Source: Mongoliitalea daihaiensis | GTDB lineage: Bacteria; Bacteroidota; Bacteroidia; Cytophagales; Cyclobacteriaceae | Reading direction: 5' to 3' | Length of the DNA stretch: 64,000 bases | Assembly: GCF_021596945.1 (NCBI RefSeq) | Contig: NZ_CP063779.1 | Location: 2,702,001 to 2,766,000 of the forward strand | Part shown: piece by piece, positions 1 to 64,000 of the stretch | How the letters are laid out: the number at the start of each line of letters is the position of its first letter | Numbering within the stretch: the stretch's first letter is position 1 | The notes under the pieces: generated by a model | What the model was told of the DNA's origin: nothing | The model's input: the letters and a program-made list of their open reading frames with translations, nothing else | The model's database searches: none | Made by a program: the position numbers and the translations under genes

Positions 1-120
1 CAAGAGGTCCTAAAAATGCCTGTTCGCTTATTGGGTATTGGGCTATCAAACCTGAATATTGAAGAAGAAAAAATACTTTTCGGAAAGCAGCTGCATTTTG
101 ATTTTGAAGGCTTTGAATAA
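1..120 (+). CDS. dinB: DNA polymerase IV, C-terminal end (partial)
   Basis: Only the last 39 codons are in the window, in frame from base 1 to the TAA at 118-120. The peptide contains VRLLGIGLSNL, which matches the end of the little-finger domain of Y-family DNA polymerase IV (translesion synthesis). The catalytic palm lies upstream of the window, so activity cannot be judged. A palindromic element follows 29 bases after the stop and may terminate the transcript. The call rests on one short but characteristic C-terminal motif. Confidence 0.65.
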   Translation, partial: QEVLKMPVRLLGIGLSNLNIEEEKILFGKQLHFDFEGFE

Positions 121-149
121 GGGCTAGGAAAAACAGGAATTCTAGTGAA

Positions 150-182
150 AATCTTGGCAGGTTTTTGAAACCTGCCAAGATT
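150..182. repeat. Dispersed palindrome, copy 1
   Basis: Perfect 15-bp inverted repeat (AATCTTGGCAGGTTT at 150-164 and its complement at 168-182) with a 3-base loop. The core GGCAGGTTT/AAACCTGCC recurs at 3584, 23879, 40011 and, diverged, at 42104. It lies just after dinB and can act as a bidirectional terminator, although no T-run follows. Confidence 0.75.
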
Positions 183-299
183 AGCCCTGAGGATTAGATT
201 CACTTTTCTACCACCATTTTTATCCCGAATCCACCACTCAGCAAAATTGATGCTGCAGCCCGTGATTTTTTTCTAATTTCGCATAGATAAATCTGTCTT

Positions 300-3200
300 A
301 TGAAAAAGAAATCTATGTTTTTCATGCTCCTTTGTTGTCTTATGGCAGCAGGAAGCATACGTGCACAAGAGGCACCGCAATGGCTGCGTTACCCTTCCAT
401 ATCACCTGATGGTGGGTTGATCGCATTTACTTACAAAGGTGATATCTACACGATTTCTTCCCAAGGAGGAAAAGCCAATCAGTTGACATTTCACGAGGCG
501 CATGATTTCATGCCTGTATGGAGTAAGGATGGTCAAAGCATTGCTTTCGCATCCGATCGCTATGGAAATTTCGACGTGTACATCATGCCTGCTCAAGGAG
601 GAAATGCCACCCGATTGACCTACCATTCCAATGATGAGATGCCCTATAGTTTTTCTTCCGATGGTAAGCATGTCATTTTTGGAGGGGTGCGTCAGGATTT
701 GGCCGAACACAGACAATACCCGACGGGTTCACAGCCGGAATTATATCAAGTACCCATCAAAGGGGGTAGAGTGGATCAAGTATGGACGATTCCATCCGAA
801 TCCCTGAGTGTATCGAAAGATGGTAGCAAAATGCTTTACCAGGATAAAAAGGGGGGAGAGAATGAATGGAGAAAAAAACATCAATCCGGTATAGCTCGTG
901 ATATTTGGGTGTATGACCGCGCTAGCAATTCCCATCAAATGTTGACCTCTTTTTATGGAGAGGACAGGAATCCAGTATTTGCTCCGAATGGAGAAGATTT
1001 CTACTATTTATCTGAGGAACAAGGGAGTTTTAACGTTTGGAAGGCTTCAATCTCCAATCCTGCGAACAAGCAAGCCTTGACATCTTTGAAGGATTTTCCA
1101 GTACGTTTTTTGAGTATTTCGGATGATGGCTTGATGAGCTTTTCGTACGATGGACAGTTGTATACACTTCGTGAAGGTGGACAGCCACAATTGGTGGACG
1201 TTTCCTTGACCACTCAGTCCATCAGCAATTCCGATAGTTTCATTACCATCAATGGAGAAGTGAGAGAAATGTCCTTGTCTGCTGACGGCAAAGAAATTGC
1301 ATTTATTTCCAGGGGTGAGGTATTCGTGACTTCCGTAGATGGATCGTTGACCAAAAGAATTACAACAACTCCGGAACAAGAGCGTTTTGTTCAGTTTGCT
1401 CCAGATGGCAAATCCATCATCTATGCAGCGGAGCGTGGCGGTAAGTGGCAGATTTTGCAAACTAAGCGTGTACGGGAAAAAGAAGAGCCGTTCTTCTTTG
1501 CCAGTACCTTGCTTCAAGAAGAAGTTTTGGTATCGAAGGATGTAGATGTATATCAGCCTAAACTCTCACCTGATGGGAAAAAGTTAGCTTACATCGAAAA
1601 TCGCAAGAATTTAATCGTAATGGATTTGGCTACAAAGGCCAGTGTTACGCTGATGGACGATACACAATTGTATCATATGCAGGACGGAGATCAGTTTTTT
1701 TCGTGGAGTCCGGATAGTAAATGGTTGTTGGCGGAATTTAATCCGACTATGGCTAATGGAGAGGTGGTTTTATTGGATGTCACAGGGAAGAAACCCATGG
1801 AGAATATTTCTCAAAATGGTTTCCGAGATTACAGACCAAAGTGGGTCAATGGTGGGAAACAGATTTTGTGGTTTTCCAATCGGGATGGGTTGAAAAGTTT
1901 GGCCACCAGTGGAGGCTCTCAAGGGGATGTTTACACACTCTTCCTGACCAAAGAAGGATTCGATAAATTCAACATGAGTAAGGAAGATTTCGATTTGATG
2001 AAGGAAGTCGAAAAAGCCAACAAAAAAGGGGATGATAAAAAAGCCGAGGATAAGAAAGAAGATTCCAAAAAAGTAGAAGAAGTTAAAATCGATTGGGATG
2101 ATTTGATTTATCGCAAAGCAAAGTTGACCATACATTCGTCCTCACTAGGAGATGCCGTTTTGGATAAGGAGGGAGAGAAACTGTATTACTTGGCGCGCTT
2201 TGAAAAAGGAATGAATTTATGGAGCACAGATTTGCGTACCAAAGAAACCAAGATGGAACTGAAACTCGACACGGGTTTTGGTTCTTTGGAATGGGATTCG
2301 GAGATGAAAAATCTGTTTTTATTGGCCAATGGTTCTATTTCTAAGATTACGAGTAACGGGACCAAGCGGGAGCAGATTAAAATTGCAGGGGAGATGACCT
2401 TGGATACGGACTTGGAAAGAAAGGCGATGTTTGATCACATTCGTATCCGAACCAAAGGGGCATTTTACACCCCAGATATGCATGGAGTGGATTGGGATGC
2501 GTTGGCAGATGCCCACGAAAAATACCTACCACATATCGGCAATGGCTATGAGTTTGCAGAGATGATCTCCGAATTGATTGGGGAGCTGAATGTGTCTCAT
2601 GCCGGTGCACGCTACTCCAGAAGAGTCGCTCAATCGGATGCTACGGCGAGTTTGGGAATATTTATGGATTATGCTTACGAGGGTGACGGCATCAAGATTG
2701 CAGAGATTTTGAAGGATGGGCCTTTGGATAAGGCTGGTTTGGATATTAGTCCGGGCATGATCATCGAAAAAATTGATGGGCAGCTGATTTCTAAGGATCA
2801 GGATGTAGCCATGTATCTGAATCGTAAGGCGGATAAATTCACCTTGTTGGAATTGATCCAACCTCAGGGCAATGTACGCAAGCAAGTGACTGTCAAACCA
2901 ATAAGCTTGGGTGCAGAAAACCAATTGCTATACAAGCGTTGGGTAAGAAAAAATCAAGAAGAGGTAGATAAGTTGTCCGGAGGTAAGTTGGGCTATGTTC
3001 ATATCCCAGGCATGTCAGATGGGCCTTTCCGTACGACTTATGAGGAAATGATGGGTAAATATCATGACCGAGCAGGTGTGATTGTGGATACCCGTTTCAA
3101 TGGAGGAGGAGACTTGGTAGCAGATTTGGCCATGTTCTTCACGGGAGAAAAGTTCATCACCTATGCAGTGGAAGGCAGAGATGTAGGCTATGAACCAACC

Positions 3201-3533
3201 TTCCGATGGACCAAGCCAACGTTAGCGATGTTTAACGAAGCGAATTATTCGGATGGGCATTGCTTTGCTTGTGGGTATTCGGATTTGCAAATCGGCAAAA
3301 CAGTAGGGATGCCAACACCAGGAACCTGTTCCTTTGCAGGCTGGGAGTCATTGCCCAACGGAGGTCGCTGGGGTATCGTGCCCATATCGGCTAAGGACAA
3401 GCAAGGCAACTGGATGGAAAACAACGAAACCAAGCCACAGTTTGAAGTGAAAAATATGCCTGGAAAGATTGATCAAGGGATCGATCAGCAGTTGGAAAAA
3501 GCTGTGGAGGAGTTGATGAAGGATGTAAAGTAA
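300..3533 (+). CDS. Tricorn protease-like exported S41 peptidase
   Basis: A 1077-residue protein, the usual length for tricorn homologues. A signal peptide covers about residues 1-22 (basic start, hydrophobic stretch, then IRAQ). PD40/WD40-like beta-propeller repeats carrying SPDG-type turns fill about residues 30-560. A Lys/Glu-rich linker lies near 570-600, then the tricorn C1 region with Ser766-His767 (VSHAGA), a PDZ domain near 770-860, and a C-terminal S41 serine peptidase domain with the candidate nucleophile Ser984 in NYSDGH. The S-H pair and the later Ser match the catalytic residues known for tricorn. The likely role is degradation of peptides in the periplasm or at the cell surface. 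It is a single-gene unit closed by the palindrome at 3584-3617. Family confidence is high; substrate is unknown. Confidence 0.88.
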   Translation: MKKKSMFFMLLCCLMAAGSIRAQEAPQWLRYPSISPDGGLIAFTYKGDIYTISSQGGKANQLTFHEAHDFMPVWSKDGQSIAFASDRYGNFDVYIMPAQGGNATRLTYHSNDEMPYSFSSDGKHVIFGGVRQDLAEHRQYPTGSQPELYQVPIKGGRVDQVWTIPSESLSVSKDGSKMLYQDKKGGENEWRKKHQSGIARDIWVYDRASNSHQMLTSFYGEDRNPVFAPNGEDFYYLSEEQGSFNVWKASISNPANKQALTSLKDFPVRFLSISDDGLMSFSYDGQLYTLREGGQPQLVDVSLTTQSISNSDSFITINGEVREMSLSADGKEIAFISRGEVFVTSVDGSLTKRITTTPEQERFVQFAPDGKSIIYAAERGGKWQILQTKRVREKEEPFFFASTLLQEEVLVSKDVDVYQPKLSPDGKKLAYIENRKNLIVMDLATKASVTLMDDTQLYHMQDGDQFFSWSPDSKWLLAEFNPTMANGEVVLLDVTGKKPMENISQNGFRDYRPKWVNGGKQILWFSNRDGLKSLATSGGSQGDVYTLFLTKEGFDKFNMSKEDFDLMKEVEKANKKGDDKKAEDKKEDSKKVEEVKIDWDDLIYRKAKLTIHSSSLGDAVLDKEGEKLYYLARFEKGMNLWSTDLRTKETKMELKLDTGFGSLEWDSEMKNLFLLANGSISKITSNGTKREQIKIAGEMTLDTDLERKAMFDHIRIRTKGAFYTPDMHGVDWDALADAHEKYLPHIGNGYEFAEMISELIGELNVSHAGARYSRRVAQSDATASLGIFMDYAYEGDGIKIAEILKDGPLDKAGLDISPGMIIEKIDGQLISKDQDVAMYLNRKADKFTLLELIQPQGNVRKQVTVKPISLGAENQLLYKRWVRKNQEEVDKLSGGKLGYVHIPGMSDGPFRTTYEEMMGKYHDRAGVIVDTRFNGGGDLVADLAMFFTGEKFITYAVEGRDVGYEPTFRWTKPTLAMFNEANYSDGHCFACGYSDLQIGKTVGMPTPGTCSFAGWESLPNGGRWGIVPISAKDKQGNWMENNETKPQFEVKNMPGKIDQGIDQQLEKAVEELMKDVK

Positions 3534-3583
3534 TAAATTCCTAAAGAGGAGTAAAACACCTCAATTTAGACCTCAAATTCAGA

Positions 3584-3617
3584 CCCGGCAGGTTTTTGAA
3601 ACCTGCTGGGTTTTTTT
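3584..3617 (+). terminator. Rho-independent terminator of the tricorn gene (palindrome copy 2)
   Basis: Stem CCCGGCAGGTTT (3584-3595), loop TTG, and AAACCTGCTGGG (3599-3610) with one non-canonical pair, followed by seven T. It belongs to the same palindrome family as 150-182 but here has the T-run of an intrinsic terminator, 50 bases after the tricorn stop. Confidence 0.8.
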
Positions 3618-3724
3618 GCACTTATGAGATTAAGATATGAGGTTAAGTTGTCGATTATGCATATTCATGCTCAACATTTTGGCTTCTCACAAAAAACCTT
3701 CGAAGAAGCTTTTCACCACGTTCG

Positions 3725-3754
3725 GTATTATTTCCTGTATGGTGCGATTGAGAG
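3725..3754 (-). repeat. Degenerate leader-distal terminal CRISPR repeat
   Basis: This copy starts GTATTATTTCC instead of ATTTCAATTCC, giving four mismatches in the first seven bases, and then matches the consensus to its end. In the transcribed direction the damage is at the 3' end of the last repeat, the usual place for decay at the trailer. It fixes array polarity. Confidence 0.9.
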
Positions 3755-4084
3755 CTTTCCACTCCTTGAAATTCTTCCAATATCCATGCAATTTCAATTC
3801 CTGTATGGTGCGATTGAGAGAGTGCAAAATACTTTTCAACTACGTAATTTAAAACTATTTCAATTCCTGTATGGTGCGATTGAGAGGAAACTACAAAGCT
3901 ATGAATCCGACACAAAAGGTTAATTTCAATTCCTGTATGGTGCGATTGAGAGTGCGGTTTTGGATGGAAGTACTCAATAGAAACGCAAATTTCAATTCCT
4001 GTATGGTGCGATTGAGAGACTCCACCTGCTCTTTTTGCCATGAGCTCTTTACCAATTTCAATTCCTGTATGGTGCGATTGAGAG

Positions 4085-4382
4085 TATGCTCAAACTCTAC
4101 CTAGATACAGGAGATTATTATTTCAATTCCTGTATGGTGCGATTGAGAGAGGAGAGATCAACCGTGTACAGCCAAAAGACTTTGATTTCAATTCCTGTAT
4201 GGTGCGATTGAGAGCGGGCAGCCCACTCTAAACAGGCAGCGCTCCTCGATATTTCAATTCCTGTATGGTGCGATTGAGAGCTTTTTGGATCCAGCAGGAA
4301 CTTTGATAGGTATTTCATTTCAATTCCTGTATGGTGCGATTGAGAGACTTCCCTACTGGAATACTCCTGTAGCTGGTCTAGA
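4085..4382 (-). repeat. Five-spacer block, copy 1
   Basis: Five consecutive spacers with their intervening repeats are identical, as far as I can read, to 6255-6552. The offset is exactly 2170 bases, or 33 repeat units. Spacers on both flanks differ between the copies. Five independent acquisitions in the same order are not credible, so this is a recombination product. Confidence 0.95.
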
Positions 4383-6254
4383 ATTTCAATTCCTGTATGG
4401 TGCGATTGAGAGTCCGAGGTGTTTAATCTGGTAGGTGATCATATTTACCATTTCAATTCCTGTATGGTGCGATTGAGAGTCCATTCTTTTGTTGAGATCA
4501 TGTTTACAATTTCCGATTTCAATTCCTGTATGGTGCGATTGAGAGAATCATTGAATTCGTAAAAATGCACGCCGTAAAAATATTTCAATTCCTGTATGGT
4601 GCGATTGAGAGGCTGAATTCTTCCGATACCTAATCTAAGGTAATTCCATTTCAATTCCTGTATGGTGCGATTGAGAGCATGCTTTCCCCTGGAACAAAGC
4701 GCCGTGAAACAGAATTTCAATTCCTGTATGGTGCGATTGAGAGAGTAGAAAAAACTTCTATCAATTGCCTTATTATTATATTTCAATTCCTGTATGGTGC
4801 GATTGAGAGTATTTGATTGTCAAGGACTTTGATAGCTTTTATCATATTTCAATTCCTGTATGGTGCGATTGAGAGATGTTAATTTCTCCAAATTGGTTAA
4901 TTTCAAATAAATTTCAATTCCTGTATGGTGCGATTGAGAGTGTAGAAATAATCAATATTGAATGCTACATAATTGCATTTCAATTCCTGTATGGTGCGAT
5001 TGAGAGAATTGTTTTGTTTCAAAAAATCCAATTGCGTACTTTATTTCAATTCCTGTATGGTGCGATTGAGAGATTTATTCATATACATAATAGCTGCAAA
5101 CGAAACTAATTTCAATTCCTGTATGGTGCGATTGAGAGTTGAATGCAATCTATTCTATTGATACGTACTTTCCATTTCAATTCCTGTATGGTGCGATTGA
5201 GAGTGCGGTCGAAAAAATTGCTTTTTGTGTGGCTGATCAATTTCAATTCCTGTATGGTGCGATTGAGAGAAAGTTAGTTTCTATTTCATCCGCTATTTCT
5301 TTTACATTTCAATTCCTGTATGGTGCGATTGAGAGCGTTGAATGAAATCCTTAAGCAGATCAGAACTTCCAATTTCAATTCCTGTATGGTGCGATTGAGA
5401 GTTAAGCTGAGTGTCATATCAGGGATTGTTTCACTATTTCAATTCCTGTATGGTGCGATTGAGAGTGAAGGTAATAAACAATATGCCTACAAAGATCAAG
5501 CATTTCAATTCCTGTATGGTGCGATTGAGAGTGAACTAAGATGATAAAGGAACTAGTTGCAAAGATATTTCAATTCCTGTATGGTGCGATTGAGAGAAAT
5601 CATTTTCGGGTAGTTGATCATTTTCGTTTGTATTTCAATTCCTGTATGGTGCGATTGAGAGTGAAGATTTTGCTACAATTCAAGATTCTAGTTTTTAATT
5701 TCAATTCCTGTATGGAGCGATTGAGAGGTTAATCGGTGCTTCAGCAGCCGATATTACAGACAGATTTCAATTCCTGTATGGTGCGATTGAGAGTAAGTTC
5801 AAGTATTACACTGAGAAACTTAGAAAGATATTTCAATTCCTGTATGGTGCGATTGAGAGGTTGACCATTGCTCGTTTGATGGAGAATCTACCCTATTTCA
5901 ATTCCTGTATGGTGCGATTGAGAGTGTCATTGTAGATGTTTCAAATCCCCCAACTGTTAGATTTCAATTCCTGTATGGTGCGATTGAGAGCTTGCAGGAG
6001 GCAGGACTTAACCCGAATCTCATCTAATTTCAATTCCTGTATGGTGCGATTGAGAGCCGAATCAAATTGCCTACTAATCTACCGCCTTCCTTATTTCAAT
6101 TCCTGTATGGTGCGATTGAGAGGACCTGAAAACGTGACTTTTGATCCCTCTCAGGTTGATTTCAATTCCTGTATGGTGCGATTGAGAGTTGCGAGGATTC
6201 ACGCAATAGAAACGAATCAAGACAATTTCAATTCCTGTATGGTGCGATTGAGAG

Positions 6255-6552
6255 TATGCTCAAACTCTACCTAGATACAGGAGATTATTATTTCAATTCC
6301 TGTATGGTGCGATTGAGAGAGGAGAGATCAACCGTGTACAGCCAAAAGACTTTGATTTCAATTCCTGTATGGTGCGATTGAGAGCGGGCAGCCCACTCTA
6401 AACAGGCAGCGCTCCTCGATATTTCAATTCCTGTATGGTGCGATTGAGAGCTTTTTGGATCCAGCAGGAACTTTGATAGGTATTTCATTTCAATTCCTGT
6501 ATGGTGCGATTGAGAGACTTCCCTACTGGAATACTCCTGTAGCTGGTCTAGA
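6255..6552 (-). repeat. Five-spacer block, copy 2
   Basis: Second copy of the block at 4085-4382, same order and orientation. With flanking repeats the identity spans about 358 bases. It is consistent with tandem duplication of a 33-unit segment followed by loss of most of the second copy. Confidence 0.95.
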
Positions 6553-9500
6553 ATTTCAATTCCTGTATGGTGCGATTGAGAGGAAGAGATATGGATTAAC
6601 CCTGCAAACAATGATGTTATTTCAATTCCTGTATGGTGCGATTGAGAGATCATTGCCATTATCGGTAAAGTACTTGGGTTTTCTATTTCAATTCCTGTAT
6701 GGTGCGATTGAGAGTGTATCTGCATTATTATACCAAGCTAGCGGAGATTTATTTCAATTCCTGTATGGTGCGATTGAGAGTACCAATTTATTGAGCAAAG
6801 AGTATAATAATATTTTATTTCAATTCCTGTATGGTGCGATTGAGAGTAGCCTCTAATTTTCGAACACTCGCCGCCAATCCTTTATTTCAATTCCTGTATG
6901 GTGCGATTGAGAGAACCGCATAAATGAACTGATTTTCCGTCCCTTGAGGATTTCAATTCCTGTATGGTGCGATTGAGAGTTAAACCCCTTTCAAGTTTAC
7001 TACGATCGTGAAACAATTTCAATTCCTGTATGGTGCGATTGAGAGATTCACTTTCATATTATTGCCAATAGGTTTTGTAATATTTCAATTCCTGTATGGT
7101 GCGATTGAGAGACTTCCTTATTTTTAATTTCCTGCTCACCGATGTGTATTTCAATTCCTGTATGGTGCGATTGAGAGCATTTTGGAAAGTTCCATCTGAT
7201 TGGCGTCTTATCCATTTCAATTCCTGTATGGTGCGATTGAGAGGATCGCATCGCCCAAATTCCTCTCCCACATAATCCTATTTCAATTCCTGTATGGTGC
7301 GATTGAGAGAACTGCATTTCAACAAACTGTAAACGCCTCATCTAGATTTCAATTCCTGTATGGTGCGATTGAGAGTGCATTTTATGAAATCGGTTTATCA
7401 GTTAGAAATTTATTTCAATTCCTGTATGGTGCGATTGAGAGGGTGCTTCGTCACGCCTTATCAGTCTATCTATCCCTATTTCAATTCCTGTATGGTGCGA
7501 TTGAGAGCATCATGATGATTCAACATGATATTACTTTGAGCTAATTTCAATTCCTGTATGGTGCGATTGAGAGCGCTGCACGGTACCCAACCCCCCAGGA
7601 ACTCCAAGATTTCAATTCCTGTATGGTGCGATTGAGAGTAAGCCTCCATTCATCATCAACTAAGTCTGTAAGGTATTTCAATTCCTGTATGGTGCGATTG
7701 AGAGTTTCGTTTTGATTAATAGCAGGAACATTTAAATTATATTTCAATTCCTGTATGGTGCGATTGAGAGCAGGTGACCAAATTAGTTCTTACACGCTAT
7801 CAGGAAATTTCAATTCCTGTATGGTGCGATTGAGAGATAAATCAAAAGGTTTAGTAAGTCTATTTTACAGAGATTTCAATTCCTGTATGGTGCGATTGAG
7901 AGGAAGAGGCTTGTATCTTATCTGTTGCACTTGAAAATATTTCAATTCCTGTATGGTGCGATTGAGAGAGTACATTTCTTTTTTACTGATTATGAAGTTG
8001 GGTAATTTCAATTCCTGTATGGTGCGATTGAGAGCTTAACAGCGTCTAGCTTTGGGCCTTCATTGAGCCAATTTCAATTCCTGTATGGTGCGATTGAGAG
8101 TTCAAGGGGTAGATTTTAATGGTAAAGGGTATTTATATTTCAATTCCTGTATGGTGCGATTGAGAGAAGCCAAAGAACATCAATTGTCGCAACATCGATT
8201 CTATTTCAATTCCTGTATGGTGCGATTGAGAGATGTTCAAATGGTTTTGCGTGATATGAGCTTACTAAATTTCAATTCCTGTATGGTGCGATTGAGAGAA
8301 AATTATTAGCAGTTGCAAGATTGAAATCAACACTATTTCAATTCCTGTATGGTGCGATTGAGAGTTCAGGAAATATAGCAGGTGCGAGCCGTGCGATTAT
8401 ATTTCAATTCCTGTATGGTGCGATTGAGAGACTCTATAAGCGTATTAATTACCTCCATACTTTGCAATTTCAATTCCTGTATGGTGCGATTGAGAGTCTG
8501 TACGATGTATTGCCTAAAATTGCCGTGCCTAATTTCAATTCCTGTATGGTGCGATTGAGAGGGTCAACAATGTTGCCCAACGACAAAGCATAACCAAATT
8601 TCAATTCCTGTATGGTGCGATTGAGAGTTTCCTGAGCTGTTCTTCGTGGAGTAGATGCTTTAAGATTTCAATTCCTGTATGGTGCGATTGAGAGAAAAGA
8701 CCTATTAAATTCTTTGAAGTATTTAGGATTTCAATTCCTGTATGGTGCGATTGAGAGGACAGAGGGAGCACCGAAATTCATCCCGCATTACTATTTCAAT
8801 TCCTGTATGGTGCGATTGAGAGAAAAATCGCAGGATCTGCTGGTTTACTTTTAGGTGATTTCAATTCCTGTATGGTGCGATTGAGAGTATGTGAAGACCG
8901 CCCGATCGGAAGCAGCCGAAGGAGATTTCAATTCCTGTATGGTGCGATTGAGAGTCCGCCAAAGGAAATATTTGTAGAACCACTAATTCCATTTCAATTC
9001 CTGTATGGTGCGATTGAGAGTCAACGAACTTACCCAAATACCATTCAATATATTTATTTCAATTCCTGTATGGTGCGATTGAGAGTCGGTGTATGGGTAG
9101 TTATGCATTTCCCTGTATTTATTTCAATTCCTGTATGGTGCGATTGAGAGCTTCCGGATACGTGCTGTTAAGCCTTTCGGCATTTTATTTCAATTCCTGT
9201 ATGGTGCGATTGAGAGGCTGGCGCTGCCATGTTTAAGCCTGTTAATACTGCATTTCAATTCCTGTATGGTGCGATTGAGAGTTTGATCGTCTGAGCGCAA
9301 GTCCAGATCGTAGTGTGATTTCAATTCCTGTATGGTGCGATTGAGAGCGAGTGGATTGCCATCGTCTTCCTCTTGAGTGGCCTATTTCAATTCCTGTATG
9401 GTGCGATTGAGAGGCAGCAAGTAGCGGCTAATTTGTCCTTTACGGCGGTATTTCAATTCCTGTATGGTGCGATTGAGAGTCAAAGCGAATAAGGAAGCGT

Positions 9501-12500
9501 TGACAAACCTAGTTAATTTCAATTCCTGTATGGTGCGATTGAGAGTTCGTCAAAGGATTTTAATCCAATCATATTAGTTTCATTTCAATTCCTGTATGGT
9601 GCGATTGAGAGCAGCCATTTACCAAATGGGCGGTGTAGTATTATCTGATTTCAATTCCTGTATGGTGCGATTGAGAGCAGAGCCTTCCATCATCTTTACT
9701 TCTTTGATAATGTATTTCAATTCCTGTATGGTGCGATTGAGAGTTTTCCACCAATTCAAGTTTTCCAAGCCTAAGCAATATTTCAATTCCTGTATGGTGC
9801 GATTGAGAGCTCGCAAGAATAAGCCATGCTATAAGGATGTATTCTATTTCAATTCCTGTATGGTGCGATTGAGAGAACATTAAATATCTAGGTTACAATC
9901 AAGCAAGTTTATTTCAATTCCTGTATGGTGCGATTGAGAGAAAGCCACAGAGATGGAGCTTTTAAGTTTTAGACTTATTTCAATTCCTGTATGGTGCGAT
10001 TGAGAGCCTCTTGCACTTGAGCATTAGCATCTTCCGCTCTATATTTCAATTCCTGTATGGTGCGATTGAGAGATTTTTTTCTTGCGCTGGATTTTAGCCT
10101 CCAATTTGATTTCAATTCCTGTATGGTGCGATTGAGAGTTAAACCCTACTGCTGTAACAGGAAAGTCTTGTGATATTTCAATTCCTGTATGGTGCGATTG
10201 AGAGGATGCAATCCACAAGGCTTCAAACGAGTTTATTAAGATTTCAATTCCTGTATGGTGCGATTGAGAGTCTAATTCTGTTAATACCTCACTTATTAGC
10301 GGTGATATTTCAATTCCTGTATGGTGCGATTGAGAGATTGAATCCTGTAACATTAAATGAAGGTTTGGCTTTATTTCAATTCCTGTATGGTGCGATTGAG
10401 AGATAAAAGGCTTGATATTGAGATTTATGCTCACTAAATTTCAATTCCTGTATGGTGCGATTGAGAGAGTCTAAGCCGATCACAAGAACTGAAAGCATAT
10501 TAAATTTCAATTCCTGTATGGTGCGATTGAGAGACCAAACACATGAGTTGTTTCATTGGATGTAATTGAATTTCAATTCCTGTATGGTGCGATTGAGAGT
10601 TTCCAATAAACCGACTTTCTTTCAGTGCTTTCGCTATTTCAATTCCTGTATGGTGCGATTGAGAGCCGATTCGGTCGCCCATTGATTAGCGCTCTGTTGC
10701 TATTTCAATTCCTGTATGGTGCGATTGAGAGTAAATACAGAAACGACATGTACTTATGATTCAATTATTTCAATTCCTGTATGGTGCGATTGAGAGTTAA
10801 TAGAAAAAATCAATTTGACATTCTTTGTAATAATTTCAATTCCTGTATGGTGCGATTGAGAGCTTAAAAGTTGCATAAGTGTTATCCAATTCAACCAAAT
10901 TTCAATTCCTGTATGGTGCGATTGAGAGTATTCTTTGCACATCGGTTTATAAGCTCGTTTCGTATTTCAATTCCTGTATGGTGCGATTGAGAGAGTTACT
11001 TTAACTCTATGCTTCACAGGGGAGATCAGATTTCAATTCCTGTATGGTGCGATTGAGAGCAAAAAAAGGTGAAGAAATTGCAAGCCGTTCAAGTTATTTC
11101 AATTCCTGTATGGTGCGATTGAGAGCCGCCAAAGGAAATATTTGTAGAACCGCTAATTCCATTTCAATTCCTGTATGGTGCGATTGAGAGTAACGGTCGA
11201 TGATGGTAATTCACAGTTGCCAATTAATTTCAATTCCTGTATGGTGCGATTGAGAGTCTAATCTTGAAACTATCTTTAACTGTACTCTTGAATTTCAATT
11301 CCTGTATGGTGCGATTGAGAGCGTAACTCCACAGGCAGTCAGGAAGCAATTAGCACTATTTCAATTCCTGTATGGTGCGATTGAGAGATTGAGTGACGGC
11401 ATTAACGGTTATGTCCGTTGTTAATTTCAATTCCTGTATGGTGCGATTGAGAGCTTCAATGGCTTTTTTTTTGTCTCGCTTTCAGGTTCATTTCAATTCC
11501 TGTATGGTGCGATTGAGAGCCTGTAGCTTGAATGCTCGTCTGAGATCGGTAATAGATTTCAATTCCTGTATGGTGCGATTGAGAGTCTTGTCCTATTCCA
11601 GGTCCTCCACCAGTGATCTTATTTCAATTCCTGTATGGTGCGATTGAGAGTGGTTACTGCTGCCTTTACTCCTTTGGTGATCAAAGATTTCAATTCCTGT
11701 ATGGTGCGATTGAGAGTATTAAATCGGTTTCAGTTGCTGCTTTTGCTAGTATATTTCAATTCCTGTATGGTGCGATTGAGAGCAAGATGAAAAACGTTAA
11801 TTCAATCTTAACTATATATTTCAATTCCTGTATGGTGCGATTGAGAGAGGAATTAAGGCATTTGAATCAAAATGGATAGTTCTATTTCAATTCCTGTATG
11901 GTGCGATTGAGAGTTTAAGTTGTGTCATGAAGGGGAGAGAAGCAGATGAATTTCAATTCCTGTATGGTGCGATTGAGAGCAGAGACATCGAAAAAGGTAA
12001 TTCTAATTATTTTAAATTTCAATTCCTGTATGGTGCGATTGAGAGAAAGTTGATTTTTTTTAGTAGTTGGCAAGTTGGACTATTTCAATTCCTGTATGGT
12101 GCGATTGAGAGAATATCAATTTTGATATAGTGACTAAGTTCCCTAGATTTCAATTCCTGTATGGTGCGATTGAGAGCAAAATTGAAGCGGATGTAATGGT
12201 TGATACAGTTGAATTTCAATTCCTGTATGGTGCGATTGAGAGAAAATTGGCAATCGGTATTTGCTCCGATGCAATCAAATTTCAATTCCTGTATGGTGCG
12301 ATTGAGAGCATATCAGGCTAATTTCTCCCCACATACCATGTATAATTTCAATTCCTGTATGGTGCGATTGAGAGTTCTACCACGACATCTGAAATATCTA
12401 CATCTGTCAAATTTCAATTCCTGTATGGTGCGATTGAGAGGATGCGATTCACAAGGCTTCAAACGAGTTCATCAAGATTTCAATTCCTGTATGGTGCGAT

Positions 12501-14407
12501 TGAGAGTATGCAAACAGTTAGAACCTTACAAGCATCTTTCTATTTCAATTCCTGTATGGTGCGATTGAGAGTTAGCGGTATTCTTACTGAGAGATCGGGC
12601 GATCATATTTCAATTCCTGTATGGTGCGATTGAGAGATGCGATTCACAAGGCTTCAAACGAGTTCATCAAGATTTCAATTCCTGTATGGTGCGATTGAGA
12701 GCAGCTGCAAACGCTCGAATTAGGCATGAACTAAACTATTTCAATTCCTGTATGGTGCGATTGAGAGGAACAGGACTTAAAACAAGATTGGAGCGACATG
12801 CGAATTTCAATTCCTGTATGGTGCGATTGAGAGCAGCGACAGTTAATCGTATTAGCTGCGCTTCCTCTATTTCAATTCCTGTATGGTGCGATTGAGAGCA
12901 CAAACAACATAACCCCACAGGACAATATCCTTATATTTCAATTCCTGTATGGTGCGATTGAGAGAGCGTTAAAACCATACTGATACCCTGTGATTCGATA
13001 TTTCAATTCCTGTATGGTGCGATTGAGAGTTAGTAGAATCAAACGTTACCGTTTACGCATCTGATATTTCAATTCCTGTATGGTGCGATTGAGAGCTTTG
13101 GTTGCTTATCTAACCACTACCCAAGAGGGTAATTTCAATTCCTGTATGGTGCGATTGAGAGGATAGGATAATTACAAAGGCAAAGATGACTTCCTTATTT
13201 CAATTCCTGTATGGTGCGATTGAGAGAACAGAGGCGCTTATTGGAATGGTACTATGAATACAATTTCAATTCCTGTATGGTGCGATTGAGAGTGAGTGAT
13301 CCAACATCTTGGAAAGTTCCATCCGTTATTTCAATTCCTGTATGGTGCGATTGAGAGAATACAAAAAGCATGGAGTATCTACGGACGCCACTTATTTCAA
13401 TTCCTGTATGGTGCGATTGAGAGTGTGAGCCTTCGGGGATGTCGGCATTCCATCCGATTATTTCAATTCCTGTATGGTGCGATTGAGAGGTTGACAAAGA
13501 TATTGTTGAATCCTATCGCACTTACATTTCAATTCCTGTATGGTGCGATTGAGAGCATACGCTCGAATGGTATTACAGCCTCTTTACCGCTATTTCAATT
13601 CCTGTATGGTGCGATTGAGAGTGAGGGAGACGAGCGCACCTATTACATGACCTACTATTTCAATTCCTGTATGGTGCGATTGAGAGCCAAAATGGAAATG
13701 CTATTGCTGCTGGAATTCAATTATTTCAATTCCTGTATGGTGCGATTGAGAGACCGATTCTGAGCGCCTAACTGATAGTTTCAAGGTCATTTCAATTCCT
13801 GTATGGTGCGATTGAGAGATTGACATTCTTTGGAGTATCAACATTTACTAATGCATTTCAATTCCTGTATGGTGCGATTGAGAGCTTCGCATAGGGAGCA
13901 AATATTTAGCAATTGAAAAATTTCAATTCCTGTATGGTGCGATTGAGAGCTTAGATTGGAGGCTTATTTGTGTCCGGCCCATGTAATTTCAATTCCTGTA
14001 TGGTGCGATTGAGAGCCAGAGGTCCTTACGTTTCCGATGAATGTTATAAGAATTTCAATTCCTGTATGGTGCGATTGAGAGTGTTGAGATGTATTTGGAC
14101 TACATAGACTTGCATATTTCAATTCCTGTATGGTGCGATTGAGAGAGCGTATCATTCACCTATACAGCAACCCTAACGAAGATTTCAATTCCTGTATGGT
14201 GCGATTGAGAGGTGGTCTTGGAAGCTAGGAGAGATGAATTTATGGACATTTCAATTCCTGTATGGTGCGATTGAGAGCAAAATGGAAACGCTCAGGCTAC
14301 TGGGATTCAATTATTTCAATTCCTGTATGGTGCGATTGAGAGCGCATTTTACAGTCATAACACAAGCCACAAGGGACATTTCAATTCCTGTATGGTGCGA
14401 TTGAGAG

Positions 14408-14612
14408 CCGCCGAAACGACAAACTAAAATAGGGCTTTTTGAATCAATTTGACTGTTTTAGCTAATTAATTTAGTGGTAAAAATGCGTCGACCTTCAATA
14501 GTCAATTTTTTACCCACGTTCGACAACTTTATAATATGATGTTTACCAGTGTTTTATGGAAGGTATGGACCTATAAGCTTGGGTATGCCGTGCTTTTGGC
14601 TGCCTTCGACAA
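14408..14612 (-). promoter_or_regulatory. CRISPR leader
   Basis: A 205-base A+T-rich, non-coding stretch lies between the leader-proximal repeat and the cas2 stop. It should hold the array promoter and the signals that guide spacer integration. The element TTCGACAACT occurs twice in direct orientation, at 14520-14529 and 14605-14614, the second touching the cas2 stop codon. I could not assign a clear TAnnTTTG promoter on the minus strand. Confidence 0.75.
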
Positions 14613-14876
14613 CTAAATAAAGGTATCCAAATCATTTCTTTCTTGTCCAATGACCTCTTTATCCAGCCATTTTTCTTCTCTACTCTTAAATACAATTAAA
14701 CTATCTTCCTCGATTTTCATTATCTTCTTGGCGTAGATTATCAACTCTTTGTACTTCACCTCTGTGATCTCTCCTTCAAATACCGAATTCTGAATCCAGT
14801 TCAAGTATTTTCTACAAAGCTTCAGCATCTTGCCAACTCGCTTTTCTCCGATATCGTAGACTAAAATTATGTACAT
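14613..14876 (-). CDS. cas2: CRISPR-associated endonuclease Cas2
   Basis: An 87-residue protein of normal Cas2 size. It opens with a first beta strand and conserved Asp (IILVYDI), followed by a ferredoxin-like pattern of alternating strands and helices. Cas2 forms the central dimer of the Cas1-Cas2 integrase that inserts new spacers at the leader end. The gene starts 26 bases after the cas1 stop in the same direction, and its own stop borders the leader. It closes the adaptation operon cas4-cas1-cas2. Confidence 0.95.
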   Translation of the reverse strand: MYIILVYDIGEKRVGKMLKLCRKYLNWIQNSVFEGEITEVKYKELIIYAKKIMKIEEDSLIVFKSREEKWLDKEVIGQERNDLDTFI

Positions 14877-14902
14877 AGTTTAATTATTCAATTATTCAAC
14901 CC

Positions 14903-15907
14903 CTACCACCAAATCTTAAATGGCTGATAGGTTTCCATTTCCAGCAGGTGCTTGCTCAGTTTGTAGCATTCTAATTTTACTAAACTTTTGTAACTCACTT
15001 GCTTGTTTAATGTCCGGTGTTTGATGGTTTCATTAAGGCGCTCTTCAAAAGCTCGGATAAAAACTTTTTTGCCAGACTCTTTTAAAATCACTTTGTTGAC
15101 ATGAAAATCAAAATCTTTGGATTGGATTTCTTTTTTGTTTAATACCCTGAATATAATCCTATCCACTAAAATCGGTTTGAAAATCTCCGCTAAATCAAGC
15201 GCCAAAGAATACCTTCTATATCCAGGTTCATGCAAAAAGCTGATTGTAGGGTTTAATTGGGTATGGTAAATTTGATCCAAGCATAATGTATAGCACATCA
15301 TATTCCCAAATGAAATCAAAGCATTAAGTTCATTCATGGGAGGCTGCTTGCTGCGTCCTTCCATTGCATGGTCCTTTATTATAATGTCAAATGCCTGATA
15401 ATACACCTGCCGAATATTCCCTTCTATTCCCATAAGACCTGAGATCGTAGTAGTATTTTCAATTTCTTGCGCATAGAGGTCGATTTTCGTCAGCTGGATT
15501 TCCAAGTCTTTGCCTCGATTATGGTAATATTTCAGGTTTTTGGACATATTGAATGCTGCTCCAGTGATCAACTTCTGGGCAATGGCCATACGCTTACCAG
15601 TATGGAGGTAATGCTGGGTTTGGTTGATTTGCATTTTACCAGCTAGCAAATACTCTTTGGACTGGAAGCTTCCGGTGTAGTGCTCGTAATAATCGAAAAA
15701 GTGCACGCTTATCCCATTTTTTCCTAGAAAATTGTAAAGTGCACTGTTGGCATCTAGTGAACCGAAACAATAGAAATCAGATACTCCCTCTACTGGGATG
15801 TACTTAGGCATACCTTCTTTGCCAGATTCATCTACAGGAGTGAATTTGAGCGTATTGTCCTTTCGACTCATTCGTCCAGGATTAAAAAGATAATAGGTCT
15901 TTTTCAT
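14903..15907 (-). CDS. cas1: CRISPR-associated integrase Cas1 (type I-B group)
   Basis: A 334-residue Cas1 with an N-terminal beta-rich domain (about 1-80) and a helical catalytic domain. The metal ligands expected in Cas1 are visible: Glu162 in GIEGNIRQ, His226 in SFLHEPGY, and an acidic residue at Asp238 or Glu241 in ALDLAEIFKP. The Glu-His spacing of 64 residues is the same as in characterised Cas1 proteins. It catalyses spacer integration together with Cas2. It lies 58 bases after cas4 and 26 before cas2, so the three are probably one transcript. The gene looks intact, in keeping with the recent-looking leader-proximal spacers. Confidence 0.96.
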   Translation of the reverse strand: MKKTYYLFNPGRMSRKDNTLKFTPVDESGKEGMPKYIPVEGVSDFYCFGSLDANSALYNFLGKNGISVHFFDYYEHYTGSFQSKEYLLAGKMQINQTQHYLHTGKRMAIAQKLITGAAFNMSKNLKYYHNRGKDLEIQLTKIDLYAQEIENTTTISGLMGIEGNIRQVYYQAFDIIIKDHAMEGRSKQPPMNELNALISFGNMMCYTLCLDQIYHTQLNPTISFLHEPGYRRYSLALDLAEIFKPILVDRIIFRVLNKKEIQSKDFDFHVNKVILKESGKKVFIRAFEERLNETIKHRTLNKQVSYKSLVKLECYKLSKHLLEMETYQPFKIWW

Positions 15908-15965
15908 TTTTTTCCTATTTTTTGAATTTCGTTACTTATTGATGGAGAAGGGTAGGACTCCTTTT

Positions 15966-16481
15966 TTATAGTTCATATTCCTCTCCGGCATAGCAAAAAT
16001 CGTGGTAGCTACATTTTTTGCAGATTGATTTTTTTAATAATGGAGGGCAGTCATACTGATGAGTGATAGCAGAACATTCGCTTTTCCATTTTTCTACTTC
16101 AGCCAAATCTCCTTCGTCCCAATCGACGATTTGTCGTTGTTTCATTTTTGGGTATTCAAGGATGGCAGAGGGATTTTCTATGCCATTTTTGATCAATATA
16201 TAGAGGTAGTATTTTACTTGGGCAAAATGTGCATGCTCTACCTTATCGGATTTTTTTACTTCATGAATCACTTGATTTTTGGCATCATAGTAATCGATTT
16301 TGATACCATCCAGCTCGAGTTCTGTGTATTTTCTCGCTCTGTCCAAATAGGTGGTCTCAGCAATTAGTTTTCCTTCAGCCACAATTTGAGAGGTATGTTC
16401 CATTTGGATTCCATTGGCAAATAGCCAAAGTTTCCTATGACAGGTGTGGAGGTAAGCAATATGTGTTCCGGTGATGTTCAT
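15966..16481 (-). CDS. cas4: CRISPR-associated exonuclease Cas4
   Basis: A 171-residue Cas4 of the RecB-like nuclease fold. Four cysteines for a 4Fe-4S cluster are visible: Cys14 in HTCHRKLW, and a C-terminal CKKC plus Cys163 (pattern C-X2-C-X5-C). The nuclease motif includes an Asp in the DGIKIDYYD region and the E-V-K core of IHEVKKS. Cas4 trims and orients prespacers by PAM before Cas1-Cas2 integrates them. It is the first gene of the adaptation unit and is separated from cas7 by 441 bases holding a strong terminator. Confidence 0.94.
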   Translation of the reverse strand: MNITGTHIAYLHTCHRKLWLFANGIQMEHTSQIVAEGKLIAETTYLDRARKYTELELDGIKIDYYDAKNQVIHEVKKSDKVEHAHFAQVKYYLYILIKNGIENPSAILEYPKMKQRQIVDWDEGDLAEVEKWKSECSAITHQYDCPPLLKKSICKKCSYHDFCYAGEEYEL

Positions 16482-16875
16482 GGGTTAATAAAGAAAGACA
16501 AATAGCCATTGAGAAATTTTGTTTTTATGGCTTATTTCAATATTGTCTGCTATGATAAAAGCATTTTGTTCATTTCAGTTTTAATTATAAGCTTTTCTAG
16601 GGATATTTTTTCTATTCAACAATTTGGAGGTAAAAGGTTGTATTGAAAAAACGTTTTAAGTCTTTCGTAATAGGTTTGGATAATTTCAGATAGTTATTTT
16701 TCATGATTTATATCAAACTTGAAACGATCAGCCTAAAAGAATAAGTGAGATTTATTTGACTCTCTCGCTATTATTTTTCAGAGTTGGTGAGTGAAATGTA
16801 TATTTTTTGATTTTGTAAGGCTTCTAAGAAACTTGCAGGTAGAATTGGTCAAAAATGGAAGGGGAGGGTGGATGA
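16482..16875. other. Non-coding gap between cas7 and cas4
   Basis: An A+T-rich interval of nearly 400 bases with no convincing open frame on either strand. It must contain the promoter of cas4-cas1-cas2, because the upstream effector operon ends in a strong terminator. I could not find a clear TAnnTTTG element reading leftwards, and I see no repeat copies that would suggest a second leader. Confidence 0.5.
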
Positions 16876-16917
16876 AAAAGCACCTTCTTTTAGATATTCA
16901 TCAAAGAAGGTGCTTTT
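16876..16917 (-). terminator. Terminator closing the Cas effector operon
   Basis: Perfect 15-bp inverted repeat, AAAAGCACCTTCTTT (16876-16890) and its complement (16903-16917), with a 12-base loop. It lies 5 bases beyond the cas7 stop and ends in T on either strand. It separates interference genes from adaptation genes. Confidence 0.85.
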
Positions 16918-16922
16918 AAATA

Positions 16923-17996
16923 TTAAGCGATTTGGTTTTCGTAATCAAAGGCAGACATTTTATCAATTAGCGCTTGTTCTGCACGGTCAAGGGCATCAGC
17001 TGTTTCTCCCTTAGTATGAATAAAACCTCCTGCTTGAAGCGAAATAAATGTTTCTACTCCATTCAGATTTTCATCAATAATTGGATCAGCTTTTCGCGAA
17101 TCTTCTTCTGATAACTTGGCTCGAATACTTCCTGCAATCAAATTGGCATTATCACTAATGGAGACGGCGAGGGTGTCCATTAAGCTAAAGGTTCTAGATT
17201 GGTTAGAAGTGATTCGCCAGTTAATTATAGCATGCGCCAAACCTTTGATCCATTCTTCCCTTATTGATTTAGGAGCGACTAGGCAAGGACCAAACACATT
17301 TTTGGATTCAATCCAGCCTTCCTCTTTCAGTTTGGCTATTGTAGCATCTGCCATCTCCGGCTCCAACTGATTGGTGCTAACAGAAAAAAGTCTCCTCAAA
17401 TCAATTGCAATGTCAAATACGAAGAGGCCTGTTGCCCTTTCAGCAGGATTCAGCCATTTTCTTCCTAGGCTTCTATCTGTATTTCCTTCGGTTTTCAAAA
17501 CGATATCGATTTCTTCGTCAGTTAGAATATTCCCTTTATCATCCCGAATAATCACGGCATTATTCGAGCGTTCACTTCTGTCAAACGAGCCAGCTTCTCC
17601 TCCGTTGGAGTCTAATCCAGCTAATAATGGGTGTAATGCCCTCATGGCAGAAATGGACAGAGGACTTCTTCTTTTTAGCGTTCTTTCTCCACCACCTTTT
17701 GAAGCTTTCATCCAGCCTCCAAATAGTTGATCGGCATATGTAGGGTCACATGTTCCATAAACCTCTCCTTCTTTAAGTTTCTTCTGTTTGTCTACCTCAA
17801 ACAGAAAGGTCGTAGGCGACGGGATTTGGTCAATCGCCTCGCAAAGGGCGTCAATCAATGAACGCTTTACCTGTTGTCCACTGGAAAAAGGAATTCTCTT
17901 GTTAAACTGAACATCATAGTAGTACTTTTGCCCATTGGCCACATTGAAAACGGTGTGCTCAGCTCTCTTTAAAGTTCTTATATAAATAGTATTCAT
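16923..17996 (-). CDS. cas7: Cas7-family Cascade backbone protein (type I-B)
   Basis: A 357-residue protein with the Cas7 signature SSGQQVKRSLIDAL near residues 38-51, where Cas7 proteins have a conserved S-x-Q-x-x-(R/K)R segment. A Gly-rich loop (SKGGGERTLKRRSP, about 99-112) and a second-half FVFDIAIDL strand also fit the RAMP-like fold. Cas7 polymerises along the crRNA spacer to form the Cascade filament. It is the last gene of the effector operon, 17 bases after cas8 and directly before a terminator. Assignment to the DevR/Cst2 branch rather than Csh2 is inference: the NGDP motif typical of Csh2 is not seen. Confidence 0.85.
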   Translation of the reverse strand: MNTIYIRTLKRAEHTVFNVANGQKYYYDVQFNKRIPFSSGQQVKRSLIDALCEAIDQIPSPTTFLFEVDKQKKLKEGEVYGTCDPTYADQLFGGWMKASKGGGERTLKRRSPLSISAMRALHPLLAGLDSNGGEAGSFDRSERSNNAVIIRDDKGNILTDEEIDIVLKTEGNTDRSLGRKWLNPAERATGLFVFDIAIDLRRLFSVSTNQLEPEMADATIAKLKEEGWIESKNVFGPCLVAPKSIREEWIKGLAHAIINWRITSNQSRTFSLMDTLAVSISDNANLIAGSIRAKLSEEDSRKADPIIDENLNGVETFISLQAGGFIHTKGETADALDRAEQALIDKMSAFDYENQIA

Positions 17997-18013
17997 TTTT
18001 TGATTGTTTATGG

Positions 18014-19330
18014 TTATGATTTCTTTTGTTGGTAAGCGTAATCAAATTTTAAAAGCGTTAAAAAGTAGCCAAATTCCTCGTTGGTCATCAGGTGTACTTC
18101 GTCTTTTAGCGTTTTTAGTGTTTCTAAATCTTCCTCTTCCAGATCAGGGATCATAAGTGTCAATGACTCTATAAATCCCCTTTTGGATTTGGATGTAAAC
18201 ATTTCCTTTTCTACCAGTGTGACTCTTGACATGCCTTTTCCGGTATTTCTATACCGCAAAATGACCTCAGCCAATTTGGGGGTATAGTCTGTGATTTCTT
18301 CTTTGTTTCGTGTTAACATAGCGACTAACCAGGTTTTGTATGCGTGATAATTTATTGTGTCTTCTTCTTTTTTGAAGGTTAAATTTTTTTCCTCAGTCAT
18401 GTATTTTTTTAAACTGTCAGGACGTAAAGCCCGCAAACCAATACTACCTAATTCACAAGCTCGCTTGATATGCATCCCAAAAAGGCTTTCAAATTCCTTT
18501 TTATTGATTTTAAATTCTCCAAACAGTTTCTGATAAACTTCCTTGATATTTCCTCCTGACTTAAGTTGAAATGGGATAAATCCTATCGTTTTATTAGTCT
18601 GCCCGAACCCATACACATAGCCCATCATTTCACGATCAGGGAATTGGGTAGATAGGCTAAAGAATAGTTGACTCCAATTTACTGTGGCAACTTCTGCCAG
18701 ATTAGTATCAACTTTAAAAATTTTCTGATTGGTAAGTTCCGAAAAATCAAAGTCCTCTCGGTACTCTTCAGGATTGAGAGAATAGGTCAACCACTGCCCA
18801 TTCCAAGTGTTAATCTGATTCCCACGAAGCTTTTCTAAAGTAGGGTCGTTCAAATACTTTCGGTAAACCTTCCAGCCTTCAAAGGTGTGTAAGGTGATTT
18901 CAGAATTGTCAAAAAGTATCGTAAAGCCACCAGCAACCGTAATTCCCAGCCCACTGCCGATCCACGAAAGATAAACTTCATCTTCATCCACAGGAATGAT
19001 TACATCACTGACCAAGCCAGAAGTGCTGGCATACTCCTTAGCCTCAGAAGCTGGATATCCCAAAGCAAAACTGGCATCGGGAATTTCATTTCCAGCCTTT
19101 TCAAACAAGTTTACCAGTTTTTCAATCCTTTCATCTACCGAAAGTAAATGTGGTTTTTGCCCACTTTTCATTTGCACAAAAGGAGAATTGGTCACCCATT
19201 GCATGTATTTGGAATGATTATAAAATAATTCCCAGTATTCTAGCTCAAAAAACTCTTTTGGGGAAAGTTCTTTAGCATACTTCTCGTTGTATGCATTTAG
19301 AAATGTTTTACCGATAACTGCTGTGATCAT
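18014..19330 (-). CDS. cas8: Probable Cas8 large subunit (divergent)
   Basis: A 438-residue protein that I assign to Cas8 mainly by position and size: it is the only large unassigned gene among cas3, cas5, cas6 and cas7, and a type I-B Cascade needs a large subunit for PAM reading and Cas3 recruitment. It is shorter than many Cas8b proteins (500-600 residues) and has no Cys-rich zinc finger that I can see. The C-terminal part is helical and acidic (DLEEEDLETLKTLKDEV), as expected for the region fused to the small-subunit function. The start overlaps the cas3 stop by 4 bases (ATGA), implying translational coupling. No catalytic motif is visible. Confidence 0.7.
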   Translation of the reverse strand: MITAVIGKTFLNAYNEKYAKELSPKEFFELEYWELFYNHSKYMQWVTNSPFVQMKSGQKPHLLSVDERIEKLVNLFEKAGNEIPDASFALGYPASEAKEYASTSGLVSDVIIPVDEDEVYLSWIGSGLGITVAGGFTILFDNSEITLHTFEGWKVYRKYLNDPTLEKLRGNQINTWNGQWLTYSLNPEEYREDFDFSELTNQKIFKVDTNLAEVATVNWSQLFFSLSTQFPDREMMGYVYGFGQTNKTIGFIPFQLKSGGNIKEVYQKLFGEFKINKKEFESLFGMHIKRACELGSIGLRALRPDSLKKYMTEEKNLTFKKEEDTINYHAYKTWLVAMLTRNKEEITDYTPKLAEVILRYRNTGKGMSRVTLVEKEMFTSKSKRGFIESLTLMIPDLEEEDLETLKTLKDEVHLMTNEEFGYFLTLLKFDYAYQQKKS

Positions 19331-21474
19331 AATATTTGGTTATTTACATCAAAGTTGTTTTCTCTGATTTTCTTTACATCTAAGCCAATTTCAAAATCAT
19401 ATGCTTTATCAGGTATGATAAAGGGCTTATTTCCTTTTTGTACTTGGTTCATTCCTCTCACCGCAAAATACCTTACTGGAATCTCTAGCTCTAGTCTCTT
19501 TTCAAAATCAGTATTTTCATACATCTCCAAATCTCCTTCACAAATACAGGATACACTGTCTATTTCGAGTAATTCAAATAGAATGGACTTGCTTCTGTGA
19601 GTAAGTTTGTCAATGGTAATTCTGCCATCAGATTTGAATACAGCATGTTCTTCTATATCCATAAAATCAATCTCTGGAAATACATAGTCAATTTTACCTT
19701 GCAAATCCCTTTCCTTTAAAACCTGGCTATCCTCTAAAACTTCATAGGATCTTTTAAGCACTTCCAAATCATAAGGCAAGGCATCGTTTTTATTTTCTGG
19801 AGGTGCGATTATATAGATGGGTTTGGTTTTCCCTATAGTGTCCTTGGTTCTTTTTCTGTTTACTCTACCAAAGCGCTGTATCATAGCATCGATAGGTGCT
19901 GTCTCAGTTACCATAAGGTCAAAACTGATATCCAGACTTACTTCTACGATCTGAGTAGATACGACAATACATGCCTTGGTAGAAGTATTGAATTCACCGT
20001 TTGGATTTCCGTCCTCATCCAAGCCTAGTAGTTGTTTCTCCTTAAAATTTCTATCGCCTCTTTTAAAGCGACTGTGGAGCAAAAGGATTGGGATTTCGGG
20101 ATACATTACTTTTAATTGGTCATAGGCTTCCTGCGCTCTTGCGACACGGTTAAAGACTACCAAATTTTTTTTATCTTCTTCAATGGCTTGGCTGATTTTT
20201 GGCAAACTCTCTTCAAATGAATTGATTTTGTATAAGGTATGTCTATCAAATTCATCCAACTCTTCGAGGGTCAGTTTCTCTAACAAAATATCCTCACCCA
20301 ATTCTTCTACTATTTTCTGATATAGTTTTGTAGGCATGGTGGCCGTACCTATATGAATGGAGCAGTCAAGCTCCTTAAGGATCTGAACCAATTTCAATAC
20401 GATTGCTTGGGATATCCCAGTGTAGGTATGGATTTCATCTAAAATGAAATCACAGCCTTTTAAATCTAACAGCATGGCTTCATAACCTTTCATTCCAAAG
20501 GCAATGGCTGCTAGTTGATGGGGAGTTAGAATTTTAATTGCTGAACCGAAAAGTGGTTGTAAGACACTTTCCTCTTCTTTACCATTTTGTCTGACGACCA
20601 TGGAAGCAGAATGGAGAACTCGTATATCCAAGTCAGGATTGTCCATTTTTAGGTCCATGTACACCCGTTTAAACATGGCGTTGATAGAAGCCTGAAACGG
20701 AAGAGTATAAAAAACCCGTCCCTGGGTTCTTTTGAAAAGATAGTCTGTTTTGCCTGCACCTGTACTGGCCACAACCAAGGTATGTTTCTTTGATGAAGCC
20801 GTTTCTTTAAAGGAAAGCGGATAAAGTGGATGTGAACGGTTATAGAATGAAAGATTTGGTGTCTTAAAAGCCTTGCTAAGCTTTTGCTCTGTATCATTAA
20901 TCAAAGCCGAAGCAAAGTGATCTGATCCCATTAGCAAGCCTCTCCACTTTGAATACCCTCTGGTTTTCGTTTGCTTTTTGCAATAAGATATAGCGTATGA
21001 AAGGTTGTGGCGAGCTTCTTTCTCACCAAATGGAGCACACTGTATTCCAATCTCTTGTATTAGTCTAAACGCTTCTGGAGCCCATTGCTCCCAATTACCA
21101 ACATGAAAGTCAATATAGTCATATCCGTTTTCCAAGTCCAGCAACCCTTTGTCTCCAGCATCATTTTTGGCTGATTTATGATGGGCGATAACCATATCCA
21201 ATAAAGCCGAATATTCTGATTCTGGAAACACGGATAAGAAAAGAAGAGAACTTATTTCATGTCTGAATACTTTGCTATTTTGTCCGTTTCCTTTAACTCT
21301 TCTTTGAAACTCAGGGTGAGCCTTTCCCAAATCATGTAGGATTGCACCATTGAATGCTACTAATTCATCCATCTTTAGATAGTTGGCAAATGCTTTTGCG
21401 GCATAGGACACGTGTAAAAGATGATCTTTTAAGGAAGTGTATTCTGGAGCAGATTTGGCAAGAAGATGTTCCAT
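19327..21474 (-). CDS. cas3: Cas3 nuclease-helicase (HD plus DExH)
   Basis: A 715-residue fusion of an HD nuclease and an SF2 helicase. HD motifs: His18/His21, the His47-Asp48 pair in AILHDLGKAH, His98-His99 in IAHHKS, and Asp185 in MGSDHFAS. Helicase motifs: Walker A GAGKT (239-243), DEIH (346-349), and motif VI QRFGRVNR (533-540). When Cascade binds a protospacer, Cas3 nicks and degrades the displaced strand. All motifs are intact, so interference should be possible. The gene overlaps the cas5 stop by 1 base and cas8 by 4. Placing cas3 between cas5 and cas8 differs from the common order with cas3 after cas5 and before cas4. Confidence 0.96.
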   Translation of the reverse strand: MEHLLAKSAPEYTSLKDHLLHVSYAAKAFANYLKMDELVAFNGAILHDLGKAHPEFQRRVKGNGQNSKVFRHEISSLLFLSVFPESEYSALLDMVIAHHKSAKNDAGDKGLLDLENGYDYIDFHVGNWEQWAPEAFRLIQEIGIQCAPFGEKEARHNLSYAISYCKKQTKTRGYSKWRGLLMGSDHFASALINDTEQKLSKAFKTPNLSFYNRSHPLYPLSFKETASSKKHTLVVASTGAGKTDYLFKRTQGRVFYTLPFQASINAMFKRVYMDLKMDNPDLDIRVLHSASMVVRQNGKEEESVLQPLFGSAIKILTPHQLAAIAFGMKGYEAMLLDLKGCDFILDEIHTYTGISQAIVLKLVQILKELDCSIHIGTATMPTKLYQKIVEELGEDILLEKLTLEELDEFDRHTLYKINSFEESLPKISQAIEEDKKNLVVFNRVARAQEAYDQLKVMYPEIPILLLHSRFKRGDRNFKEKQLLGLDEDGNPNGEFNTSTKACIVVSTQIVEVSLDISFDLMVTETAPIDAMIQRFGRVNRKRTKDTIGKTKPIYIIAPPENKNDALPYDLEVLKRSYEVLEDSQVLKERDLQGKIDYVFPEIDFMDIEEHAVFKSDGRITIDKLTHRSKSILFELLEIDSVSCICEGDLEMYENTDFEKRLELEIPVRYFAVRGMNQVQKGNKPFIIPDKAYDFEIGLDVKKIRENNFDVNNQIL

Positions 21475-22058
21475 CAGAAGTTGGTTACGGGTTGTCCTAC
21501 TACTCTAATCCAGCCATACATGGGTTTATTGTTCAGCCTATGATACCCGACTAAAAATGATTTATCATTTTTCCCGAAAACCAACTCGAAACCAGGGAAT
21601 TTATCTTCATCTCCTTCAAATGCTTCTTTGGTAGTTTTGATGATAGAATCTGGATACATTACATCCTCGTTTCTACAAAGGCAAACATGCTGTTTAGCCG
21701 CATTAGATGCATCTTCTTTAGATGTAAAAGCTAGTAATAGGGTCGGGTTTTGTAAAACTCCACGTATCAAGATTGCTTTAGGTCTGTCAAAAAGAAATTC
21801 TTTCCCTTTTCTAGTTGAATTCCAGCCTCTCGTTTGAATTACTTCTTGTTGTCCACTTACTTGATCATAAGACAATCTATGACCGATTATTTTATGGATA
21901 CCTTCATTACCAAGTAATTCTGGAAACAATTTCTTTTCAATTCCCTCCACTATAGATGGAGTTAAAAATTGTTGACTAAATGTTTCACTGTCTCTAACTG
22001 CCGTCCAAGGTTTAATGAAACCAAAGGGGCCAGAATATTTTACTACATAGTATGTCAT
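21474..22058 (-). CDS. cas5: Cas5-family Cascade subunit
   Basis: A 194-residue protein beginning with a strand and the segment KYSGPFGFIKPWTAVRDSET, followed by LTPSIVEGIEKKLFPE. This layout (first strand, Gly-Pro-Phe loop, Ser/Thr-rich segment, then a helix after a Pro-Ser pair) is that of Cas5 proteins, which cap the crRNA 5' handle and contact Cas8. It lies 5 bases after the upstream cas6 and its stop overlaps the cas3 start by one base. Size is at the low end for Cas5. Motif evidence is moderate; context is strong. Confidence 0.78.
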   Translation of the reverse strand: MTYYVVKYSGPFGFIKPWTAVRDSETFSQQFLTPSIVEGIEKKLFPELLGNEGIHKIIGHRLSYDQVSGQQEVIQTRGWNSTRKGKEFLFDRPKAILIRGVLQNPTLLLAFTSKEDASNAAKQHVCLCRNEDVMYPDSIIKTTKEAFEGDEDKFPGFELVFGKNDKSFLVGYHRLNNKPMYGWIRVVGQPVTNF

Positions 22059-22063
22059 ACCTT

Positions 22064-22720
22064 TTATTTTAAAGAGCCAAATCCAATTCCAGTACTATTC
22101 CCAATGCCCACATTCCAAGCGAATTTGAGCTGTTCTTCACTCCCTTCAAGAATCACGGGACAAATACTCGCTCTGCACTTGATGCCATTATAATTGATCA
22201 TCTTGGTACTTGGTTTTTGATATGTAGAGTCAAAATAGACCTTTACACCATTTGGGTCAAGACCTGCCTTTTCGAGTTTCACTTGTAGGGTTTGAGTCAT
22301 ATAAAGCCCTGATTCAGCATCAGAGAATGTATAATGATGCACTCTATCTTCTAATTTCCTCTTAATGAATATGGGGCTGTTTAAGTAAAATCTTTGGATA
22401 GACTCAACTGTTGGTTCAGTCATAATCGATACTTCTTTGACTCTCATTCCAAAATTCAATTCAGGATCATGCTGAATTCCTTTGATAAGTGTTTTAATCA
22501 AAGCTGTATCATAAGAACTGATTTGCCAATAGGCACCATTTTTAAAATCAAAACTTTTTTTATCAATTTTACCACCCATTAGCCACGACAGAGAATACAG
22601 AGAAATATCATCGTGAACATGGTTTTCTCCAAGCCATTTATGGAATGTGCCAACAAGACTTCTTTGATAATCGAAAGGAACTGATTCAGTATTTTGGCTA
22701 AGTTTTATATTTAATCTCAT
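22064..22720 (-). CDS. cas6: Cas6-like crRNA endoribonuclease, copy 1
   Basis: A 218-residue RAMP protein ending in the Gly-rich loop GIGNSTGIGFGSL, the hallmark of Cas6. Near the N-terminus His27 (GTFHKWL) and His34/His36 (ENHVHDD), followed by SLSWLMGG, are candidates for the catalytic histidine. Cas6 cuts the array transcript within each repeat, leaving the 8-base 5' handle. It is the first gene directly coupled to cas5-cas3-cas8-cas7. A second Cas6 lies 171 bases upstream, and the two are only distantly similar by eye. Which one processes this array cannot be told from sequence alone. Confidence 0.85.
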   Translation of the reverse strand: MRLNIKLSQNTESVPFDYQRSLVGTFHKWLGENHVHDDISLYSLSWLMGGKIDKKSFDFKNGAYWQISSYDTALIKTLIKGIQHDPELNFGMRVKEVSIMTEPTVESIQRFYLNSPIFIKRKLEDRVHHYTFSDAESGLYMTQTLQVKLEKAGLDPNGVKVYFDSTYQKPSTKMINYNGIKCRASICPVILEGSEEQLKFAWNVGIGNSTGIGFGSLK

Positions 22721-22891
22721 ATTTTTAACTTTAATTTTTTTTACTCGGCCTCCTCAGAAGCCCCAAATTCAATAATTTCTTCATTTATTTGGTCATTCTT
22801 TTTTGTTAGGTATCGTTTATTGTGATTAGTCAATTTAAATAGACTTTACTCTTAACAGTATTATTGCATCTATTTAATTCAATCATTTTTC
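22721..22891. other. Interval between the two cas6 genes
   Basis: 171 bases without a recognisable gene. A minus-strand frame at 22741-22833, open from a TTG, encodes 30 residues ending GASEEAE, but it has no good ribosome-binding site and resembles nothing I know. The interval may carry a secondary promoter for the cas6-cas5-cas3-cas8-cas7 unit. Confidence 0.35.
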
Positions 22892-23677
22892 TCAATCTTT
22901 CACCTCCACACACCCAAAACCCTGACTGCCTAAATGTCCAAAACCGGCATAAAAGCCTATTTCATGAAGTTCTAGCGGTGCAGTTAGTTCAAATTCAAAC
23001 ATATACCCTATAAGGTGAGAGGCCATTTGAGTATGCTGTTTGATACGTATTCCTTTTTTATAGATTTTTCCATTGACCACTAGTTCACAAGCAGGAATCG
23101 ATTCTGTCAAAAATTTATGTTCAATGGTTAATGCAAATGCAAGAGCCTTATTGCATAGATTTTGAATTAGAATTTCTTTGTAAAGGGCATGTTCAGGCTC
23201 TAAGTAGTTCTCACCTCCATCGGCTCTTTTTTGCTTAATTAGCAAAGGAGAAATGCAGCGATAGTTCATTCTTTCTTGAAATACTGGTGGTGTACAGCCT
23301 TCTATCCCTACTACTTCAAAATCAACCCTAGAAATTTTATCACCTATGCTAATCTTTTGGTAAATAAATAAGCCCTTGACAAATTCTTCGGCTGCTTTAT
23401 CTACCAAAAAACTTATAAAAAAATAAGCAAATTCACCCTGATGTTCGATTCGCTGCTCGCTTGTGTATACCTTGCTTTTATCAAACTTTATCTGAGAAAA
23501 AGTAAAGAGTTTGAAACTATTCCCCTTGACGGAGTAGCCTGTTTCATGCAAAAATTTCGCGAAATCACTATCTGAATTATTGATGATTTTATAAATGACA
23601 GACGATAATTCGTATTGATAGTTAATTGGAATAAATTTTCCTCTACTTATTCTTGATAGATTTATTTTGAACCTCAT
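22892..23677 (-). CDS. cas6: Cas6-family crRNA endoribonuclease, copy 2
   Basis: I start this gene at the ATG at 23677 (MRFKINLSR), the standard Cas6 N-terminus, rather than at a longer upstream frame to 23734; this gives 261 residues. Tyr29 in SSVIYKII and His44 in FLHETGY match the positions of the catalytic Tyr and His of classical Cas6. FTFSQIKF follows, and the C-terminal Gly-rich loop GFGHLGSQGFGCVEV is present. It looks the more canonical of the two Cas6 proteins here. It is the promoter-proximal gene of the cas cluster. A TGACA/TGTCA inverted repeat lies just upstream at 23729-23743. Confidence 0.87.
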   Translation of the reverse strand: MRFKINLSRISRGKFIPINYQYELSSVIYKIINNSDSDFAKFLHETGYSVKGNSFKLFTFSQIKFDKSKVYTSEQRIEHQGEFAYFFISFLVDKAAEEFVKGLFIYQKISIGDKISRVDFEVVGIEGCTPPVFQERMNYRCISPLLIKQKRADGGENYLEPEHALYKEILIQNLCNKALAFALTIEHKFLTESIPACELVVNGKIYKKGIRIKQHTQMASHLIGYMFEFELTAPLELHEIGFYAGFGHLGSQGFGCVEVKD

Positions 23678-23878
23678 AACTATTATTTTTGTGTAAGGTA
23701 AAAACTGCTTCCATATAAATAAAATTACTGACACAAACTGTCAATATAAAATTCATAAGTCCTGTAAGTTTTAAAAATTAGTTTGTAGTTGCAATACCCT
23801 GATCAGGGTATTTTAATGAATCCAAACGATAATTTTGAGAAATCTCAGAACCAACAGCTTCTGAATCTCTAATTTCAG

Positions 23879-23907
23879 ACCTGGCAGGTTTCGAAAACCT
23901 GCCAGGT
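23879..23907. repeat. Dispersed palindrome, copy 3
   Basis: Inverted repeat ACCTGGCAGGTTT / AAAACCTGCCAGGT, the same core as 150-182. It lies between the start of the cas cluster and the 3' end of the PAP2-like gene, so it may terminate the latter. Confidence 0.75.
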
Positions 23908-23936
23908 ATCGATTTGGTTTCTACCCCTTCAAACTA

Positions 23937-24503
23937 TTAAATCTGCAAAGCCAAAAAGCCAAAAACAGCACCCAAAACGCCACCTACCAGTACTTCAGAT
24001 ACTTGATGTTTTTGAGTATAGACTCTGGACCAAGCGGTAAGGACGGCAAAGATAAGTAAGCCGACTACCCATAGCAGATCTAAATGAAGCAAACTGAAGC
24101 AGATATAAAATAGGATGGCTGTATGCAGTGATGCTTTCAAAACATAGTTGATGGCAAAAGAGAGAAGCAACATTCCTGTAAAAACTCCTGTTTGAACACT
24201 TACCTCTTGAGGAAAATCTAAATAATAAATAAGCAAATTGATGCAACTAAATAGCCCTAATAAAAAGGGATAAAAGCCTTTTCGCTGTTCCCGTTGAGAT
24301 ACATCAAAGTTGGTGTAACTCCCTTTTTTGACTTTATAAAAATTATGGATGATGATGGGAATGGTAACGACGCCTAAGACCATTCCCAATAAAAGGAGCG
24401 CTTGATGCGTGCTTAACTTGTCGAATGCCATCAATCCCACATAGGCAGGTCCTACCAACAGCGGGTGTCCAAGAATTGAAAAAAATCGTGCTAGTTTCTC
24501 CAT
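23937..24503 (-). CDS. PAP2-like integral membrane protein
   Basis: 188 residues from the ATG at 24503 (MEKLARFF); a longer frame would need a TTG at 24521. Five or six hydrophobic segments cover most of the protein. A C-terminal motif S-R-V-Y-T-Q-K-H-Q-V-S-E resembles the SRxxxxxHxxxD motif of PAP2 phosphatases, with Glu replacing the final Asp, and SLHTA could stand for the central SGH motif. A membrane lipid-phosphate phosphatase role is therefore possible but weakly supported. It is the last gene of the minus-strand housekeeping run, 110 bases after the SGNH hydrolase. Confidence 0.6.
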   Translation of the reverse strand: MEKLARFFSILGHPLLVGPAYVGLMAFDKLSTHQALLLLGMVLGVVTIPIIIHNFYKVKKGSYTNFDVSQREQRKGFYPFLLGLFSCINLLIYYLDFPQEVSVQTGVFTGMLLLSFAINYVLKASLHTAILFYICFSLLHLDLLWVVGLLIFAVLTAWSRVYTQKHQVSEVLVGGVLGAVFGFLALQI

Positions 24504-24613
24504 TTTTTTTGATACCTGCAATCCAAATCAATTATCGGTTTCGTATATGTATTTGGCTGGATTTTTTTTTAAATGGTTAGGCATTTTTTGTTAAAGGGGT
24601 GGCTCTTGCGGGG

Positions 24614-25330
24614 TCACCCTTTTATAAATCGGTATGCTTCTTCTGCCATTTTTTCATACCCCAAATCCGAAGGATGAATTCCGTCGCTTGCAAAAAACTC
24701 ATCAGTGAAGCTTGTTTTCCAATCGTGAAAGTAGAGTTTATGGAGGTTTTTACTTAATCGATAGATTTCTTTGTTCAATATATACCGATGTACTCCTAAG
24801 AAAAAGCGTAACAAAGCGGGAATGGCGGGGAAATGATTGACGGGAGCAATGGCAGGAATAAATACCATTTGGGTACTATCAAGCTGTTCAAAGATTTCAA
24901 TGAATGCTTTCAATTCTTTTCGGAATTTACCGGGAGGGGTGAATTTGAAGCAATCGTTGGCTCCAATCAAAATAATCACCCGATCAAATGATGTGGGGAT
25001 ATCTGGCTTGGCATGCGTGAGTAAGCGGGGCAGTCTTGCTGCTTTGAGTCCATTTTTCCCCAAATTGAGCACTTCAAAATCCCCTTTACTTGCTTCAAAA
25101 AGACGTGCGGCAAAGGTTGTTTCGGGGCTACTTGCGCCTACCCCCGCAGCGGTAGATTCCCCTATGACCAATACCCGTTTGGAAGCATGGGAGTTAGACA
25201 GTTTCAAATAGGTAGAATGTTGGGGCAGTCGCTGTACTTGCTCCCTTAGACTCTTTCCTTTCCAATAAAGAAATGGAAAAAAGGGAAGGAGCAGCAGCAA
25301 CTCAAAAGCGTAAATCAGACGATTCATCAT
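24614..25330 (-). CDS. SGNH/GDSL-type esterase or lipase
   Basis: I start at the ATG at 25330 (MMNRLIYAF), because the frame upstream runs into the SUI1 gene; the next ATG (25327) is equally possible. About 238 residues: an N-terminal hydrophobic segment that anchors or exports the protein, block I Ser in VIGESTAAGVGA, block III GAND in ILIGANDCF, and block V Asp-His in SDGIHPSDLGY. These are the catalytic elements of the SGNH hydrolase fold (esterase/lipase). Substrate unknown. It follows the SUI1 gene by 28 bases. Confidence 0.82.
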   Translation of the reverse strand: MMNRLIYAFELLLLLPFFPFLYWKGKSLREQVQRLPQHSTYLKLSNSHASKRVLVIGESTAAGVGASSPETTFAARLFEASKGDFEVLNLGKNGLKAARLPRLLTHAKPDIPTSFDRVIILIGANDCFKFTPPGKFRKELKAFIEIFEQLDSTQMVFIPAIAPVNHFPAIPALLRFFLGVHRYILNKEIYRLSKNLHKLYFHDWKTSFTDEFFASDGIHPSDLGYEKMAEEAYRFIKG

Positions 25331-25358
25331 GGATGGTTGAATAAAAGAAAAGGAGGGA

Positions 25359-25715
25359 TTACCCTCCTGATTTTTTTGCTTTGTAACCTTCTTTGAGCAG
25401 AAGATCCAGGGTTTTATCTCGAAGGTCTCCTTGGAGGAGGATTTCTCCATCCTTGGCAGAACCACCGACCCCGCATTTATTTTTCAAGAGCTTCCCGAGT
25501 GTTTGTAAATCCTCCTCAGTTCCAACAAATCCTGTAATCAAAGTGACCTGTTTTCCTGCCCTTGCTTTTTTATCCAACTGAACTTTCAATTGTTGCTTGG
25601 CAGGAGGGAGGGTTGCTACCTCCTCGTCTGCTAAAAGGTTGAATTCAAAGTTATCCGAAGTGGAGTAAACTACTCCATCTCGTTTTTTCCAATCGTTGTT
25701 CTTTTTTTTACTCAT
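25359..25715 (-). CDS. yciH: SUI1/YciH-family translation factor
   Basis: 118 residues with the bacterial eIF1-like (SUI1) domain in the C-terminal half: TLITGF, then LGKLLKNKCGVGGSAKDG, then ILLQGD, ending in a Lys-rich tail. Bacterial YciH binds the small ribosomal subunit and affects start-site fidelity. The gene starts one base after the UspA stop and 28 bases before the SGNH hydrolase, so it sits inside an operon. The N-terminal half is charged and variable, as is usual. Confidence 0.88.
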   Translation of the reverse strand: MSKKKNNDWKKRDGVVYSTSDNFEFNLLADEEVATLPPAKQQLKVQLDKKARAGKQVTLITGFVGTEEDLQTLGKLLKNKCGVGGSAKDGEILLQGDLRDKTLDLLLKEGYKAKKSGG

Positions 25716-25716
25716 G

Positions 25717-26568
25717 TTATTTTTTTGCTTTCATCGTCCATACGGGCCTGATTGCGGAGTTTACTACATCTTCTGCAATGCTACCTGTCAAAAGGTGTAG
25801 AAAACCTGTTCTCCCTGTAGTGGCCATAGCGATCATATCAGCTTTAATATCGTCGGCATAATCTACGATTCCTTCTTCTTCTGAAGGAGCATTGTAAATT
25901 TTCATGGAACTCACTTGTAGATTGAATTCTTTGGTAAACGCTTCCATTTTTTGGGTAGACACCCTGCTGTGTTCAAACATGCTCGGTGTATTTATTTTTA
26001 CCAAATGCAATGTGGCATCAATTACAGCCAAAGAAGCTTTCAGGCGTTCTACTACGTTGGAAGGAACTTCATTAAAATCAGAAGCGAAAACTATTTGTTG
26101 AATTTCGTCTGGTAGGATGGCTGACTTGATCGTTAAGACTGGACAAGCAGCATTCCGGACCACTTTTTCAGTATTGGACCCAATCAATACTTCCTCTATT
26201 CCAGAAGAACCTTTGCTTCCCATGACTACAATATCCGCGTCTGCATCTACGATTTCTTTGGCTATCCCTGCAAATGGATTTCCGAAAACCATTTTAGTTT
26301 CGAATTGGAATGCTGCATCCTTGTATGTTTCTTCCAACTCTGCCATTTGTTTTTTTCGCTTATCTATGAGCTCAATCATGAATATGTTAGCAGTCTCACT
26401 GCTCATGCCTCCTGCTTCTCCAAAAGAGCTGAAACTTGTAGGTGTTGGCAATTCGATCACGTGGAGCAGTTCGAGTTTATTTTTTGTTTTTTCAGCTAAC
26501 TTGGTTGCGAAATTTAAGGCAAAGCCGGCCTGTGTCGAAAAATCATAAGGAACAAGAATAGTCTTCAT
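25717..26568 (-). CDS. Tandem universal stress protein (UspA family)
   Basis: 283 residues made of two Usp domains (about 1-145 and 150-283). Each starts with a strand (ILVPYDFS; IVFASDFN) and has the nucleotide-binding G-x2-G-x9-G(S/T) region: GSKGSSGIEEVLIGS in domain 1 and TTGRTGFLHLLTGS in domain 2. Both domains keep the motif, so ATP binding is likely in both. Role in stress survival is inferred from the family. It is one base upstream of yciH and 66 bases downstream of menA. Confidence 0.92.
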   Translation of the reverse strand: MKTILVPYDFSTQAGFALNFATKLAEKTKNKLELLHVIELPTPTSFSSFGEAGGMSSETANIFMIELIDKRKKQMAELEETYKDAAFQFETKMVFGNPFAGIAKEIVDADADIVVMGSKGSSGIEEVLIGSNTEKVVRNAACPVLTIKSAILPDEIQQIVFASDFNEVPSNVVERLKASLAVIDATLHLVKINTPSMFEHSRVSTQKMEAFTKEFNLQVSSMKIYNAPSEEEGIVDYADDIKADMIAMATTGRTGFLHLLTGSIAEDVVNSAIRPVWTMKAKK

Positions 26569-26634
26569 ATGGGTTTGGTTTATTAACCATGGAAATTACA
26601 AAAAATACCGAAAAATAAAGGAATTAACCCCGAC

Positions 26635-27603
26635 TTATTTTATGAAATAGAGCCCTAAACCAAATCCCAATACCCACAAAAGCGTAGAAATAGCCATTTT
26701 TTTAAGCATAGGATCAATTTTAGAGGCCTCTTTTTCCCGTTGTACCCCTTTTGCAACGGATAGCATAAGAGGAAAGGCAAGTAAAGCCGCCAATGTACCC
26801 CAAGCTTGATACACGAATGCAAAAACGAGTAAAAGCATATTCCCTCCAAGAATCAATAACCAATTGTACTGAACGGCTCGCTTTCTTCCGATTCTGACAG
26901 GAATGGATCGTTTTCCAGCCAGCGTATCAGATGGAATGTCTCGGATATTATTGATATTGAGAACTGCTGTACTAAACAACCCTAAAGATATGGCAGGTAA
27001 CCAAACCCCTGCATTCACTTGTAAATTATGGAGAAAGAAGGTGCCAACTACCCCTAAAAGGCCAAAAAATATAAATACCGAAATATCTCCTAATCCTATG
27101 TAGCCATAAGGATTTTTCCCTGAAGTATAGGTGATGGCTGCATAAATCGCAGTAAGGCCAAAACCAATGAATAGCACGATGAGCTTCCAATTTTGGAGAG
27201 CTACCAATAGGAGTATGATGCCGGAAATAAAGGATAATATCCCACACAGGATCATGGCTCGCTTCATCTCGGGTAGAGAGATTACTCCGGATTGAACTGC
27301 CCGGATAGGTCCTTCTCGCTCCTTACTATCAGCTCCATGAACAGAGTCACCATAATCATTGGCTAAGTTGGATAAGATCTGTAAAAAAGTGGTTGTGAGG
27401 GAAGCGAGTACCAATACCTCCCAATGCATGTCTCCAAAGAAATGAGCGACAAAGCTTCCAAGAAAAATGCTGGACAAGGCTAAAGGAAGCGTACGTAATC
27501 GAAGGGCATGAAGCCAAGCTTGTTTTTTATTCGTCAGTGCTGTTTCCACAGATAGGGCGTGTAAGACAAGAGGTGCTTGTAAGTAGAGCCAAGTGATATT
27601 CAC
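26635..27603 (-). CDS. menA: 1,4-dihydroxy-2-naphthoate polyprenyltransferase
   Basis: 322-residue UbiA-family membrane enzyme with about eight or nine hydrophobic segments. The first Asp-rich motif is NDYGDSVHGAD and the second DIPSDTLAGK, both needed to bind Mg-prenyl diphosphate. The combination with RLRTLPLALSS near the start is typical of MenA, which attaches the isoprenoid tail in menaquinone synthesis. The first about 25 residues are unusual for MenA and the real start may be a GTG near residue 19. No other men gene is in the window. Confidence 0.9.
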   Translation of the reverse strand: MNITWLYLQAPLVLHALSVETALTNKKQAWLHALRLRTLPLALSSIFLGSFVAHFFGDMHWEVLVLASLTTTFLQILSNLANDYGDSVHGADSKEREGPIRAVQSGVISLPEMKRAMILCGILSFISGIILLLVALQNWKLIVLFIGFGLTAIYAAITYTSGKNPYGYIGLGDISVFIFFGLLGVVGTFFLHNLQVNAGVWLPAISLGLFSTAVLNINNIRDIPSDTLAGKRSIPVRIGRKRAVQYNWLLILGGNMLLLVFAFVYQAWGTLAALLAFPLMLSVAKGVQREKEASKIDPMLKKMAISTLLWVLGFGLGLYFIK

Positions 27604-27658
27604 AAAATCAATAGTGAATAGTCGCTTGGCTCTAAGGTATGATTTATTAAATTAATTA

Positions 27659-28240
27659 TCAGGCTTTTATCAAATCCACTATTTGTTGGTCAGTGGGTTT
27701 TACGGATGAAGGAAAGAATTTCACCAATTCTCCATTTTCATCGATAAAATATTTACAAAAATTCCACGATGGCTCTTTGTCATTCCAACCATTCATATCC
27801 TTATCCGAAAGCCATCTGTACAAAGGATGCTTGTCGGCTCCTTTGACGGATATTTTATCCATCATGGTAAAAGTTACTCCAAACTTGGATGAACAAAATT
27901 CCTTGATTTGCTCGTTAGTGCCAGGTTCTTGACCTCCAAAATTGTTGGCCGGGAACCCTATGATCGTTACTTGTTCGCCATACTGCTCGTGCAATTTTTG
28001 CAAATCTTCATACTGAGGAGTATATCCGCATTTGGAGGCAACATTCACAAGAAGCAATTTTTGACCTTTAAACTGGGAGAAATCTACTTCATCCCCGTTG
28101 ATGTCCTTCATTTTAAAATCGTAAATGGATTTTTCCATAAGTAATTGGTCTAGTGTAGTAATTGTTTCTGGATTTTGTTTTTGAACACTGGAAGTGCAAG
28201 CAAAAACAATCATAGCTGATAAAAAGAGTAGTTTCTTCAT
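27659..28240 (-). CDS. Glutathione peroxidase-like lipoprotein
   Basis: 193 residues. A lipoprotein signal peptide ends at the Cys in IVFACTSS. The peroxidase fold follows with the peroxidatic Cys in NVASKCGYTPQY, the FPANNFGGQEPG segment, and the W-N-F motif in SWNFCKYF, all conserved in the GPx/BsaA family. It is a Cys rather than selenocysteine enzyme and in bacteria is probably thioredoxin-linked. Anchoring to a membrane suggests it protects the envelope from peroxides. It lies one base after the argS stop. Confidence 0.92.
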   Translation of the reverse strand: MKKLLFLSAMIVFACTSSVQKQNPETITTLDQLLMEKSIYDFKMKDINGDEVDFSQFKGQKLLLVNVASKCGYTPQYEDLQKLHEQYGEQVTIIGFPANNFGGQEPGTNEQIKEFCSSKFGVTFTMMDKISVKGADKHPLYRWLSDKDMNGWNDKEPSWNFCKYFIDENGELVKFFPSSVKPTDQQIVDLIKA

Positions 28241-28241
28241 A

Positions 28242-30032
28242 TTACATTCGTTCTGGAACTTGTATACCTAATAACTCCATCCCGCGTTTGATTGTTTGGG
28301 CGGTTTGGAAAGAGAGTGCAATTCGGAAAGATTGGATCGCCTTTTCCTGTTCGTTGAAAATAGGAAGGTCTGCATAAAAGTGGTTGTATTCTTTCGCCAA
28401 GTCAAAAAGATATTGAGCCAAAATGGCTGGAGAATAGTCTTCTGATGCTTGAATTAATTTTTTTTCAAAATCATGTAGCATGCTGATCAAATCCCGTTCA
28501 GAATCCTGTATGCTTGATACATTAGCAAAGGCATCTGATTGATAGGAAACGCCAATCTGCTTAGCTTTACGCAATATAGAAGCTATGCGCGCATGCGAAT
28601 ACTGAATAAAAGGACCTGTATTACCTTGAAATTCGATGGATTCCTGAGGGTTAAACAGCATTCGCTTTTTAGGGTCAACTTTCAGAAGGAAGTATTTTAG
28701 TGCGCCCAATCCCAATGTTTCGTACAATTCAGCTGCTTGCTCATCTGAAAATCCATCTATTTTACCCAATTCCTTGGTATGGGATTCTGCAGTATCTATC
28801 ATTTCCTGAATCAAATCATCTGCATCCACGACCGTGCCTTCACGGGATTTCATCTTTCCGGTAGGTAGATCTACCATTCCATAAGAAAGGTGATAGAGAC
28901 CTGCGCCATAAGAACGACCCAGTTTTCGCATGATTTTAAAGAGAACATCAAAATGGTAGTCCTGTTCATTGCCAACAACATAGACGGATTTATCAATCTG
29001 AAAGTCTTGGTATTTAAGGTCTGCAGTACCCATATCTTGGGTGATATACACAGAAGTGCCATCCGCTCTTAAAACCAATTTCTCATCTAAACCTTCGTCA
29101 GTCAAGTCAACCCAAATTGAGCCATTTTCTTTTTTGAAAAAGACACCTTTAGCCAATCCCTCCTCCACAATGTCTTTGCCTAAAAGGTAGGTGTCTGATT
29201 CGTAGTAAAACTTATCAAAACTAACCCCCATTCTTTTGTAAGTAGCGTCGAAACCTTCGTACACCCAGCCATTCATCAATTTCCATAACCCCACGACTGC
29301 GGCGTCTCCTTGTTCCCACATGCGAAGCATTTCCTGAGCTTCCAGCATCCAGGGAGCATTTTTTTTGGCATCTTCTTCAGAAAACCCATCAGCGATCAAT
29401 TCAGCGATTTGATTTTTGTAGGTTTTGTCAAAAAGGACATAATACTTTCCTGCCAAATGATCTCCTTTGAGTCCGCTACTGCTTGGGGTCTCTTCATTCC
29501 CTAGGTGCTTGTATGCTACCATGGATTTACAGATGTGGATACCGCGGTCGTTGACCAAGTTGGCTTTGATGACTTCATATCCGGTAGCTTTCATGATTTC
29601 AGCTACGGAGAAGCCTAGAAAATTATTTCTTAAATGACCTAAATGAAGCGGCTTATTGGTGTTGGGACTACTGTACTCTACCATAACCTTTTTGCCATTG
29701 GCAGGTAGCTGTCCGACTGTTGGCTTTGCCAAGAGATTGTTGAAAATATCTAGCCAGGAACGTTGGTTGATAACAAGGTTTAAGAATCCTTTGACAACAT
29801 TGTAGGCTGTGACTGACTCGCAAGAATTCACCAAATAATCTCCCAGTGCTTTTGCAGTAGCCTCGGGATTAAGTTTGGTTACTTTCAAATAGGGAAATAC
29901 TACAAAAGTGTAGCTTCCTTCAAATTCCTTACGGGTGGGTTGCAACTGTAAGTCTTCTACAGCTAGTGGATGATCATACAGTTCAGCAAATGCCTGTTGA
30001 ATGGATGTGAGTATTCCTTGTTCTAAGCTCAT
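28242..30032 (-). CDS. argS: Arginyl-tRNA synthetase
   Basis: 596 residues, a normal length for class I ArgRS. The class I signature HLGH lies at residues 130-133 within NKPLHLGHLRNN. The KMSKS-like loop is GKMKSREG. The C-terminal all-helical anticodon-binding domain (DALR type) runs from about 470 to 596 and contains YSHARIASI. It charges tRNA-Arg. It starts 3 bases after the arginase stop and ends 1 base before the peroxidase gene, so the three are very likely co-transcribed. Confidence 0.97.
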   Translation of the reverse strand: MSLEQGILTSIQQAFAELYDHPLAVEDLQLQPTRKEFEGSYTFVVFPYLKVTKLNPEATAKALGDYLVNSCESVTAYNVVKGFLNLVINQRSWLDIFNNLLAKPTVGQLPANGKKVMVEYSSPNTNKPLHLGHLRNNFLGFSVAEIMKATGYEVIKANLVNDRGIHICKSMVAYKHLGNEETPSSSGLKGDHLAGKYYVLFDKTYKNQIAELIADGFSEEDAKKNAPWMLEAQEMLRMWEQGDAAVVGLWKLMNGWVYEGFDATYKRMGVSFDKFYYESDTYLLGKDIVEEGLAKGVFFKKENGSIWVDLTDEGLDEKLVLRADGTSVYITQDMGTADLKYQDFQIDKSVYVVGNEQDYHFDVLFKIMRKLGRSYGAGLYHLSYGMVDLPTGKMKSREGTVVDADDLIQEMIDTAESHTKELGKIDGFSDEQAAELYETLGLGALKYFLLKVDPKKRMLFNPQESIEFQGNTGPFIQYSHARIASILRKAKQIGVSYQSDAFANVSSIQDSERDLISMLHDFEKKLIQASEDYSPAILAQYLFDLAKEYNHFYADLPIFNEQEKAIQSFRIALSFQTAQTIKRGMELLGIQVPERM

Positions 30033-30035
30033 ATG

Positions 30036-30986
30036 TTAAAAGTGATCTACAAGTGATTTGGTGGTGGCTTCTAAGATATCAAATGCATTTTCAGCCATTA
30101 GGTTTTCAGTGTCCAAAGTTGGGTTAACTTCTACAATTTCCCAACAGCATACACGCTTATCTTTGATGAGTTTAGCATTCAGGTTCAACGCCTCGTCTAC
30201 GGTCAGCCCATTGGGAACAGGGGTTCCTGTCCCTACTGAGATGGAAGAATCTAAACTATCTACATCAAAGGAAATATAAATTTGATCACAATCTTTCAAG
30301 ATTTCCAGTGCTTCTTGTGCGATTTGTGATACTCCTTTTTCCCTTACCTCCTCTGTTTTAAAGTTTTTGATGCCATATTTATCAATCAGGTAGTCCTCGG
30401 GTTGTTCGGTATCCCTAACGGAGATAAAAACAATGTCTTTTGGGTAGACTTTCGGATAGTCGCCGCCTATAACTTTGATTTTATCCCAAAAAAGGAGCGT
30501 GTCTTCAGAAGGTTGATTCACTTGACAATCCAAGTTGTCCGTCTGTATGCACATCGCCAAAGGCATTCCGTGCATGTTTCCCGAGGGCGTGGTAAACGGG
30601 GTATGTAAATCGGCATGCGCATCAATCCAAATGACCCCTAACCGCAACTGAGGGTGGGCTGCTTTGATGCCCATGATTGTTCCCGCTGCTGTGGAATGGT
30701 CTCCTGCAAGGACAATAGGGAACATTTTCTCCAAACGCAAGGTCTCGATGGTACTGTAGACATTTTTCAAAACGTGGTATACGCCATCGATGTATTTTGC
30801 ATGGGGGTATTTATTGCCACGAAAGAGAAAATTATTGGCGTCGGCAACATGGACGGGTTCAAATTTTGTAAAAAAATCAGATGTTTTATCCAAACTAGCA
30901 ATTTTTAAGGCATCTATCCCTAGACTAGCCCCTCGGGTCCCGGCTGCAATTTCCGAGCGTACTTCTACCAATTTTATATTTCTCAT
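30036..30986 (-). CDS. Arginase family ureohydrolase
   Basis: 316 residues. The manganese-site motifs of arginases are visible in order: AGDHS (usually GGDHS), IDAHADLHT, and SFDVDSLDSSISVGTGTPVPNG. The protein is expected to hydrolyse arginine to ornithine and urea; agmatinase or formiminoglutamase activity cannot be excluded, but GTPVPNG favours arginase. It heads the operon arginase-argS-gpx, and a TACTTTTG promoter element lies 36 bases upstream on its strand. Confidence 0.88.
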   Translation of the reverse strand: MRNIKLVEVRSEIAAGTRGASLGIDALKIASLDKTSDFFTKFEPVHVADANNFLFRGNKYPHAKYIDGVYHVLKNVYSTIETLRLEKMFPIVLAGDHSTAAGTIMGIKAAHPQLRLGVIWIDAHADLHTPFTTPSGNMHGMPLAMCIQTDNLDCQVNQPSEDTLLFWDKIKVIGGDYPKVYPKDIVFISVRDTEQPEDYLIDKYGIKNFKTEEVREKGVSQIAQEALEILKDCDQIYISFDVDSLDSSISVGTGTPVPNGLTVDEALNLNAKLIKDKRVCCWEIVEVNPTLDTENLMAENAFDILEATTKSLVDHF

Positions 30987-31022
30987 TGTTAAAAATTTGG
31001 GTTTATTTCAAATTGAACCGCG

Positions 31023-31030
31023 CAAAAGTA
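31023..31030 (-). promoter_or_regulatory. Promoter -7 element of the arginase-argS operon
   Basis: Read on the minus strand this is TACTTTTG followed by CGCG, a match to the Bacteroidota -7 element TAnnTTTG. It leaves a leader of about 30 bases before the arginase ATG at 30986. I did not find a well-spaced TTG -33 element. Confidence 0.55.
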
Positions 31031-31228
31031 GCTAAAATCCCTCAATTAACCATTTTTTCTATCAATTGAAATGGTTCGCTGAATGGCGATCTGTTCGCTA
31101 GCGCTAGGAATTTCTAATGAAAAAACCACCAAAAAAAGGGTGATAAAACTTAAGCGTTTAAGATTGATTGACTTGTTTTTTTAGAAGAAGACATTGCTTA
31201 ATTTTAGGCAAGTAAACCCTTATCATCC

Positions 31229-32383
31229 ATGTTTAGATCTAAATTACCTCAAGTTGAGACGACAATCTTTACTGTAATGACCAACTTAGCCAATACCTAT
31301 GAAGCCATCAACCTGGCTCAAGGATTTCCTGGTTTTGATTGTTATCCTTACCTGCAAGATTTGGTAGCTGAATATATGCAAAAAGGATACAATCAGTATG
31401 CCCCTATGCATGGGGTAGGGCTGCTAAGGCAACGGATTGAAGAGAAATCCAAGAATCTCTATGGTGTAAATTTTGATATGGAAACCGAAATAACAGTCGT
31501 CTCTGGAGCAACCGAGGCTTTGTTTGTAGCAATCACGACGGTAGTGCAGCCTGGAGATGAAGTGATTGTCTTAGAACCAGCCTACGATAGTTATGTGCCA
31601 GCCATCCAACTCAGCGGGGGGCTGCCTGTCTATGTGCAGCTACATGCCAAAGATTTTAGTGTAGACTGGCAACAAGTAAAAGATGCCATCAGTGAACGAA
31701 CCAAGGCAATTATCATCAACAATCCACATAACCCAGGTGGCTATGTATGGAAAAAAGCTGATTTTGAAACCTTGAGTGAATTGATAGGTGAACGAGAGAT
31801 TTATATTATCAGCGATGAGGTCTACGATCATATATTATTTGATGAACGCAAGCACCTTTCTCCATGCATGTTTGAATCTCTTCAGCAGAAAACCTTTGTC
31901 TGTGGCTCCTTGGGTAAAACTTTTCATGTGACAGGTTGGAAAATCGGCTATTGTTTGGCCCCTGTTCAGTTGACCAAAGAGTTCCGGAAAATTCATCAGT
32001 ATGTAACTTTCAGTACGGCTACCCCATTTCAGTTTGCTTTAGCGGATTTCATGGTGGACCCAACCCGTTATTTACACGTCGGAGAGTTTTATGAATCTAA
32101 GCGAAACCTTTTTTTAAAGGGATTACGAGAAACCAAGTTTAAGTTTACACCAGCAGAGGGTAGTTTTTTTCAAACCGTATCTTATGGTCATCTGAGTAAA
32201 GAAGCGGACTATGAATTGGCAAAAAAGATGACCGTACAAGCAAAAGTTGCGGCAATCCCTGTTTCATCATTCTATCATGAAAAAAAAGATCACAAACAGT
32301 TACGATTTTGCTTTGCAAAAGAAGACGATGTATTGGAAGAAGCAGTCGATCGATTAATTGACTTTTCTAGACACATACGGTAA
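31229..32383 (+). CDS. Class I/II pyridoxal-phosphate aminotransferase
   Basis: 384 residues, fold type I. The PLP lysine is Lys230 in SLGKTFHVTGWKIGY. NNPHNPGG, the substrate/phosphate-binding Asn-Pro motif, and the Asp-Glu-Val-Tyr of ISDEVYDH are in place, and the C-terminal Arg lies in LRFCF. The N-terminal NLAQGFPGFD is typical of the methionine/kynurenine aminotransferase group (YbdL-like), which transaminates methionine and aromatic amino acids. It is a single gene, convergent with the lipoprotein at 32395. Confidence 0.9.
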   Translation: MFRSKLPQVETTIFTVMTNLANTYEAINLAQGFPGFDCYPYLQDLVAEYMQKGYNQYAPMHGVGLLRQRIEEKSKNLYGVNFDMETEITVVSGATEALFVAITTVVQPGDEVIVLEPAYDSYVPAIQLSGGLPVYVQLHAKDFSVDWQQVKDAISERTKAIIINNPHNPGGYVWKKADFETLSELIGEREIYIISDEVYDHILFDERKHLSPCMFESLQQKTFVCGSLGKTFHVTGWKIGYCLAPVQLTKEFRKIHQYVTFSTATPFQFALADFMVDPTRYLHVGEFYESKRNLFLKGLRETKFKFTPAEGSFFQTVSYGHLSKEADYELAKKMTVQAKVAAIPVSSFYHEKKDHKQLRFCFAKEDDVLEEAVDRLIDFSRHIR

Positions 32384-32394
32384 TAAGCAATTCC

Positions 32395-33069
32395 TTAGCG
32401 TCGCCTTATTTGATTGAGCGTGACTTCTGGCGAAGAGGCAATATTGCTTCTATGAAGCGAACGGTCTTGGATTTGAACATCAATTCGGATGGTATCATTT
32501 CTAAAAATAGATTCCCAACCGAAAGATTGCATGGCATATTGGATACTTCCTTCAACCGCTTGACCGGTGTTGCTGTTGAGTATTCGCGGAAAACGTCCAT
32601 TGAACGATGTGAAAAAAGGTGGATCCTGCCAACGGAATTCAGAAAATTGACCATTTCGCTTGATGAAGAACCGAACGAAGATATTATTATGATTTTCGTT
32701 TTGTTCTACCCATACAGTGTCTCTGACGATGACATTATTGACCAATGGGTTGATTATCCAATCCAATGGATTGAAGTTGGGGGCCTCAGCAGGTCTATTG
32801 CTGAAAAAAATCAAAGCTCCTTGAGGTGTCCTTCGAAAGTTGATAGGATTGAATGGTGGGTCTATCTCCGTTGGATTGAGTCCTAAATCTCCCTCCGCAT
32901 CTTTAAATCCAATACGGATGATTAAGGAGTCTGCTCCAGCTGTGGGTACAAATTCAACACTTTCAAAATTGATTTCAGGGACCGTTGGGAAATTTTCAGG
33001 GGCGTTGACACAACCCACTCCCAAGAGTAATATGGCTACGATAAAAAGATAATTTTTTAGGCTTCGCAT
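32395..33069 (-). CDS. Hypothetical lipoprotein
   Basis: 224 residues with a clear lipoprotein signal (IVAILLLGVGC, lipidated Cys at about 20). The mature part is beta-rich, starting with a strand-turn region that contains FKDAEGDLGLNP, as seen in secreted Bacteroidota proteins of Ig-like fold. I do not recognise a family with known function. It is transcribed away from the LuxE-like gene at 33140 and convergently with the aminotransferase. Confidence 0.75.
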   Translation of the reverse strand: MRSLKNYLFIVAILLLGVGCVNAPENFPTVPEINFESVEFVPTAGADSLIIRIGFKDAEGDLGLNPTEIDPPFNPINFRRTPQGALIFFSNRPAEAPNFNPLDWIINPLVNNVIVRDTVWVEQNENHNNIFVRFFIKRNGQFSEFRWQDPPFFTSFNGRFPRILNSNTGQAVEGSIQYAMQSFGWESIFRNDTIRIDVQIQDRSLHRSNIASSPEVTLNQIRRR

Positions 33070-33139
33070 GCGCTTGTATCTTTACATTCACGAATAAAAC
33101 GTAAAATTGCTGAAATTTCCGAGGACAAATTATAAAACG

Positions 33140-34135
33140 ATGAAATATTTCAAAAGTTTTGAAGCTGATTTAATTAATATCACAGAGGAAAATTTTGAGT
33201 CCTTAGCTCTTCGGGTATTTTATTTTCAGGCATTGCACAATCCTGTTTACAAAAAATACCTATTTCATCGCAATATTTCAGCACAAACTATTCATACTTT
33301 AGAAGAAATCCCCTTTTTACCTATACAGTTTTTTAAAGACAACAAGGTTTATTGCTTAGGAGAAGAGCAGGAGGAAGGGTTCTTTTCCAGTTCAGGGACT
33401 ACAGGAATGATCACAAGCAAGCATTACTATTGGTCTAAAGCATTTTATTTGCAGCATGCGCGCAGGATCTTCGAAAAGGAATATGGAGCTTTGAATAAGT
33501 TTCATGTCTTGGCTTTATTGCCTGCATATTTAGAGCGGGAGGGGAGTTCATTAGTTGCAATGGCAGAAGATTTTATACTTCATTCGGAAAGCAGCTATTC
33601 CGGATTTTATCTTTACGACCACGACCGATTGCTCGATCAATTGCAGCTTTTAGCTGGGACTGACAAGCAAGTTTTATTATTGGGAGTGACCTTCGCTTTA
33701 TTGGATTTGGCAGAAAAATTCGAAAAAATCCCCCAAATGAACAATTTGATTGTGATGGAAACGGGGGGAATGAAAGGGAGAAGAAAAGAAATGATCCGCG
33801 AGGAAGTTCATGATATTCTCAAAGACGCGTATAAAGTGAAGCAGATTCATTCGGAGTATGGAATGACGGAATTGCTTTCTCAAGCCTATTCCAAAGGAGA
33901 GGGAAAATATACCTTGCCTCCAAGCATGCGGATTTTGTTGCGCGACATCAATGACCCATTATCGTACACCACCCGTAGCACAGGGGGAATAAATGTAATC
34001 GATTTAGCCAATTTTCACTCCTGTTCATTTATTGAAACCCAGGATTTAGGCAGGTTTGATGAAGTGGGGAAATTGGAAGTATTGGGTAGGTTTGATAACA
34101 GTGAAACGCGCGGGTGTAATTTAATGGTGAATTAA
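33140..34135 (+). CDS. LuxE/acyl-protein synthetase-like adenylating enzyme
   Basis: 331 residues from the ATG at 33140 (MKYFKSFEADL); a longer frame from 33107 would use TTG. The P-loop SSSGTTGMITSKHY matches the AMP-binding superfamily motif [ST]SG[ST]TG. Downstream METGG, SEYGMTELLSQAY (the YGxTE motif), and a C-terminal DLGRFDE / ETRG segment fit the ANL fold. The small size and N-terminus are those of the LuxE/acyl-protein synthetase group, which activates a carboxylate as adenylate. Substrate unknown. A small lipoprotein gene follows after 52 bases. Confidence 0.75.
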   Translation: MKYFKSFEADLINITEENFESLALRVFYFQALHNPVYKKYLFHRNISAQTIHTLEEIPFLPIQFFKDNKVYCLGEEQEEGFFSSSGTTGMITSKHYYWSKAFYLQHARRIFEKEYGALNKFHVLALLPAYLEREGSSLVAMAEDFILHSESSYSGFYLYDHDRLLDQLQLLAGTDKQVLLLGVTFALLDLAEKFEKIPQMNNLIVMETGGMKGRRKEMIREEVHDILKDAYKVKQIHSEYGMTELLSQAYSKGEGKYTLPPSMRILLRDINDPLSYTTRSTGGINVIDLANFHSCSFIETQDLGRFDEVGKLEVLGRFDNSETRGCNLMVN

Positions 34136-34187
34136 TTCTTGTATATCTTGATCGAATTAGACATATTTGACACAAAATAGTAACTAT

Positions 34188-34307
34188 ATGAAAAGGTTTG
34201 GAATTATTGTTATGGCATTGGCTATTTTTGCGCTTTCTTCATGTGCGGCAAGTAAACCATGTCCAGCTTACGCTAAAGTAACTGATAATCAGGAAGTAAA
34301 AGGATAA
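34188..34307 (+). CDS. Very small lipoprotein (39 residues)
   Basis: ATG at 34188, TAA at 34305-34307. The peptide has a basic start (MKRFG), a hydrophobic stretch, and a lipobox ending in Cys (ALSSCAAS), then KPCPAYAK. Tiny lipoproteins with a C-x-x-x-K-P-C-P-A-Y pattern recur in Bacteroidota genomes; their function is not known to me. It lies between the LuxE-like gene and the terminator hairpin at 34306-34344. Confidence 0.7.
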   Translation: MKRFGIIVMALAIFALSSCAASKPCPAYAKVTDNQEVKG

Positions 34308-34344
34308 AAAATATGCTGACTTTTAATAGTCAGCATATTTTTTT
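34306..34344. terminator. Bidirectional terminator overlapping the end of the response regulator gene
   Basis: Stem AAAAAATATGCTGACT (34306-34321) and AGTCAGCATATTTTTTT (34328-34344), loop of six. It ends in runs of T in both directions. The convergent regulator gene stops inside the loop at 34323-34325, so its last codons form one arm. Confidence 0.85.
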
Positions 34345-35480
34345 ACATCGTCTAGAGAAATTGTTTTTTCTCCCAATATCACTAAGCGTTCGACTACGTT
34401 TCTCAGCTCCCGTATATTGCCTGTCCAAGAAAATTTTTGTAATTCTTTGATGGCATCGGCTGAAATGCTCTTTTGGCTTGTACCATAATCTGCGGCGATA
34501 TCTCCCAAGAATTTATCAACCAATTCCGGGATGTCTTCTACCCGCTCTTTTAATGCAGGTACTTGAATCAAAATAACACTTAATCTATGATATAAGTCTT
34601 CCCTGAATTTACCCTCTTCAATTTCTTTTTTAAGGTCTTTGTTGGTCGCTGCTAATACACGAACATCTACTTTGATATCCTTATCTCCTCCAACACGCGT
34701 AACTTTATGTTCTTGAAGTGCCCGAAGTACCTTTGATTGAGCGGATAAACTCATATCTCCAATTTCATCCAAAAACAGAGTCCCTCCGTTAGCCTGTTCA
34801 AACTTCCCTACTCTTTGTTTTATAGCCGATGTGAAAGCGCCTTTTTCATGACCAAATAATTCACTTTCAATCAATTCGGCTGGAATTGCCGCACAGTTTA
34901 CGGCAATAAAGGGTGCTTGGGACCTGTTACTTTTGGCATGCAGCCAATGCGCCACCAATTCTTTTCCTGTCCCATTGGGTCCAGTAATCAAAACCCGTGC
35001 ATCGGTAGGTGCAACTTTTTCTATCGTATTTTTCACATCTTGGATAGCTGAAGAATTTCCCACCATATCCAATTTTTGGGATAATTTCTTCTTCAGGACC
35101 TTCGTCTCGGAAACCAAGTTTTTTTTGTCTAGGGCATTCCTTACGGTCAATAGCAAACGATTAAGATCCGGCGGTTTGGGTACAAAGTCAAAAGCGCCTT
35201 TTTTAGTGGCTTCTACAGCGGTTTCAATGCTTCCATGTGCAGAAATCATGATGAATTGGGGGTTTTTCTCAAGTTCTTTTGCCTTTTCTAAAACCTCCAT
35301 ACCGTCCATTTTAGGCATTTTGATATCACATAAGACAAGGTCATAATCCTCCTCAATGATCTTTTTCAAACCAATTTCTCCATCAGGAGCCTCATCTACT
35401 TGGTACTTCTCATACTCTAAAATTTCTTTTAAAGTAGCTCTAATGACTTTTTCGTCATCGATAATCAAAATTTTTGACAT
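34323..35480 (-). CDS. NtrC-like response regulator lacking a DNA-binding domain
   Basis: 385 residues. Receiver domain 1-120 with phospho-acceptor Asp52 (LVLCDIKMPKMDG) and Lys102. AAA+ sigma-54-type ATPase about 140-370 with Walker A GPNGTGKE (167-174), Walker B LFLDEIGDMS, and an arginine-finger region with REDLYHRL. Two oddities: the sigma-54-contacting loop reads GAFTSA (214-219) instead of GAFTGA, and the protein stops at VKKYADY with no Fis-type helix-turn-helix. It could act from solution or through a partner. A histidine kinase partner is not in the window. Confidence 0.9.
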   Translation of the reverse strand: MSKILIIDDEKVIRATLKEILEYEKYQVDEAPDGEIGLKKIIEEDYDLVLCDIKMPKMDGMEVLEKAKELEKNPQFIMISAHGSIETAVEATKKGAFDFVPKPPDLNRLLLTVRNALDKKNLVSETKVLKKKLSQKLDMVGNSSAIQDVKNTIEKVAPTDARVLITGPNGTGKELVAHWLHAKSNRSQAPFIAVNCAAIPAELIESELFGHEKGAFTSAIKQRVGKFEQANGGTLFLDEIGDMSLSAQSKVLRALQEHKVTRVGGDKDIKVDVRVLAATNKDLKKEIEEGKFREDLYHRLSVILIQVPALKERVEDIPELVDKFLGDIAADYGTSQKSISADAIKELQKFSWTGNIRELRNVVERLVILGEKTISLDDVKKYADY

Positions 35481-35508
35481 ATCCCTAATTGATCAAATGC
35501 AAAGAAAA

Positions 35509-35892
35509 ATGCAAGCCTATAAGCCGGGTTCTGTTCCTCTTGCGAGGCATCTGTCATTTATCTAGGTCTTGATTTGCACCAAGACTCCATCGACCTACCC
35601 ATCCCGCACAAAGGCGAGCCACCTTTCCCGAAATTTAATTCGGCGCGGGACCTATTTGGTCTTTCAACCCATAAGGTTTACCCTGCAGTCTTTGTCACCA
35701 AAAACCCGGTGGGCTCTTACCCCACCTTTTCACCCTTATCCCGATAGCTATCGGGACGGTTTGTTTTCTGTGGCACTGTCTGTAGACCTACCATCTCTAG
35801 TAAGCCCCCTTCCCGTTAGGAAGTATGGTGCTCTGTGTTGCCCGGACTTTCCTCTCTCCCGTACATGGGACAGCGACAGATCGGCTTGCATC
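35509..35892 (-). ncRNA. rnpB: RNase P RNA (class A)
   Basis: Read on the minus strand the RNA starts in ATGCAAGCC and ends in GGCTTGCAT, which pair as helix P1. Universal segments are present: GAGGAAAGTCCGGGCAACAC near the 5' end (about 35835-35855), AGGGTGAAAAGGTGGGGTAA and AGAGCCCACC in the middle, and GAACCCGGCTTATAGGC near the 3' end. Length is about 384 bases, right for a bacterial type A RNA. A perfect CCCGATAGCTATCGGG hairpin sits at about 35742-35757. It processes tRNA 5' ends with RnpA. Ends are estimated from helix P1 and could be off by a few bases. Open frames here are not genes. Confidence 0.96.
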
Positions 35893-36135
35893 TTGCAAAG
35901 TAAGTTAATATTTTTATTTGTAACACACCTGTATGAAGTTTAATGACAAGGCTCAGCTGAGTCTTGAGAAGTGACAAATGGACAACAATGCCATCATTTT
36001 TAAATATCATTTATCCTGTAAATGAAAAAAATCAACGCCAATGACAGCAAGCTTGATTTTAGTCTATAATCTTTATTAATGATTTCCATCAAAATAGTTA
36101 ATATATAGAAAGAATCAATGAAAGAGATCTGATTC

Positions 36136-36158
36136 TTATTTGGATTAAGTTTAAATAG
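36136..36158. promoter_or_regulatory. Palindromic operator A at the TonB receptor promoter
   Basis: A 23-base imperfect palindrome, TATTTGGATTAA with GTTTAAATA, filling the space between the -33 and -7 elements. It resembles 45521-45543 and 36176-36198. A repressor bound here would block RNA polymerase. A DtxR-like metal regulator is my inference. Confidence 0.5.
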
Positions 36159-36170
36159 ACTATACTTTTG
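36140..36170 (+). promoter_or_regulatory. Promoter of the TonB-dependent receptor
   Basis: TTG at 36140-36142 and TACTTTTG at 36163-36170 with 20 bases between them, matching the Bacteroidota -33/-7 consensus (TTG, 19-21 bases, TAnnTTTG). Transcription should begin near 36177, giving a short leader before the ATG at 36200. Confidence 0.65.
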
Positions 36171-36175
36171 CATCG

Positions 36176-36198
36176 TTAATTGAATTTAATCTAAATAA
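36176..36198. promoter_or_regulatory. Palindromic operator B at the transcription start
   Basis: A second member of the same 23-base family (TTAATTGAATTT then AATCTAAATAA), ending two bases before the receptor ATG and overlapping the predicted start of transcription. 19 of 23 positions agree with the idealised palindrome. Confidence 0.45.
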
Positions 36199-36199
36199 G

Positions 36200-38647
36200 A
36201 TGAGAATCGCTATACAAAATATTTTAGCAATAATTTTCACACTAGCTTTTGTACAGGTTGTGAAAGCGCATAGCATTGAATACAATTCGGAATATTATAC
36301 TGTTGATGAGGATGAGGAAGTGGTGAAAGGAATTATCCGAGCCCAAAGTGGTGACCCAGTTCCTTTTGCAAACATTCAGGTTCTCGGCACCATCAAAGGA
36401 GCGGTGGCAGATATCAATGGAGTATTTTCACTTGTGAATATTCCCAACGGTACCTATGAAATCAAAGTATCAGCGGTAGGGTATCGCTCGGAGACTAGAA
36501 AGGTCGAGATCATCAATGGTCAAATTCAGGAATTGGAAGTTATTTTTTCTGAGATAGGTGTTGATATGCCTGAAATAACAATCATTTCAAGCAAAGATCG
36601 CTTATTTTCAAAAACTCCAGGATCAGTAAACTATATAGACAGACGGGAACTTGATTTTGTCAATCCGATCAGTATTGCAGAGGCATTGCGACGCACCCCG
36701 GGGGTCAATGTGGTAGAAGATGACCTCACTGGCATGCGTTTGAGTATGGGTATCCGCGGTTTGGATCCTAACATGAGTCGCTCCATATTGATTATGGAGG
36801 ATGGAGTTCCTGTTGCTTTGAATCCCTATGGAGAGCCTGAGATGTACTACACCCCTCCAGTAGATCGCATGGAAGGAATGGAGATATTGAAGGGTTCCGG
36901 TCAGATTCTCTATGGACCTCGTACAGTAGGGGGGGTTGTCAATTTTATTACTGCGAATCCTCCAGAATCGTCTCAAGGCAGAATCAACATCCAAGGGGGA
37001 CAGGGTGGTTATTTTTCAGGGTTGGTCAATTATGGAAATACAGTAGGTAATACAGGTTATCATGTGAGTCTGTTGAGAAGAAGTGCGGATAACTTAGGCC
37101 CAACAACCTTTGGTTTGACAGATTTGAATGCAAAATTTCTTTTTGATCTAAATGAACGGTCTGAGTTGGGTATGAAAATTGGCGTTTATGAGGAAACCTC
37201 CAATACTACCTACATAGGCCTAAATCAATTGATGTTTGACAGAGGAGGAAATGATTTTACTCATTTATCTCCCGATGATAGGTTGGATGTTAGACGGCTT
37301 TCTTTGAGTTTATCACATCAATATAGAATCAACGAGCATGTAAAGCTTAGGACTATTGCTTACGGATACTCGACCATTCGTAATTGGAGTAGACAGGATT
37401 TTTCTCAAAACATTAACAATACCCCTCCTGCGAATTGGACAGGCGTAGTATGGGGGGACGTGGAAGTTCCTGGTGGGGCTATTTTCATGAGAGACGGTAC
37501 AGGAAATCGGGATCGTACCTACGAGGTGGCAGGAATCGAACCTAGGATCGAGGCTAATCACAATTTGTTTAACTTGAAAAATGAATTAATTACCGGAGTT
37601 CGCCTTCATTATGAAAGAGCTTTTGTGCGACGGATCAACGGTACCAAGGCTGGTGTTCGCAGTGGTGATTTACGAGAAGATGAAATCAGGACAGGTCATG
37701 CATTGAGCGGATATTTTCAAAATACTACCAATATCTCATCAAAGTTTGATGTAAATGTTGGTCTTCGCTATGAAAATTATGTTGCAGAACGAGATATTTT
37801 AAGAAGACCTTTTGGGGGAGTTGTCATAGATACTGTTTTGGTAGGAACCAATGTGGTCAGTGAGTTTATTCCAGGAGCGGGATTCAACTACCGTCCTTCT
37901 ACTAAAGTGAATATATTTGGTGGAGTACATAGGGGTTTTGGTCCTCCAAGATTACAAGATGCAGTTACGGGTGAAGGTCAAGCATTGGATTTAGATGCTG
38001 AATCTTCTGTTAACATTGAGTTGGGGATGCGTTCTCAATTCACCCCTTGGTTATTTGTTGAAGTAGCAGGTTTTCGAATGGATTTCAGTAATCAGATTAT
38101 TCCTGTTGCCCAATCGTTGGGTGGTGCTGGTTTTGGAGTTGTTAACGCTGGACGAACACTCCATGAGGGGGTAGAGGCGATGGTGAATTTTGAGCTTTCA
38201 AAGTTACTCAATTGGGAAAAGACCAACTTATTTTATGATGCAAATATTACCTATGTTAATTCAGTTTTTGGTGCTGATCGAATCATTAATGAGGTGAATG
38301 TTAGAGGCCTTAGGACTCCCTACGCTCCAGAATGGTTGATTAATACAGCATTGACTCTTGAAACGGAAATGGGTTTTGGAGGACGTCTGACATTAAATCA
38401 TGTTGGCCAGCAATTTACAGATCAATTGAATACAGTAGAACCGCGTTTTGATGGCCGCATAGGATTGATGCCAGCATTTACCACCATTGATGCTACCTTG
38501 ATCTATGATGTTAAAAAGTGGAATTCACGATTTAATTTGACAATCAAAAATTTAACAAACGAACGTTTTATTGCATCTAGAAGGCCAGAAGGAATTCGCT
38601 TAGGTCTGCCTAGATTCATTACAGCGGGATATGAGTTTAGGTTCTAA
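36200..38647 (+). CDS. TonB-dependent outer membrane receptor (FecA-like)
   Basis: 815 residues. Signal peptide about 1-23 (LAFVQVVKA). A carboxypeptidase-D-regulatory-like domain, about 40-125 ([20 protein letters not shown]), is the N-terminal extension common in Bacteroidota. The plug follows, about 140-260, with [22 protein letters not shown] and [15 protein letters not shown] 22-strand barrel ends in the aromatic residue Phe (GYEFRF). Such receptors import ferric siderophores or citrate using TonB. The two operator-like palindromes at its promoter support iron or manganese control. It stands alone and is closed by a terminator at 38836-38871. Confidence 0.92.
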
Positions 38648-38835
38648 CTCTCCTGATGTCTAATAAGAGTATTTGTAGAAATGAGCCTAGGCTGTCATGT
38701 TTGCATGTTTTAACTTGGTTTCTAACACGTAATGAAAAAAAAATAAATATTTTTTCTACTGTTCGAAACAAAAATAAAGCGAAGCTGTTCTACTATCATA
38801 AAGGCTTTAAAAGCTTTTCTTCATAGTGCTGGGTT

Positions 38836-38871
38836 GAACCGTTCCATTCATTTGGAGCGGTTCTTTTTTTT
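38836..38871 (+). terminator. Intrinsic terminator after the TonB receptor
   Basis: Stem GAACCGTTCC (38836-38845) with GGAGCGGTTC (38854-38863), loop of eight, followed by eight T. It lies about 190 bases after the receptor stop and just ahead of the thioesterase gene. Confidence 0.8.
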
Positions 38872-38919
38872 GCTCACCTTAGTTTTTGTAAGTTCGTAAT
38901 CTTAAGTTGAATCCATGCT

Positions 38920-39378
38920 ATGAATCCCAAAGCCAAAAAGAAGTACATTCGATTGATCAAATTACTGAATTTTTACCCTCCCTATCTGTTTTCAGGCATT
39001 CGGGTGATCGATTACAATGAATCTTTTACCTATTTTAAAGTTCGGCTTAACTTAACTTGGTACAATCGCAATTTGGTAGGCACGGCATTTGGTGGCTCGC
39101 TGTATGCCATGTGTGATCCTTTTTTTATGTTTATCCTCATCATCAATTTAGGGAAAGAATATATTGTGTGGGATAAGGCGGCATGCATTGATTTTGTAAA
39201 GCCAGGGAAGGGGACTGTTTATGCGGAATTTTCTTTGACTACGCAGGATATTGAAAATATTCGTGAAGAAGTGGATTCCTTGGGTAAAAAGGTATTTACT
39301 TTCCCATGTAAAGTGGTGGATAAAGATGGCAACACCATAGCAACCCTCTCCAAAGATGTGTATGTAAGGAAAAAATAA
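38920..39378 (+). CDS. DUF4442/hotdog-fold thioesterase-like protein
   Basis: 152 residues. The central NLVGTAFGGSLYAMCDPFF resembles the hotdog-fold helix of PaaI/DUF4442 proteins, where a Gly-Gly-Ser turn precedes the core helix. It ends in beta strands. A role in acyl-CoA or acyl-carrier hydrolysis is inferred from the fold only; the catalytic Asp of PaaI enzymes is not evident. It is followed after 45 bases by the DUF3109 gene, which has its own promoter-like element. Confidence 0.7.
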   Translation: MNPKAKKKYIRLIKLLNFYPPYLFSGIRVIDYNESFTYFKVRLNLTWYNRNLVGTAFGGSLYAMCDPFFMFILIINLGKEYIVWDKAACIDFVKPGKGTVYAEFSLTTQDIENIREEVDSLGKKVFTFPCKVVDKDGNTIATLSKDVYVRKK

Positions 39379-39400
39379 GTAGGCTTTCTGTAAATCTCTC

Positions 39401-39408
39401 TACATTTG
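39401..39408 (+). promoter_or_regulatory. Candidate -7 element for the DUF3109 gene
   Basis: TACATTTG, an exact TAnnTTTG match, 15 bases before the ATG at 39424. No well-placed TTG -33 element, so support is partial. Confidence 0.4.
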
Positions 39409-39423
39409 TAAAAATTTAGGATT

Positions 39424-39987
39424 ATGATATTGGTTGGGAATGCTGTGATCAGCGACGATATAAAGGAACAGTTTTTTGTTTGCGATCTGGAAAAATGTAA
39501 AGGGGCCTGTTGTGTAGAAGGAGATGCAGGAGCTCCCTTGGAGGATCATGAAACAGAAATTTTAGAAAAAATATATCCTGCTATCAAAGATTACATAACA
39601 CCGGAGGGGAGAGCGGTCATAGAAAAACAGGGAACTTGGGTGATCGATAAAGACGGAGACAAAGGTACACCTACTATCGGAGAAAATAGAGAGTGTGCTT
39701 ATGCCTTGTATGATGAAAAAGGAGTCTTAAAATGTGGCATCGAACAGGCGCATAAGGATGGCAAAACTGATTTTCAAAAACCTATTAGCTGTCATTTGTA
39801 TCCTATCCGCATTAAAAAATACGATGAATTTGAGGCCTTAAATTACGATCGCTGGGATATTTGCAGTGCCGCCTGTGTATTGGGGCAAAAATTGGGAGTA
39901 CCCTTGTATATTTTCCTCAAAGATGCATTAGTCCGCCACTTTGGCCCAGATTGGTATGCGGAATTAGTGAAGGAGATTGAGGGGTAG
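39424..39987 (+). CDS. DUF3109 family cysteine-rich protein
   Basis: 187 residues with conserved cysteines: [18 protein letters not shown] near the N-terminus (C-x4-C-x3-CC), then NRECAY, LKCGIE, ISCHLYP and WDICSAAC. The spacing resembles the YkgJ/DUF3109 group thought to bind zinc or an Fe-S cluster. No enzyme activity is known to me. It is cytoplasmic by the lack of a signal peptide. It ends 24 bases before a bidirectional terminator shared with the convergent TIGR03643 gene. Confidence 0.82.
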
Positions 39988-40010
39988 AATAGTCTTTGTG
40001 TAAGAGACCA

Positions 40011-40047
40011 AACCCGGCAGGTTTAAAAAACCTGCCGGGTTTTTTTA
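40011..40047. terminator. Bidirectional terminator (palindrome copy 4)
   Basis: Stem AACCCGGCAGGTTT and AAACCTGCCGGGTT around a short A-rich loop, followed by T7. It sits between the converging DUF3109 and TIGR03643 genes and shares its core with 150-182 and 3584-3610. Confidence 0.85.
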
Positions 40048-40062
40048 TTCTTCTAGCTTTTT

Positions 40063-40350
40063 TTATTTCCGCTTACTGATTTTATTAAAAGTAATTTTCC
40101 GCTGCTGATTGGATTTAAAGCGTAGCAAATTATCGGGTGCTTTGGCAATGTGTTTGGTTTTGCGTCCTTGTACACGTTCGCGCCACATTTTGAAGGAACT
40201 TGCCTTCATTTCTCTGCGCATGAGTTGGATTACTTCTTGTTCGGCAACACCAAATTGTAATTCAATGGCATCAAAGGGTGTACGGTCTTCCCAAGCCATC
40301 TCCACAATCCGATCTATGTCTTCGGGGCTGAGTTCCTTAATTTTTTCCAT
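40063..40350 (-). CDS. TIGR03643 family small protein
   Basis: 95 residues. The N-terminal ELSPEDIDRIVEMAWEDRTPF and the following FGVAEQEVIQLMRREMK form a helix-turn-helix-like unit, and the C-terminal third is very basic (RVQGRKTKH, SNQQRKITFNKISKRK). This is the TIGR03643 family, which is often found beside photolyase genes. Here it is divergent from the photolyase at 40391 with only 40 bases between starts, so the two share a control region. Nucleic-acid binding is inferred from the basic tail. Confidence 0.82.
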   Translation of the reverse strand: MEKIKELSPEDIDRIVEMAWEDRTPFDAIELQFGVAEQEVIQLMRREMKASSFKMWRERVQGRKTKHIAKAPDNLLRFKSNQQRKITFNKISKRK

Positions 40351-40390
40351 ACTCGCAAAACTTTGAAAAGGCTTCTTTGTTTGATCATTG

Positions 40391-41860
40391 ATGCAAAAAG
40401 TTTCGATTGTATGGTTTAAGCGAGATTTACGCTTAGAAGATCATGAAGCCCTAGCAGCAGCCTGCGAGGCAGGATTGCCTGTGATCTTACTTTATATTTT
40501 TGAGCCAAATCTTGTTGGGGCACCTCAAAGTGATGCCAGGCATTGGCGCTTTGTATGGGAAAGTTTGGAAGATCTCAACAATTCTTTAAAGCCCTACGAT
40601 GCACGCATTCACGTGTTCTATGCAGATCCTATCCATGTTTTTCAATCGTTGGCAACTATGTATAGGGTTGTTGCAGTCTATTCTCATATAGAAACAGGCC
40701 TGAAAGTAACGTATGATCGGGATAAACAAATGCAACATTTTTTCAAGGAATCTAGAATTGGCTGGCTTGAATATCGGCAGCAAGGAGTCAAGCGTGGTAG
40801 AAAAAGTAGGTCCAAATGGTCCCAAGAATGGTATGCGCAAATGTCTTCCCCTCAGGTTCATCCAAACTTGAAAAAAGCTATCATCTATACTTTACCCAAA
40901 GCAGTCAATGAACGCATTGAATCTTTATCCATTCCTGAGGTTTGGAAAATACCGGTTCCTCAGATGCAAAAAGGTGGCCCGAGTACTGCCAGGCGATATT
41001 TTGATTCGTTTTTTGCGGAAAGGGCTGCTAATTATAACCGGCATATTTCTAAGCCAGAATTGAGTAGGAGGGGATGCAGCCGTTTATCACCGTACTTGGC
41101 TTGGGGGAATTTGTCTATTCGTCAAGTATATCAAGAGGCCGAACGGATTAAGAAAATGAAAAAATTTGTCCGGAACCTAACAAATTTTCAATCTAGGCTA
41201 CGATGGCATTGCCACTTTATCCAAAAATTTGAATCTGAGTGTAGAATGGAATTTGAACACGTCAACCGTGGCTTTGATGAGCTAGTGAAGCCTTTCGATG
41301 AGCGTAAAGTTGAAGCTTGGAAAAATGGACAGACCGGGATTCCTATGGTAGATGCCTGTATGCGCTGTGTAGTGGAGACTGGCTATTTGAATTTCCGTAT
41401 GCGCGCTATGTTAGTGTCTTTTTTAACCCATCATCTCTGGCAGGATTGGAGAACAGGGGAGGTGCATTTGGCTAATCAATTCTTGGACTTTGAGCCTGGG
41501 ATTCATTTTCCCCAATTTCAGATGCAGGCAGGTGTGACAGGTATCAATACAGTTCGGATTTATAATCCAGTGAAGCAATCTCAAGAACACGATCCAGAGG
41601 GAACGTTTATTAAAAAATGGGTCCCTGAGTTGGCAAATTTGAAAGCACCATACTATCACGAGCCTTGGAAAATGACTGTTATGGAACAGCAGATGTTGGG
41701 ATTTACGCTTGGGGTGGATTATCCGTACCCTATCGTAGATGTGGAAGAGGCTAGGAGATTTGCCCGAGATACGATCTGGAAAGCTCAAAAGCTGCTACCT
41801 GTCCAAGAGGATGCCTTGAGGATTTTGGAGAAGCATACGGTGCCGAATCGTTGGCCATGA
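40391..41860 (+). CDS. DNA photolyase/cryptochrome
   Basis: 489 residues from the ATG at 40391 (a TTG three bases earlier is less likely). N-terminal photolyase domain (about 1-135) starts with [18 protein letters not shown]. The FAD-binding helical domain follows: [50 protein letters not shown], and the FAD core [26 protein letters not shown] with [17 protein letters not shown]. It should repair UV-induced cyclobutane dimers with blue light; a cryptochrome or other subclass cannot be excluded because the segments differ from E. coli PhrB. Neighbour of TIGR03643. Confidence 0.88.
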
Positions 41861-42103
41861 AGGGTTTCTTGCAACGAATCCAAAGGATGATGCAACGATC
41901 GCAAAGTTCTAATTCGATGATAATTTGAGGATGACATTAAAAACCATAGCTTTTTTCTTCAATAGACTTCAAGGTTTTCAGATTCTGGTAATGAAAGTTT
42001 TTTTCATTTGTAAGACTCATCAAACAAAGTTAACAATACCCATTGTAAGAGGTGTCATGTACAAGGAACTACTGCTAAACATTTAAAAAAACAAATTTAA
42101 AAT
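41861..42103. other. Non-coding gap after the photolyase
   Basis: About 240 bases with no supported open frame on either strand. The only marked structure is the long palindrome that follows at 42104. Confidence 0.5.
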
Positions 42104-42150
42104 CCCCTTTAGACCTGTCAGGTTTTCAAAACCTGACAGGTCTAAAGGGG
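42104..42150. repeat. Long perfect palindrome (copy 5, diverged)
   Basis: 47 bases: a 23-bp arm starting CCCCTTTAGACCTG, a single central C, and its exact complement. The inner part GTCAGGTTTT/AAAACCTGAC is a variant of the GCAGGTTT/AAACCTGC element seen at 150, 3584, 23879 and 40011. It lies between the converging photolyase and M14 peptidase genes and could terminate both. Confidence 0.85.
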
Positions 42151-42202
42151 AGTCAACAGCTTCGGAAGTCTTTTTTCAACCTCGAAGATTTTTCATTTTG
42201 AA

Positions 42203-44110
42203 TTATTGAAGCGTAACTTCTTGCTCCAAGTAACCACCTCTCGTAGAAAGCAACTTTACTTTGGCTTTTATAGGGTCTTTTTGGTTGACTTTAACACGGA
42301 ACTTCACTTCTTTTTCTTCACCAGCTTCTGTATAGCCAGCGTAGATTGTTTTATCGTATAAACTTGGTTCGCTGATTTGCACGATTGCTTTTTCATGGCC
42401 TTTGGTCAGCTCTTTGTCAAACTCCAGCATTACTCGGTCTTCCTGTACGATTTTCACACGTTTTGCTTGGTCAAGCGCTACGGGAAGTTTACCGACATTT
42501 TTCCACTTGACAGTGATCTCGTACTCATTCCCGATTTTTTGTACGATAGGGTCTTCCATAATCAGCTCCGGCAAATCCATGGCCATGGCTACATTGAATA
42601 AGGATTGTTTTTTAATCCATCCTTCCAATTGCCAAGGTGGGCCATTTTGGGAGAAAAATTTGGGGTGGAAACCACCGATTTCTACTTCGCCCAATTGTGG
42701 GTGCATGAATTTCTCCCATACTTTGAATCCTCTGCTACCATTTTCCTCATCATCCCAGCGGAGGGCATCGTAATCATCTAAAATTCCGTCACCATCATAG
42801 TCTTTCATGGCGCCATTATTCCAGAGTTCATCGCCATACCAGATAGCCCCATAATAGAAGTAACCAAAATCAGGTCCATGACCAAAAAGAGGGTTTGGTT
42901 TTAACGGATCACCTGTTAGGCGATTGAATCCACCACGTGTACTGTAGGTTTCATATACATCACCTGCCCAAGGGTAGCCAGTGATACTCATGCCGAGGCT
43001 ATCGTAGTATTCGTAAATCTTTCGATCTTTTTCAAACATAGACTCTGCACTGCTGGAAGTAGATGGTGGTCTTAGGTGCATGGGAACGCGCGTATCCAAG
43101 GAGTTGACTACGGAAATGTTTGGGTGCTTAATAAGCCATAAGAAGGTAGCTCTTGTTTCTATTTCGCTGAGGGGATATTCTCCCGCTCCAAACTGGGTGT
43201 AACCCCTTCCTGTAGCCTCTTCGCGCGTATTGGGTCTCCAGTTTTCCGGATAATTTCTATGCAGATCTAAGCCGCCAATTCCATCTTCATTGAATCGCCC
43301 GTCTCCATCATTGTCTATACCCTCGGTGTACATCAAGTATTCGCCTTTACCATCCAAAACACGTTTCATCAGGCGCTTTTTAGGATCTCTAGGATCGATG
43401 ATATAGTTTGCTTTCTCTTTTTCCTCTGCAGTTACTGCTTTTTTACGCATCATATGGATAACACCGTCACCGTTGAGATCTTCTTCTGGATCTTCATCAT
43501 ATAATCCGTCACCATCTACATCAAAGGGGCGAACGGTACTTCTGTTTCGCTGCTCAGAAAATAGGTACATATTAGTGCCGTCCGGGTTATTTTGTGGACG
43601 TACATAGATAGTTTTAGTATCGATCAAATGTGTAATTTCGGGATCTTTACCATAATTTTCCAACAAATACTGCGTCAGCCATAAGACCGCTTCACTGGCA
43701 GTAACTTCACCTCCATGTCTTCCTCCTTCAAAGAATGCAGCCGGCTTATTGGTATGTTTGCCGGTTTTTTTATTGGTAATAGTCATCTGCAAGATGGGAC
43801 GGCCTTCAAATGAACGGGCAACTTCATAGAGTTCGGTGATATCTGGATATTTTTCGGCCCATAGTCTGTACCAATGATACATTACATCCGGTGTGTGGTA
43901 GATATCAAAGGTTAGTTTGTCACCAGGAGTGTATTCCACTTCGGGAAATTCATATTTTTTGAAAAAGGATTGTCCGTGCCGTTCTCCTGCAACAGTGTAA
44001 AATTTGGACTTAGGATCTTGTTCAGGAAAAGACTTCCCGTATTCCTGAGCATAGAGCCCACTACTTCCTATTAGGATAGCGAGCAAAGTACAGTAAAGTT
44101 TTCTCATCAT
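42203..44110 (-). CDS. Exported M14 family zinc carboxypeptidase
   Basis: 635 residues. Signal peptide about 1-22 (LIGSSGLYAQ). The M14 domain has the zinc motif H-x-x-E at His132 and Glu135 (GGRHGGEVTASE), and RPQNNPDGT and LDLHRNYPENW further on. Inserted Asp-rich loops resemble calcium-binding type-3 repeats: DVDGDGLYDEDPEEDLNGDG, DNDGDGRFNEDG and DYDGDGILDDYD. The C-terminal 110 residues form a beta-rich domain. It should cleave C-terminal residues of extracellular peptides, probably stabilised by calcium. A second ATG is the second codon; either could start. Confidence 0.9.
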   Translation of the reverse strand: MMRKLYCTLLAILIGSSGLYAQEYGKSFPEQDPKSKFYTVAGERHGQSFFKKYEFPEVEYTPGDKLTFDIYHTPDVMYHWYRLWAEKYPDITELYEVARSFEGRPILQMTITNKKTGKHTNKPAAFFEGGRHGGEVTASEAVLWLTQYLLENYGKDPEITHLIDTKTIYVRPQNNPDGTNMYLFSEQRNRSTVRPFDVDGDGLYDEDPEEDLNGDGVIHMMRKKAVTAEEKEKANYIIDPRDPKKRLMKRVLDGKGEYLMYTEGIDNDGDGRFNEDGIGGLDLHRNYPENWRPNTREEATGRGYTQFGAGEYPLSEIETRATFLWLIKHPNISVVNSLDTRVPMHLRPPSTSSSAESMFEKDRKIYEYYDSLGMSITGYPWAGDVYETYSTRGGFNRLTGDPLKPNPLFGHGPDFGYFYYGAIWYGDELWNNGAMKDYDGDGILDDYDALRWDDEENGSRGFKVWEKFMHPQLGEVEIGGFHPKFFSQNGPPWQLEGWIKKQSLFNVAMAMDLPELIMEDPIVQKIGNEYEITVKWKNVGKLPVALDQAKRVKIVQEDRVMLEFDKELTKGHEKAIVQISEPSLYDKTIYAGYTEAGEEKEVKFRVKVNQKDPIKAKVKLLSTRGGYLEQEVTLQ

Positions 44111-44218
44111 AGGATTGGTTTACATTTCCTTAAAAATAAGCGCAGGGTAACTGCTTTCATAACCATTCAAAAAAAAATCCCCGACTTTCGTCGAGGATCG
44201 TTGATGAGTTGTACTCAA

Positions 44219-44662
44219 TTAGTAACTGATGAGCAATTCAAAAGATGTATCGCTGTAGCTTGTAAATCCAGGTACTGGTTGAGCATTAGGTAATTTTCTC
44301 AACACATGAGCAACTCGTTCTTTAGTCCCTTTGTCAACATTTTCGGTCATTAAATCAAATCCAATAATTTTTCCTTTAGAATTGATATTTACCACTATTT
44401 TTAATTCATCTAATTCAGCAGCTTTTTTTGTTCTAAATATAAAAGGCAAATGACTGTCAATTACATCAAGAGTATGTTCAGGCCAAGCCCATTCACAAAT
44501 AAAACTCTCAGAGGTTGAAGTAGCAGAAATGGTTGAAATTGGTTTCAAAGCAACATATCCATCTTTTTCTGCTGAACCGTTCCCAAGGTTGGAACCTAGT
44601 ACACTTAGAGAAGTGAATACTGCTAAAACTCCGGTGGTCAATATTTTTATGAAGAGTGACAT
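44219..44662 (-). CDS. Small exported protein of unknown function
   Basis: 147 residues from the ATG at 44662 (MSLFIKIL), which gives a proper signal peptide (hydrophobic to about residue 24); a longer frame from 44728 would bury it. The mature part (IVVNINSKGKIIGFDL, RVAHVLRKLPNAQPVPGF) looks like a short beta-alpha-beta domain reminiscent of TonB C-terminal-type domains, but this is weak. No known function. Ends near the M14 peptidase start, 108 bases apart, same strand. Confidence 0.65.
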   Translation of the reverse strand: MSLFIKILTTGVLAVFTSLSVLGSNLGNGSAEKDGYVALKPISTISATSTSESFICEWAWPEHTLDVIDSHLPFIFRTKKAAELDELKIVVNINSKGKIIGFDLMTENVDKGTKERVAHVLRKLPNAQPVPGFTSYSDTSFELLISY

Positions 44663-45045
44663 GGCTTTTTCTCTGCTTTGATGATGTAAAAATACATCAA
44701 AAAACTTTTCAAACAAATAAATTTGCATTTTATATCAAAAAAAAGGCAACAAAAAAGTCTTGCCATAGACAAGACTCTTTTCAGAATATAAACCCAAATA
44801 TAACTTTAGAGATTAAAAGTTTCAGAACTATGTAAAGCTTCTAGGTTGAAGCATTTGGCGTAGAAACAATATTTAATTTTGACAATCTAATTACTTCTCA
44901 AATTAAATATTTGAATCGAAAGCAACGTCAAAATAAAAGGGTTTAAATTTAAAATGCAAATTGAAAAATAAATTTTGTAAATTTTTAACTGTTTCATAAT
45001 TTACGCATGGTTTTATTAACACGACTTCAAAATCACCTATAAAAA
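44663..45045. other. Divergent intergenic region upstream of the Lrp regulator
   Basis: 383 A+T-rich bases between diverging genes, with no supported gene. It holds one hairpin (AAAAGTCTTG and CAAGACT around 44753-44778) that no known transcript needs as a terminator. The promoters of both flanking genes must lie here, but I could not place them. Confidence 0.45.
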
Positions 45046-45513
45046 ATGGATAAAATTTCAGATATTGATAATGTTGATCTCAAGATCATTTCATTATTAA
45101 ACCAAGATGCAAAGACTCCTTATACAGAAATTGCAAAAAAGGTATTTGTTTCTTCAGGGACTGTGCATGTGCGTATGCGTAAGTTGGAAGATATGGGAGT
45201 GGTAAAAAGTGCTACTCTAAATATAGATTTCGCAAAATTAGGGTATGATATATCTGCATTTTTAGGTATTTATCTTGAGAAAAGTAGCTTGTATGATAAT
45301 GTAATAGAAATGTTAAAGCAGATTCCAGAGGTCATCAACGCTTATTATACAACTGGCAATTATTCAATTTTTGCTAAAATCATTTGTAAAGACACCAATC
45401 ATCTTCGAACCGTTTTGGATAATATTCAAAAGGTGGATGGAATCGATCGTACGGAAACATTGATTGTCTTGGAGGAAAGCATTAATCGTCCAATTCAGTT
45501 TTTTGACAAGTAA
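45046..45513 (+). CDS. Lrp/AsnC family transcriptional regulator
   Basis: 155 residues: an N-terminal helix-turn-helix (about 1-60; VDLKIISLLNQDAKTPYTEIAKKVFVSSGTVHVRMRKLEDMGVV) and a C-terminal RAM/AsnC ligand domain (about 70-150). These proteins bind amino acids and usually control amino-acid metabolism as octamers. It sits upstream of the suf operon on the same strand but is separated by 249 bases, a terminator, and a palindrome, so it need not regulate suf. Ligand unknown. Confidence 0.92.
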   Translation: MDKISDIDNVDLKIISLLNQDAKTPYTEIAKKVFVSSGTVHVRMRKLEDMGVVKSATLNIDFAKLGYDISAFLGIYLEKSSLYDNVIEMLKQIPEVINAYYTTGNYSIFAKIICKDTNHLRTVLDNIQKVDGIDRTETLIVLEESINRPIQFFDK

Positions 45514-45520
45514 AAATAAA

Positions 45521-45543
45521 TTATTTAGATTAAATCCAAATAA
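45521..45543. promoter_or_regulatory. Near-perfect 23-base palindrome upstream of suf
   Basis: TTATTTAGATT then AAATCCAAATAA, with a single mismatch to perfect symmetry, 8 bases after the Lrp stop. It is the best member of the family seen at the TonB receptor promoter (36136, 36176). A weaker match keeping the right arm (GTCTAAATAA) lies at 45731-45753, ten bases before the sufB ATG. Confidence 0.5.
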
Positions 45544-45585
45544 AACATTTTTTTAATTATTCTTAGAAACTGTATCACTATAAGG

Positions 45586-45623
45586 AAAGGGCTGAATTGT
45601 TTAAATTTAGCCCTTTAATTTTT
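45586..45623 (+). terminator. Terminator between lrp and suf
   Basis: Stem AAAGGGCT (45586-45593) and AGCCCTTT (45609-45616), loop of 15, followed by AATTTTTT. It ends the regulator transcript and makes suf a separate unit. Confidence 0.75.
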
Positions 45624-45762
45624 TATTCTACTCAATATGAGGTTGATATGTGATCTTTGTTACTTTTTTTTATGATTTTTTTTGTGCTTGTGAACAATAA
45701 TTTTTCCAATTGTGTTGTACATTCACACCATAAAATGTAATTAGTCTAAATAATTCAGCCCA

Positions 45763-47208
45763 ATGAGCAAGGATAATCAAATACTGGAAGAATTAACATC
45801 AAAAGAATACGAGCATGGCTGGTCTGTCGCACTTGAAGCAGATGAAGCCCCTCTCGGTCTCAACGAAGATATCGTACGATGGATTTCTGCAAAAAAAGAG
45901 GAACCTGAATGGATGCTAGAATGGAGATTGAAAGCTTTTAAAGTTTGGCAAGCCATGAAGGAGCCAACGTGGGCAAATGTTCATTATCCTAAGATAGATC
46001 TTCAAGCTGTCAGATATTATTCGGCTCCTAAGCAAGCGAATAAGCCTAAAAGTTTGGATGAAATTGATCCTGAATTATTGCAGATTTACGAACGTTTGGG
46101 TATCAATCTTAATGAGCAGAAACGCCTGCAGGGAATTGCAGTAGATGCGGTATTAGATTCAGTATCTGTTGGAACCACTTTTAAAGACACTTTATCTAAG
46201 CTAGGAATCATCTTCTGTTCTTTCAGTGAAGCGGTGAAGGAACATCCCGAATTGGTCAAGAAATATTTGGGCTCTGTTGTACCTGTTGCTGACAATTATT
46301 ATGCAGCACTAAATTCGGCGGTGTTTTCAGACGGATCTTTTTGTTATATCCCCAAAGGCGTACGTTGCCCGATGGAGTTATCAACTTATTTCAGAATTAA
46401 TGCAGCGAATACAGGGCAATTTGAGCGAACATTAATTATTGCAGATGAGAATTCCTATGTATCCTATTTGGAAGGCTGTACAGCTCCTCAGCGCGATGAA
46501 AATCAATTACACGCAGCAGTAGTTGAAATTTATGCTGATAAGCATGCGGAAGTAAAATACTCCACCGTTCAGAATTGGTTCCCGGGAGACAAGGAAGGAA
46601 AGGGCGGAATCTACAATTTTGTTACGAAACGAGGAATCTGTGCAGGAGATTATTCTAAAATATCTTGGACCCAAGTAGAAACAGGTTCGGCCGTTACATG
46701 GAAGTACCCGTCTTGTATATTAAAAGGTGATCATTCCGTAGGTGAGTTTTACTCAGTCGCTGTAACTAATAACTATCAGCAGGCAGATACAGGGACAAAA
46801 ATGATCCACATCGGGAAAAACACACGTTCTAGAATTGTATCGAAAGGAATTTCTGCTGGTAAATCTCAAAATTCTTACAGGGGACAAGTGCAAGTCATGA
46901 AACGTGCCGACAATGCACGTAATTTCTCCCAATGCGACTCCTTATTAATGGGTGACAGATGTGGTGCTCATACGTTCCCTTACATTGATATACAAAACTC
47001 TTCCGCTAAGGTAGAACATGAGGCAACCACTTCGAAAATCGGAGAAGATCAATTATTCTATTGTAATCAGCGAGGCATTTCCACAGAGGATGCTGTAGCA
47101 TTGATTGTGAATGGATATGCGAAAGAAGTTTTGAACCAACTTCCTATGGAGTTTGCAGTAGAAGCTCAAAAATTACTTGCCTTAACCTTGGAAGGCTCTG
47201 TCGGTTAA
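45763..47208 (+). CDS. sufB: Fe-S cluster assembly scaffold SufB
   Basis: 481 residues, full length. The C-terminal beta-helix domain contains [25 protein letters not shown] and the conserved YLEGCTAP segment with the Cys that receives sulfur. SufB forms the SufBC2D scaffold on which Fe-S clusters are built. It is the first gene of sufB-sufC-sufD-sufS-sufE-DUF59, with 26 bases before sufC. A half-palindrome of the putative metal operator lies just upstream of the start. Confidence 0.97.
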
Positions 47209-47234
47209 TCTAACTATTTGAAAACTACATACCT

Positions 47235-47996
47235 ATGTTATCTATAAAAAATCTTCATGCCTCCATTGAAGGAAATGAAATCTTAAGAGGCATCAATCTT
47301 GAAGTTAAAGCAGGAGAAGTACATGCAATCATGGGGCCCAACGGCTCCGGTAAATCTACCCTAGCATCTGTTTTGGCAGGTAGAGAAGAGTATGAAATTA
47401 CGGAAGGTGAAGTTGTATTCCAAAACAAAGATTTATTGGAGATGGCTCCGGAAGAAAGAGCTAGAGAAGGTGTTTTCTTGGCATTCCAGTACCCAGTTGA
47501 AATCCCGGGCGTATCTACCACTAATTTTTTAAGAACAGCTGTGAATCAAGTAAGAGAGCACAGAGGTTTAGACCCATTAGATGCCGTTAAGTTTTTGTCC
47601 ATGATGAAGGAAAAAATGCAATTAGTGGAAATTGATCAAAAATTAATGAGCAGGTCACTGAATGAAGGTTTTTCCGGTGGTGAAAAGAAGAGAAATGAAA
47701 TCTTCCAAATGGCTATGTTGGAACCTACACTTTCCATCTTGGATGAGACAGATTCTGGTTTGGATATCGATGCTTTAAGAATCGTTTCTAACGGTGTCAA
47801 TAAATTGAAAAATGAGAAAACGGCCACCATCGTAGTCACTCATTATCAGCGTCTATTGGATTACATTGTTCCGGATTATGTACACGTATTATATAAAGGC
47901 CGTATTGTGAAATCTGGTACCAAAGAACTTGCACTGGAATTGGAAGAAAAGGGATACGATTGGATCAAGGAAGAAGTTGAATCTGCCTCTGTATAA
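47235..47996 (+). CDS. sufC: Fe-S assembly ATPase SufC
   Basis: 253-residue ABC-type ATPase. Walker A GPNGSGKST (about 34-42), signature segment FSGGEKKRNE, Walker B LSILDETDSGLD (with the Asp-Glu-Thr variant typical of SufC), and the H-loop THYQR. It powers rearrangement of the SufBC2D complex during cluster assembly. 11 bases to sufD. Confidence 0.97.
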   Translation: MLSIKNLHASIEGNEILRGINLEVKAGEVHAIMGPNGSGKSTLASVLAGREEYEITEGEVVFQNKDLLEMAPEERAREGVFLAFQYPVEIPGVSTTNFLRTAVNQVREHRGLDPLDAVKFLSMMKEKMQLVEIDQKLMSRSLNEGFSGGEKKRNEIFQMAMLEPTLSILDETDSGLDIDALRIVSNGVNKLKNEKTATIVVTHYQRLLDYIVPDYVHVLYKGRIVKSGTKELALELEEKGYDWIKEEVESASV

Positions 47997-48007
47997 ATCT
48001 TAAACCA

Positions 48008-49279
48008 ATGATGACAATAGCGACGACAAGTAAATTATACAATCAGGTTCAATCTCTTTTGCAAGCTGCTGATGGCTTTCAGTCTGTCCGACAACTTGCT
48101 CTGGAAAATTTGGAGACTACGGGCTTCCCAGCTCCCAAAGCGGAAGAATACAAGTTTACCAATCTGACTAAAAAACTGGAAAATGCGCTGACAAATACCG
48201 CATTCGCCAAATCTTTCTCTTTGGATCAATCGTCTGTTGATGCACATATTTTTGCTGATTTTGACGGAGATGTGCTCGTGTTTACCAATGGTTTTTGGAA
48301 TCAAGAGCTTTCTTCCATTTCGCAAGAATATCAAGTAAGTAGTGTGAAGGAGGATGCTTTGGTTGGTAGTATAGCCAAACCTGGTAAAGATGCGTTTGCA
48401 GATTTAAACACAGTTGCATTTCAGGAGGTAATAAAGATCAGAGTTGCCAAAGGTAAAGTGATCGAAAAGCCTGTTTTATTGCTTCATTTGAATCAACCTA
48501 GCGACGGTCAAATCTTGATGCCTCGATTATTGGTTGAGGTAGATGAAGTTGCTCAGGTTACCTTGCTGGAATATACAGTTGACTTAGAAGATGGCGTATA
48601 TTTCTCAAATGCGCTAACAGAAGTAAGAGTTGGTGCAGCTAGCCATGTAAATTTCTTTAGACTCCAAAATCAATCTTCTAATGCCATTGTTATGGATACG
48701 CTAGAAACTGATATACACAGGGATTCAGTTTTTACTTCTGTGAAAATTTCTTTGGCTGCAGATATGATCCGTAACAATCTTACGCTGAATTTATTGGATT
48801 CAGGATGCGAGGGGAATATGTATGGTTTGTATTTATTGAATGGAAAAGTCCATGTGGATAATCACACCAATGTGGACCACACCAAGCCACACGCGGTTTC
48901 CAATGAATTGTATAAAGGAATTTTGACTGATAGTTCTAGGGGAGTTTTCAACGGGAAAATTTTCGTTAGGCAGGATGCTCAAAAAACCAATGCGTTCCAG
49001 CAAAACAACAATATTTTACTTTCGGAGAATGCCATTATCAATACCAAGCCACAATTAGAAATTTGGGCAGATGATGTAAAATGTTCTCACGGATGTACTA
49101 CCGGACAGTTGGATGAAGAAGCCCTGTTTTACTTACAGGCGAGGGGATTGGATAAAACACAAGCGAAGGGAATGTTGCTGTATGCATTTGCAGGTGAAGT
49201 ATTGGAGTTTATCTCTGATGAGCCTTTCAAAGCTTACATCACTAACCTAGTTGTGGAGCGATTAGGAACTCAGTTTTAA
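48008..49279 (+). CDS. sufD: Fe-S assembly protein SufD
   Basis: 423 residues, homologous to SufB in its C-terminal beta-helix (VDHTKPHAVSNELYKGIL, FNGKIFVRQDAQKTNAFQQN, EIWADDVKCSHGCTTGQLDE). The N-terminus is helical and variable. It pairs with SufB and SufC. Two ATG codons open the gene (48008 and 48011). It lies seven bases before sufS. Confidence 0.95.
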   Translation: MMTIATTSKLYNQVQSLLQAADGFQSVRQLALENLETTGFPAPKAEEYKFTNLTKKLENALTNTAFAKSFSLDQSSVDAHIFADFDGDVLVFTNGFWNQELSSISQEYQVSSVKEDALVGSIAKPGKDAFADLNTVAFQEVIKIRVAKGKVIEKPVLLLHLNQPSDGQILMPRLLVEVDEVAQVTLLEYTVDLEDGVYFSNALTEVRVGAASHVNFFRLQNQSSNAIVMDTLETDIHRDSVFTSVKISLAADMIRNNLTLNLLDSGCEGNMYGLYLLNGKVHVDNHTNVDHTKPHAVSNELYKGILTDSSRGVFNGKIFVRQDAQKTNAFQQNNNILLSENAIINTKPQLEIWADDVKCSHGCTTGQLDEEALFYLQARGLDKTQAKGMLLYAFAGEVLEFISDEPFKAYITNLVVERLGTQF

Positions 49280-49286
49280 ATTAAAA

Positions 49287-50510
49287 ATGTCTTTAGATAT
49301 AGAAAAGTTAAGAGGCTTGTTTCCCATCCTTCATCAAGAAGTGCATGGCAAGCCTCTTATTTATTTGGATAATGCAGCCACCACGCAAAAGCCTCAATCG
49401 GTCATTGATGCCATCTCTGACTATTACGAAAAGGATAATGCGAATATTCATAGGGGAGCGCATGCATTGGCAGATAGATCTACCAATTATTTTGAAAGTA
49501 CCAGAGAAGCAGTACGTGCATTCATCAATGCACGAGAATCTGCTGAAATTATCTTGACCAAAGGTACCACAGAAAGTATCAATTTAGTTGCGGCTACGTT
49601 TGGTCGTAAGTTTATTGGTGCTGGTGATGAAATAATAATTTCCACACTGGAGCACCACTCCAACATTGTGCCTTGGCAAATGCTCTGTGAAGAAAAAGGG
49701 GCAGTGCTTAAAATCATTCCTATCAATGATCAAGGTGAGCTAATTTTTGAGGAGTTTGTAAAGTTGACATCTGAGCGAACAAAATTCGTCAGTGTGGTGC
49801 ATGCTTCCAATGCTTTGGGAACAATCAATCCTGTAAAGGAAATCATAAGCCACGCCCATAAAGTTGGCGCCAAGGTTTTATTAGATGGAGCGCAGTCCAC
49901 TTCCCACTTGGATATCGATGTTCAGGATTTAGATTGTGATTTCTTAGCATTTTCAGCACATAAATTATATGGACCAACCGGATTAGGTATTCTTTATGGA
50001 AAGCGGGAAGTTTTAGAATCTATGCCACCTTATCAGGGTGGGGGAGAGATGATTAAAGAAGTGAGTTTTGAAGGCACCACCTTTAATGATATCCCTTTTA
50101 AGTTTGAAGCAGGAACTCCGAACATCGGAGATGTGATTGCATTTAAAAAGGCGCTTGAATTTATTCAAGAATTGGGAAAAGGTGCTATCAAAGCTCATGA
50201 AGATGAGTTGCTGAGGTATGCAGTGGAGAAATTGTCTGATATCAAGGGCTTCATCCCAGTGGGGGTGGCAAAAGATAAAGTGAGTGTACTTTCTTTTTCT
50301 ATTCAGGGAATGCATCCATTTGATGTAGGTGTTATGCTTGATGCCAAAGGAATTGCAGTAAGAACGGGGCACCATTGTACCCAGCCGTTAATGAAACGAT
50401 TGGGCTTGGAGGGAACTGTAAGGGCTTCGTTTGCTGTTTACAATACCAAAGCTGAAATCGATGCCTTGGCAGAAGCTGTACAAAAAATTGCACGAATTAA
50501 AAACAAATGA
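49287..50510 (+). CDS. sufS: Cysteine desulfurase SufS
   Basis: 407 residues. PLP lysine Lys226 in FSAHKLYGPTG and the persulfide Cys364 in TGHHCTQPLM sit at the same positions as in E. coli SufS (226 and 364). It takes sulfur from cysteine and passes it to SufE. The stop overlaps the sufE start by 4 bases, which fits their partnership. Confidence 0.97.
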   Translation: MSLDIEKLRGLFPILHQEVHGKPLIYLDNAATTQKPQSVIDAISDYYEKDNANIHRGAHALADRSTNYFESTREAVRAFINARESAEIILTKGTTESINLVAATFGRKFIGAGDEIIISTLEHHSNIVPWQMLCEEKGAVLKIIPINDQGELIFEEFVKLTSERTKFVSVVHASNALGTINPVKEIISHAHKVGAKVLLDGAQSTSHLDIDVQDLDCDFLAFSAHKLYGPTGLGILYGKREVLESMPPYQGGGEMIKEVSFEGTTFNDIPFKFEAGTPNIGDVIAFKKALEFIQELGKGAIKAHEDELLRYAVEKLSDIKGFIPVGVAKDKVSVLSFSIQGMHPFDVGVMLDAKGIAVRTGHHCTQPLMKRLGLEGTVRASFAVYNTKAEIDALAEAVQKIARIKNK

Positions 50511-50944
50511 GAGATATCAAAGAAGTTCAGGAGGAAATCATCAGTGAATTTGAGATCCTAGGGGATGATAAAGAGTCTACAATATTTTATATCATGGAAT
50601 TGGGTGCAGGCTTAGATGATTTTCCTGAAGAACAAAAAATAGATGAACATATCATCAAAGGCTGTCAATCGAAAGTTTGGTTGACCGCAAGTGAAAAAGA
50701 AGGAAAAATCCAGTATCAGGCAGATTCAAATACGGACATTACCAAAGGATTGATCAGTCTGTTGATCAGGGTACTTTCCGATAGGAAGCCTGCTGAAATA
50801 GCTTATGCTGATCTTTATTTCATTGATAAAATCGGTATGGGTTCTATTATTGGTTCACAACGCTCCAATGGCTTGGCTTCTATGATTAAGCAGATGAAAT
50901 TATATGCTTTAGCATTCGATGCTAAATTAAACGCAGGAATTTAA
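50507..50944 (+). CDS. sufE: Sulfur acceptor protein SufE
   Basis: 145 residues. Cys53 in IIKGCQSKVW is the sulfur-accepting cysteine, and ITKGLISLLIRVLSDRKP matches the conserved helix. It stimulates SufS and relays persulfide to SufB. It overlaps sufS by 4 bases and is one base from the DUF59 gene. Confidence 0.95.
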   Translation: MRDIKEVQEEIISEFEILGDDKESTIFYIMELGAGLDDFPEEQKIDEHIIKGCQSKVWLTASEKEGKIQYQADSNTDITKGLISLLIRVLSDRKPAEIAYADLYFIDKIGMGSIIGSQRSNGLASMIKQMKLYALAFDAKLNAGI

Positions 50945-50945
50945 T

Positions 50946-51287
50946 ATGTCAGAAACCACAACAACTGTACAAGAAATACCATCTCAGGAATTAAAGGAAA
51001 AAGTGATTGCTGCCATAAAGTTGGTCTATGATCCTGAAATCCCTGTTGATGTGTATGAATTGGGATTGATTTATGAAATCAGCATTTATCCGGTTAATAA
51101 TGTGTATGTGCTGATGACTTTGACTTCTCCCAACTGTCCTTCTGCTGAATTTATTCCTTCGGAGATCAAGGACAAGATCCAACACATACAAGGCGTCAAT
51201 CATGTGGAGATGGAGTTGACTTTTGATCCTCCTTATTCGCAGGATATGATGTCAGAAGCGGCAAAACTTGAATTAGGATTTCTTTAA
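50946..51287 (+). CDS. DUF59/MIP18 family Fe-S maturation protein (SufT-like)
   Basis: 113 residues. The MIP18/DUF59 core is clear: VYDPEIPVDVYELGLIYEI, LMTLTSPNCPSAEFIP (with the conserved Cys), and VEMELTFDPPYSQDMMSEAAKLELG. Such proteins help mature Fe-S proteins, and in Bacteroidota they usually end the suf operon. It is co-transcribed with sufE (1-base gap) and followed after 18 bases by the bacilliredoxin. Confidence 0.93.
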   Translation: MSETTTTVQEIPSQELKEKVIAAIKLVYDPEIPVDVYELGLIYEISIYPVNNVYVLMTLTSPNCPSAEFIPSEIKDKIQHIQGVNHVEMELTFDPPYSQDMMSEAAKLELGFL

Positions 51288-51305
51288 AAATAAATATCCA
51301 TAAAT

Positions 51306-51725
51306 ATGTATCCAGAGGATTTAATAGCCCCCATGCGTTCTGAATTGACTACTGTTGGTTTTCAGGAATTTAGAACTGCTGAAGATGTAGAAAATCATTT
51401 GAAAGATCATAAAGGTACTACCTTTATTGTGATCAATTCTGTCTGCGGTTGTGCCGCAGGTGCTGCCCGACCTGGGGTTCGCTTTGCATTGGATCAAAGT
51501 GAAGCGAAACCAGATACTTTAGCAACTGTATTTGCAGGAAATGATAGAGATGCTGTTGCAAAAGTAAGAGAAATGCACATGCCATATCCTCCTTCCTCGC
51601 CCTCCATGGCTTTGTTTAAAGATGGTGAATTGGTTCATTTCATTGAAAGACATCACATCGAAGGTAGAAATGCAAAAATGATCGGAGACCACTTAGTAGA
51701 GGTTTTTCAGCATTTCTGTAAGTAA
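51306..51725 (+). CDS. Bacilliredoxin BrxA/BrxB family protein
   Basis: 139 residues with the CGC motif of bacilliredoxins at Cys47-Cys49 (NSVCGCAAGAARPGVR), plus the family's YPPSSPSMALFKDGELVHFIERHHIEG C-terminal half (split here by a conserved Pro-rich loop). Bacilliredoxins remove bacillithiol from oxidised proteins. Its place at the end of suf suggests protection of Fe-S assembly during thiol stress. Whether this organism makes bacillithiol cannot be told from the window. Confidence 0.9.
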   Translation: MYPEDLIAPMRSELTTVGFQEFRTAEDVENHLKDHKGTTFIVINSVCGCAAGAARPGVRFALDQSEAKPDTLATVFAGNDRDAVAKVREMHMPYPPSSPSMALFKDGELVHFIERHHIEGRNAKMIGDHLVEVFQHFCK

Positions 51726-51727
51726 TA

Positions 51728-51749
51728 AGAGCCCTTAGGGGCTTTTTTT
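51728..51749 (+). terminator. Terminator of the suf-brx operon
   Basis: Short GCCC-TTAG-GGGC hairpin followed by seven T, directly after the bacilliredoxin stop. Confidence 0.7.
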
Positions 51750-52026
51750 ATGCTAAAAAACTATAGTAAGACAACAACCTTTTGAACTCATAATCGTTGG
51801 TTATTTGGTTTGCGTAGCCAACTAAAACAGCTAAATTTCGCTAATTTCCAAAGGTTTGTTTGGAGTATAATCAAACGTTAAAAATAGGTGTTTTTTATAC
51901 TTATACACATCTAGGAGTAGCTCGTGTAATAATTCGTGTAAAAAATACCCGTTTTTACTAACTTAAGGGCTCAGAAGAAGTTAAAAGGTCAAGGAAAACA
52001 ATAAACTGTCAATAAATAAAATATAT
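51750..52026. other. Upstream region of citrate synthase
   Basis: About 277 A+T-rich bases with no supported gene. They must contain the citrate synthase promoter. No exact TAnnTTTG with a well-spaced TTG is seen, and there is no strong hairpin. Confidence 0.45.
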
Positions 52027-53313
52027 ATGTCTGAAATTGCTAAGTTATCTTATGCAGGCAAGGAGTATGAACTCCCTGTTATTGGAGGTACGGAAAACGA
52101 AAAGGCGATTGATATCGCAAAACTTCGTGCACAGTCCGGACTGATTACGATCGACCCAGGATTTAAAAATACGGGTTCTACGACCAGCTCCATTACTTTT
52201 TTGGATGGTGAACAAGGAATATTGAGATACAGAGGTTACAGGATAGAAGATCTAGCCGAAAAGTCCTCGTTCTTGGAGGTAGCTTATCTTTTGATTTACG
52301 GTTCACTGCCAACTCAACAAGAATATGAAAAATTCAGTAGAGATATCACTACTCATACACTTGTACATGAAGATATCAAAAAGATTTTGGATGGTTTCCC
52401 CTCCAATTCTCACCCAATGGGTGTGTTGTCTTCCTTGATATGTTCTTTGACAGCATTCTATCCAGAGTCTTTGGACCCTAATAGAAATGAGGAGGCTGTA
52501 AATTTAAGTATCATCCGCCTGTTGGCTAAAATGCCAACTTTTGCAGCTTGGGCTTACAAAAATGAGGTAGGTCATCCGGTGAATTATCCTGATAATAGCT
52601 TAGATTATTGTTCAAACTTTTTGAAAATGATGTTTGCCTTACCTGCAGAGCGTTACGATGTAGACCCTGTGGTAGCCAAAGCTTTGGATCAATTGCTGAT
52701 TTTGCACGCCGATCATGAGCAAAACTGTTCAACCTCAACGGTACGTATTGTAGGTTCTTCTCAAGCAAGTATTTATGCTGCGATTTCAGCAGGGATAAAT
52801 GCCTTGTGGGGTCCTTTGCACGGCGGTGCCAATCAGGCAGTTATCGAAATGCTTGAAGCTATTAAGGCTGACGGTGGTGATGCTCAGAAATACTTGAATA
52901 AAGCAAAAGATAAGAATGATCCATTCCGTTTGATGGGCTTTGGACACAGAGTGTACAAAAACTTTGATCCTAGAGCAAAAATCATCAAAAAGGCTGCTGA
53001 TGACGTATTGAGTAAGTTGGGTGTCAATGATCCAGTTTTGGATATTGCCAAAGAATTGGAATATGCCGCATTGAATGATCAATATTTCATTGATAGAAAC
53101 TTATATCCAAACGTAGATTTCTATTCTGGAATTATTTACAGAGCCTTAGGTATTCCTACTGATATGTTTACCGTGCTTTTTGCATTGGGCCGTCTTCCAG
53201 GATGGATTGCTCAGTGGAAAGAAATGAGAGAAAATGGTGAACCAATCGGAAGACCTCGTCAGATTTACACCGGTGAAACTGAAAGGGATTACGTATCTAT
53301 GAACAGAAGATAA
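52027..53313 (+). CDS. gltA: Citrate synthase
   Basis: 428 residues, typical of the type II (hexameric) bacterial enzyme. Active-site segments visible: LHADHEQNCSTSTVR, GPLHGGANQAVIEML (oxaloacetate-binding His), and MGFGHRVYKNFDPRA (His). It condenses acetyl-CoA and oxaloacetate at the entry to the TCA cycle. A single-gene unit with its own terminator at 53341-53382. Confidence 0.97.
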   Translation: MSEIAKLSYAGKEYELPVIGGTENEKAIDIAKLRAQSGLITIDPGFKNTGSTTSSITFLDGEQGILRYRGYRIEDLAEKSSFLEVAYLLIYGSLPTQQEYEKFSRDITTHTLVHEDIKKILDGFPSNSHPMGVLSSLICSLTAFYPESLDPNRNEEAVNLSIIRLLAKMPTFAAWAYKNEVGHPVNYPDNSLDYCSNFLKMMFALPAERYDVDPVVAKALDQLLILHADHEQNCSTSTVRIVGSSQASIYAAISAGINALWGPLHGGANQAVIEMLEAIKADGGDAQKYLNKAKDKNDPFRLMGFGHRVYKNFDPRAKIIKKAADDVLSKLGVNDPVLDIAKELEYAALNDQYFIDRNLYPNVDFYSGIIYRALGIPTDMFTVLFALGRLPGWIAQWKEMRENGEPIGRPRQIYTGETERDYVSMNRR

Positions 53314-53340
53314 GTATAGATTGTTCATTCCAAAACGTTG

Positions 53341-53382
53341 AAAGAAAGGCCTGTTATATGGTAACAAGGCCTTTCTTTTTTT
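53341..53382 (+). terminator. Terminator of citrate synthase
   Basis: Stem AAAGAAAGGCCT (53341-53352) and AGGCCTTTCTTT (53367-53378), loop of 14, followed by T. Confidence 0.88.
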
Positions 53383-53456
53383 ACCCCATTTCCACTTGAT
53401 AGGAAGTGAAAAATTTATGTATATTTGGAAACCCAAAAATATTAAATGAGTTTCTT

Positions 53457-53717
53457 ATGAGCGCAATTACATTAGAAGACGCAGTAGCGTTGACTAAAAA
53501 ATTTACAAGCAAGCCTTCCAATGAAGAGCTGCTTAAATTATATAGTCTTTACAAACAAGCAACCGAGGGAGACAACACAGGCGAACGTCCCGGAGGATTT
53601 GATTTTGTAGCAGCGGCCAAATACAATGCTTGGCTAGCTTTGAAAGGAAAAGATAAGCAAGAGGCCGAAGAAGAATATATTTCTACGGTAAATAATCTCT
53701 CAGCGAAGTATATGTAA
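53457..53717 (+). CDS. Acyl-CoA-binding protein (ACBP)
   Basis: 86 residues from the ATG at 53457 (MSAITLED); the longer upstream frame has no sense. The ACBP pattern is clear: a first helix, LYSLYKQATEGDN (the YxxYKQAT acyl-CoA-binding motif), FVAAAKYNAWLALKGKDKQEA (the K-x-x-A-W motif), and a last helix with EEEYI. ACBP binds long-chain acyl-CoA and is best known from eukaryotes, with a limited spread in bacteria including Bacteroidota. It is alone between two terminators. Confidence 0.93.
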   Translation: MSAITLEDAVALTKKFTSKPSNEELLKLYSLYKQATEGDNTGERPGGFDFVAAAKYNAWLALKGKDKQEAEEEYISTVNNLSAKYM

Positions 53718-53728
53718 TCTCTAAAGGT

Positions 53729-53762
53729 AAAGGCCAAGCAAATGAAATAAGCTTTGGCCTTT
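53729..53762 (+). terminator. Terminator of the ACBP gene
   Basis: Stem AAAGGCCAAGC (53729-53739) and GCTTTGGCCTTT (53751-53762) with one bulge, loop of about 11, directly after the ACBP stop. Confidence 0.8.
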
Positions 53763-53847
53763 ATTGCTTCTTGCGTGTCATTACAAAATTTTTAAAAAAA
53801 ATGCAGCTGTTTAACCTAACAATATTCTAAAAGTTTTTAATCGTTGT

Positions 53848-53878
53848 TTGGTAATACAAATTATTGTCTTTAACTTTG
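53848..53878 (+). promoter_or_regulatory. Promoter of the DEAD-box helicase gene
   Basis: TTG at 53848-53850 and TAACTTTG at 53871-53878, 20 bases apart, match the Bacteroidota consensus. The start would be near 53885, leaving a leader of about 70 bases, longer than usual and fitting a cold-regulated helicase mRNA. Confidence 0.6.
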
Positions 53879-53953
53879 CACCCGAATTAAACAATAACAT
53901 TTTTCTAACCGTGGTTCCTTACTGTCGCTTGACTTGGGTTACTTCAGGAGTAC

Positions 53954-55729
53954 ATGGTTGAGAAAAGTAAGGCAAATTTCATGGAAAAAGAATTATTATT
54001 CTCAGACCTTGGGGTATCCGCAGAGATCCTTAAGGCAGTAGAAGATATGGGCTATACCCATCCTTCTACCATTCAAACACAATCTATCCCTTTGTTGCTT
54101 AGCGGGCGTGATGTCATTGGACAGGCGCAAACTGGAACTGGTAAGACAGCTTCTTTTGCTATTCCTATCATTGATCAAATAGATGTGTCTTTCAACAAGC
54201 CTCAGGCGCTTATTTTATGTCCTACTCGTGAACTTGCTGTACAAGTAGAAGGAGAGATCGTAAAATTAGCTAAATATAAAAGAGGTCTTTCTTCCACTTG
54301 TATTTACGGTGGAGAAGCAATCGACAGGCAAATCAAATCCTTAAGAAAAGGAGTTCAGATTGTAGTCGGTACACCAGGCCGTATCATGGATCACATGGAG
54401 CGTGGTACACTAAAACTGGAACACGTAGGTATGATCGTGTTGGACGAAGCGGATGAAATGTTGGATATGGGTTTCAGAGACGATATCGAAAGAATCTTGA
54501 GCGACTGTCCAGATGAAAGACAAACGGTATTTTTCTCTGCCACGATGGCTAAGCCTATCTTGGATTTGACTAAGAAATATCAAAATAATCCGGAAATCGT
54601 TAAGGTTTTAAGAAAAGAACTAACGGTAGAAAATATCTCTCAAGTATATTATGAGGTGAAGTCCCCATTGAAGCTTGAGTTGATGTCTCGATTAATTAAC
54701 TTAAATCAGTTTGCTTTAAGTGTTGTATTCTGCAACACAAAGCGTACAACAGATGAAGTAACAGAAGAGTTAATTGCAAGAGGAATCATGGCTGAAGCTT
54801 TGCACGGAGATTTATCCCAAGCACAGCGAAGCAAAGTGATGGCTAAATTCCGTAAAGGTCATGTATCTGTATTAGTTGCTACGGATGTAGCGGCAAGAGG
54901 TATAGATGTAGACAACGTAGAAGCAGTTTTCAACTACGATTTGCCATTGGATGAGGAAAACTACGTACACAGAATCGGAAGAACAGGTCGTGCTGGTAAG
55001 TCTGGAGCTGCTATCAGTTTTGCAACTGGTAGAAAAGACATGTTCAAATTGAGAGATTTGGAAAAGTTTATCAAGACTTCTATCACCAAAATGTCTCCTC
55101 CGAGCGTCAAGGATTTGATCCAACTGAAGAAGGATCAATTGATAAAGGATGTGTATACGCAATTGAGCAAGGAAGATGACAATAGTTTCTATGAAGAAAC
55201 CATTGGTCAAATGCTTGCTGAAGGCTTGACAATGGAACAAGTGATGATGGGATTGATCAAAATCCAAATGGCTGATGCTGTTCATGAGATGGAAGATCAA
55301 AACTTTGAAATTGATCTTGGAAGAGAGCGAAGCAGCAGAGAGCGTACTGAGCGTGGTGGAAGAGAACGTGATCGTTCTGAAAGAGGTAGCAGACCAGAAA
55401 GAGGTGCTCGTCGTGAGCGAACTGAGCGTTCTGAAAGAAGCGGGGATCGTCCTGAAAGAAGAGGTTCAAGAGAAAAAGCAGTTAGAGAGCCGGGAATGGC
55501 GCGACTATTTATCAATCTAGGTAAAAAAGACCGTGTACGTCCCAATGATATTGTAGGTGCTATTGCTGGAGAATCAGGTGTTTCTGGTAGAAGTATCGGA
55601 GGGATTGATATCTTTGATAACTTCTCATTTGTAGATGTGCCATCCAAGGATGCGGATCATATCATCAAAGTGATGAAAAATAATACCATCAAGGGCAAAA
55701 CCGTAAATATGGAAATCTCCAAAGGCTAA
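53954..55729 (+). CDS. DEAD-box RNA helicase (DeaD/CsdA-like, DbpA-type RNA-binding tail)
   Basis: 591 residues; an ATG at codon 10 (53981) is an alternative start. Helicase motifs: Q motif region, AQTGTGKT (motif I), PTRELA (Ia), VLDEADEMLDMGF (II), FFSATM (III), ATDVAARGIDV (V), HRIGRTGRAGKSG (VI). A low-complexity Arg/Glu/Ser linker, about 450-510 (RERTERGGRERDRSERGS), precedes a DbpA-like RNA-binding domain (ARLFINLGKKDRVRPNDIV, to the end). It should unwind structured RNA during ribosome assembly or cold growth. It ends at an intrinsic terminator. Confidence 0.95.
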   Translation: MVEKSKANFMEKELLFSDLGVSAEILKAVEDMGYTHPSTIQTQSIPLLLSGRDVIGQAQTGTGKTASFAIPIIDQIDVSFNKPQALILCPTRELAVQVEGEIVKLAKYKRGLSSTCIYGGEAIDRQIKSLRKGVQIVVGTPGRIMDHMERGTLKLEHVGMIVLDEADEMLDMGFRDDIERILSDCPDERQTVFFSATMAKPILDLTKKYQNNPEIVKVLRKELTVENISQVYYEVKSPLKLELMSRLINLNQFALSVVFCNTKRTTDEVTEELIARGIMAEALHGDLSQAQRSKVMAKFRKGHVSVLVATDVAARGIDVDNVEAVFNYDLPLDEENYVHRIGRTGRAGKSGAAISFATGRKDMFKLRDLEKFIKTSITKMSPPSVKDLIQLKKDQLIKDVYTQLSKEDDNSFYEETIGQMLAEGLTMEQVMMGLIKIQMADAVHEMEDQNFEIDLGRERSSRERTERGGRERDRSERGSRPERGARRERTERSERSGDRPERRGSREKAVREPGMARLFINLGKKDRVRPNDIVGAIAGESGVSGRSIGGIDIFDNFSFVDVPSKDADHIIKVMKNNTIKGKTVNMEISKG

Positions 55730-55771
55730 GAAATTAATAAAAGGTTAATTAGTTTATAAAGGTTAGTGATC

Positions 55772-55806
55772 AAAAGCGCAGTTTCTCAAGAACTGCGCTT
55801 TTTTTT
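55772..55806 (+). terminator. Terminator of the helicase gene
   Basis: Stem AAAAGCGCAGTT and AACTGCGCTTTT around a seven-base loop, followed by a T-run. Confidence 0.88.
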
Positions 55807-55908
55807 ATCCCCTCATTTGATTGGCACTCCCGATAAGACTGCGTATTTTTAAAGCCTGATGTTGTATTTAATAGTACACGTACACAACGAGTATTTCCTT
55901 TCTAACTT

Positions 55909-56625
55909 ATGCAGCTGTTCTACCACGAAAAATCTTTAGATAGTACTTTTGAACTCGATCAAGAGGAATCCCGCCATTTGATCAAAGTACTGCGTAAAAC
56001 TAAAGGTGATCAAGTGCAGTTTACAGACGGAAAGGGTTGTTTGGTACATGGAGCCATCTTGGATGCTGATCCTAAAAGAGCAAAGATTATAGTTGAGCAG
56101 CGCTTATATCAACCTCAAGATGATTTTTACATACATTTGGCTATCTGTCCAACAAAAAACCTCGACCGTATGGAGTGGATGTTGGAAAAGATTACAGAGA
56201 TCGGAGTTCATGAAATCTCATTTATTGAATCCAAACACTCCGAACGGGTATTCTTAAAAATGGATCGATTGGAAAAGAAAATGATTGCGGCTTGTAAGCA
56301 AAGTTTGAAATTCCATTTCCCTATTCTTAATGGCTTAAGACCTTTAGAAGAAATCTTAAAAGAGTCTAGATTGGACAGCTATCAGCGCTTCATTGCTTAT
56401 TTGGACGAGGATAATACCCGACATTTGTATGAGAAAGCTGAACCAAATCAATCCTATATTGTCTTAATAGGACCAGAAGGAGACTTTTCAAAAGAAGAAG
56501 TAGCTATGGCCTTTGATTATCACTTTCTTCCCTGTTCACTTGGGAGATCTAGACTTCGAACTGAAACGGCGGGAGTTGCCGCTGTTCACTCATTGCAATT
56601 AAAAAACACCTTAATAATACCATGA
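55909..56625 (+). CDS. rsmE: 16S rRNA m3U1498 methyltransferase RsmE
   Basis: 238 residues. N-terminal PUA-like domain (HLIKVLRKTKGDQVQFTDGKG) and SPOUT methyltransferase domain with LIGPEGDFSKEEV (SAM-binding knot) and LGRSRLRTETAGVAAV at the C-terminus. It methylates U1498 of 16S rRNA. First gene of an operon; its last bases overlap the next gene by 4. Confidence 0.96.
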   Translation: MQLFYHEKSLDSTFELDQEESRHLIKVLRKTKGDQVQFTDGKGCLVHGAILDADPKRAKIIVEQRLYQPQDDFYIHLAICPTKNLDRMEWMLEKITEIGVHEISFIESKHSERVFLKMDRLEKKMIAACKQSLKFHFPILNGLRPLEEILKESRLDSYQRFIAYLDEDNTRHLYEKAEPNQSYIVLIGPEGDFSKEEVAMAFDYHFLPCSLGRSRLRTETAGVAAVHSLQLKNTLIIP

Positions 56626-57113
56626 AAAAATATCTATTTGCAGCTGCAGCACTTGTGCTATTTCAGTATTGTCAACCTAGTCAAACAGATAGCACCTCTT
56701 CTCATGGAGAAGATGGATGGCTTTCAGGAACCAATGATGAAAAATTTGATGAAATAGCCCATCAATTAGGTGGTTTTAGTAAAACTATGGTGGAGGTTTC
56801 TTACAGATACTCTGAACTGTATTGGGCAGGGATGGATGAGAACTGGGGATATGCAGAGCATCAAATCGAGCATATCATTGAAGCGATGGAGGATGGATTG
56901 AAAAGAAGGCCTGTTCGTGCAGCCTCTGCGGAAGCCTTTATGGAAGAAGCGATCCCTGCAATAGAGGAAATCATTGAAGCAAAAGATAAAGAAATGTTTA
57001 TTAAAGGTTTCCAAGCTTTTACATCTGCCTGTAATGCCTGCCATGCGAAGGAAGGTGAGTCTTATATCATGATTCAAGAACCTTTGAACAGGTTGTCACC
57101 AGTAAGATTCTAA
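56622..57113 (+). CDS. Lipoprotein with one c-type haem motif
   Basis: 163 residues. Lipoprotein signal ends in LFQYCQPS. A single CxxCH haem-binding motif, CNACH, lies near residue 140, with helices rich in Glu and several His and Met before it (GYAEHQIEHIIEAM). The helical layout fits a class II cytochrome c-like or cytochrome c' domain, where CxxCH is near the C-terminus. It would be a membrane-anchored periplasmic electron carrier or gas sensor. It starts inside rsmE's stop region (4-base overlap), an odd partner for an rRNA methylase. Confidence 0.78.
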   Translation: MKKYLFAAAALVLFQYCQPSQTDSTSSHGEDGWLSGTNDEKFDEIAHQLGGFSKTMVEVSYRYSELYWAGMDENWGYAEHQIEHIIEAMEDGLKRRPVRAASAEAFMEEAIPAIEEIIEAKDKEMFIKGFQAFTSACNACHAKEGESYIMIQEPLNRLSPVRF

Positions 57114-57138
57114 CTAGTAATTTAACAAACGCGTATTC

Positions 57139-58308
57139 ATGCAATCAGATAGCCCACAGTCTATCCAAGCCACACCCGATGATATGGAGACTTCAGATCG
57201 ACTGATTATTCTGCTCCAAACAGGTGAAGATGATCATCGTCCAGTCTATTTATCAGGCAATTTTAACAATTGGCAGACGCAGGATAGACGCTACATGATG
57301 AAGCGTTTGGAGACAGGTGAATATAGCTACCAATTTTCTCCTGATTTTATTTTTCCGGAGGAATTGATTTACAAATTTACCAAAGGGGACTGGTCAGAAG
57401 TAGAGATTGATCGCTATGGTAATAAAACCCCCAACCGTTCTTGTCGAAAAACTACAGGTATTCAACAAGAGTTTGTTCCTCGCTGGCGTAAAAACTGGTT
57501 GCCATACAGACCTTCTCAATTACCACGAGTTCATTTGATTTCGGATGGCTTTGAAATTCCTCAATTGAAGAAAAAACGTAAGGTGTGGGCACTATTGCCA
57601 CATGATTACGATACTTCGGAGGAGCATTATCCAGTCTTGTATTTGCAGGATGCACAAAATTTATTCAATGAAAATTCGCCTTACGGAAATTGGCAAATAG
57701 ATAAGAAGTTGGCCGTTATGTCCGACTATGGTATTGGAAAGATCATTGTCATTGCTGTAGAACATGCAGAAAAGGAGCGGGTTATAGAATACAATGTTGG
57801 AAAAACGCTATTAGGAGAGGGGCAGGGGAAAAAGTATATGCGTTTTTTGGCCGACACCTTAAAGCCTTTTGTGGATAAAAGTTTTCGTACCAAGCCTGAA
57901 CGTGAGTTCACAGGAATTGGAGGTAGTTCGATGGGTGGATTGATTACTATTTTTTCTGGTCTTATGTATCCGGAGGTATTTGGTAAGTTAATGGTGTTTT
58001 CCCCCTCGCTTTGGGTTATTCCAAAATTGAAATTTTCTTTTTTGGATGTTTTTGAGCCTATGGAAACTAAAATTTATCTCTATGCAGGAGGGGATGAATC
58101 AGAGACGATGGTCAAACATGTCAAGAAATTCCGCAAAAAATTATTGAAACATGAAGCCGCTCAGGCCAACATGAATATACAGCTTTCGATTAATATGGAG
58201 GGAAAGCACTCTGAAACTTATTGGAGTGATGAATTCCCAAAAGCAGTGGAGTGGCTGTTTTTTGCAGACCGGGCAGGGGATGAGCTAGGTGATTTAGAAG
58301 AAGAATAA
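57139..58308 (+). CDS. CBM48/AMPK-like domain fused to an esterase D-type hydrolase
   Basis: 389 residues. The N-terminal part (about 15-115) resembles the carbohydrate-binding Ig fold of CBM48/AMPK-beta (VYLSGNFNNWQTQD, YSYQF, YKFTKGDW). The second part is an alpha/beta hydrolase of the putative esterase family, with the nucleophile in GGSSMGGL and a late His in GKHSETYW. LPHDYDTSEEHYPVLYLQDAQNLF is typical of these enzymes. Substrate is unknown; a glycan- or siderophore-ester is possible. No signal peptide is apparent. Shares the operon with rsmE and the M17 aminopeptidase. Confidence 0.82.
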   Translation: MQSDSPQSIQATPDDMETSDRLIILLQTGEDDHRPVYLSGNFNNWQTQDRRYMMKRLETGEYSYQFSPDFIFPEELIYKFTKGDWSEVEIDRYGNKTPNRSCRKTTGIQQEFVPRWRKNWLPYRPSQLPRVHLISDGFEIPQLKKKRKVWALLPHDYDTSEEHYPVLYLQDAQNLFNENSPYGNWQIDKKLAVMSDYGIGKIIVIAVEHAEKERVIEYNVGKTLLGEGQGKKYMRFLADTLKPFVDKSFRTKPEREFTGIGGSSMGGLITIFSGLMYPEVFGKLMVFSPSLWVIPKLKFSFLDVFEPMETKIYLYAGGDESETMVKHVKKFRKKLLKHEAAQANMNIQLSINMEGKHSETYWSDEFPKAVEWLFFADRAGDELGDLEEE

Positions 58309-58319
58309 AAATATATGCT

Positions 58320-59744
58320 ATGAAATTTTCAATATACCTGGAGACTGCAAAATCGGTTTCCAACACAATTATTATTCCTTGTGTAGAAGCGGATAGCATC
58401 CGATATTCATGGAATGATCAATCTTTGGAACTCAAAAGTTCCCTTTTTACGGGTAAAAAAGACACGGTATACTCATTAGTTCAAGATGGACGCTTGTTTA
58501 TTTTTGTGGGGTTGGGTAGCTCGCCTGAATTTAAGACTATTCAAAATAGTTTTCGTAGATTGACAGCCAAGCAATCATCCTTATTAGAGGGTGAAATTGT
58601 ACTTGATTTATCCAATTTTTCTGAGGATTGGTTCCTAGAAGCAGCAGTTTCAGGATTAAAGTTAGGTTCGTATCGTTTGTCTCATTTTAAGACAGATGAT
58701 CTTGGGTCTAATCATTTGGACATGGTTTCTTTTGTATGTTTGAGCAATATCTCTCAAACGGAAGAAGCTATCGACAGAGGTGAAAAAATAGCCCATGCGC
58801 AATTGGAGACGTTCAAGCTAGTAGATCTACCAGCCAATACGGTAACTCCTCAATACTTGGCTGACTGGGCTAATCGTATGGGTGCCCAGTATAATGTAGC
58901 AGTTGAAGTATTTGATGAACATCAGGCGCTGGAAAAAGGGCTTCATGCATTTTTAGCAGTAGGTCGGGCAAGCAATCGTCCTCCTCGATTTATCATTCTT
59001 GACTATGTGCCTGAAAACCCCGAAAAGCATATTGGCTTAGTAGGTAAAGGGGTCACTTTTGATACAGGAGGCTTAAATATCAAAACCCAAGGGATGGTCC
59101 ATATGAAGTGTGACATGGGGGGGGCAGCTACTGTTTTAGGAGCCATGCAATTAGCCGCATCTTTAAAGGTGCCTCATAGACTGACAGCAATTGTTCCCTG
59201 TGTAGAAAATGCAATTGACTCCAACGCCTATCTACCTTCAGATGTCATTGGAAGTTACAGTGGAAAGACCATTGAAGTGATAGATACTGATGCAGAAGGC
59301 CGCTTGATTTTGGCAGATGGATTGAGTTATATGGTGAAAAATTATGCTCCGGAAATATTGATTGATTTTGCTACTTTGACAGGGAGTACAGTTGGTACAT
59401 TCGGTTATTCTTGTGCTGCTTTGTTTTCAAAAAATGATTCATTAGTCAAAGATTTGCAAAAGGCAGGGGATGCAGTGGGGGAGCGGATGTGGCCTTTGCC
59501 TATGTGGGATAGCTATCAATCAGAAATGGATTCAGAGATAGCTGATATCAAAAACTACCATGGAAAACCATTTGCTGGAGCAATTACTGCGGCTAAATTT
59601 TTGGAGTTTTTTACTGAAAAACATCCGGCATATGCTCATATAGATATTGCTGGGACAGCATTTGGAGATTCAGAATTTGCAAAAACCAAGCATGCAACTG
59701 CGTACGGTGTGCATTTATTCCTTAAATTGTTGGAAAATTTATAA
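58320..59744 (+). CDS. M17 leucyl aminopeptidase
   Basis: 474 residues. The C-terminal catalytic domain has the metal ligands in GKGVTFDTGGLNIK, MKCDMGGAA, and the signature DTDAEGRLILADGL (normally NTDAEGRL; Asp replaces Asn at the first position). The N-terminal third is divergent. It hydrolyses N-terminal residues of peptides in the cytoplasm. Starts 11 bases after the esterase gene and ends 2 bases before the ATP-grasp gene. Confidence 0.9.
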   Translation: MKFSIYLETAKSVSNTIIIPCVEADSIRYSWNDQSLELKSSLFTGKKDTVYSLVQDGRLFIFVGLGSSPEFKTIQNSFRRLTAKQSSLLEGEIVLDLSNFSEDWFLEAAVSGLKLGSYRLSHFKTDDLGSNHLDMVSFVCLSNISQTEEAIDRGEKIAHAQLETFKLVDLPANTVTPQYLADWANRMGAQYNVAVEVFDEHQALEKGLHAFLAVGRASNRPPRFIILDYVPENPEKHIGLVGKGVTFDTGGLNIKTQGMVHMKCDMGGAATVLGAMQLAASLKVPHRLTAIVPCVENAIDSNAYLPSDVIGSYSGKTIEVIDTDAEGRLILADGLSYMVKNYAPEILIDFATLTGSTVGTFGYSCAALFSKNDSLVKDLQKAGDAVGERMWPLPMWDSYQSEMDSEIADIKNYHGKPFAGAITAAKFLEFFTEKHPAYAHIDIAGTAFGDSEFAKTKHATAYGVHLFLKLLENL

Positions 59745-59746
59745 CC

Positions 59747-60964
59747 ATGAGTGACAACCATAAAACCTTTTTATGTATCTCCAATTATTTTAAAGGAGGT
59801 GCTTTTCTATCATCCTTGAAAAAAGCTGGGAACAAAGTGTTCTTGGTGACTACAGAAAAATTGAAAGATAGTCCTTGGCCACACGAAGATCTTGACGAGG
59901 TTTTTTACATGCCTGGTCAGGACTTGGATTGGGATCTAGATCGGTTGCTGATAGGCGTGGCGGGTGTAATGAAGGCGAATAAGATTGATGCAATCGTAGC
60001 TTTGGATGATTATGACGTAGAAAAAGCCACTTTCTTACGGGAAAGCTTACGGATTCCGGGTATGGGTCAGACCACTGGAAGGTATTTCCGGGATAAGCTG
60101 GCAATGCGTATGAAAGCCAAAGATGAAGGAGTGTTGGTTCCTCCTTTTTCTCCGCTTTTCAACGATGAAGAAATTAATCATTTTGCAGATACTGTTCCAG
60201 CTCCATGGGTATTGAAACCTCGTTCTGAGGCTTCTGCACATGGTATCATTAAAGTGCATGATAAGGATAGCCTTTGGGCAACTATTCACGAATTAGGGGA
60301 TAACCGTGTTCGCTATTTAGTAGAGCAATTTATGCCTGGTGATGTGTACCATGCTGATAGCTTAAATTTAGATGATAAAGTAATTTTCTGCACAGTTTCT
60401 CGCTATTTAGCTACACCGATGGAGATTTCTCAAGGTGGTGGTATTTTCCGGAGTGCTAATGTAGCGTATGGTTCTGCTGATGACAAGGCTATCCAAAAAG
60501 CCAATAAGCAAGTCATGAAGGCTTTTGGGATGAAAAGCGGTGCAGCTCATACAGAGTTTATCAAAGGAAGGGAAGATGGAAAAATTTACTTTTTAGAAAC
60601 TTCATCCAGAGTAGGAGGTGCACATCTTGCTGAGATGGTAGAAGCTGCTTCAGATATAAGTTTGTGGGCTGAGTGGGCCAGAATAGAAGATGCTAAGGTT
60701 AAAAATCTCTCGTACACCTTGCCATCTGTCAAAAAGGGATATGCAGGTATTGTGTTGACACTTTCCAAGTTTCAACATCCAGATCTCTCTGGGTTCAGTG
60801 ATTCGGAAGTTTGCTTTAGAGTTCCATTAGACTATCATGCAGGCTTGATTGTCAAGTCCGATTCTAAAGAGCGGGTTTTACAGTTATTGGATGATTATGC
60901 CGAGCGATTGAGTAAAGATTTCTCAACAGTTGCAGAGCAAGAAAAAGTAAAAAAATTCCATTGA
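59747..60964 (+). CDS. ATP-grasp ligase-like protein
   Basis: 405 residues with an ATP-grasp layout: N-terminal Rossmann-like domain (KTFLCISNYFKGGAF), an ATP-binding region with WVLKPRSEASAHGIIKV and YLVEQFMPGDVYHAD, and Mg-binding residues in FLETSSRVGGAHLAEMVEAA. ATP-grasp enzymes join a carboxylate to an amine or thiol. Substrate is unknown. Close coupling to an M17 aminopeptidase (2-base gap) suggests a peptide-related substrate, which is inference only. Confidence 0.83.
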   Translation: MSDNHKTFLCISNYFKGGAFLSSLKKAGNKVFLVTTEKLKDSPWPHEDLDEVFYMPGQDLDWDLDRLLIGVAGVMKANKIDAIVALDDYDVEKATFLRESLRIPGMGQTTGRYFRDKLAMRMKAKDEGVLVPPFSPLFNDEEINHFADTVPAPWVLKPRSEASAHGIIKVHDKDSLWATIHELGDNRVRYLVEQFMPGDVYHADSLNLDDKVIFCTVSRYLATPMEISQGGGIFRSANVAYGSADDKAIQKANKQVMKAFGMKSGAAHTEFIKGREDGKIYFLETSSRVGGAHLAEMVEAASDISLWAEWARIEDAKVKNLSYTLPSVKKGYAGIVLTLSKFQHPDLSGFSDSEVCFRVPLDYHAGLIVKSDSKERVLQLLDDYAERLSKDFSTVAEQEKVKKFH

Positions 60965-61154
60965 TAGCAGCGTTTGACGCAGCAGAAGACTTTCAATAGC
61001 CACGTCAAATTTACAAGTAAAATTTAGTGATTCACCAAGTCAGCGTTAGTATCCTTTCTGGGTATCAATTAAGATTTGGTGTTTTTTTTAGTCAAATTTG
61101 TAACCTTTGGCTATTTTATTCGATTATTAATTCATAAACCAACGAATAAATAGT

Positions 61155-61712
61155 ATGCTAAACCTAAAAAATTACTTCAGTTTATTGGTAGTTCTTGGAT
61201 TTACTACATTGGGTGCTTGTGTTTCAGATGATGAACCACAGGCTGAGGTTGAGGAACAAGAACTTACATTAACCGAACATCTAAGAAATCTTCAAAATAC
61301 GGATATGGATCTGTTTTTGGATGCTATTCCTGAGTTTTGGGAGTCATTGGAGCAAATTCAAGGAATTACATTATTTGAACCTTCACCTGCTGCTTTTCTG
61401 GCTTTTCGCGAGGCGAATAATGCAGATTCAGTGGAAGAGGCTATTGAGATAGTAGGAAAAGAGACTTTAGAGGAATTTTTATCCTATCATGTCATCAATG
61501 AGGTAGTTCGGTTTGATAATCTTCCAGAAGGGGATCACCTATTTAGAACTATATCAGGCTTACCAATAGTGCTGCGACGAACAACCGCTCCCCCGAGGGG
61601 ATTTGTAGTAGATGGATCTGGTGGTGAGGTAATCGTAAATCTCGGAGGTGTACCTATTCGAAATGGTGTTTCATACTTGACTTCTAGGATACTTGTTCCG
61701 AGACCAAACTAA
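61155..61712 (+). CDS. Fasciclin-domain lipoprotein
   Basis: 185 residues. A lipoprotein signal ends in GACVSDD. One fasciclin (FAS1) domain fills the rest: ITLFEPSPAAFLAF (first conserved block), then LEEFLSYHVINEVV (second block with the Tyr-His pair), and VNLGGVPIRNGVSYLTSRILVP at the end. FAS1 domains mediate adhesion at the cell surface. It is a single-gene unit with no clear neighbours in function. Confidence 0.82.
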   Translation: MLNLKNYFSLLVVLGFTTLGACVSDDEPQAEVEEQELTLTEHLRNLQNTDMDLFLDAIPEFWESLEQIQGITLFEPSPAAFLAFREANNADSVEEAIEIVGKETLEEFLSYHVINEVVRFDNLPEGDHLFRTISGLPIVLRRTTAPPRGFVVDGSGGEVIVNLGGVPIRNGVSYLTSRILVPRPN

Positions 61713-61789
61713 GTTATTTCCCAAATCATTTACGTTGAGTGTTTGAAATTAGGGATTCTTTAGCGTATTTGGATAAAAAATTACGCACG

Positions 61790-62011
61790 ATGTCAACAAA
61801 AATAACAGTTAATCCAAATGGTTCTCTTAAGATTGAAGGGGACTTCGAGATAGTCGATAACCAAGGGAACACTTATGGTCTTCAAGGTAGGACGGTTTTA
61901 GGACTTTGCAGATGTGGACTTTCCAACAATAAACCATTTTGTGATGGCTCTCATCGCAATGGTTTTGAACATACAGCGGTTGCATTTGACCTTCCTCCAA
62001 AAAAGGTGTAA
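61790..62011 (+). CDS. CDGSH iron-sulfur domain protein
   Basis: 73 residues from the ATG at 61790 (MSTKITVN); the longer frame from 61739 is less likely. The CDGSH motif CRCGLSNNKPFCDGSH gives three Cys and one His that bind a 2Fe-2S cluster, as in mitoNEET-type proteins. It could carry or transfer clusters. Ends at a bidirectional terminator shared with the CoA-transferase operon. Confidence 0.92.
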   Translation: MSTKITVNPNGSLKIEGDFEIVDNQGNTYGLQGRTVLGLCRCGLSNNKPFCDGSHRNGFEHTAVAFDLPPKKV

Positions 62012-62017
62012 AAAGTA

Positions 62018-62046
62018 AAAACCGAGCTCTGCGGCTCGGTTTTTTT
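62018..62046. terminator. Bidirectional terminator
   Basis: Stem AAAACCGAGC (62018-62027) and GCTCGGTTTT (62034-62043), six-base loop, T-run continuing to 62046. It lies between the converging CDGSH gene and scoB. Confidence 0.88.
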
Positions 62047-62065
62047 AATGTATACCGTGGATTAA

Positions 62066-62725
62066 CTAATCAAATTTCATTTCAGGAATTTCACCTTCTA
62101 CAATCAGTCTACCTTCTGTCTTGGCAATGATTTCTTCTACGCTGATTCCTGGTGCACGTTCCAATAATTTGAAACCTCCCTCAGGAAGTACATCAAGCAC
62201 TGCTAGATCGGATACAATTTTCTTCACACAACGAATACCCGTAATCGGAAGGCTACATTCTTTCAATAATTTGGATTTACCATCCTTACTGCAATGCTGC
62301 ATGGCTACGATGATATTATCGGCGGATGCTACCAAATCCATCGCTCCTCCCATGCCCTTCACCATCTTTCCAGGGATTTTCCAGTTGGCGATATCTCCAT
62401 TTTCAGAGACTTCCATGGCACCTAGAATGGTCAACTGAACATGACCCCCACGAATCATCGCAAACGACTCCGCAGAACTGAATAAAGCCGAACCTTTGGC
62501 CATGGTAATGGTCTGCTTCCCAGCATTGATTAAGTCGGGATCAATGGCATCCTCCGTAGGAAATGGACCGATCCCTAACAAGCCATTCTCTGACTGTAAT
62601 ACTACCTCCAAGTCTTCAGGAATGTAGTTGGCTACTAAAGTAGGGATTCCAATGCCTAGATTGATGTATTGTCCTCCTTTCACCTCTCGGGCGATGCGTT
62701 GGGCTATTTGATCTTTTGATAACAT
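62066..62725 (-). CDS. scoB: 3-oxoacid CoA-transferase subunit B
   Basis: 219 residues. The catalytic Glu46 lies in LQSENGLLGIGPFP, the signature of CoA-transferase beta subunits; YINLGIGIPTLVANYIP is also characteristic. With subunit A it moves CoA between succinyl-CoA and acetoacetate, linking ketone bodies to the TCA cycle. It starts 5 bases after the subunit A stop. Confidence 0.95.
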   Translation of the reverse strand: MLSKDQIAQRIAREVKGGQYINLGIGIPTLVANYIPEDLEVVLQSENGLLGIGPFPTEDAIDPDLINAGKQTITMAKGSALFSSAESFAMIRGGHVQLTILGAMEVSENGDIANWKIPGKMVKGMGGAMDLVASADNIIVAMQHCSKDGKSKLLKECSLPITGIRCVKKIVSDLAVLDVLPEGGFKLLERAPGISVEEIIAKTEGRLIVEGEIPEMKFD

Positions 62726-62730
62726 GGCTC

Positions 62731-63429
62731 TTAGGATTTTCTGATGGTTCGTTGTTCGATTCTCTTCTCGTAGTTTACACCTTGGAATATCCGTTGCACA
62801 TAAATTCCAGGGGTATGGATTTGATTAGGATCCAACTCGCCAGCCGGAACCAATTCTTCCACCTCAGCGATTGTAATTCTTCCTGCAGCAGCCATCATAG
62901 GATTAAAGTTTCTGGCAGTTCCTTTGAAGATCAGGTTACCAGCAGTATCTCCTTTCCAAGCTTTCACAAATGAAAAGTCAGCTCTCAGCCATCTTTCCAT
63001 CAAGTATAATTTTCCATCAAACTCACGGATTTCTTTTCCCTCAGCCACTTCTGTACCCACACCTGCAGGAGTAAAAAAGGCAGGAATTCCTGCTCCTCCC
63101 GCACGTACGCGTTCTGCAAGTGTCCCTTGAGGGATCAATTCTACTTCCAACTCCCCGCTGAGTAGCTGACGTTCAAACTCAGCATTTTCACCTACATAGC
63201 TGGAAATCATTTTTTTAACCATGCGTTTTTTGAGCATCAGACCGATACCAAAATCATCTACACCAGCATTATTAGAAATACAGGTGAGGCCGCTCAGGTC
63301 TTTTTCTAGGAGTGCAGCTATGGAATTTTCCGGTAATCCGGATAATCCAAAACCGCCAAACATCAGCACATCGTCGGAAAAAACATCTTTTACCGCTTCT
63401 GCTGCATTCGCTACAGTTTTATTGATCAT
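62731..63429 (-). CDS. scoA: 3-oxoacid CoA-transferase subunit A
   Basis: 232 residues. VLMFGGFGLSGLPENSI near the N-terminus is the conserved start of the alpha subunit, and FFTPAGVGTEVAEGKE plus ADFSFVKAWKGDTAGNLIFKGTARNFNP are family segments (quoted in parts: GDTAGNLIF, TARNFNP). It supplies the CoA-binding half of the enzyme. It starts 3 bases after the ribF stop, so ribF-scoA-scoB may be one transcript. Confidence 0.95.
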   Translation of the reverse strand: MINKTVANAAEAVKDVFSDDVLMFGGFGLSGLPENSIAALLEKDLSGLTCISNNAGVDDFGIGLMLKKRMVKKMISSYVGENAEFERQLLSGELEVELIPQGTLAERVRAGGAGIPAFFTPAGVGTEVAEGKEIREFDGKLYLMERWLRADFSFVKAWKGDTAGNLIFKGTARNFNPMMAAAGRITIAEVEELVPAGELDPNQIHTPGIYVQRIFQGVNYEKRIEQRTIRKS

Positions 63430-63432
63430 GTG

Positions 63433-64000
63433 TTATTTGGATTTAGTTAATTGATTGGTCAATATTTGCAATGCTGTTAACCTGTCCTGCTCCAACTGAG
63501 CTTTCAATGAATCCAATCCTTCAAATTTTACTTCTGAGCGAAGATAAGATTTTAAATAGACGCTAACACGTTTATCATATAAATCCCCGCTAAATTCAAA
63601 TATATTTACCTCTATTGTGCGTGAGTTTCCATTGACTGTAGGACGGTTACCGATATTCAACATGCCTTGGTAACGAAGGCCTTCCACACGAACTTCAACT
63701 GCATATACGCCGTCAGCTGGGATTAGTTTATAATCGTGAGGGATATGGATATTGGCTGTTGGGAAGCCAATAGATCGACCCAATTGCTGCCCTTTGATGA
63801 TGATCCCATTCAGCTCGTAGTCTCTTCCCAAATATTCGTTGGCTACCTCTACTTTTCCTACTTCTAGGGCTTTTCTGATCTTAGTGCTCGATACACCTAC
63901 ATCGTCTACATCTTCCCTTGCAATTTCTTCCAAGTCAAAAGGGTAGTATGCCAAATTAGCCTTTAAGTAATCAAAACCTCCTTCTCTATTTTTTCCAAAG
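63433..64000 (-). CDS. ribF: Bifunctional riboflavin kinase/FAD synthetase (partial)
   Basis: The gene enters from the right edge of the window on the minus strand; about 188 C-terminal codons are present and the frame stays open to base 64000. FGKNREGGFDYLK, at the edge, is the end of the FAD synthetase nucleotidyltransferase domain, followed by VSSTKIRKAL. The riboflavin kinase domain has GRSIGFPTANI and ADGVYAV with NIGNRPTV. It makes FMN and FAD from riboflavin. The N-terminal part is outside the window. Confidence 0.95.
   Translation of the reverse strand, partial: FGKNREGGFDYLKANLAYYPFDLEEIAREDVDDVGVSSTKIRKALEVGKVEVANEYLGRDYELNGIIIKGQQLGRSIGFPTANIHIPHDYKLIPADGVYAVEVRVEGLRYQGMLNIGNRPTVNGNSRTIEVNIFEFSGDLYDKRVSVYLKSYLRSEVKFEGLDSLKAQLEQDRLTALQILTNQLTKSK

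What the first reader, a model, noticed from the sequence alone, without database searches (positions are those of the whole stretch)
10205..12671. Three spacers for one protospacer; the variant differs only at third codon positions
Spacers at 10205-10240, 12441-12476 and 12637-12671 are versions of the same sequence. The first and second differ at positions 6, 9, 30 and 33, all multiples of three. In that frame both read DAIHKASNEFIK, so every change is synonymous. The third equals the second minus one base at the PAM-distal end, while all three share the PAM-proximal end beside the repeat. A copied spacer would not lose exactly one distal base or gain four synonymous changes. This points to repeated, independent capture at the same PAM from diverging relatives of one protein-coding gene, seen in the spacers alone.
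Basis: partly seen in the sequence, partly recalled or inferred. Interest (0 to 1): 0.85.

Follow-up and report, generated by a model that had tools for sequence, protein, structure and literature searches.

The report
Same viral gene captured three times
A bacterium's CRISPR memory holds three spacers cut at the same point of what looks like one protein-coding gene that had meanwhile changed only silently, so the immune system appears to have re-recorded an evolving invader; the principle is known, but here the reading frame and the cutting signal can be read from spacers alone.

Summary
Observation confirmed. The window holds a type I-B array of 163 repeats and 162 spacers. Spacers 10205, 12441 and 12637 share their PAM-side end. 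The first two differ at four third-codon positions; both read DAIHKASNEFIK. No protospacer of it was found in the collections searched.

The pattern recurs. In 40 array loci (2,425 spacers), 26 non-identical same-strand pairs start within one base of each other and 4 are shifted. Of 10 independent pairs with three or more substitutions, 7 are fully synonymous; the null averages 0.32, maximum 3 of 20,000 trials. Closely overlapping spacers give the PAM as YCA, 7 of 7 flanks.

One of five inferred peptides sought in IMG/VR hit (FFPHLFHFGPP): 5 contigs, each within an open frame of about 1,100 codons, primase-like. Spacers match these phages 56 times at 80% identity or more, reversed spacers never; 23 of 56 have YCA.

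Best reading: independent recapture of one protospacer from diverged relatives. The third copy is ambiguous: its missing G equals the repeat's last base. Legionella shows a similar case, so this is a known kind.

The parts
3725..14407 (-). CRISPR array, 163 repeats of 30 bp (+ strand ATTTCAATTCCTGTATGGTGCGATTGAGAG; the leftmost one degenerate), 162 spacers; oldest end left, leader end right
   Evidence: orientation by conserved leader
10205..10240 (-). older spacer of the DAIHKASNEFIK family (36 nt)
12441..12476 (-). newer spacer, same PAM-side start, four synonymous differences at positions 4, 7, 28, 31 counted from the PAM side
12637..12671 (-). third spacer, 35 nt, identical to the second minus one distal G that equals the repeat's last base
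8955..8990 (-). second recapture family, older member (36 nt)
11126..11160 (-). second recapture family, newer member (35 nt), one difference, synonymous in an open frame
13687..13722 (-). third recapture family, older member (QNGNAIAAGIQ); weak match to YadA-like genes on plasmids (E 0.2)
14278..14312 (-). third recapture family, newer member (QNGNAQATGIQ)
7178..7213 (-). older member of a shifted overlapping pair (shift 13; 20 of 23 bases identical)
13293..13327 (-). newer member of the shifted pair; its upstream flank in the partner reads CGCCA (PAM)
4085..4382 (-). five-spacer block, one copy of an exact in-array duplication (contrast case)
6255..6552 (-). other copy of the five-spacer block, spacers identical
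14408..14547 (-). leader side; conserved on the same side of several arrays in relatives
14613..14876 (-). cas2 (Cas2b)
14903..15907 (-). cas1 (Cas1b)
15966..16481 (-). cas4 (Cas4b)
16923..17996 (-). cas7b
18014..19330 (-). cas8b
19327..21474 (-). cas3
21474..22058 (-). cas5b
22064..22720 (-). cas6

Best explanation
A complete type I-B system (Cas1-Cas2-Cas4 adaptation, Cas8b-Cas7-Cas5-Cas3 interference) took a spacer from one YCA-flanked protospacer in a conserved gene of a mobile element. At least 34 insertions later it took the same protospacer again from a relative of that element in which the gene had drifted, within this stretch, only at silent sites; a third spacer was taken from the newer variant, or copied from it. 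Captures are measured from the PAM, so the PAM-side end coincides and the far end varies by a base. Shown: array, orientation, shared PAM-side end, synonymous pattern, YCA in related cases, the same pattern in relatives' arrays. Inferred: that the source is a virus, that this protospacer itself has YCA, that the variants came from separate elements, and that the old spacer, mismatched at positions 4 and 7 of the seed, had lost force so that the new one restored immunity.
For: Four of four differences are third-position and synonymous in an open frame. 7 of 10 independent pairs with at least three substitutions are fully synonymous, 6 of 9 without the window's family; null means 0.32 and 0.28, and 0 of 20,000 shuffles reach the observed numbers. 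15 of 17 strong non-identical pairs of the first 21 loci start at exactly the same PAM-side base, the other two one base apart. In-array mutation cannot supply four changes: one substitution in 4,860 repeat bases (terminal repeat left out), none in the five block-duplicated spacers, P about 1e-10. PAM: 7 of 7 three-base flanks YCA at 85% or more overlap identity; 23 of 56 phage matches against about 3.5% expected. One inferred peptide lies in a long open frame in 5 of 5 contigs hit.
Against: No protospacer for this family in phages or plasmids, IMG/VR by two codon-degenerate patterns (9, 12), 84,980 genomes (13 pattern hits, judged chance; 20, 25), 390 genomes of the order (13), or the five fetched phage contigs (74). 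Hence gene, element and PAM are not seen for this very family. Of five inferred peptides sought in IMG/VR one hit (9, 12, 37, 41, 60, 61), and at that site the contig nearest to one spacer (35 of 36) carries TTA, not YCA (65). 3 of 10 pairs carry amino-acid changes (83). For this family alone the synonymy test gives only p about 0.02 (38). Overlaps under 85% identity show YCA in only 2 of 22 three-base flanks at 70-85% and 0 of 17 below; the 85% cut was set after seeing the data (94). Variants could be paralogues in one element.
Confidence: 0.87

Rival explanations
1. The similar spacers are an in-array duplication that mutated afterwards.
For: Arrays do duplicate blocks: five spacers at 4085-4382 recur exactly at 6255-6552; 84 of 85 block pairs in the first 21 loci are exact, 61 of the 85 being between two contigs of one genome.
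Against: The three spacers are isolated pairs, without duplicated neighbours. Four substitutions in 36 bases against one in 4,860 repeat bases (P about 1e-10), all silent in one frame, are not expected from mutation of a non-coding array.
Confidence: 0.03
2. Only the third spacer (12637) is an in-array copy of the second (12441), which lost one G by slippage in the GG at the repeat-spacer junction.
For: The two are identical over 35 bases, only three units apart, and the lost base equals the repeat's last base.
Against: The spacers between and beside them are not copied. Length variation at the far end is common: 36 of 162 window spacers are 35 nt, and other same-start pairs differ by one base in length in the same way.
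Confidence: 0.35
3. The two variants are paralogous copies of one gene in a single element, so capture reflects gene copies rather than evolving relatives.
For: The 13687/14278 family weakly resembles YadA-like genes (E 0.2), where repeats within one gene are plausible.
Against: All 12 codons of DAIHKASNEFIK keep their residue, as expected between orthologues. In the case with known targets (FFPHLFHFGPP) the full peptide occurs once in each of the five contigs.
Confidence: 0.1
4. Memory-guided update: the old, partly matching crRNA directs re-capture of its own diverged target, rather than the site being an intrinsic hot site.
For: Within arrays there are 23 same-start pairs against 3 shifted same-strand overlaps, while even sampling of YCA sites predicts about 0.8-1.3 shifted per same-start pair at that threshold. 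Across genomes there are 2 same-start pairs (one weak) against 1 shifted.
Against: Cross-genome numbers are tiny. Four of the 23 are adjacent pairs that may be slips. Intrinsic hot sites and the limited length of conserved stretches explain the same excess. Seed mismatches are present in some pairs and absent in others.
Confidence: 0.12

Closest known systems
Legionella pneumophila type I-C spacer pairs on LME-1 (Rao et al. 2016, PMC5071653; sections 12 and 13 read)
   Same: Older and newer spacers of one array on the same or overlapping target, the newer matching better; the authors' interpretation is natural primed acquisition after escape.
   Different: There the target is known, two pairs are shown, and the older member fails by PAM or seed mutation. 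Here the start base is identical, the differences are silent codon changes, and the target was not found.
Clostridioides difficile type I-B adaptation (PMC8406132; passages seen)
   Same: Type I-B with PAM YCN, which includes the YCA found here.
   Different: PAM there is by experiment; here it is read from overlapping spacers and from phage matches.
Spacer duplication within CRISPR arrays (review PMC8047081; passages seen)
   Same: This array also holds an exact five-spacer block duplication.
   Different: The recaptured spacers are isolated, share the PAM-side end, may vary at the far end and differ by silent changes. [quoted passage not shown] I saw no example in the passages shown.

Membership tests
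Type I-B CRISPR-Cas | cas8b, cas7b, cas5b and cas3 effector genes | tested here: met
   PADLOC models Cas8b E 1.2e-175, Cas7b 8.3e-173, Cas5 4.4e-87, Cas3b 0
Type I-B CRISPR-Cas | own adaptation genes cas1, cas2, cas4 beside the array | tested here: met
   for the 334-aa cas1 product Pfam reports the Cas1 domain only
Type I-B CRISPR-Cas | 5' PAM at the leader-side end of the spacer | tested here: met
   YCA in 7 of 7 close dovetail flanks from five pairs and 23 of 56 phage matches; from relatives' arrays and other spacers of this one, not from the DAIHKASNEFIK family
Independent re-acquisition of one protospacer | differences follow the codon structure of the source, not array mutation | tested here: met
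Independent re-acquisition of one protospacer | protospacers with PAM found in related elements | tested here: inconclusive
   not found for DAIHKASNEFIK, which shows absence from those collections only; found for the cross-genome pair FFPHLFHFGPP, with TCA in two contigs and TTA in three
Primed adaptation | new spacer gained because an old mismatched spacer targets the invader | not testable with these tools
   needs acquisition experiments; order and seed mismatches are compatible only
In-array duplication | identical copies, usually with neighbours | tested here: not met
   10205/12441 differ and are isolated; met only for 4085-4382 = 6255-6552

The most novel reading that the evidence does not exclude
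Memory-guided update: a spacer that matches a diverged relative only in part steers the adaptation machinery back to exactly its own protospacer, so the array rewrites an old entry rather than sampling the invader at random. The signature would be an excess of same-start, silently diverged pairs within arrays but not between genomes.
Probability: 0.12. Interest if true: 0.85.

Novelty: new member of a known kind. Interest (0 to 1): 0.5.

Why it matters
Repeated spacers in one array are commonly put down to duplication. Silent codon differences with a fixed PAM-side end tell re-capture from duplication using the array alone. They can also give the reading frame, the PAM and the purifying selection on genes of unsequenced viruses; one such frame led to real phages here. 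The excess of same-site captures makes it testable whether old memories guide new ones.

Tried and rejected
Protospacer of DAIHKASNEFIK: single spacers against phages gave matches of E 1 or more. Two Microviridae VP2 matches are among them; in the one fetched, the match runs antisense to the annotated gene, and I treat both as chance. Plasmids: 106 records, 15 rows seen, 21-23 bases at E 4. Two codon-degenerate patterns found 0 IMG/VR contigs. A shorter one found 13 places in 84,980 genomes, 19-24 of 36 bases identical, none reading the whole peptide. 390 genomes of the order with up to 3 mismatches: only the window's own three copies. Five fetched phage contigs: no peptide window at 45% or more of the self score.

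Other IMG/VR patterns without a hit: nucleotide patterns for 8955/11126 (28) and the microvirus spacer (27); peptides IGEAIGSGGDII (37), WFGKYRKLRPY (41), LEPTTFATDPV (60). Only FFPHLFHFGPP hit (61). These scans need every codon kept, so a miss says little.

Whole-array searches of phages with relatives' arrays gave few matches: five at E 7 for L030 (36), 12 for L052 (42), none for L063 (43), one for L062 (62), none for L065 (63), one for L049 (64). Stretches of 7.9 kb of L062 and L065 were given, the other arrays whole.

Mutation of an in-array copy, chance similarity and non-coding drift were considered and rejected. A claim that intrinsic hot sites are excluded was dropped: the cross-genome numbers are too small. 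Dovetail overlaps under 85% identity were not used for the PAM; they give YCA in 2 of 22 (70-85%) and 0 of 17 (lower) three-base flanks, like chance matches. Two close pairs one base apart show a single flank base, A and T.

Left out of the synonymy count: pairs with fewer than three substitutions, 10205/12637 (same family as 10205/12441), the two low-complexity adjacent pairs of L105, and the adjacent L090 pair found later (8 substitutions, 3 amino-acid changes), which would make it 7 of 11.

Full report
THE OBSERVATION. The window carries 163 repeats and 162 spacers between 3725 and 14407; 161 repeats are exact. The genome is one contig of 4.8 Mb, which no call names. The three spacers are where the finding puts them. 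The first and second differ at four places, all third positions of DAIHKASNEFIK; the only other frame open in both has four amino-acid changes. Alignment scores are 28, 27 and 35, whereas the best score against reversed spacers, among 1,590, is 16. The third copy lacks one G next to the repeat, which itself ends in G, so the lost base is not informative.

THE SYSTEM. The genes to the right, on the minus strand, are cas6, cas5b, cas3, cas8b, cas7b, cas4, cas1, cas2, by profile. The stretch between cas2 and the array is conserved on the same side in several arrays of relatives (scores 150, 98, 90 and 80 for L030, L055, L050 and L049; shuffles at most 30; about half of the 20 loci score no higher than shuffles). 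So the right end is the leader end, spacers grow younger to the right, and the PAM side of each spacer is its right end on the + strand. That is the end the three spacers share.

MORE CASES IN THE SAME ARRAY. Two further families share the PAM-side end: 8955/11126, one silent change, and 13687/14278, six changes in QNGNA.A.GIQ with two amino-acid changes; in both the length differs by one at the far end. One pair, 7178/13293, overlaps with a shift of 13. For contrast, the five spacers at 4085-4382 recur exactly at 6255-6552, a real duplication.

RELATIVES. A DNA search matched 28 of 148 genomes of the family. I fetched 20 stretches, which with the window give 1,590 spacers. Strong same-strand pairs number 117: 85 lie in blocks, 84 of them exact, and 32 are isolated. 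Non-identical strong pairs number 17; 15 start at the same PAM-side base and two one base apart. Examples from the same-genus genome: IGEAIGSGGDII with six of six changes silent, and GSNLKDLSKSK with five of five silent. Of 10 independent pairs with at least three substitutions, 7 are fully synonymous in an open frame. Moving the same substitutions to other positions gives 0.32 on average, at most 3 in 20,000 trials. Without the window's own family it is 6 of 9 against 0.28. For the window's family alone p is about 0.02, so the strength lies in the replication.

A second search matched 28 of 390 genomes of the order. Twenty stretches added 835 spacers from 19 of them; one (L100, 3 spacers) was dropped because its orientation was not called. 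All told, 40 loci and 2,425 spacers give 26 non-identical pairs that start within one base of each other: 23 within arrays, 1 within a genome, 2 across genomes (one weak). Shifted same-strand pairs number 3 within arrays and 1 across; opposite-strand ones number 14, many weak. The 23 include three pairs of the window's triple and four adjacent pairs (L066, L090, two of low complexity in L105) that may be array slips.

THE PAM. Where one spacer's PAM-side end lies inside another spacer, the partner shows the flank. At overlap identity of 85% or more the flanks are GACCA, CTCCA, AACCA, TCTCA, TCCCA, ATCCA and CGCCA, 7 of 7 YCA from five pairs. Weaker overlaps give YCA in 2 of 22 three-base flanks (70-85%) and 0 of 17 (lower); I set the 85% cut after seeing the data.

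THE METHOD TESTED. The pair L030 757 / L052 6178, from two genomes, has four changes, all silent in FFPHLFHFGPP. A codon-degenerate pattern for that peptide hit 5 IMG/VR contigs of 39-44 kb. The pattern fixes the peptide; the test is that in 5 of 5 it lies inside an open frame of 1,105-1,144 codons, at a stretch that continues GPPGTGKST, a Walker A motif (label recalled). Of the two products scanned, both match a PHROG of DNA primases (E about 1e-24) and, better, one of unknown function. The three bases before the site are TCA in two contigs and TTA in three; the change is a silent one in a Phe codon. Four other inferred peptides gave no hit. Mapping 1,512 distinct spacers of the first 21 loci on these contigs gives 56 matches at 80% identity or more, from 23 spacers, against 0 for reversed spacers; 23 of 56 have YCA (matches of one spacer to several contigs are not independent), and 14 of 23 spacers have it in at least one contig. 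Three window spacers (7244, 8758, 8888) fall in that frame. So a frame and a PAM read from spacers alone point to real phages that this host group meets. DAIHKASNEFIK is not in them.

MECHANISM. Independent capture at a fixed PAM explains the shared end, the far-end length variation and the silent differences. In-array mutation does not: P about 1e-10 at the repeats' rate. That the old spacer's mismatches at positions 4 and 7 weakened it, and that recapture restored immunity, is inferred from general knowledge of type I seeds. Same-start pairs exceed shifted ones well beyond the roughly 1:1 expected if YCA sites were sampled evenly. Hot sites, short conserved stretches or guidance by the old spacer may each explain that.

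LITERATURE. Rao et al. 2016 (PMC5071653, sections 12 and 13 read) report two pairs of spacers in one array on overlapping regions, the newer matching better, and spacers of the same or overlapping sequence within arrays. C. difficile I-B uses YCN (PMC8406132, passages). Sulfolobus work shows mismatches between older spacers and evolving viruses, enriched near the PAM (PMC6452263, passages). The review PMC8047081 (passages) says that repeated blocks were presumed duplications and that a second encounter could conceivably lead to the same spacer twice. In the listings of my searches of the held library I saw none that uses silent codon differences between spacers of one array to prove recapture; these are listings and abstract starts, and subscription journals are mostly missing.

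VERDICT. It is a clear, replicated case of a known process, with a useful way of reading it.

Noticed in passing
window 7112-7147: Spacer matches Microviridae major capsid genes (29 of 29 bases in Sigmofec virus UA08Rod_7382, E 1e-3; 33 of 36 over the whole spacer); by eye it reads in the capsid frame. The host group probably meets microviruses.
   Followed up: partly
window 7244-7279, 8758-8792, 8888-8924: Three window spacers fall in the 1.1-kaa primase-like frame of a group of about 40-kb phages (IMG/VR contigs behind L071-L075) that spacers from other arrays of the family also target.
   Followed up: yes
window 4085-4382 and 6255-6552: Exact duplication of a five-spacer block within the array, 33 units apart.
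   Followed up: partly
L071-L075, bases before the FFPHLFHFGPP site: TCA in two contigs and TTA in three, differing by a silent change in a Phe codon: a possible silent PAM loss. The contig nearest to the L052 spacer (35 of 36) has TTA.
   Followed up: no
L050 and L051 (two contigs of one genome): Two array stretches share 61 spacer pairs in blocks: a duplicated array or an assembly effect.
   Followed up: no
window 5794-5829 and L030 1219-1253: Spacers of two species of one genus overlap by 18 of 18 bases, so both probably met related elements.
   Followed up: no
window 22892-23734: A second Cas6-like protein (280 aa) next to the operon's own cas6; the nine further proteins scanned beyond it matched no PADLOC model at E 1e-6.
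   Followed up: partly
L049 5383-5416: Spacer of a related array matches the replication gene of Antarctic microvirus CAA_003_V_9 (91% over 34 bases, E 0.05).
   Followed up: no
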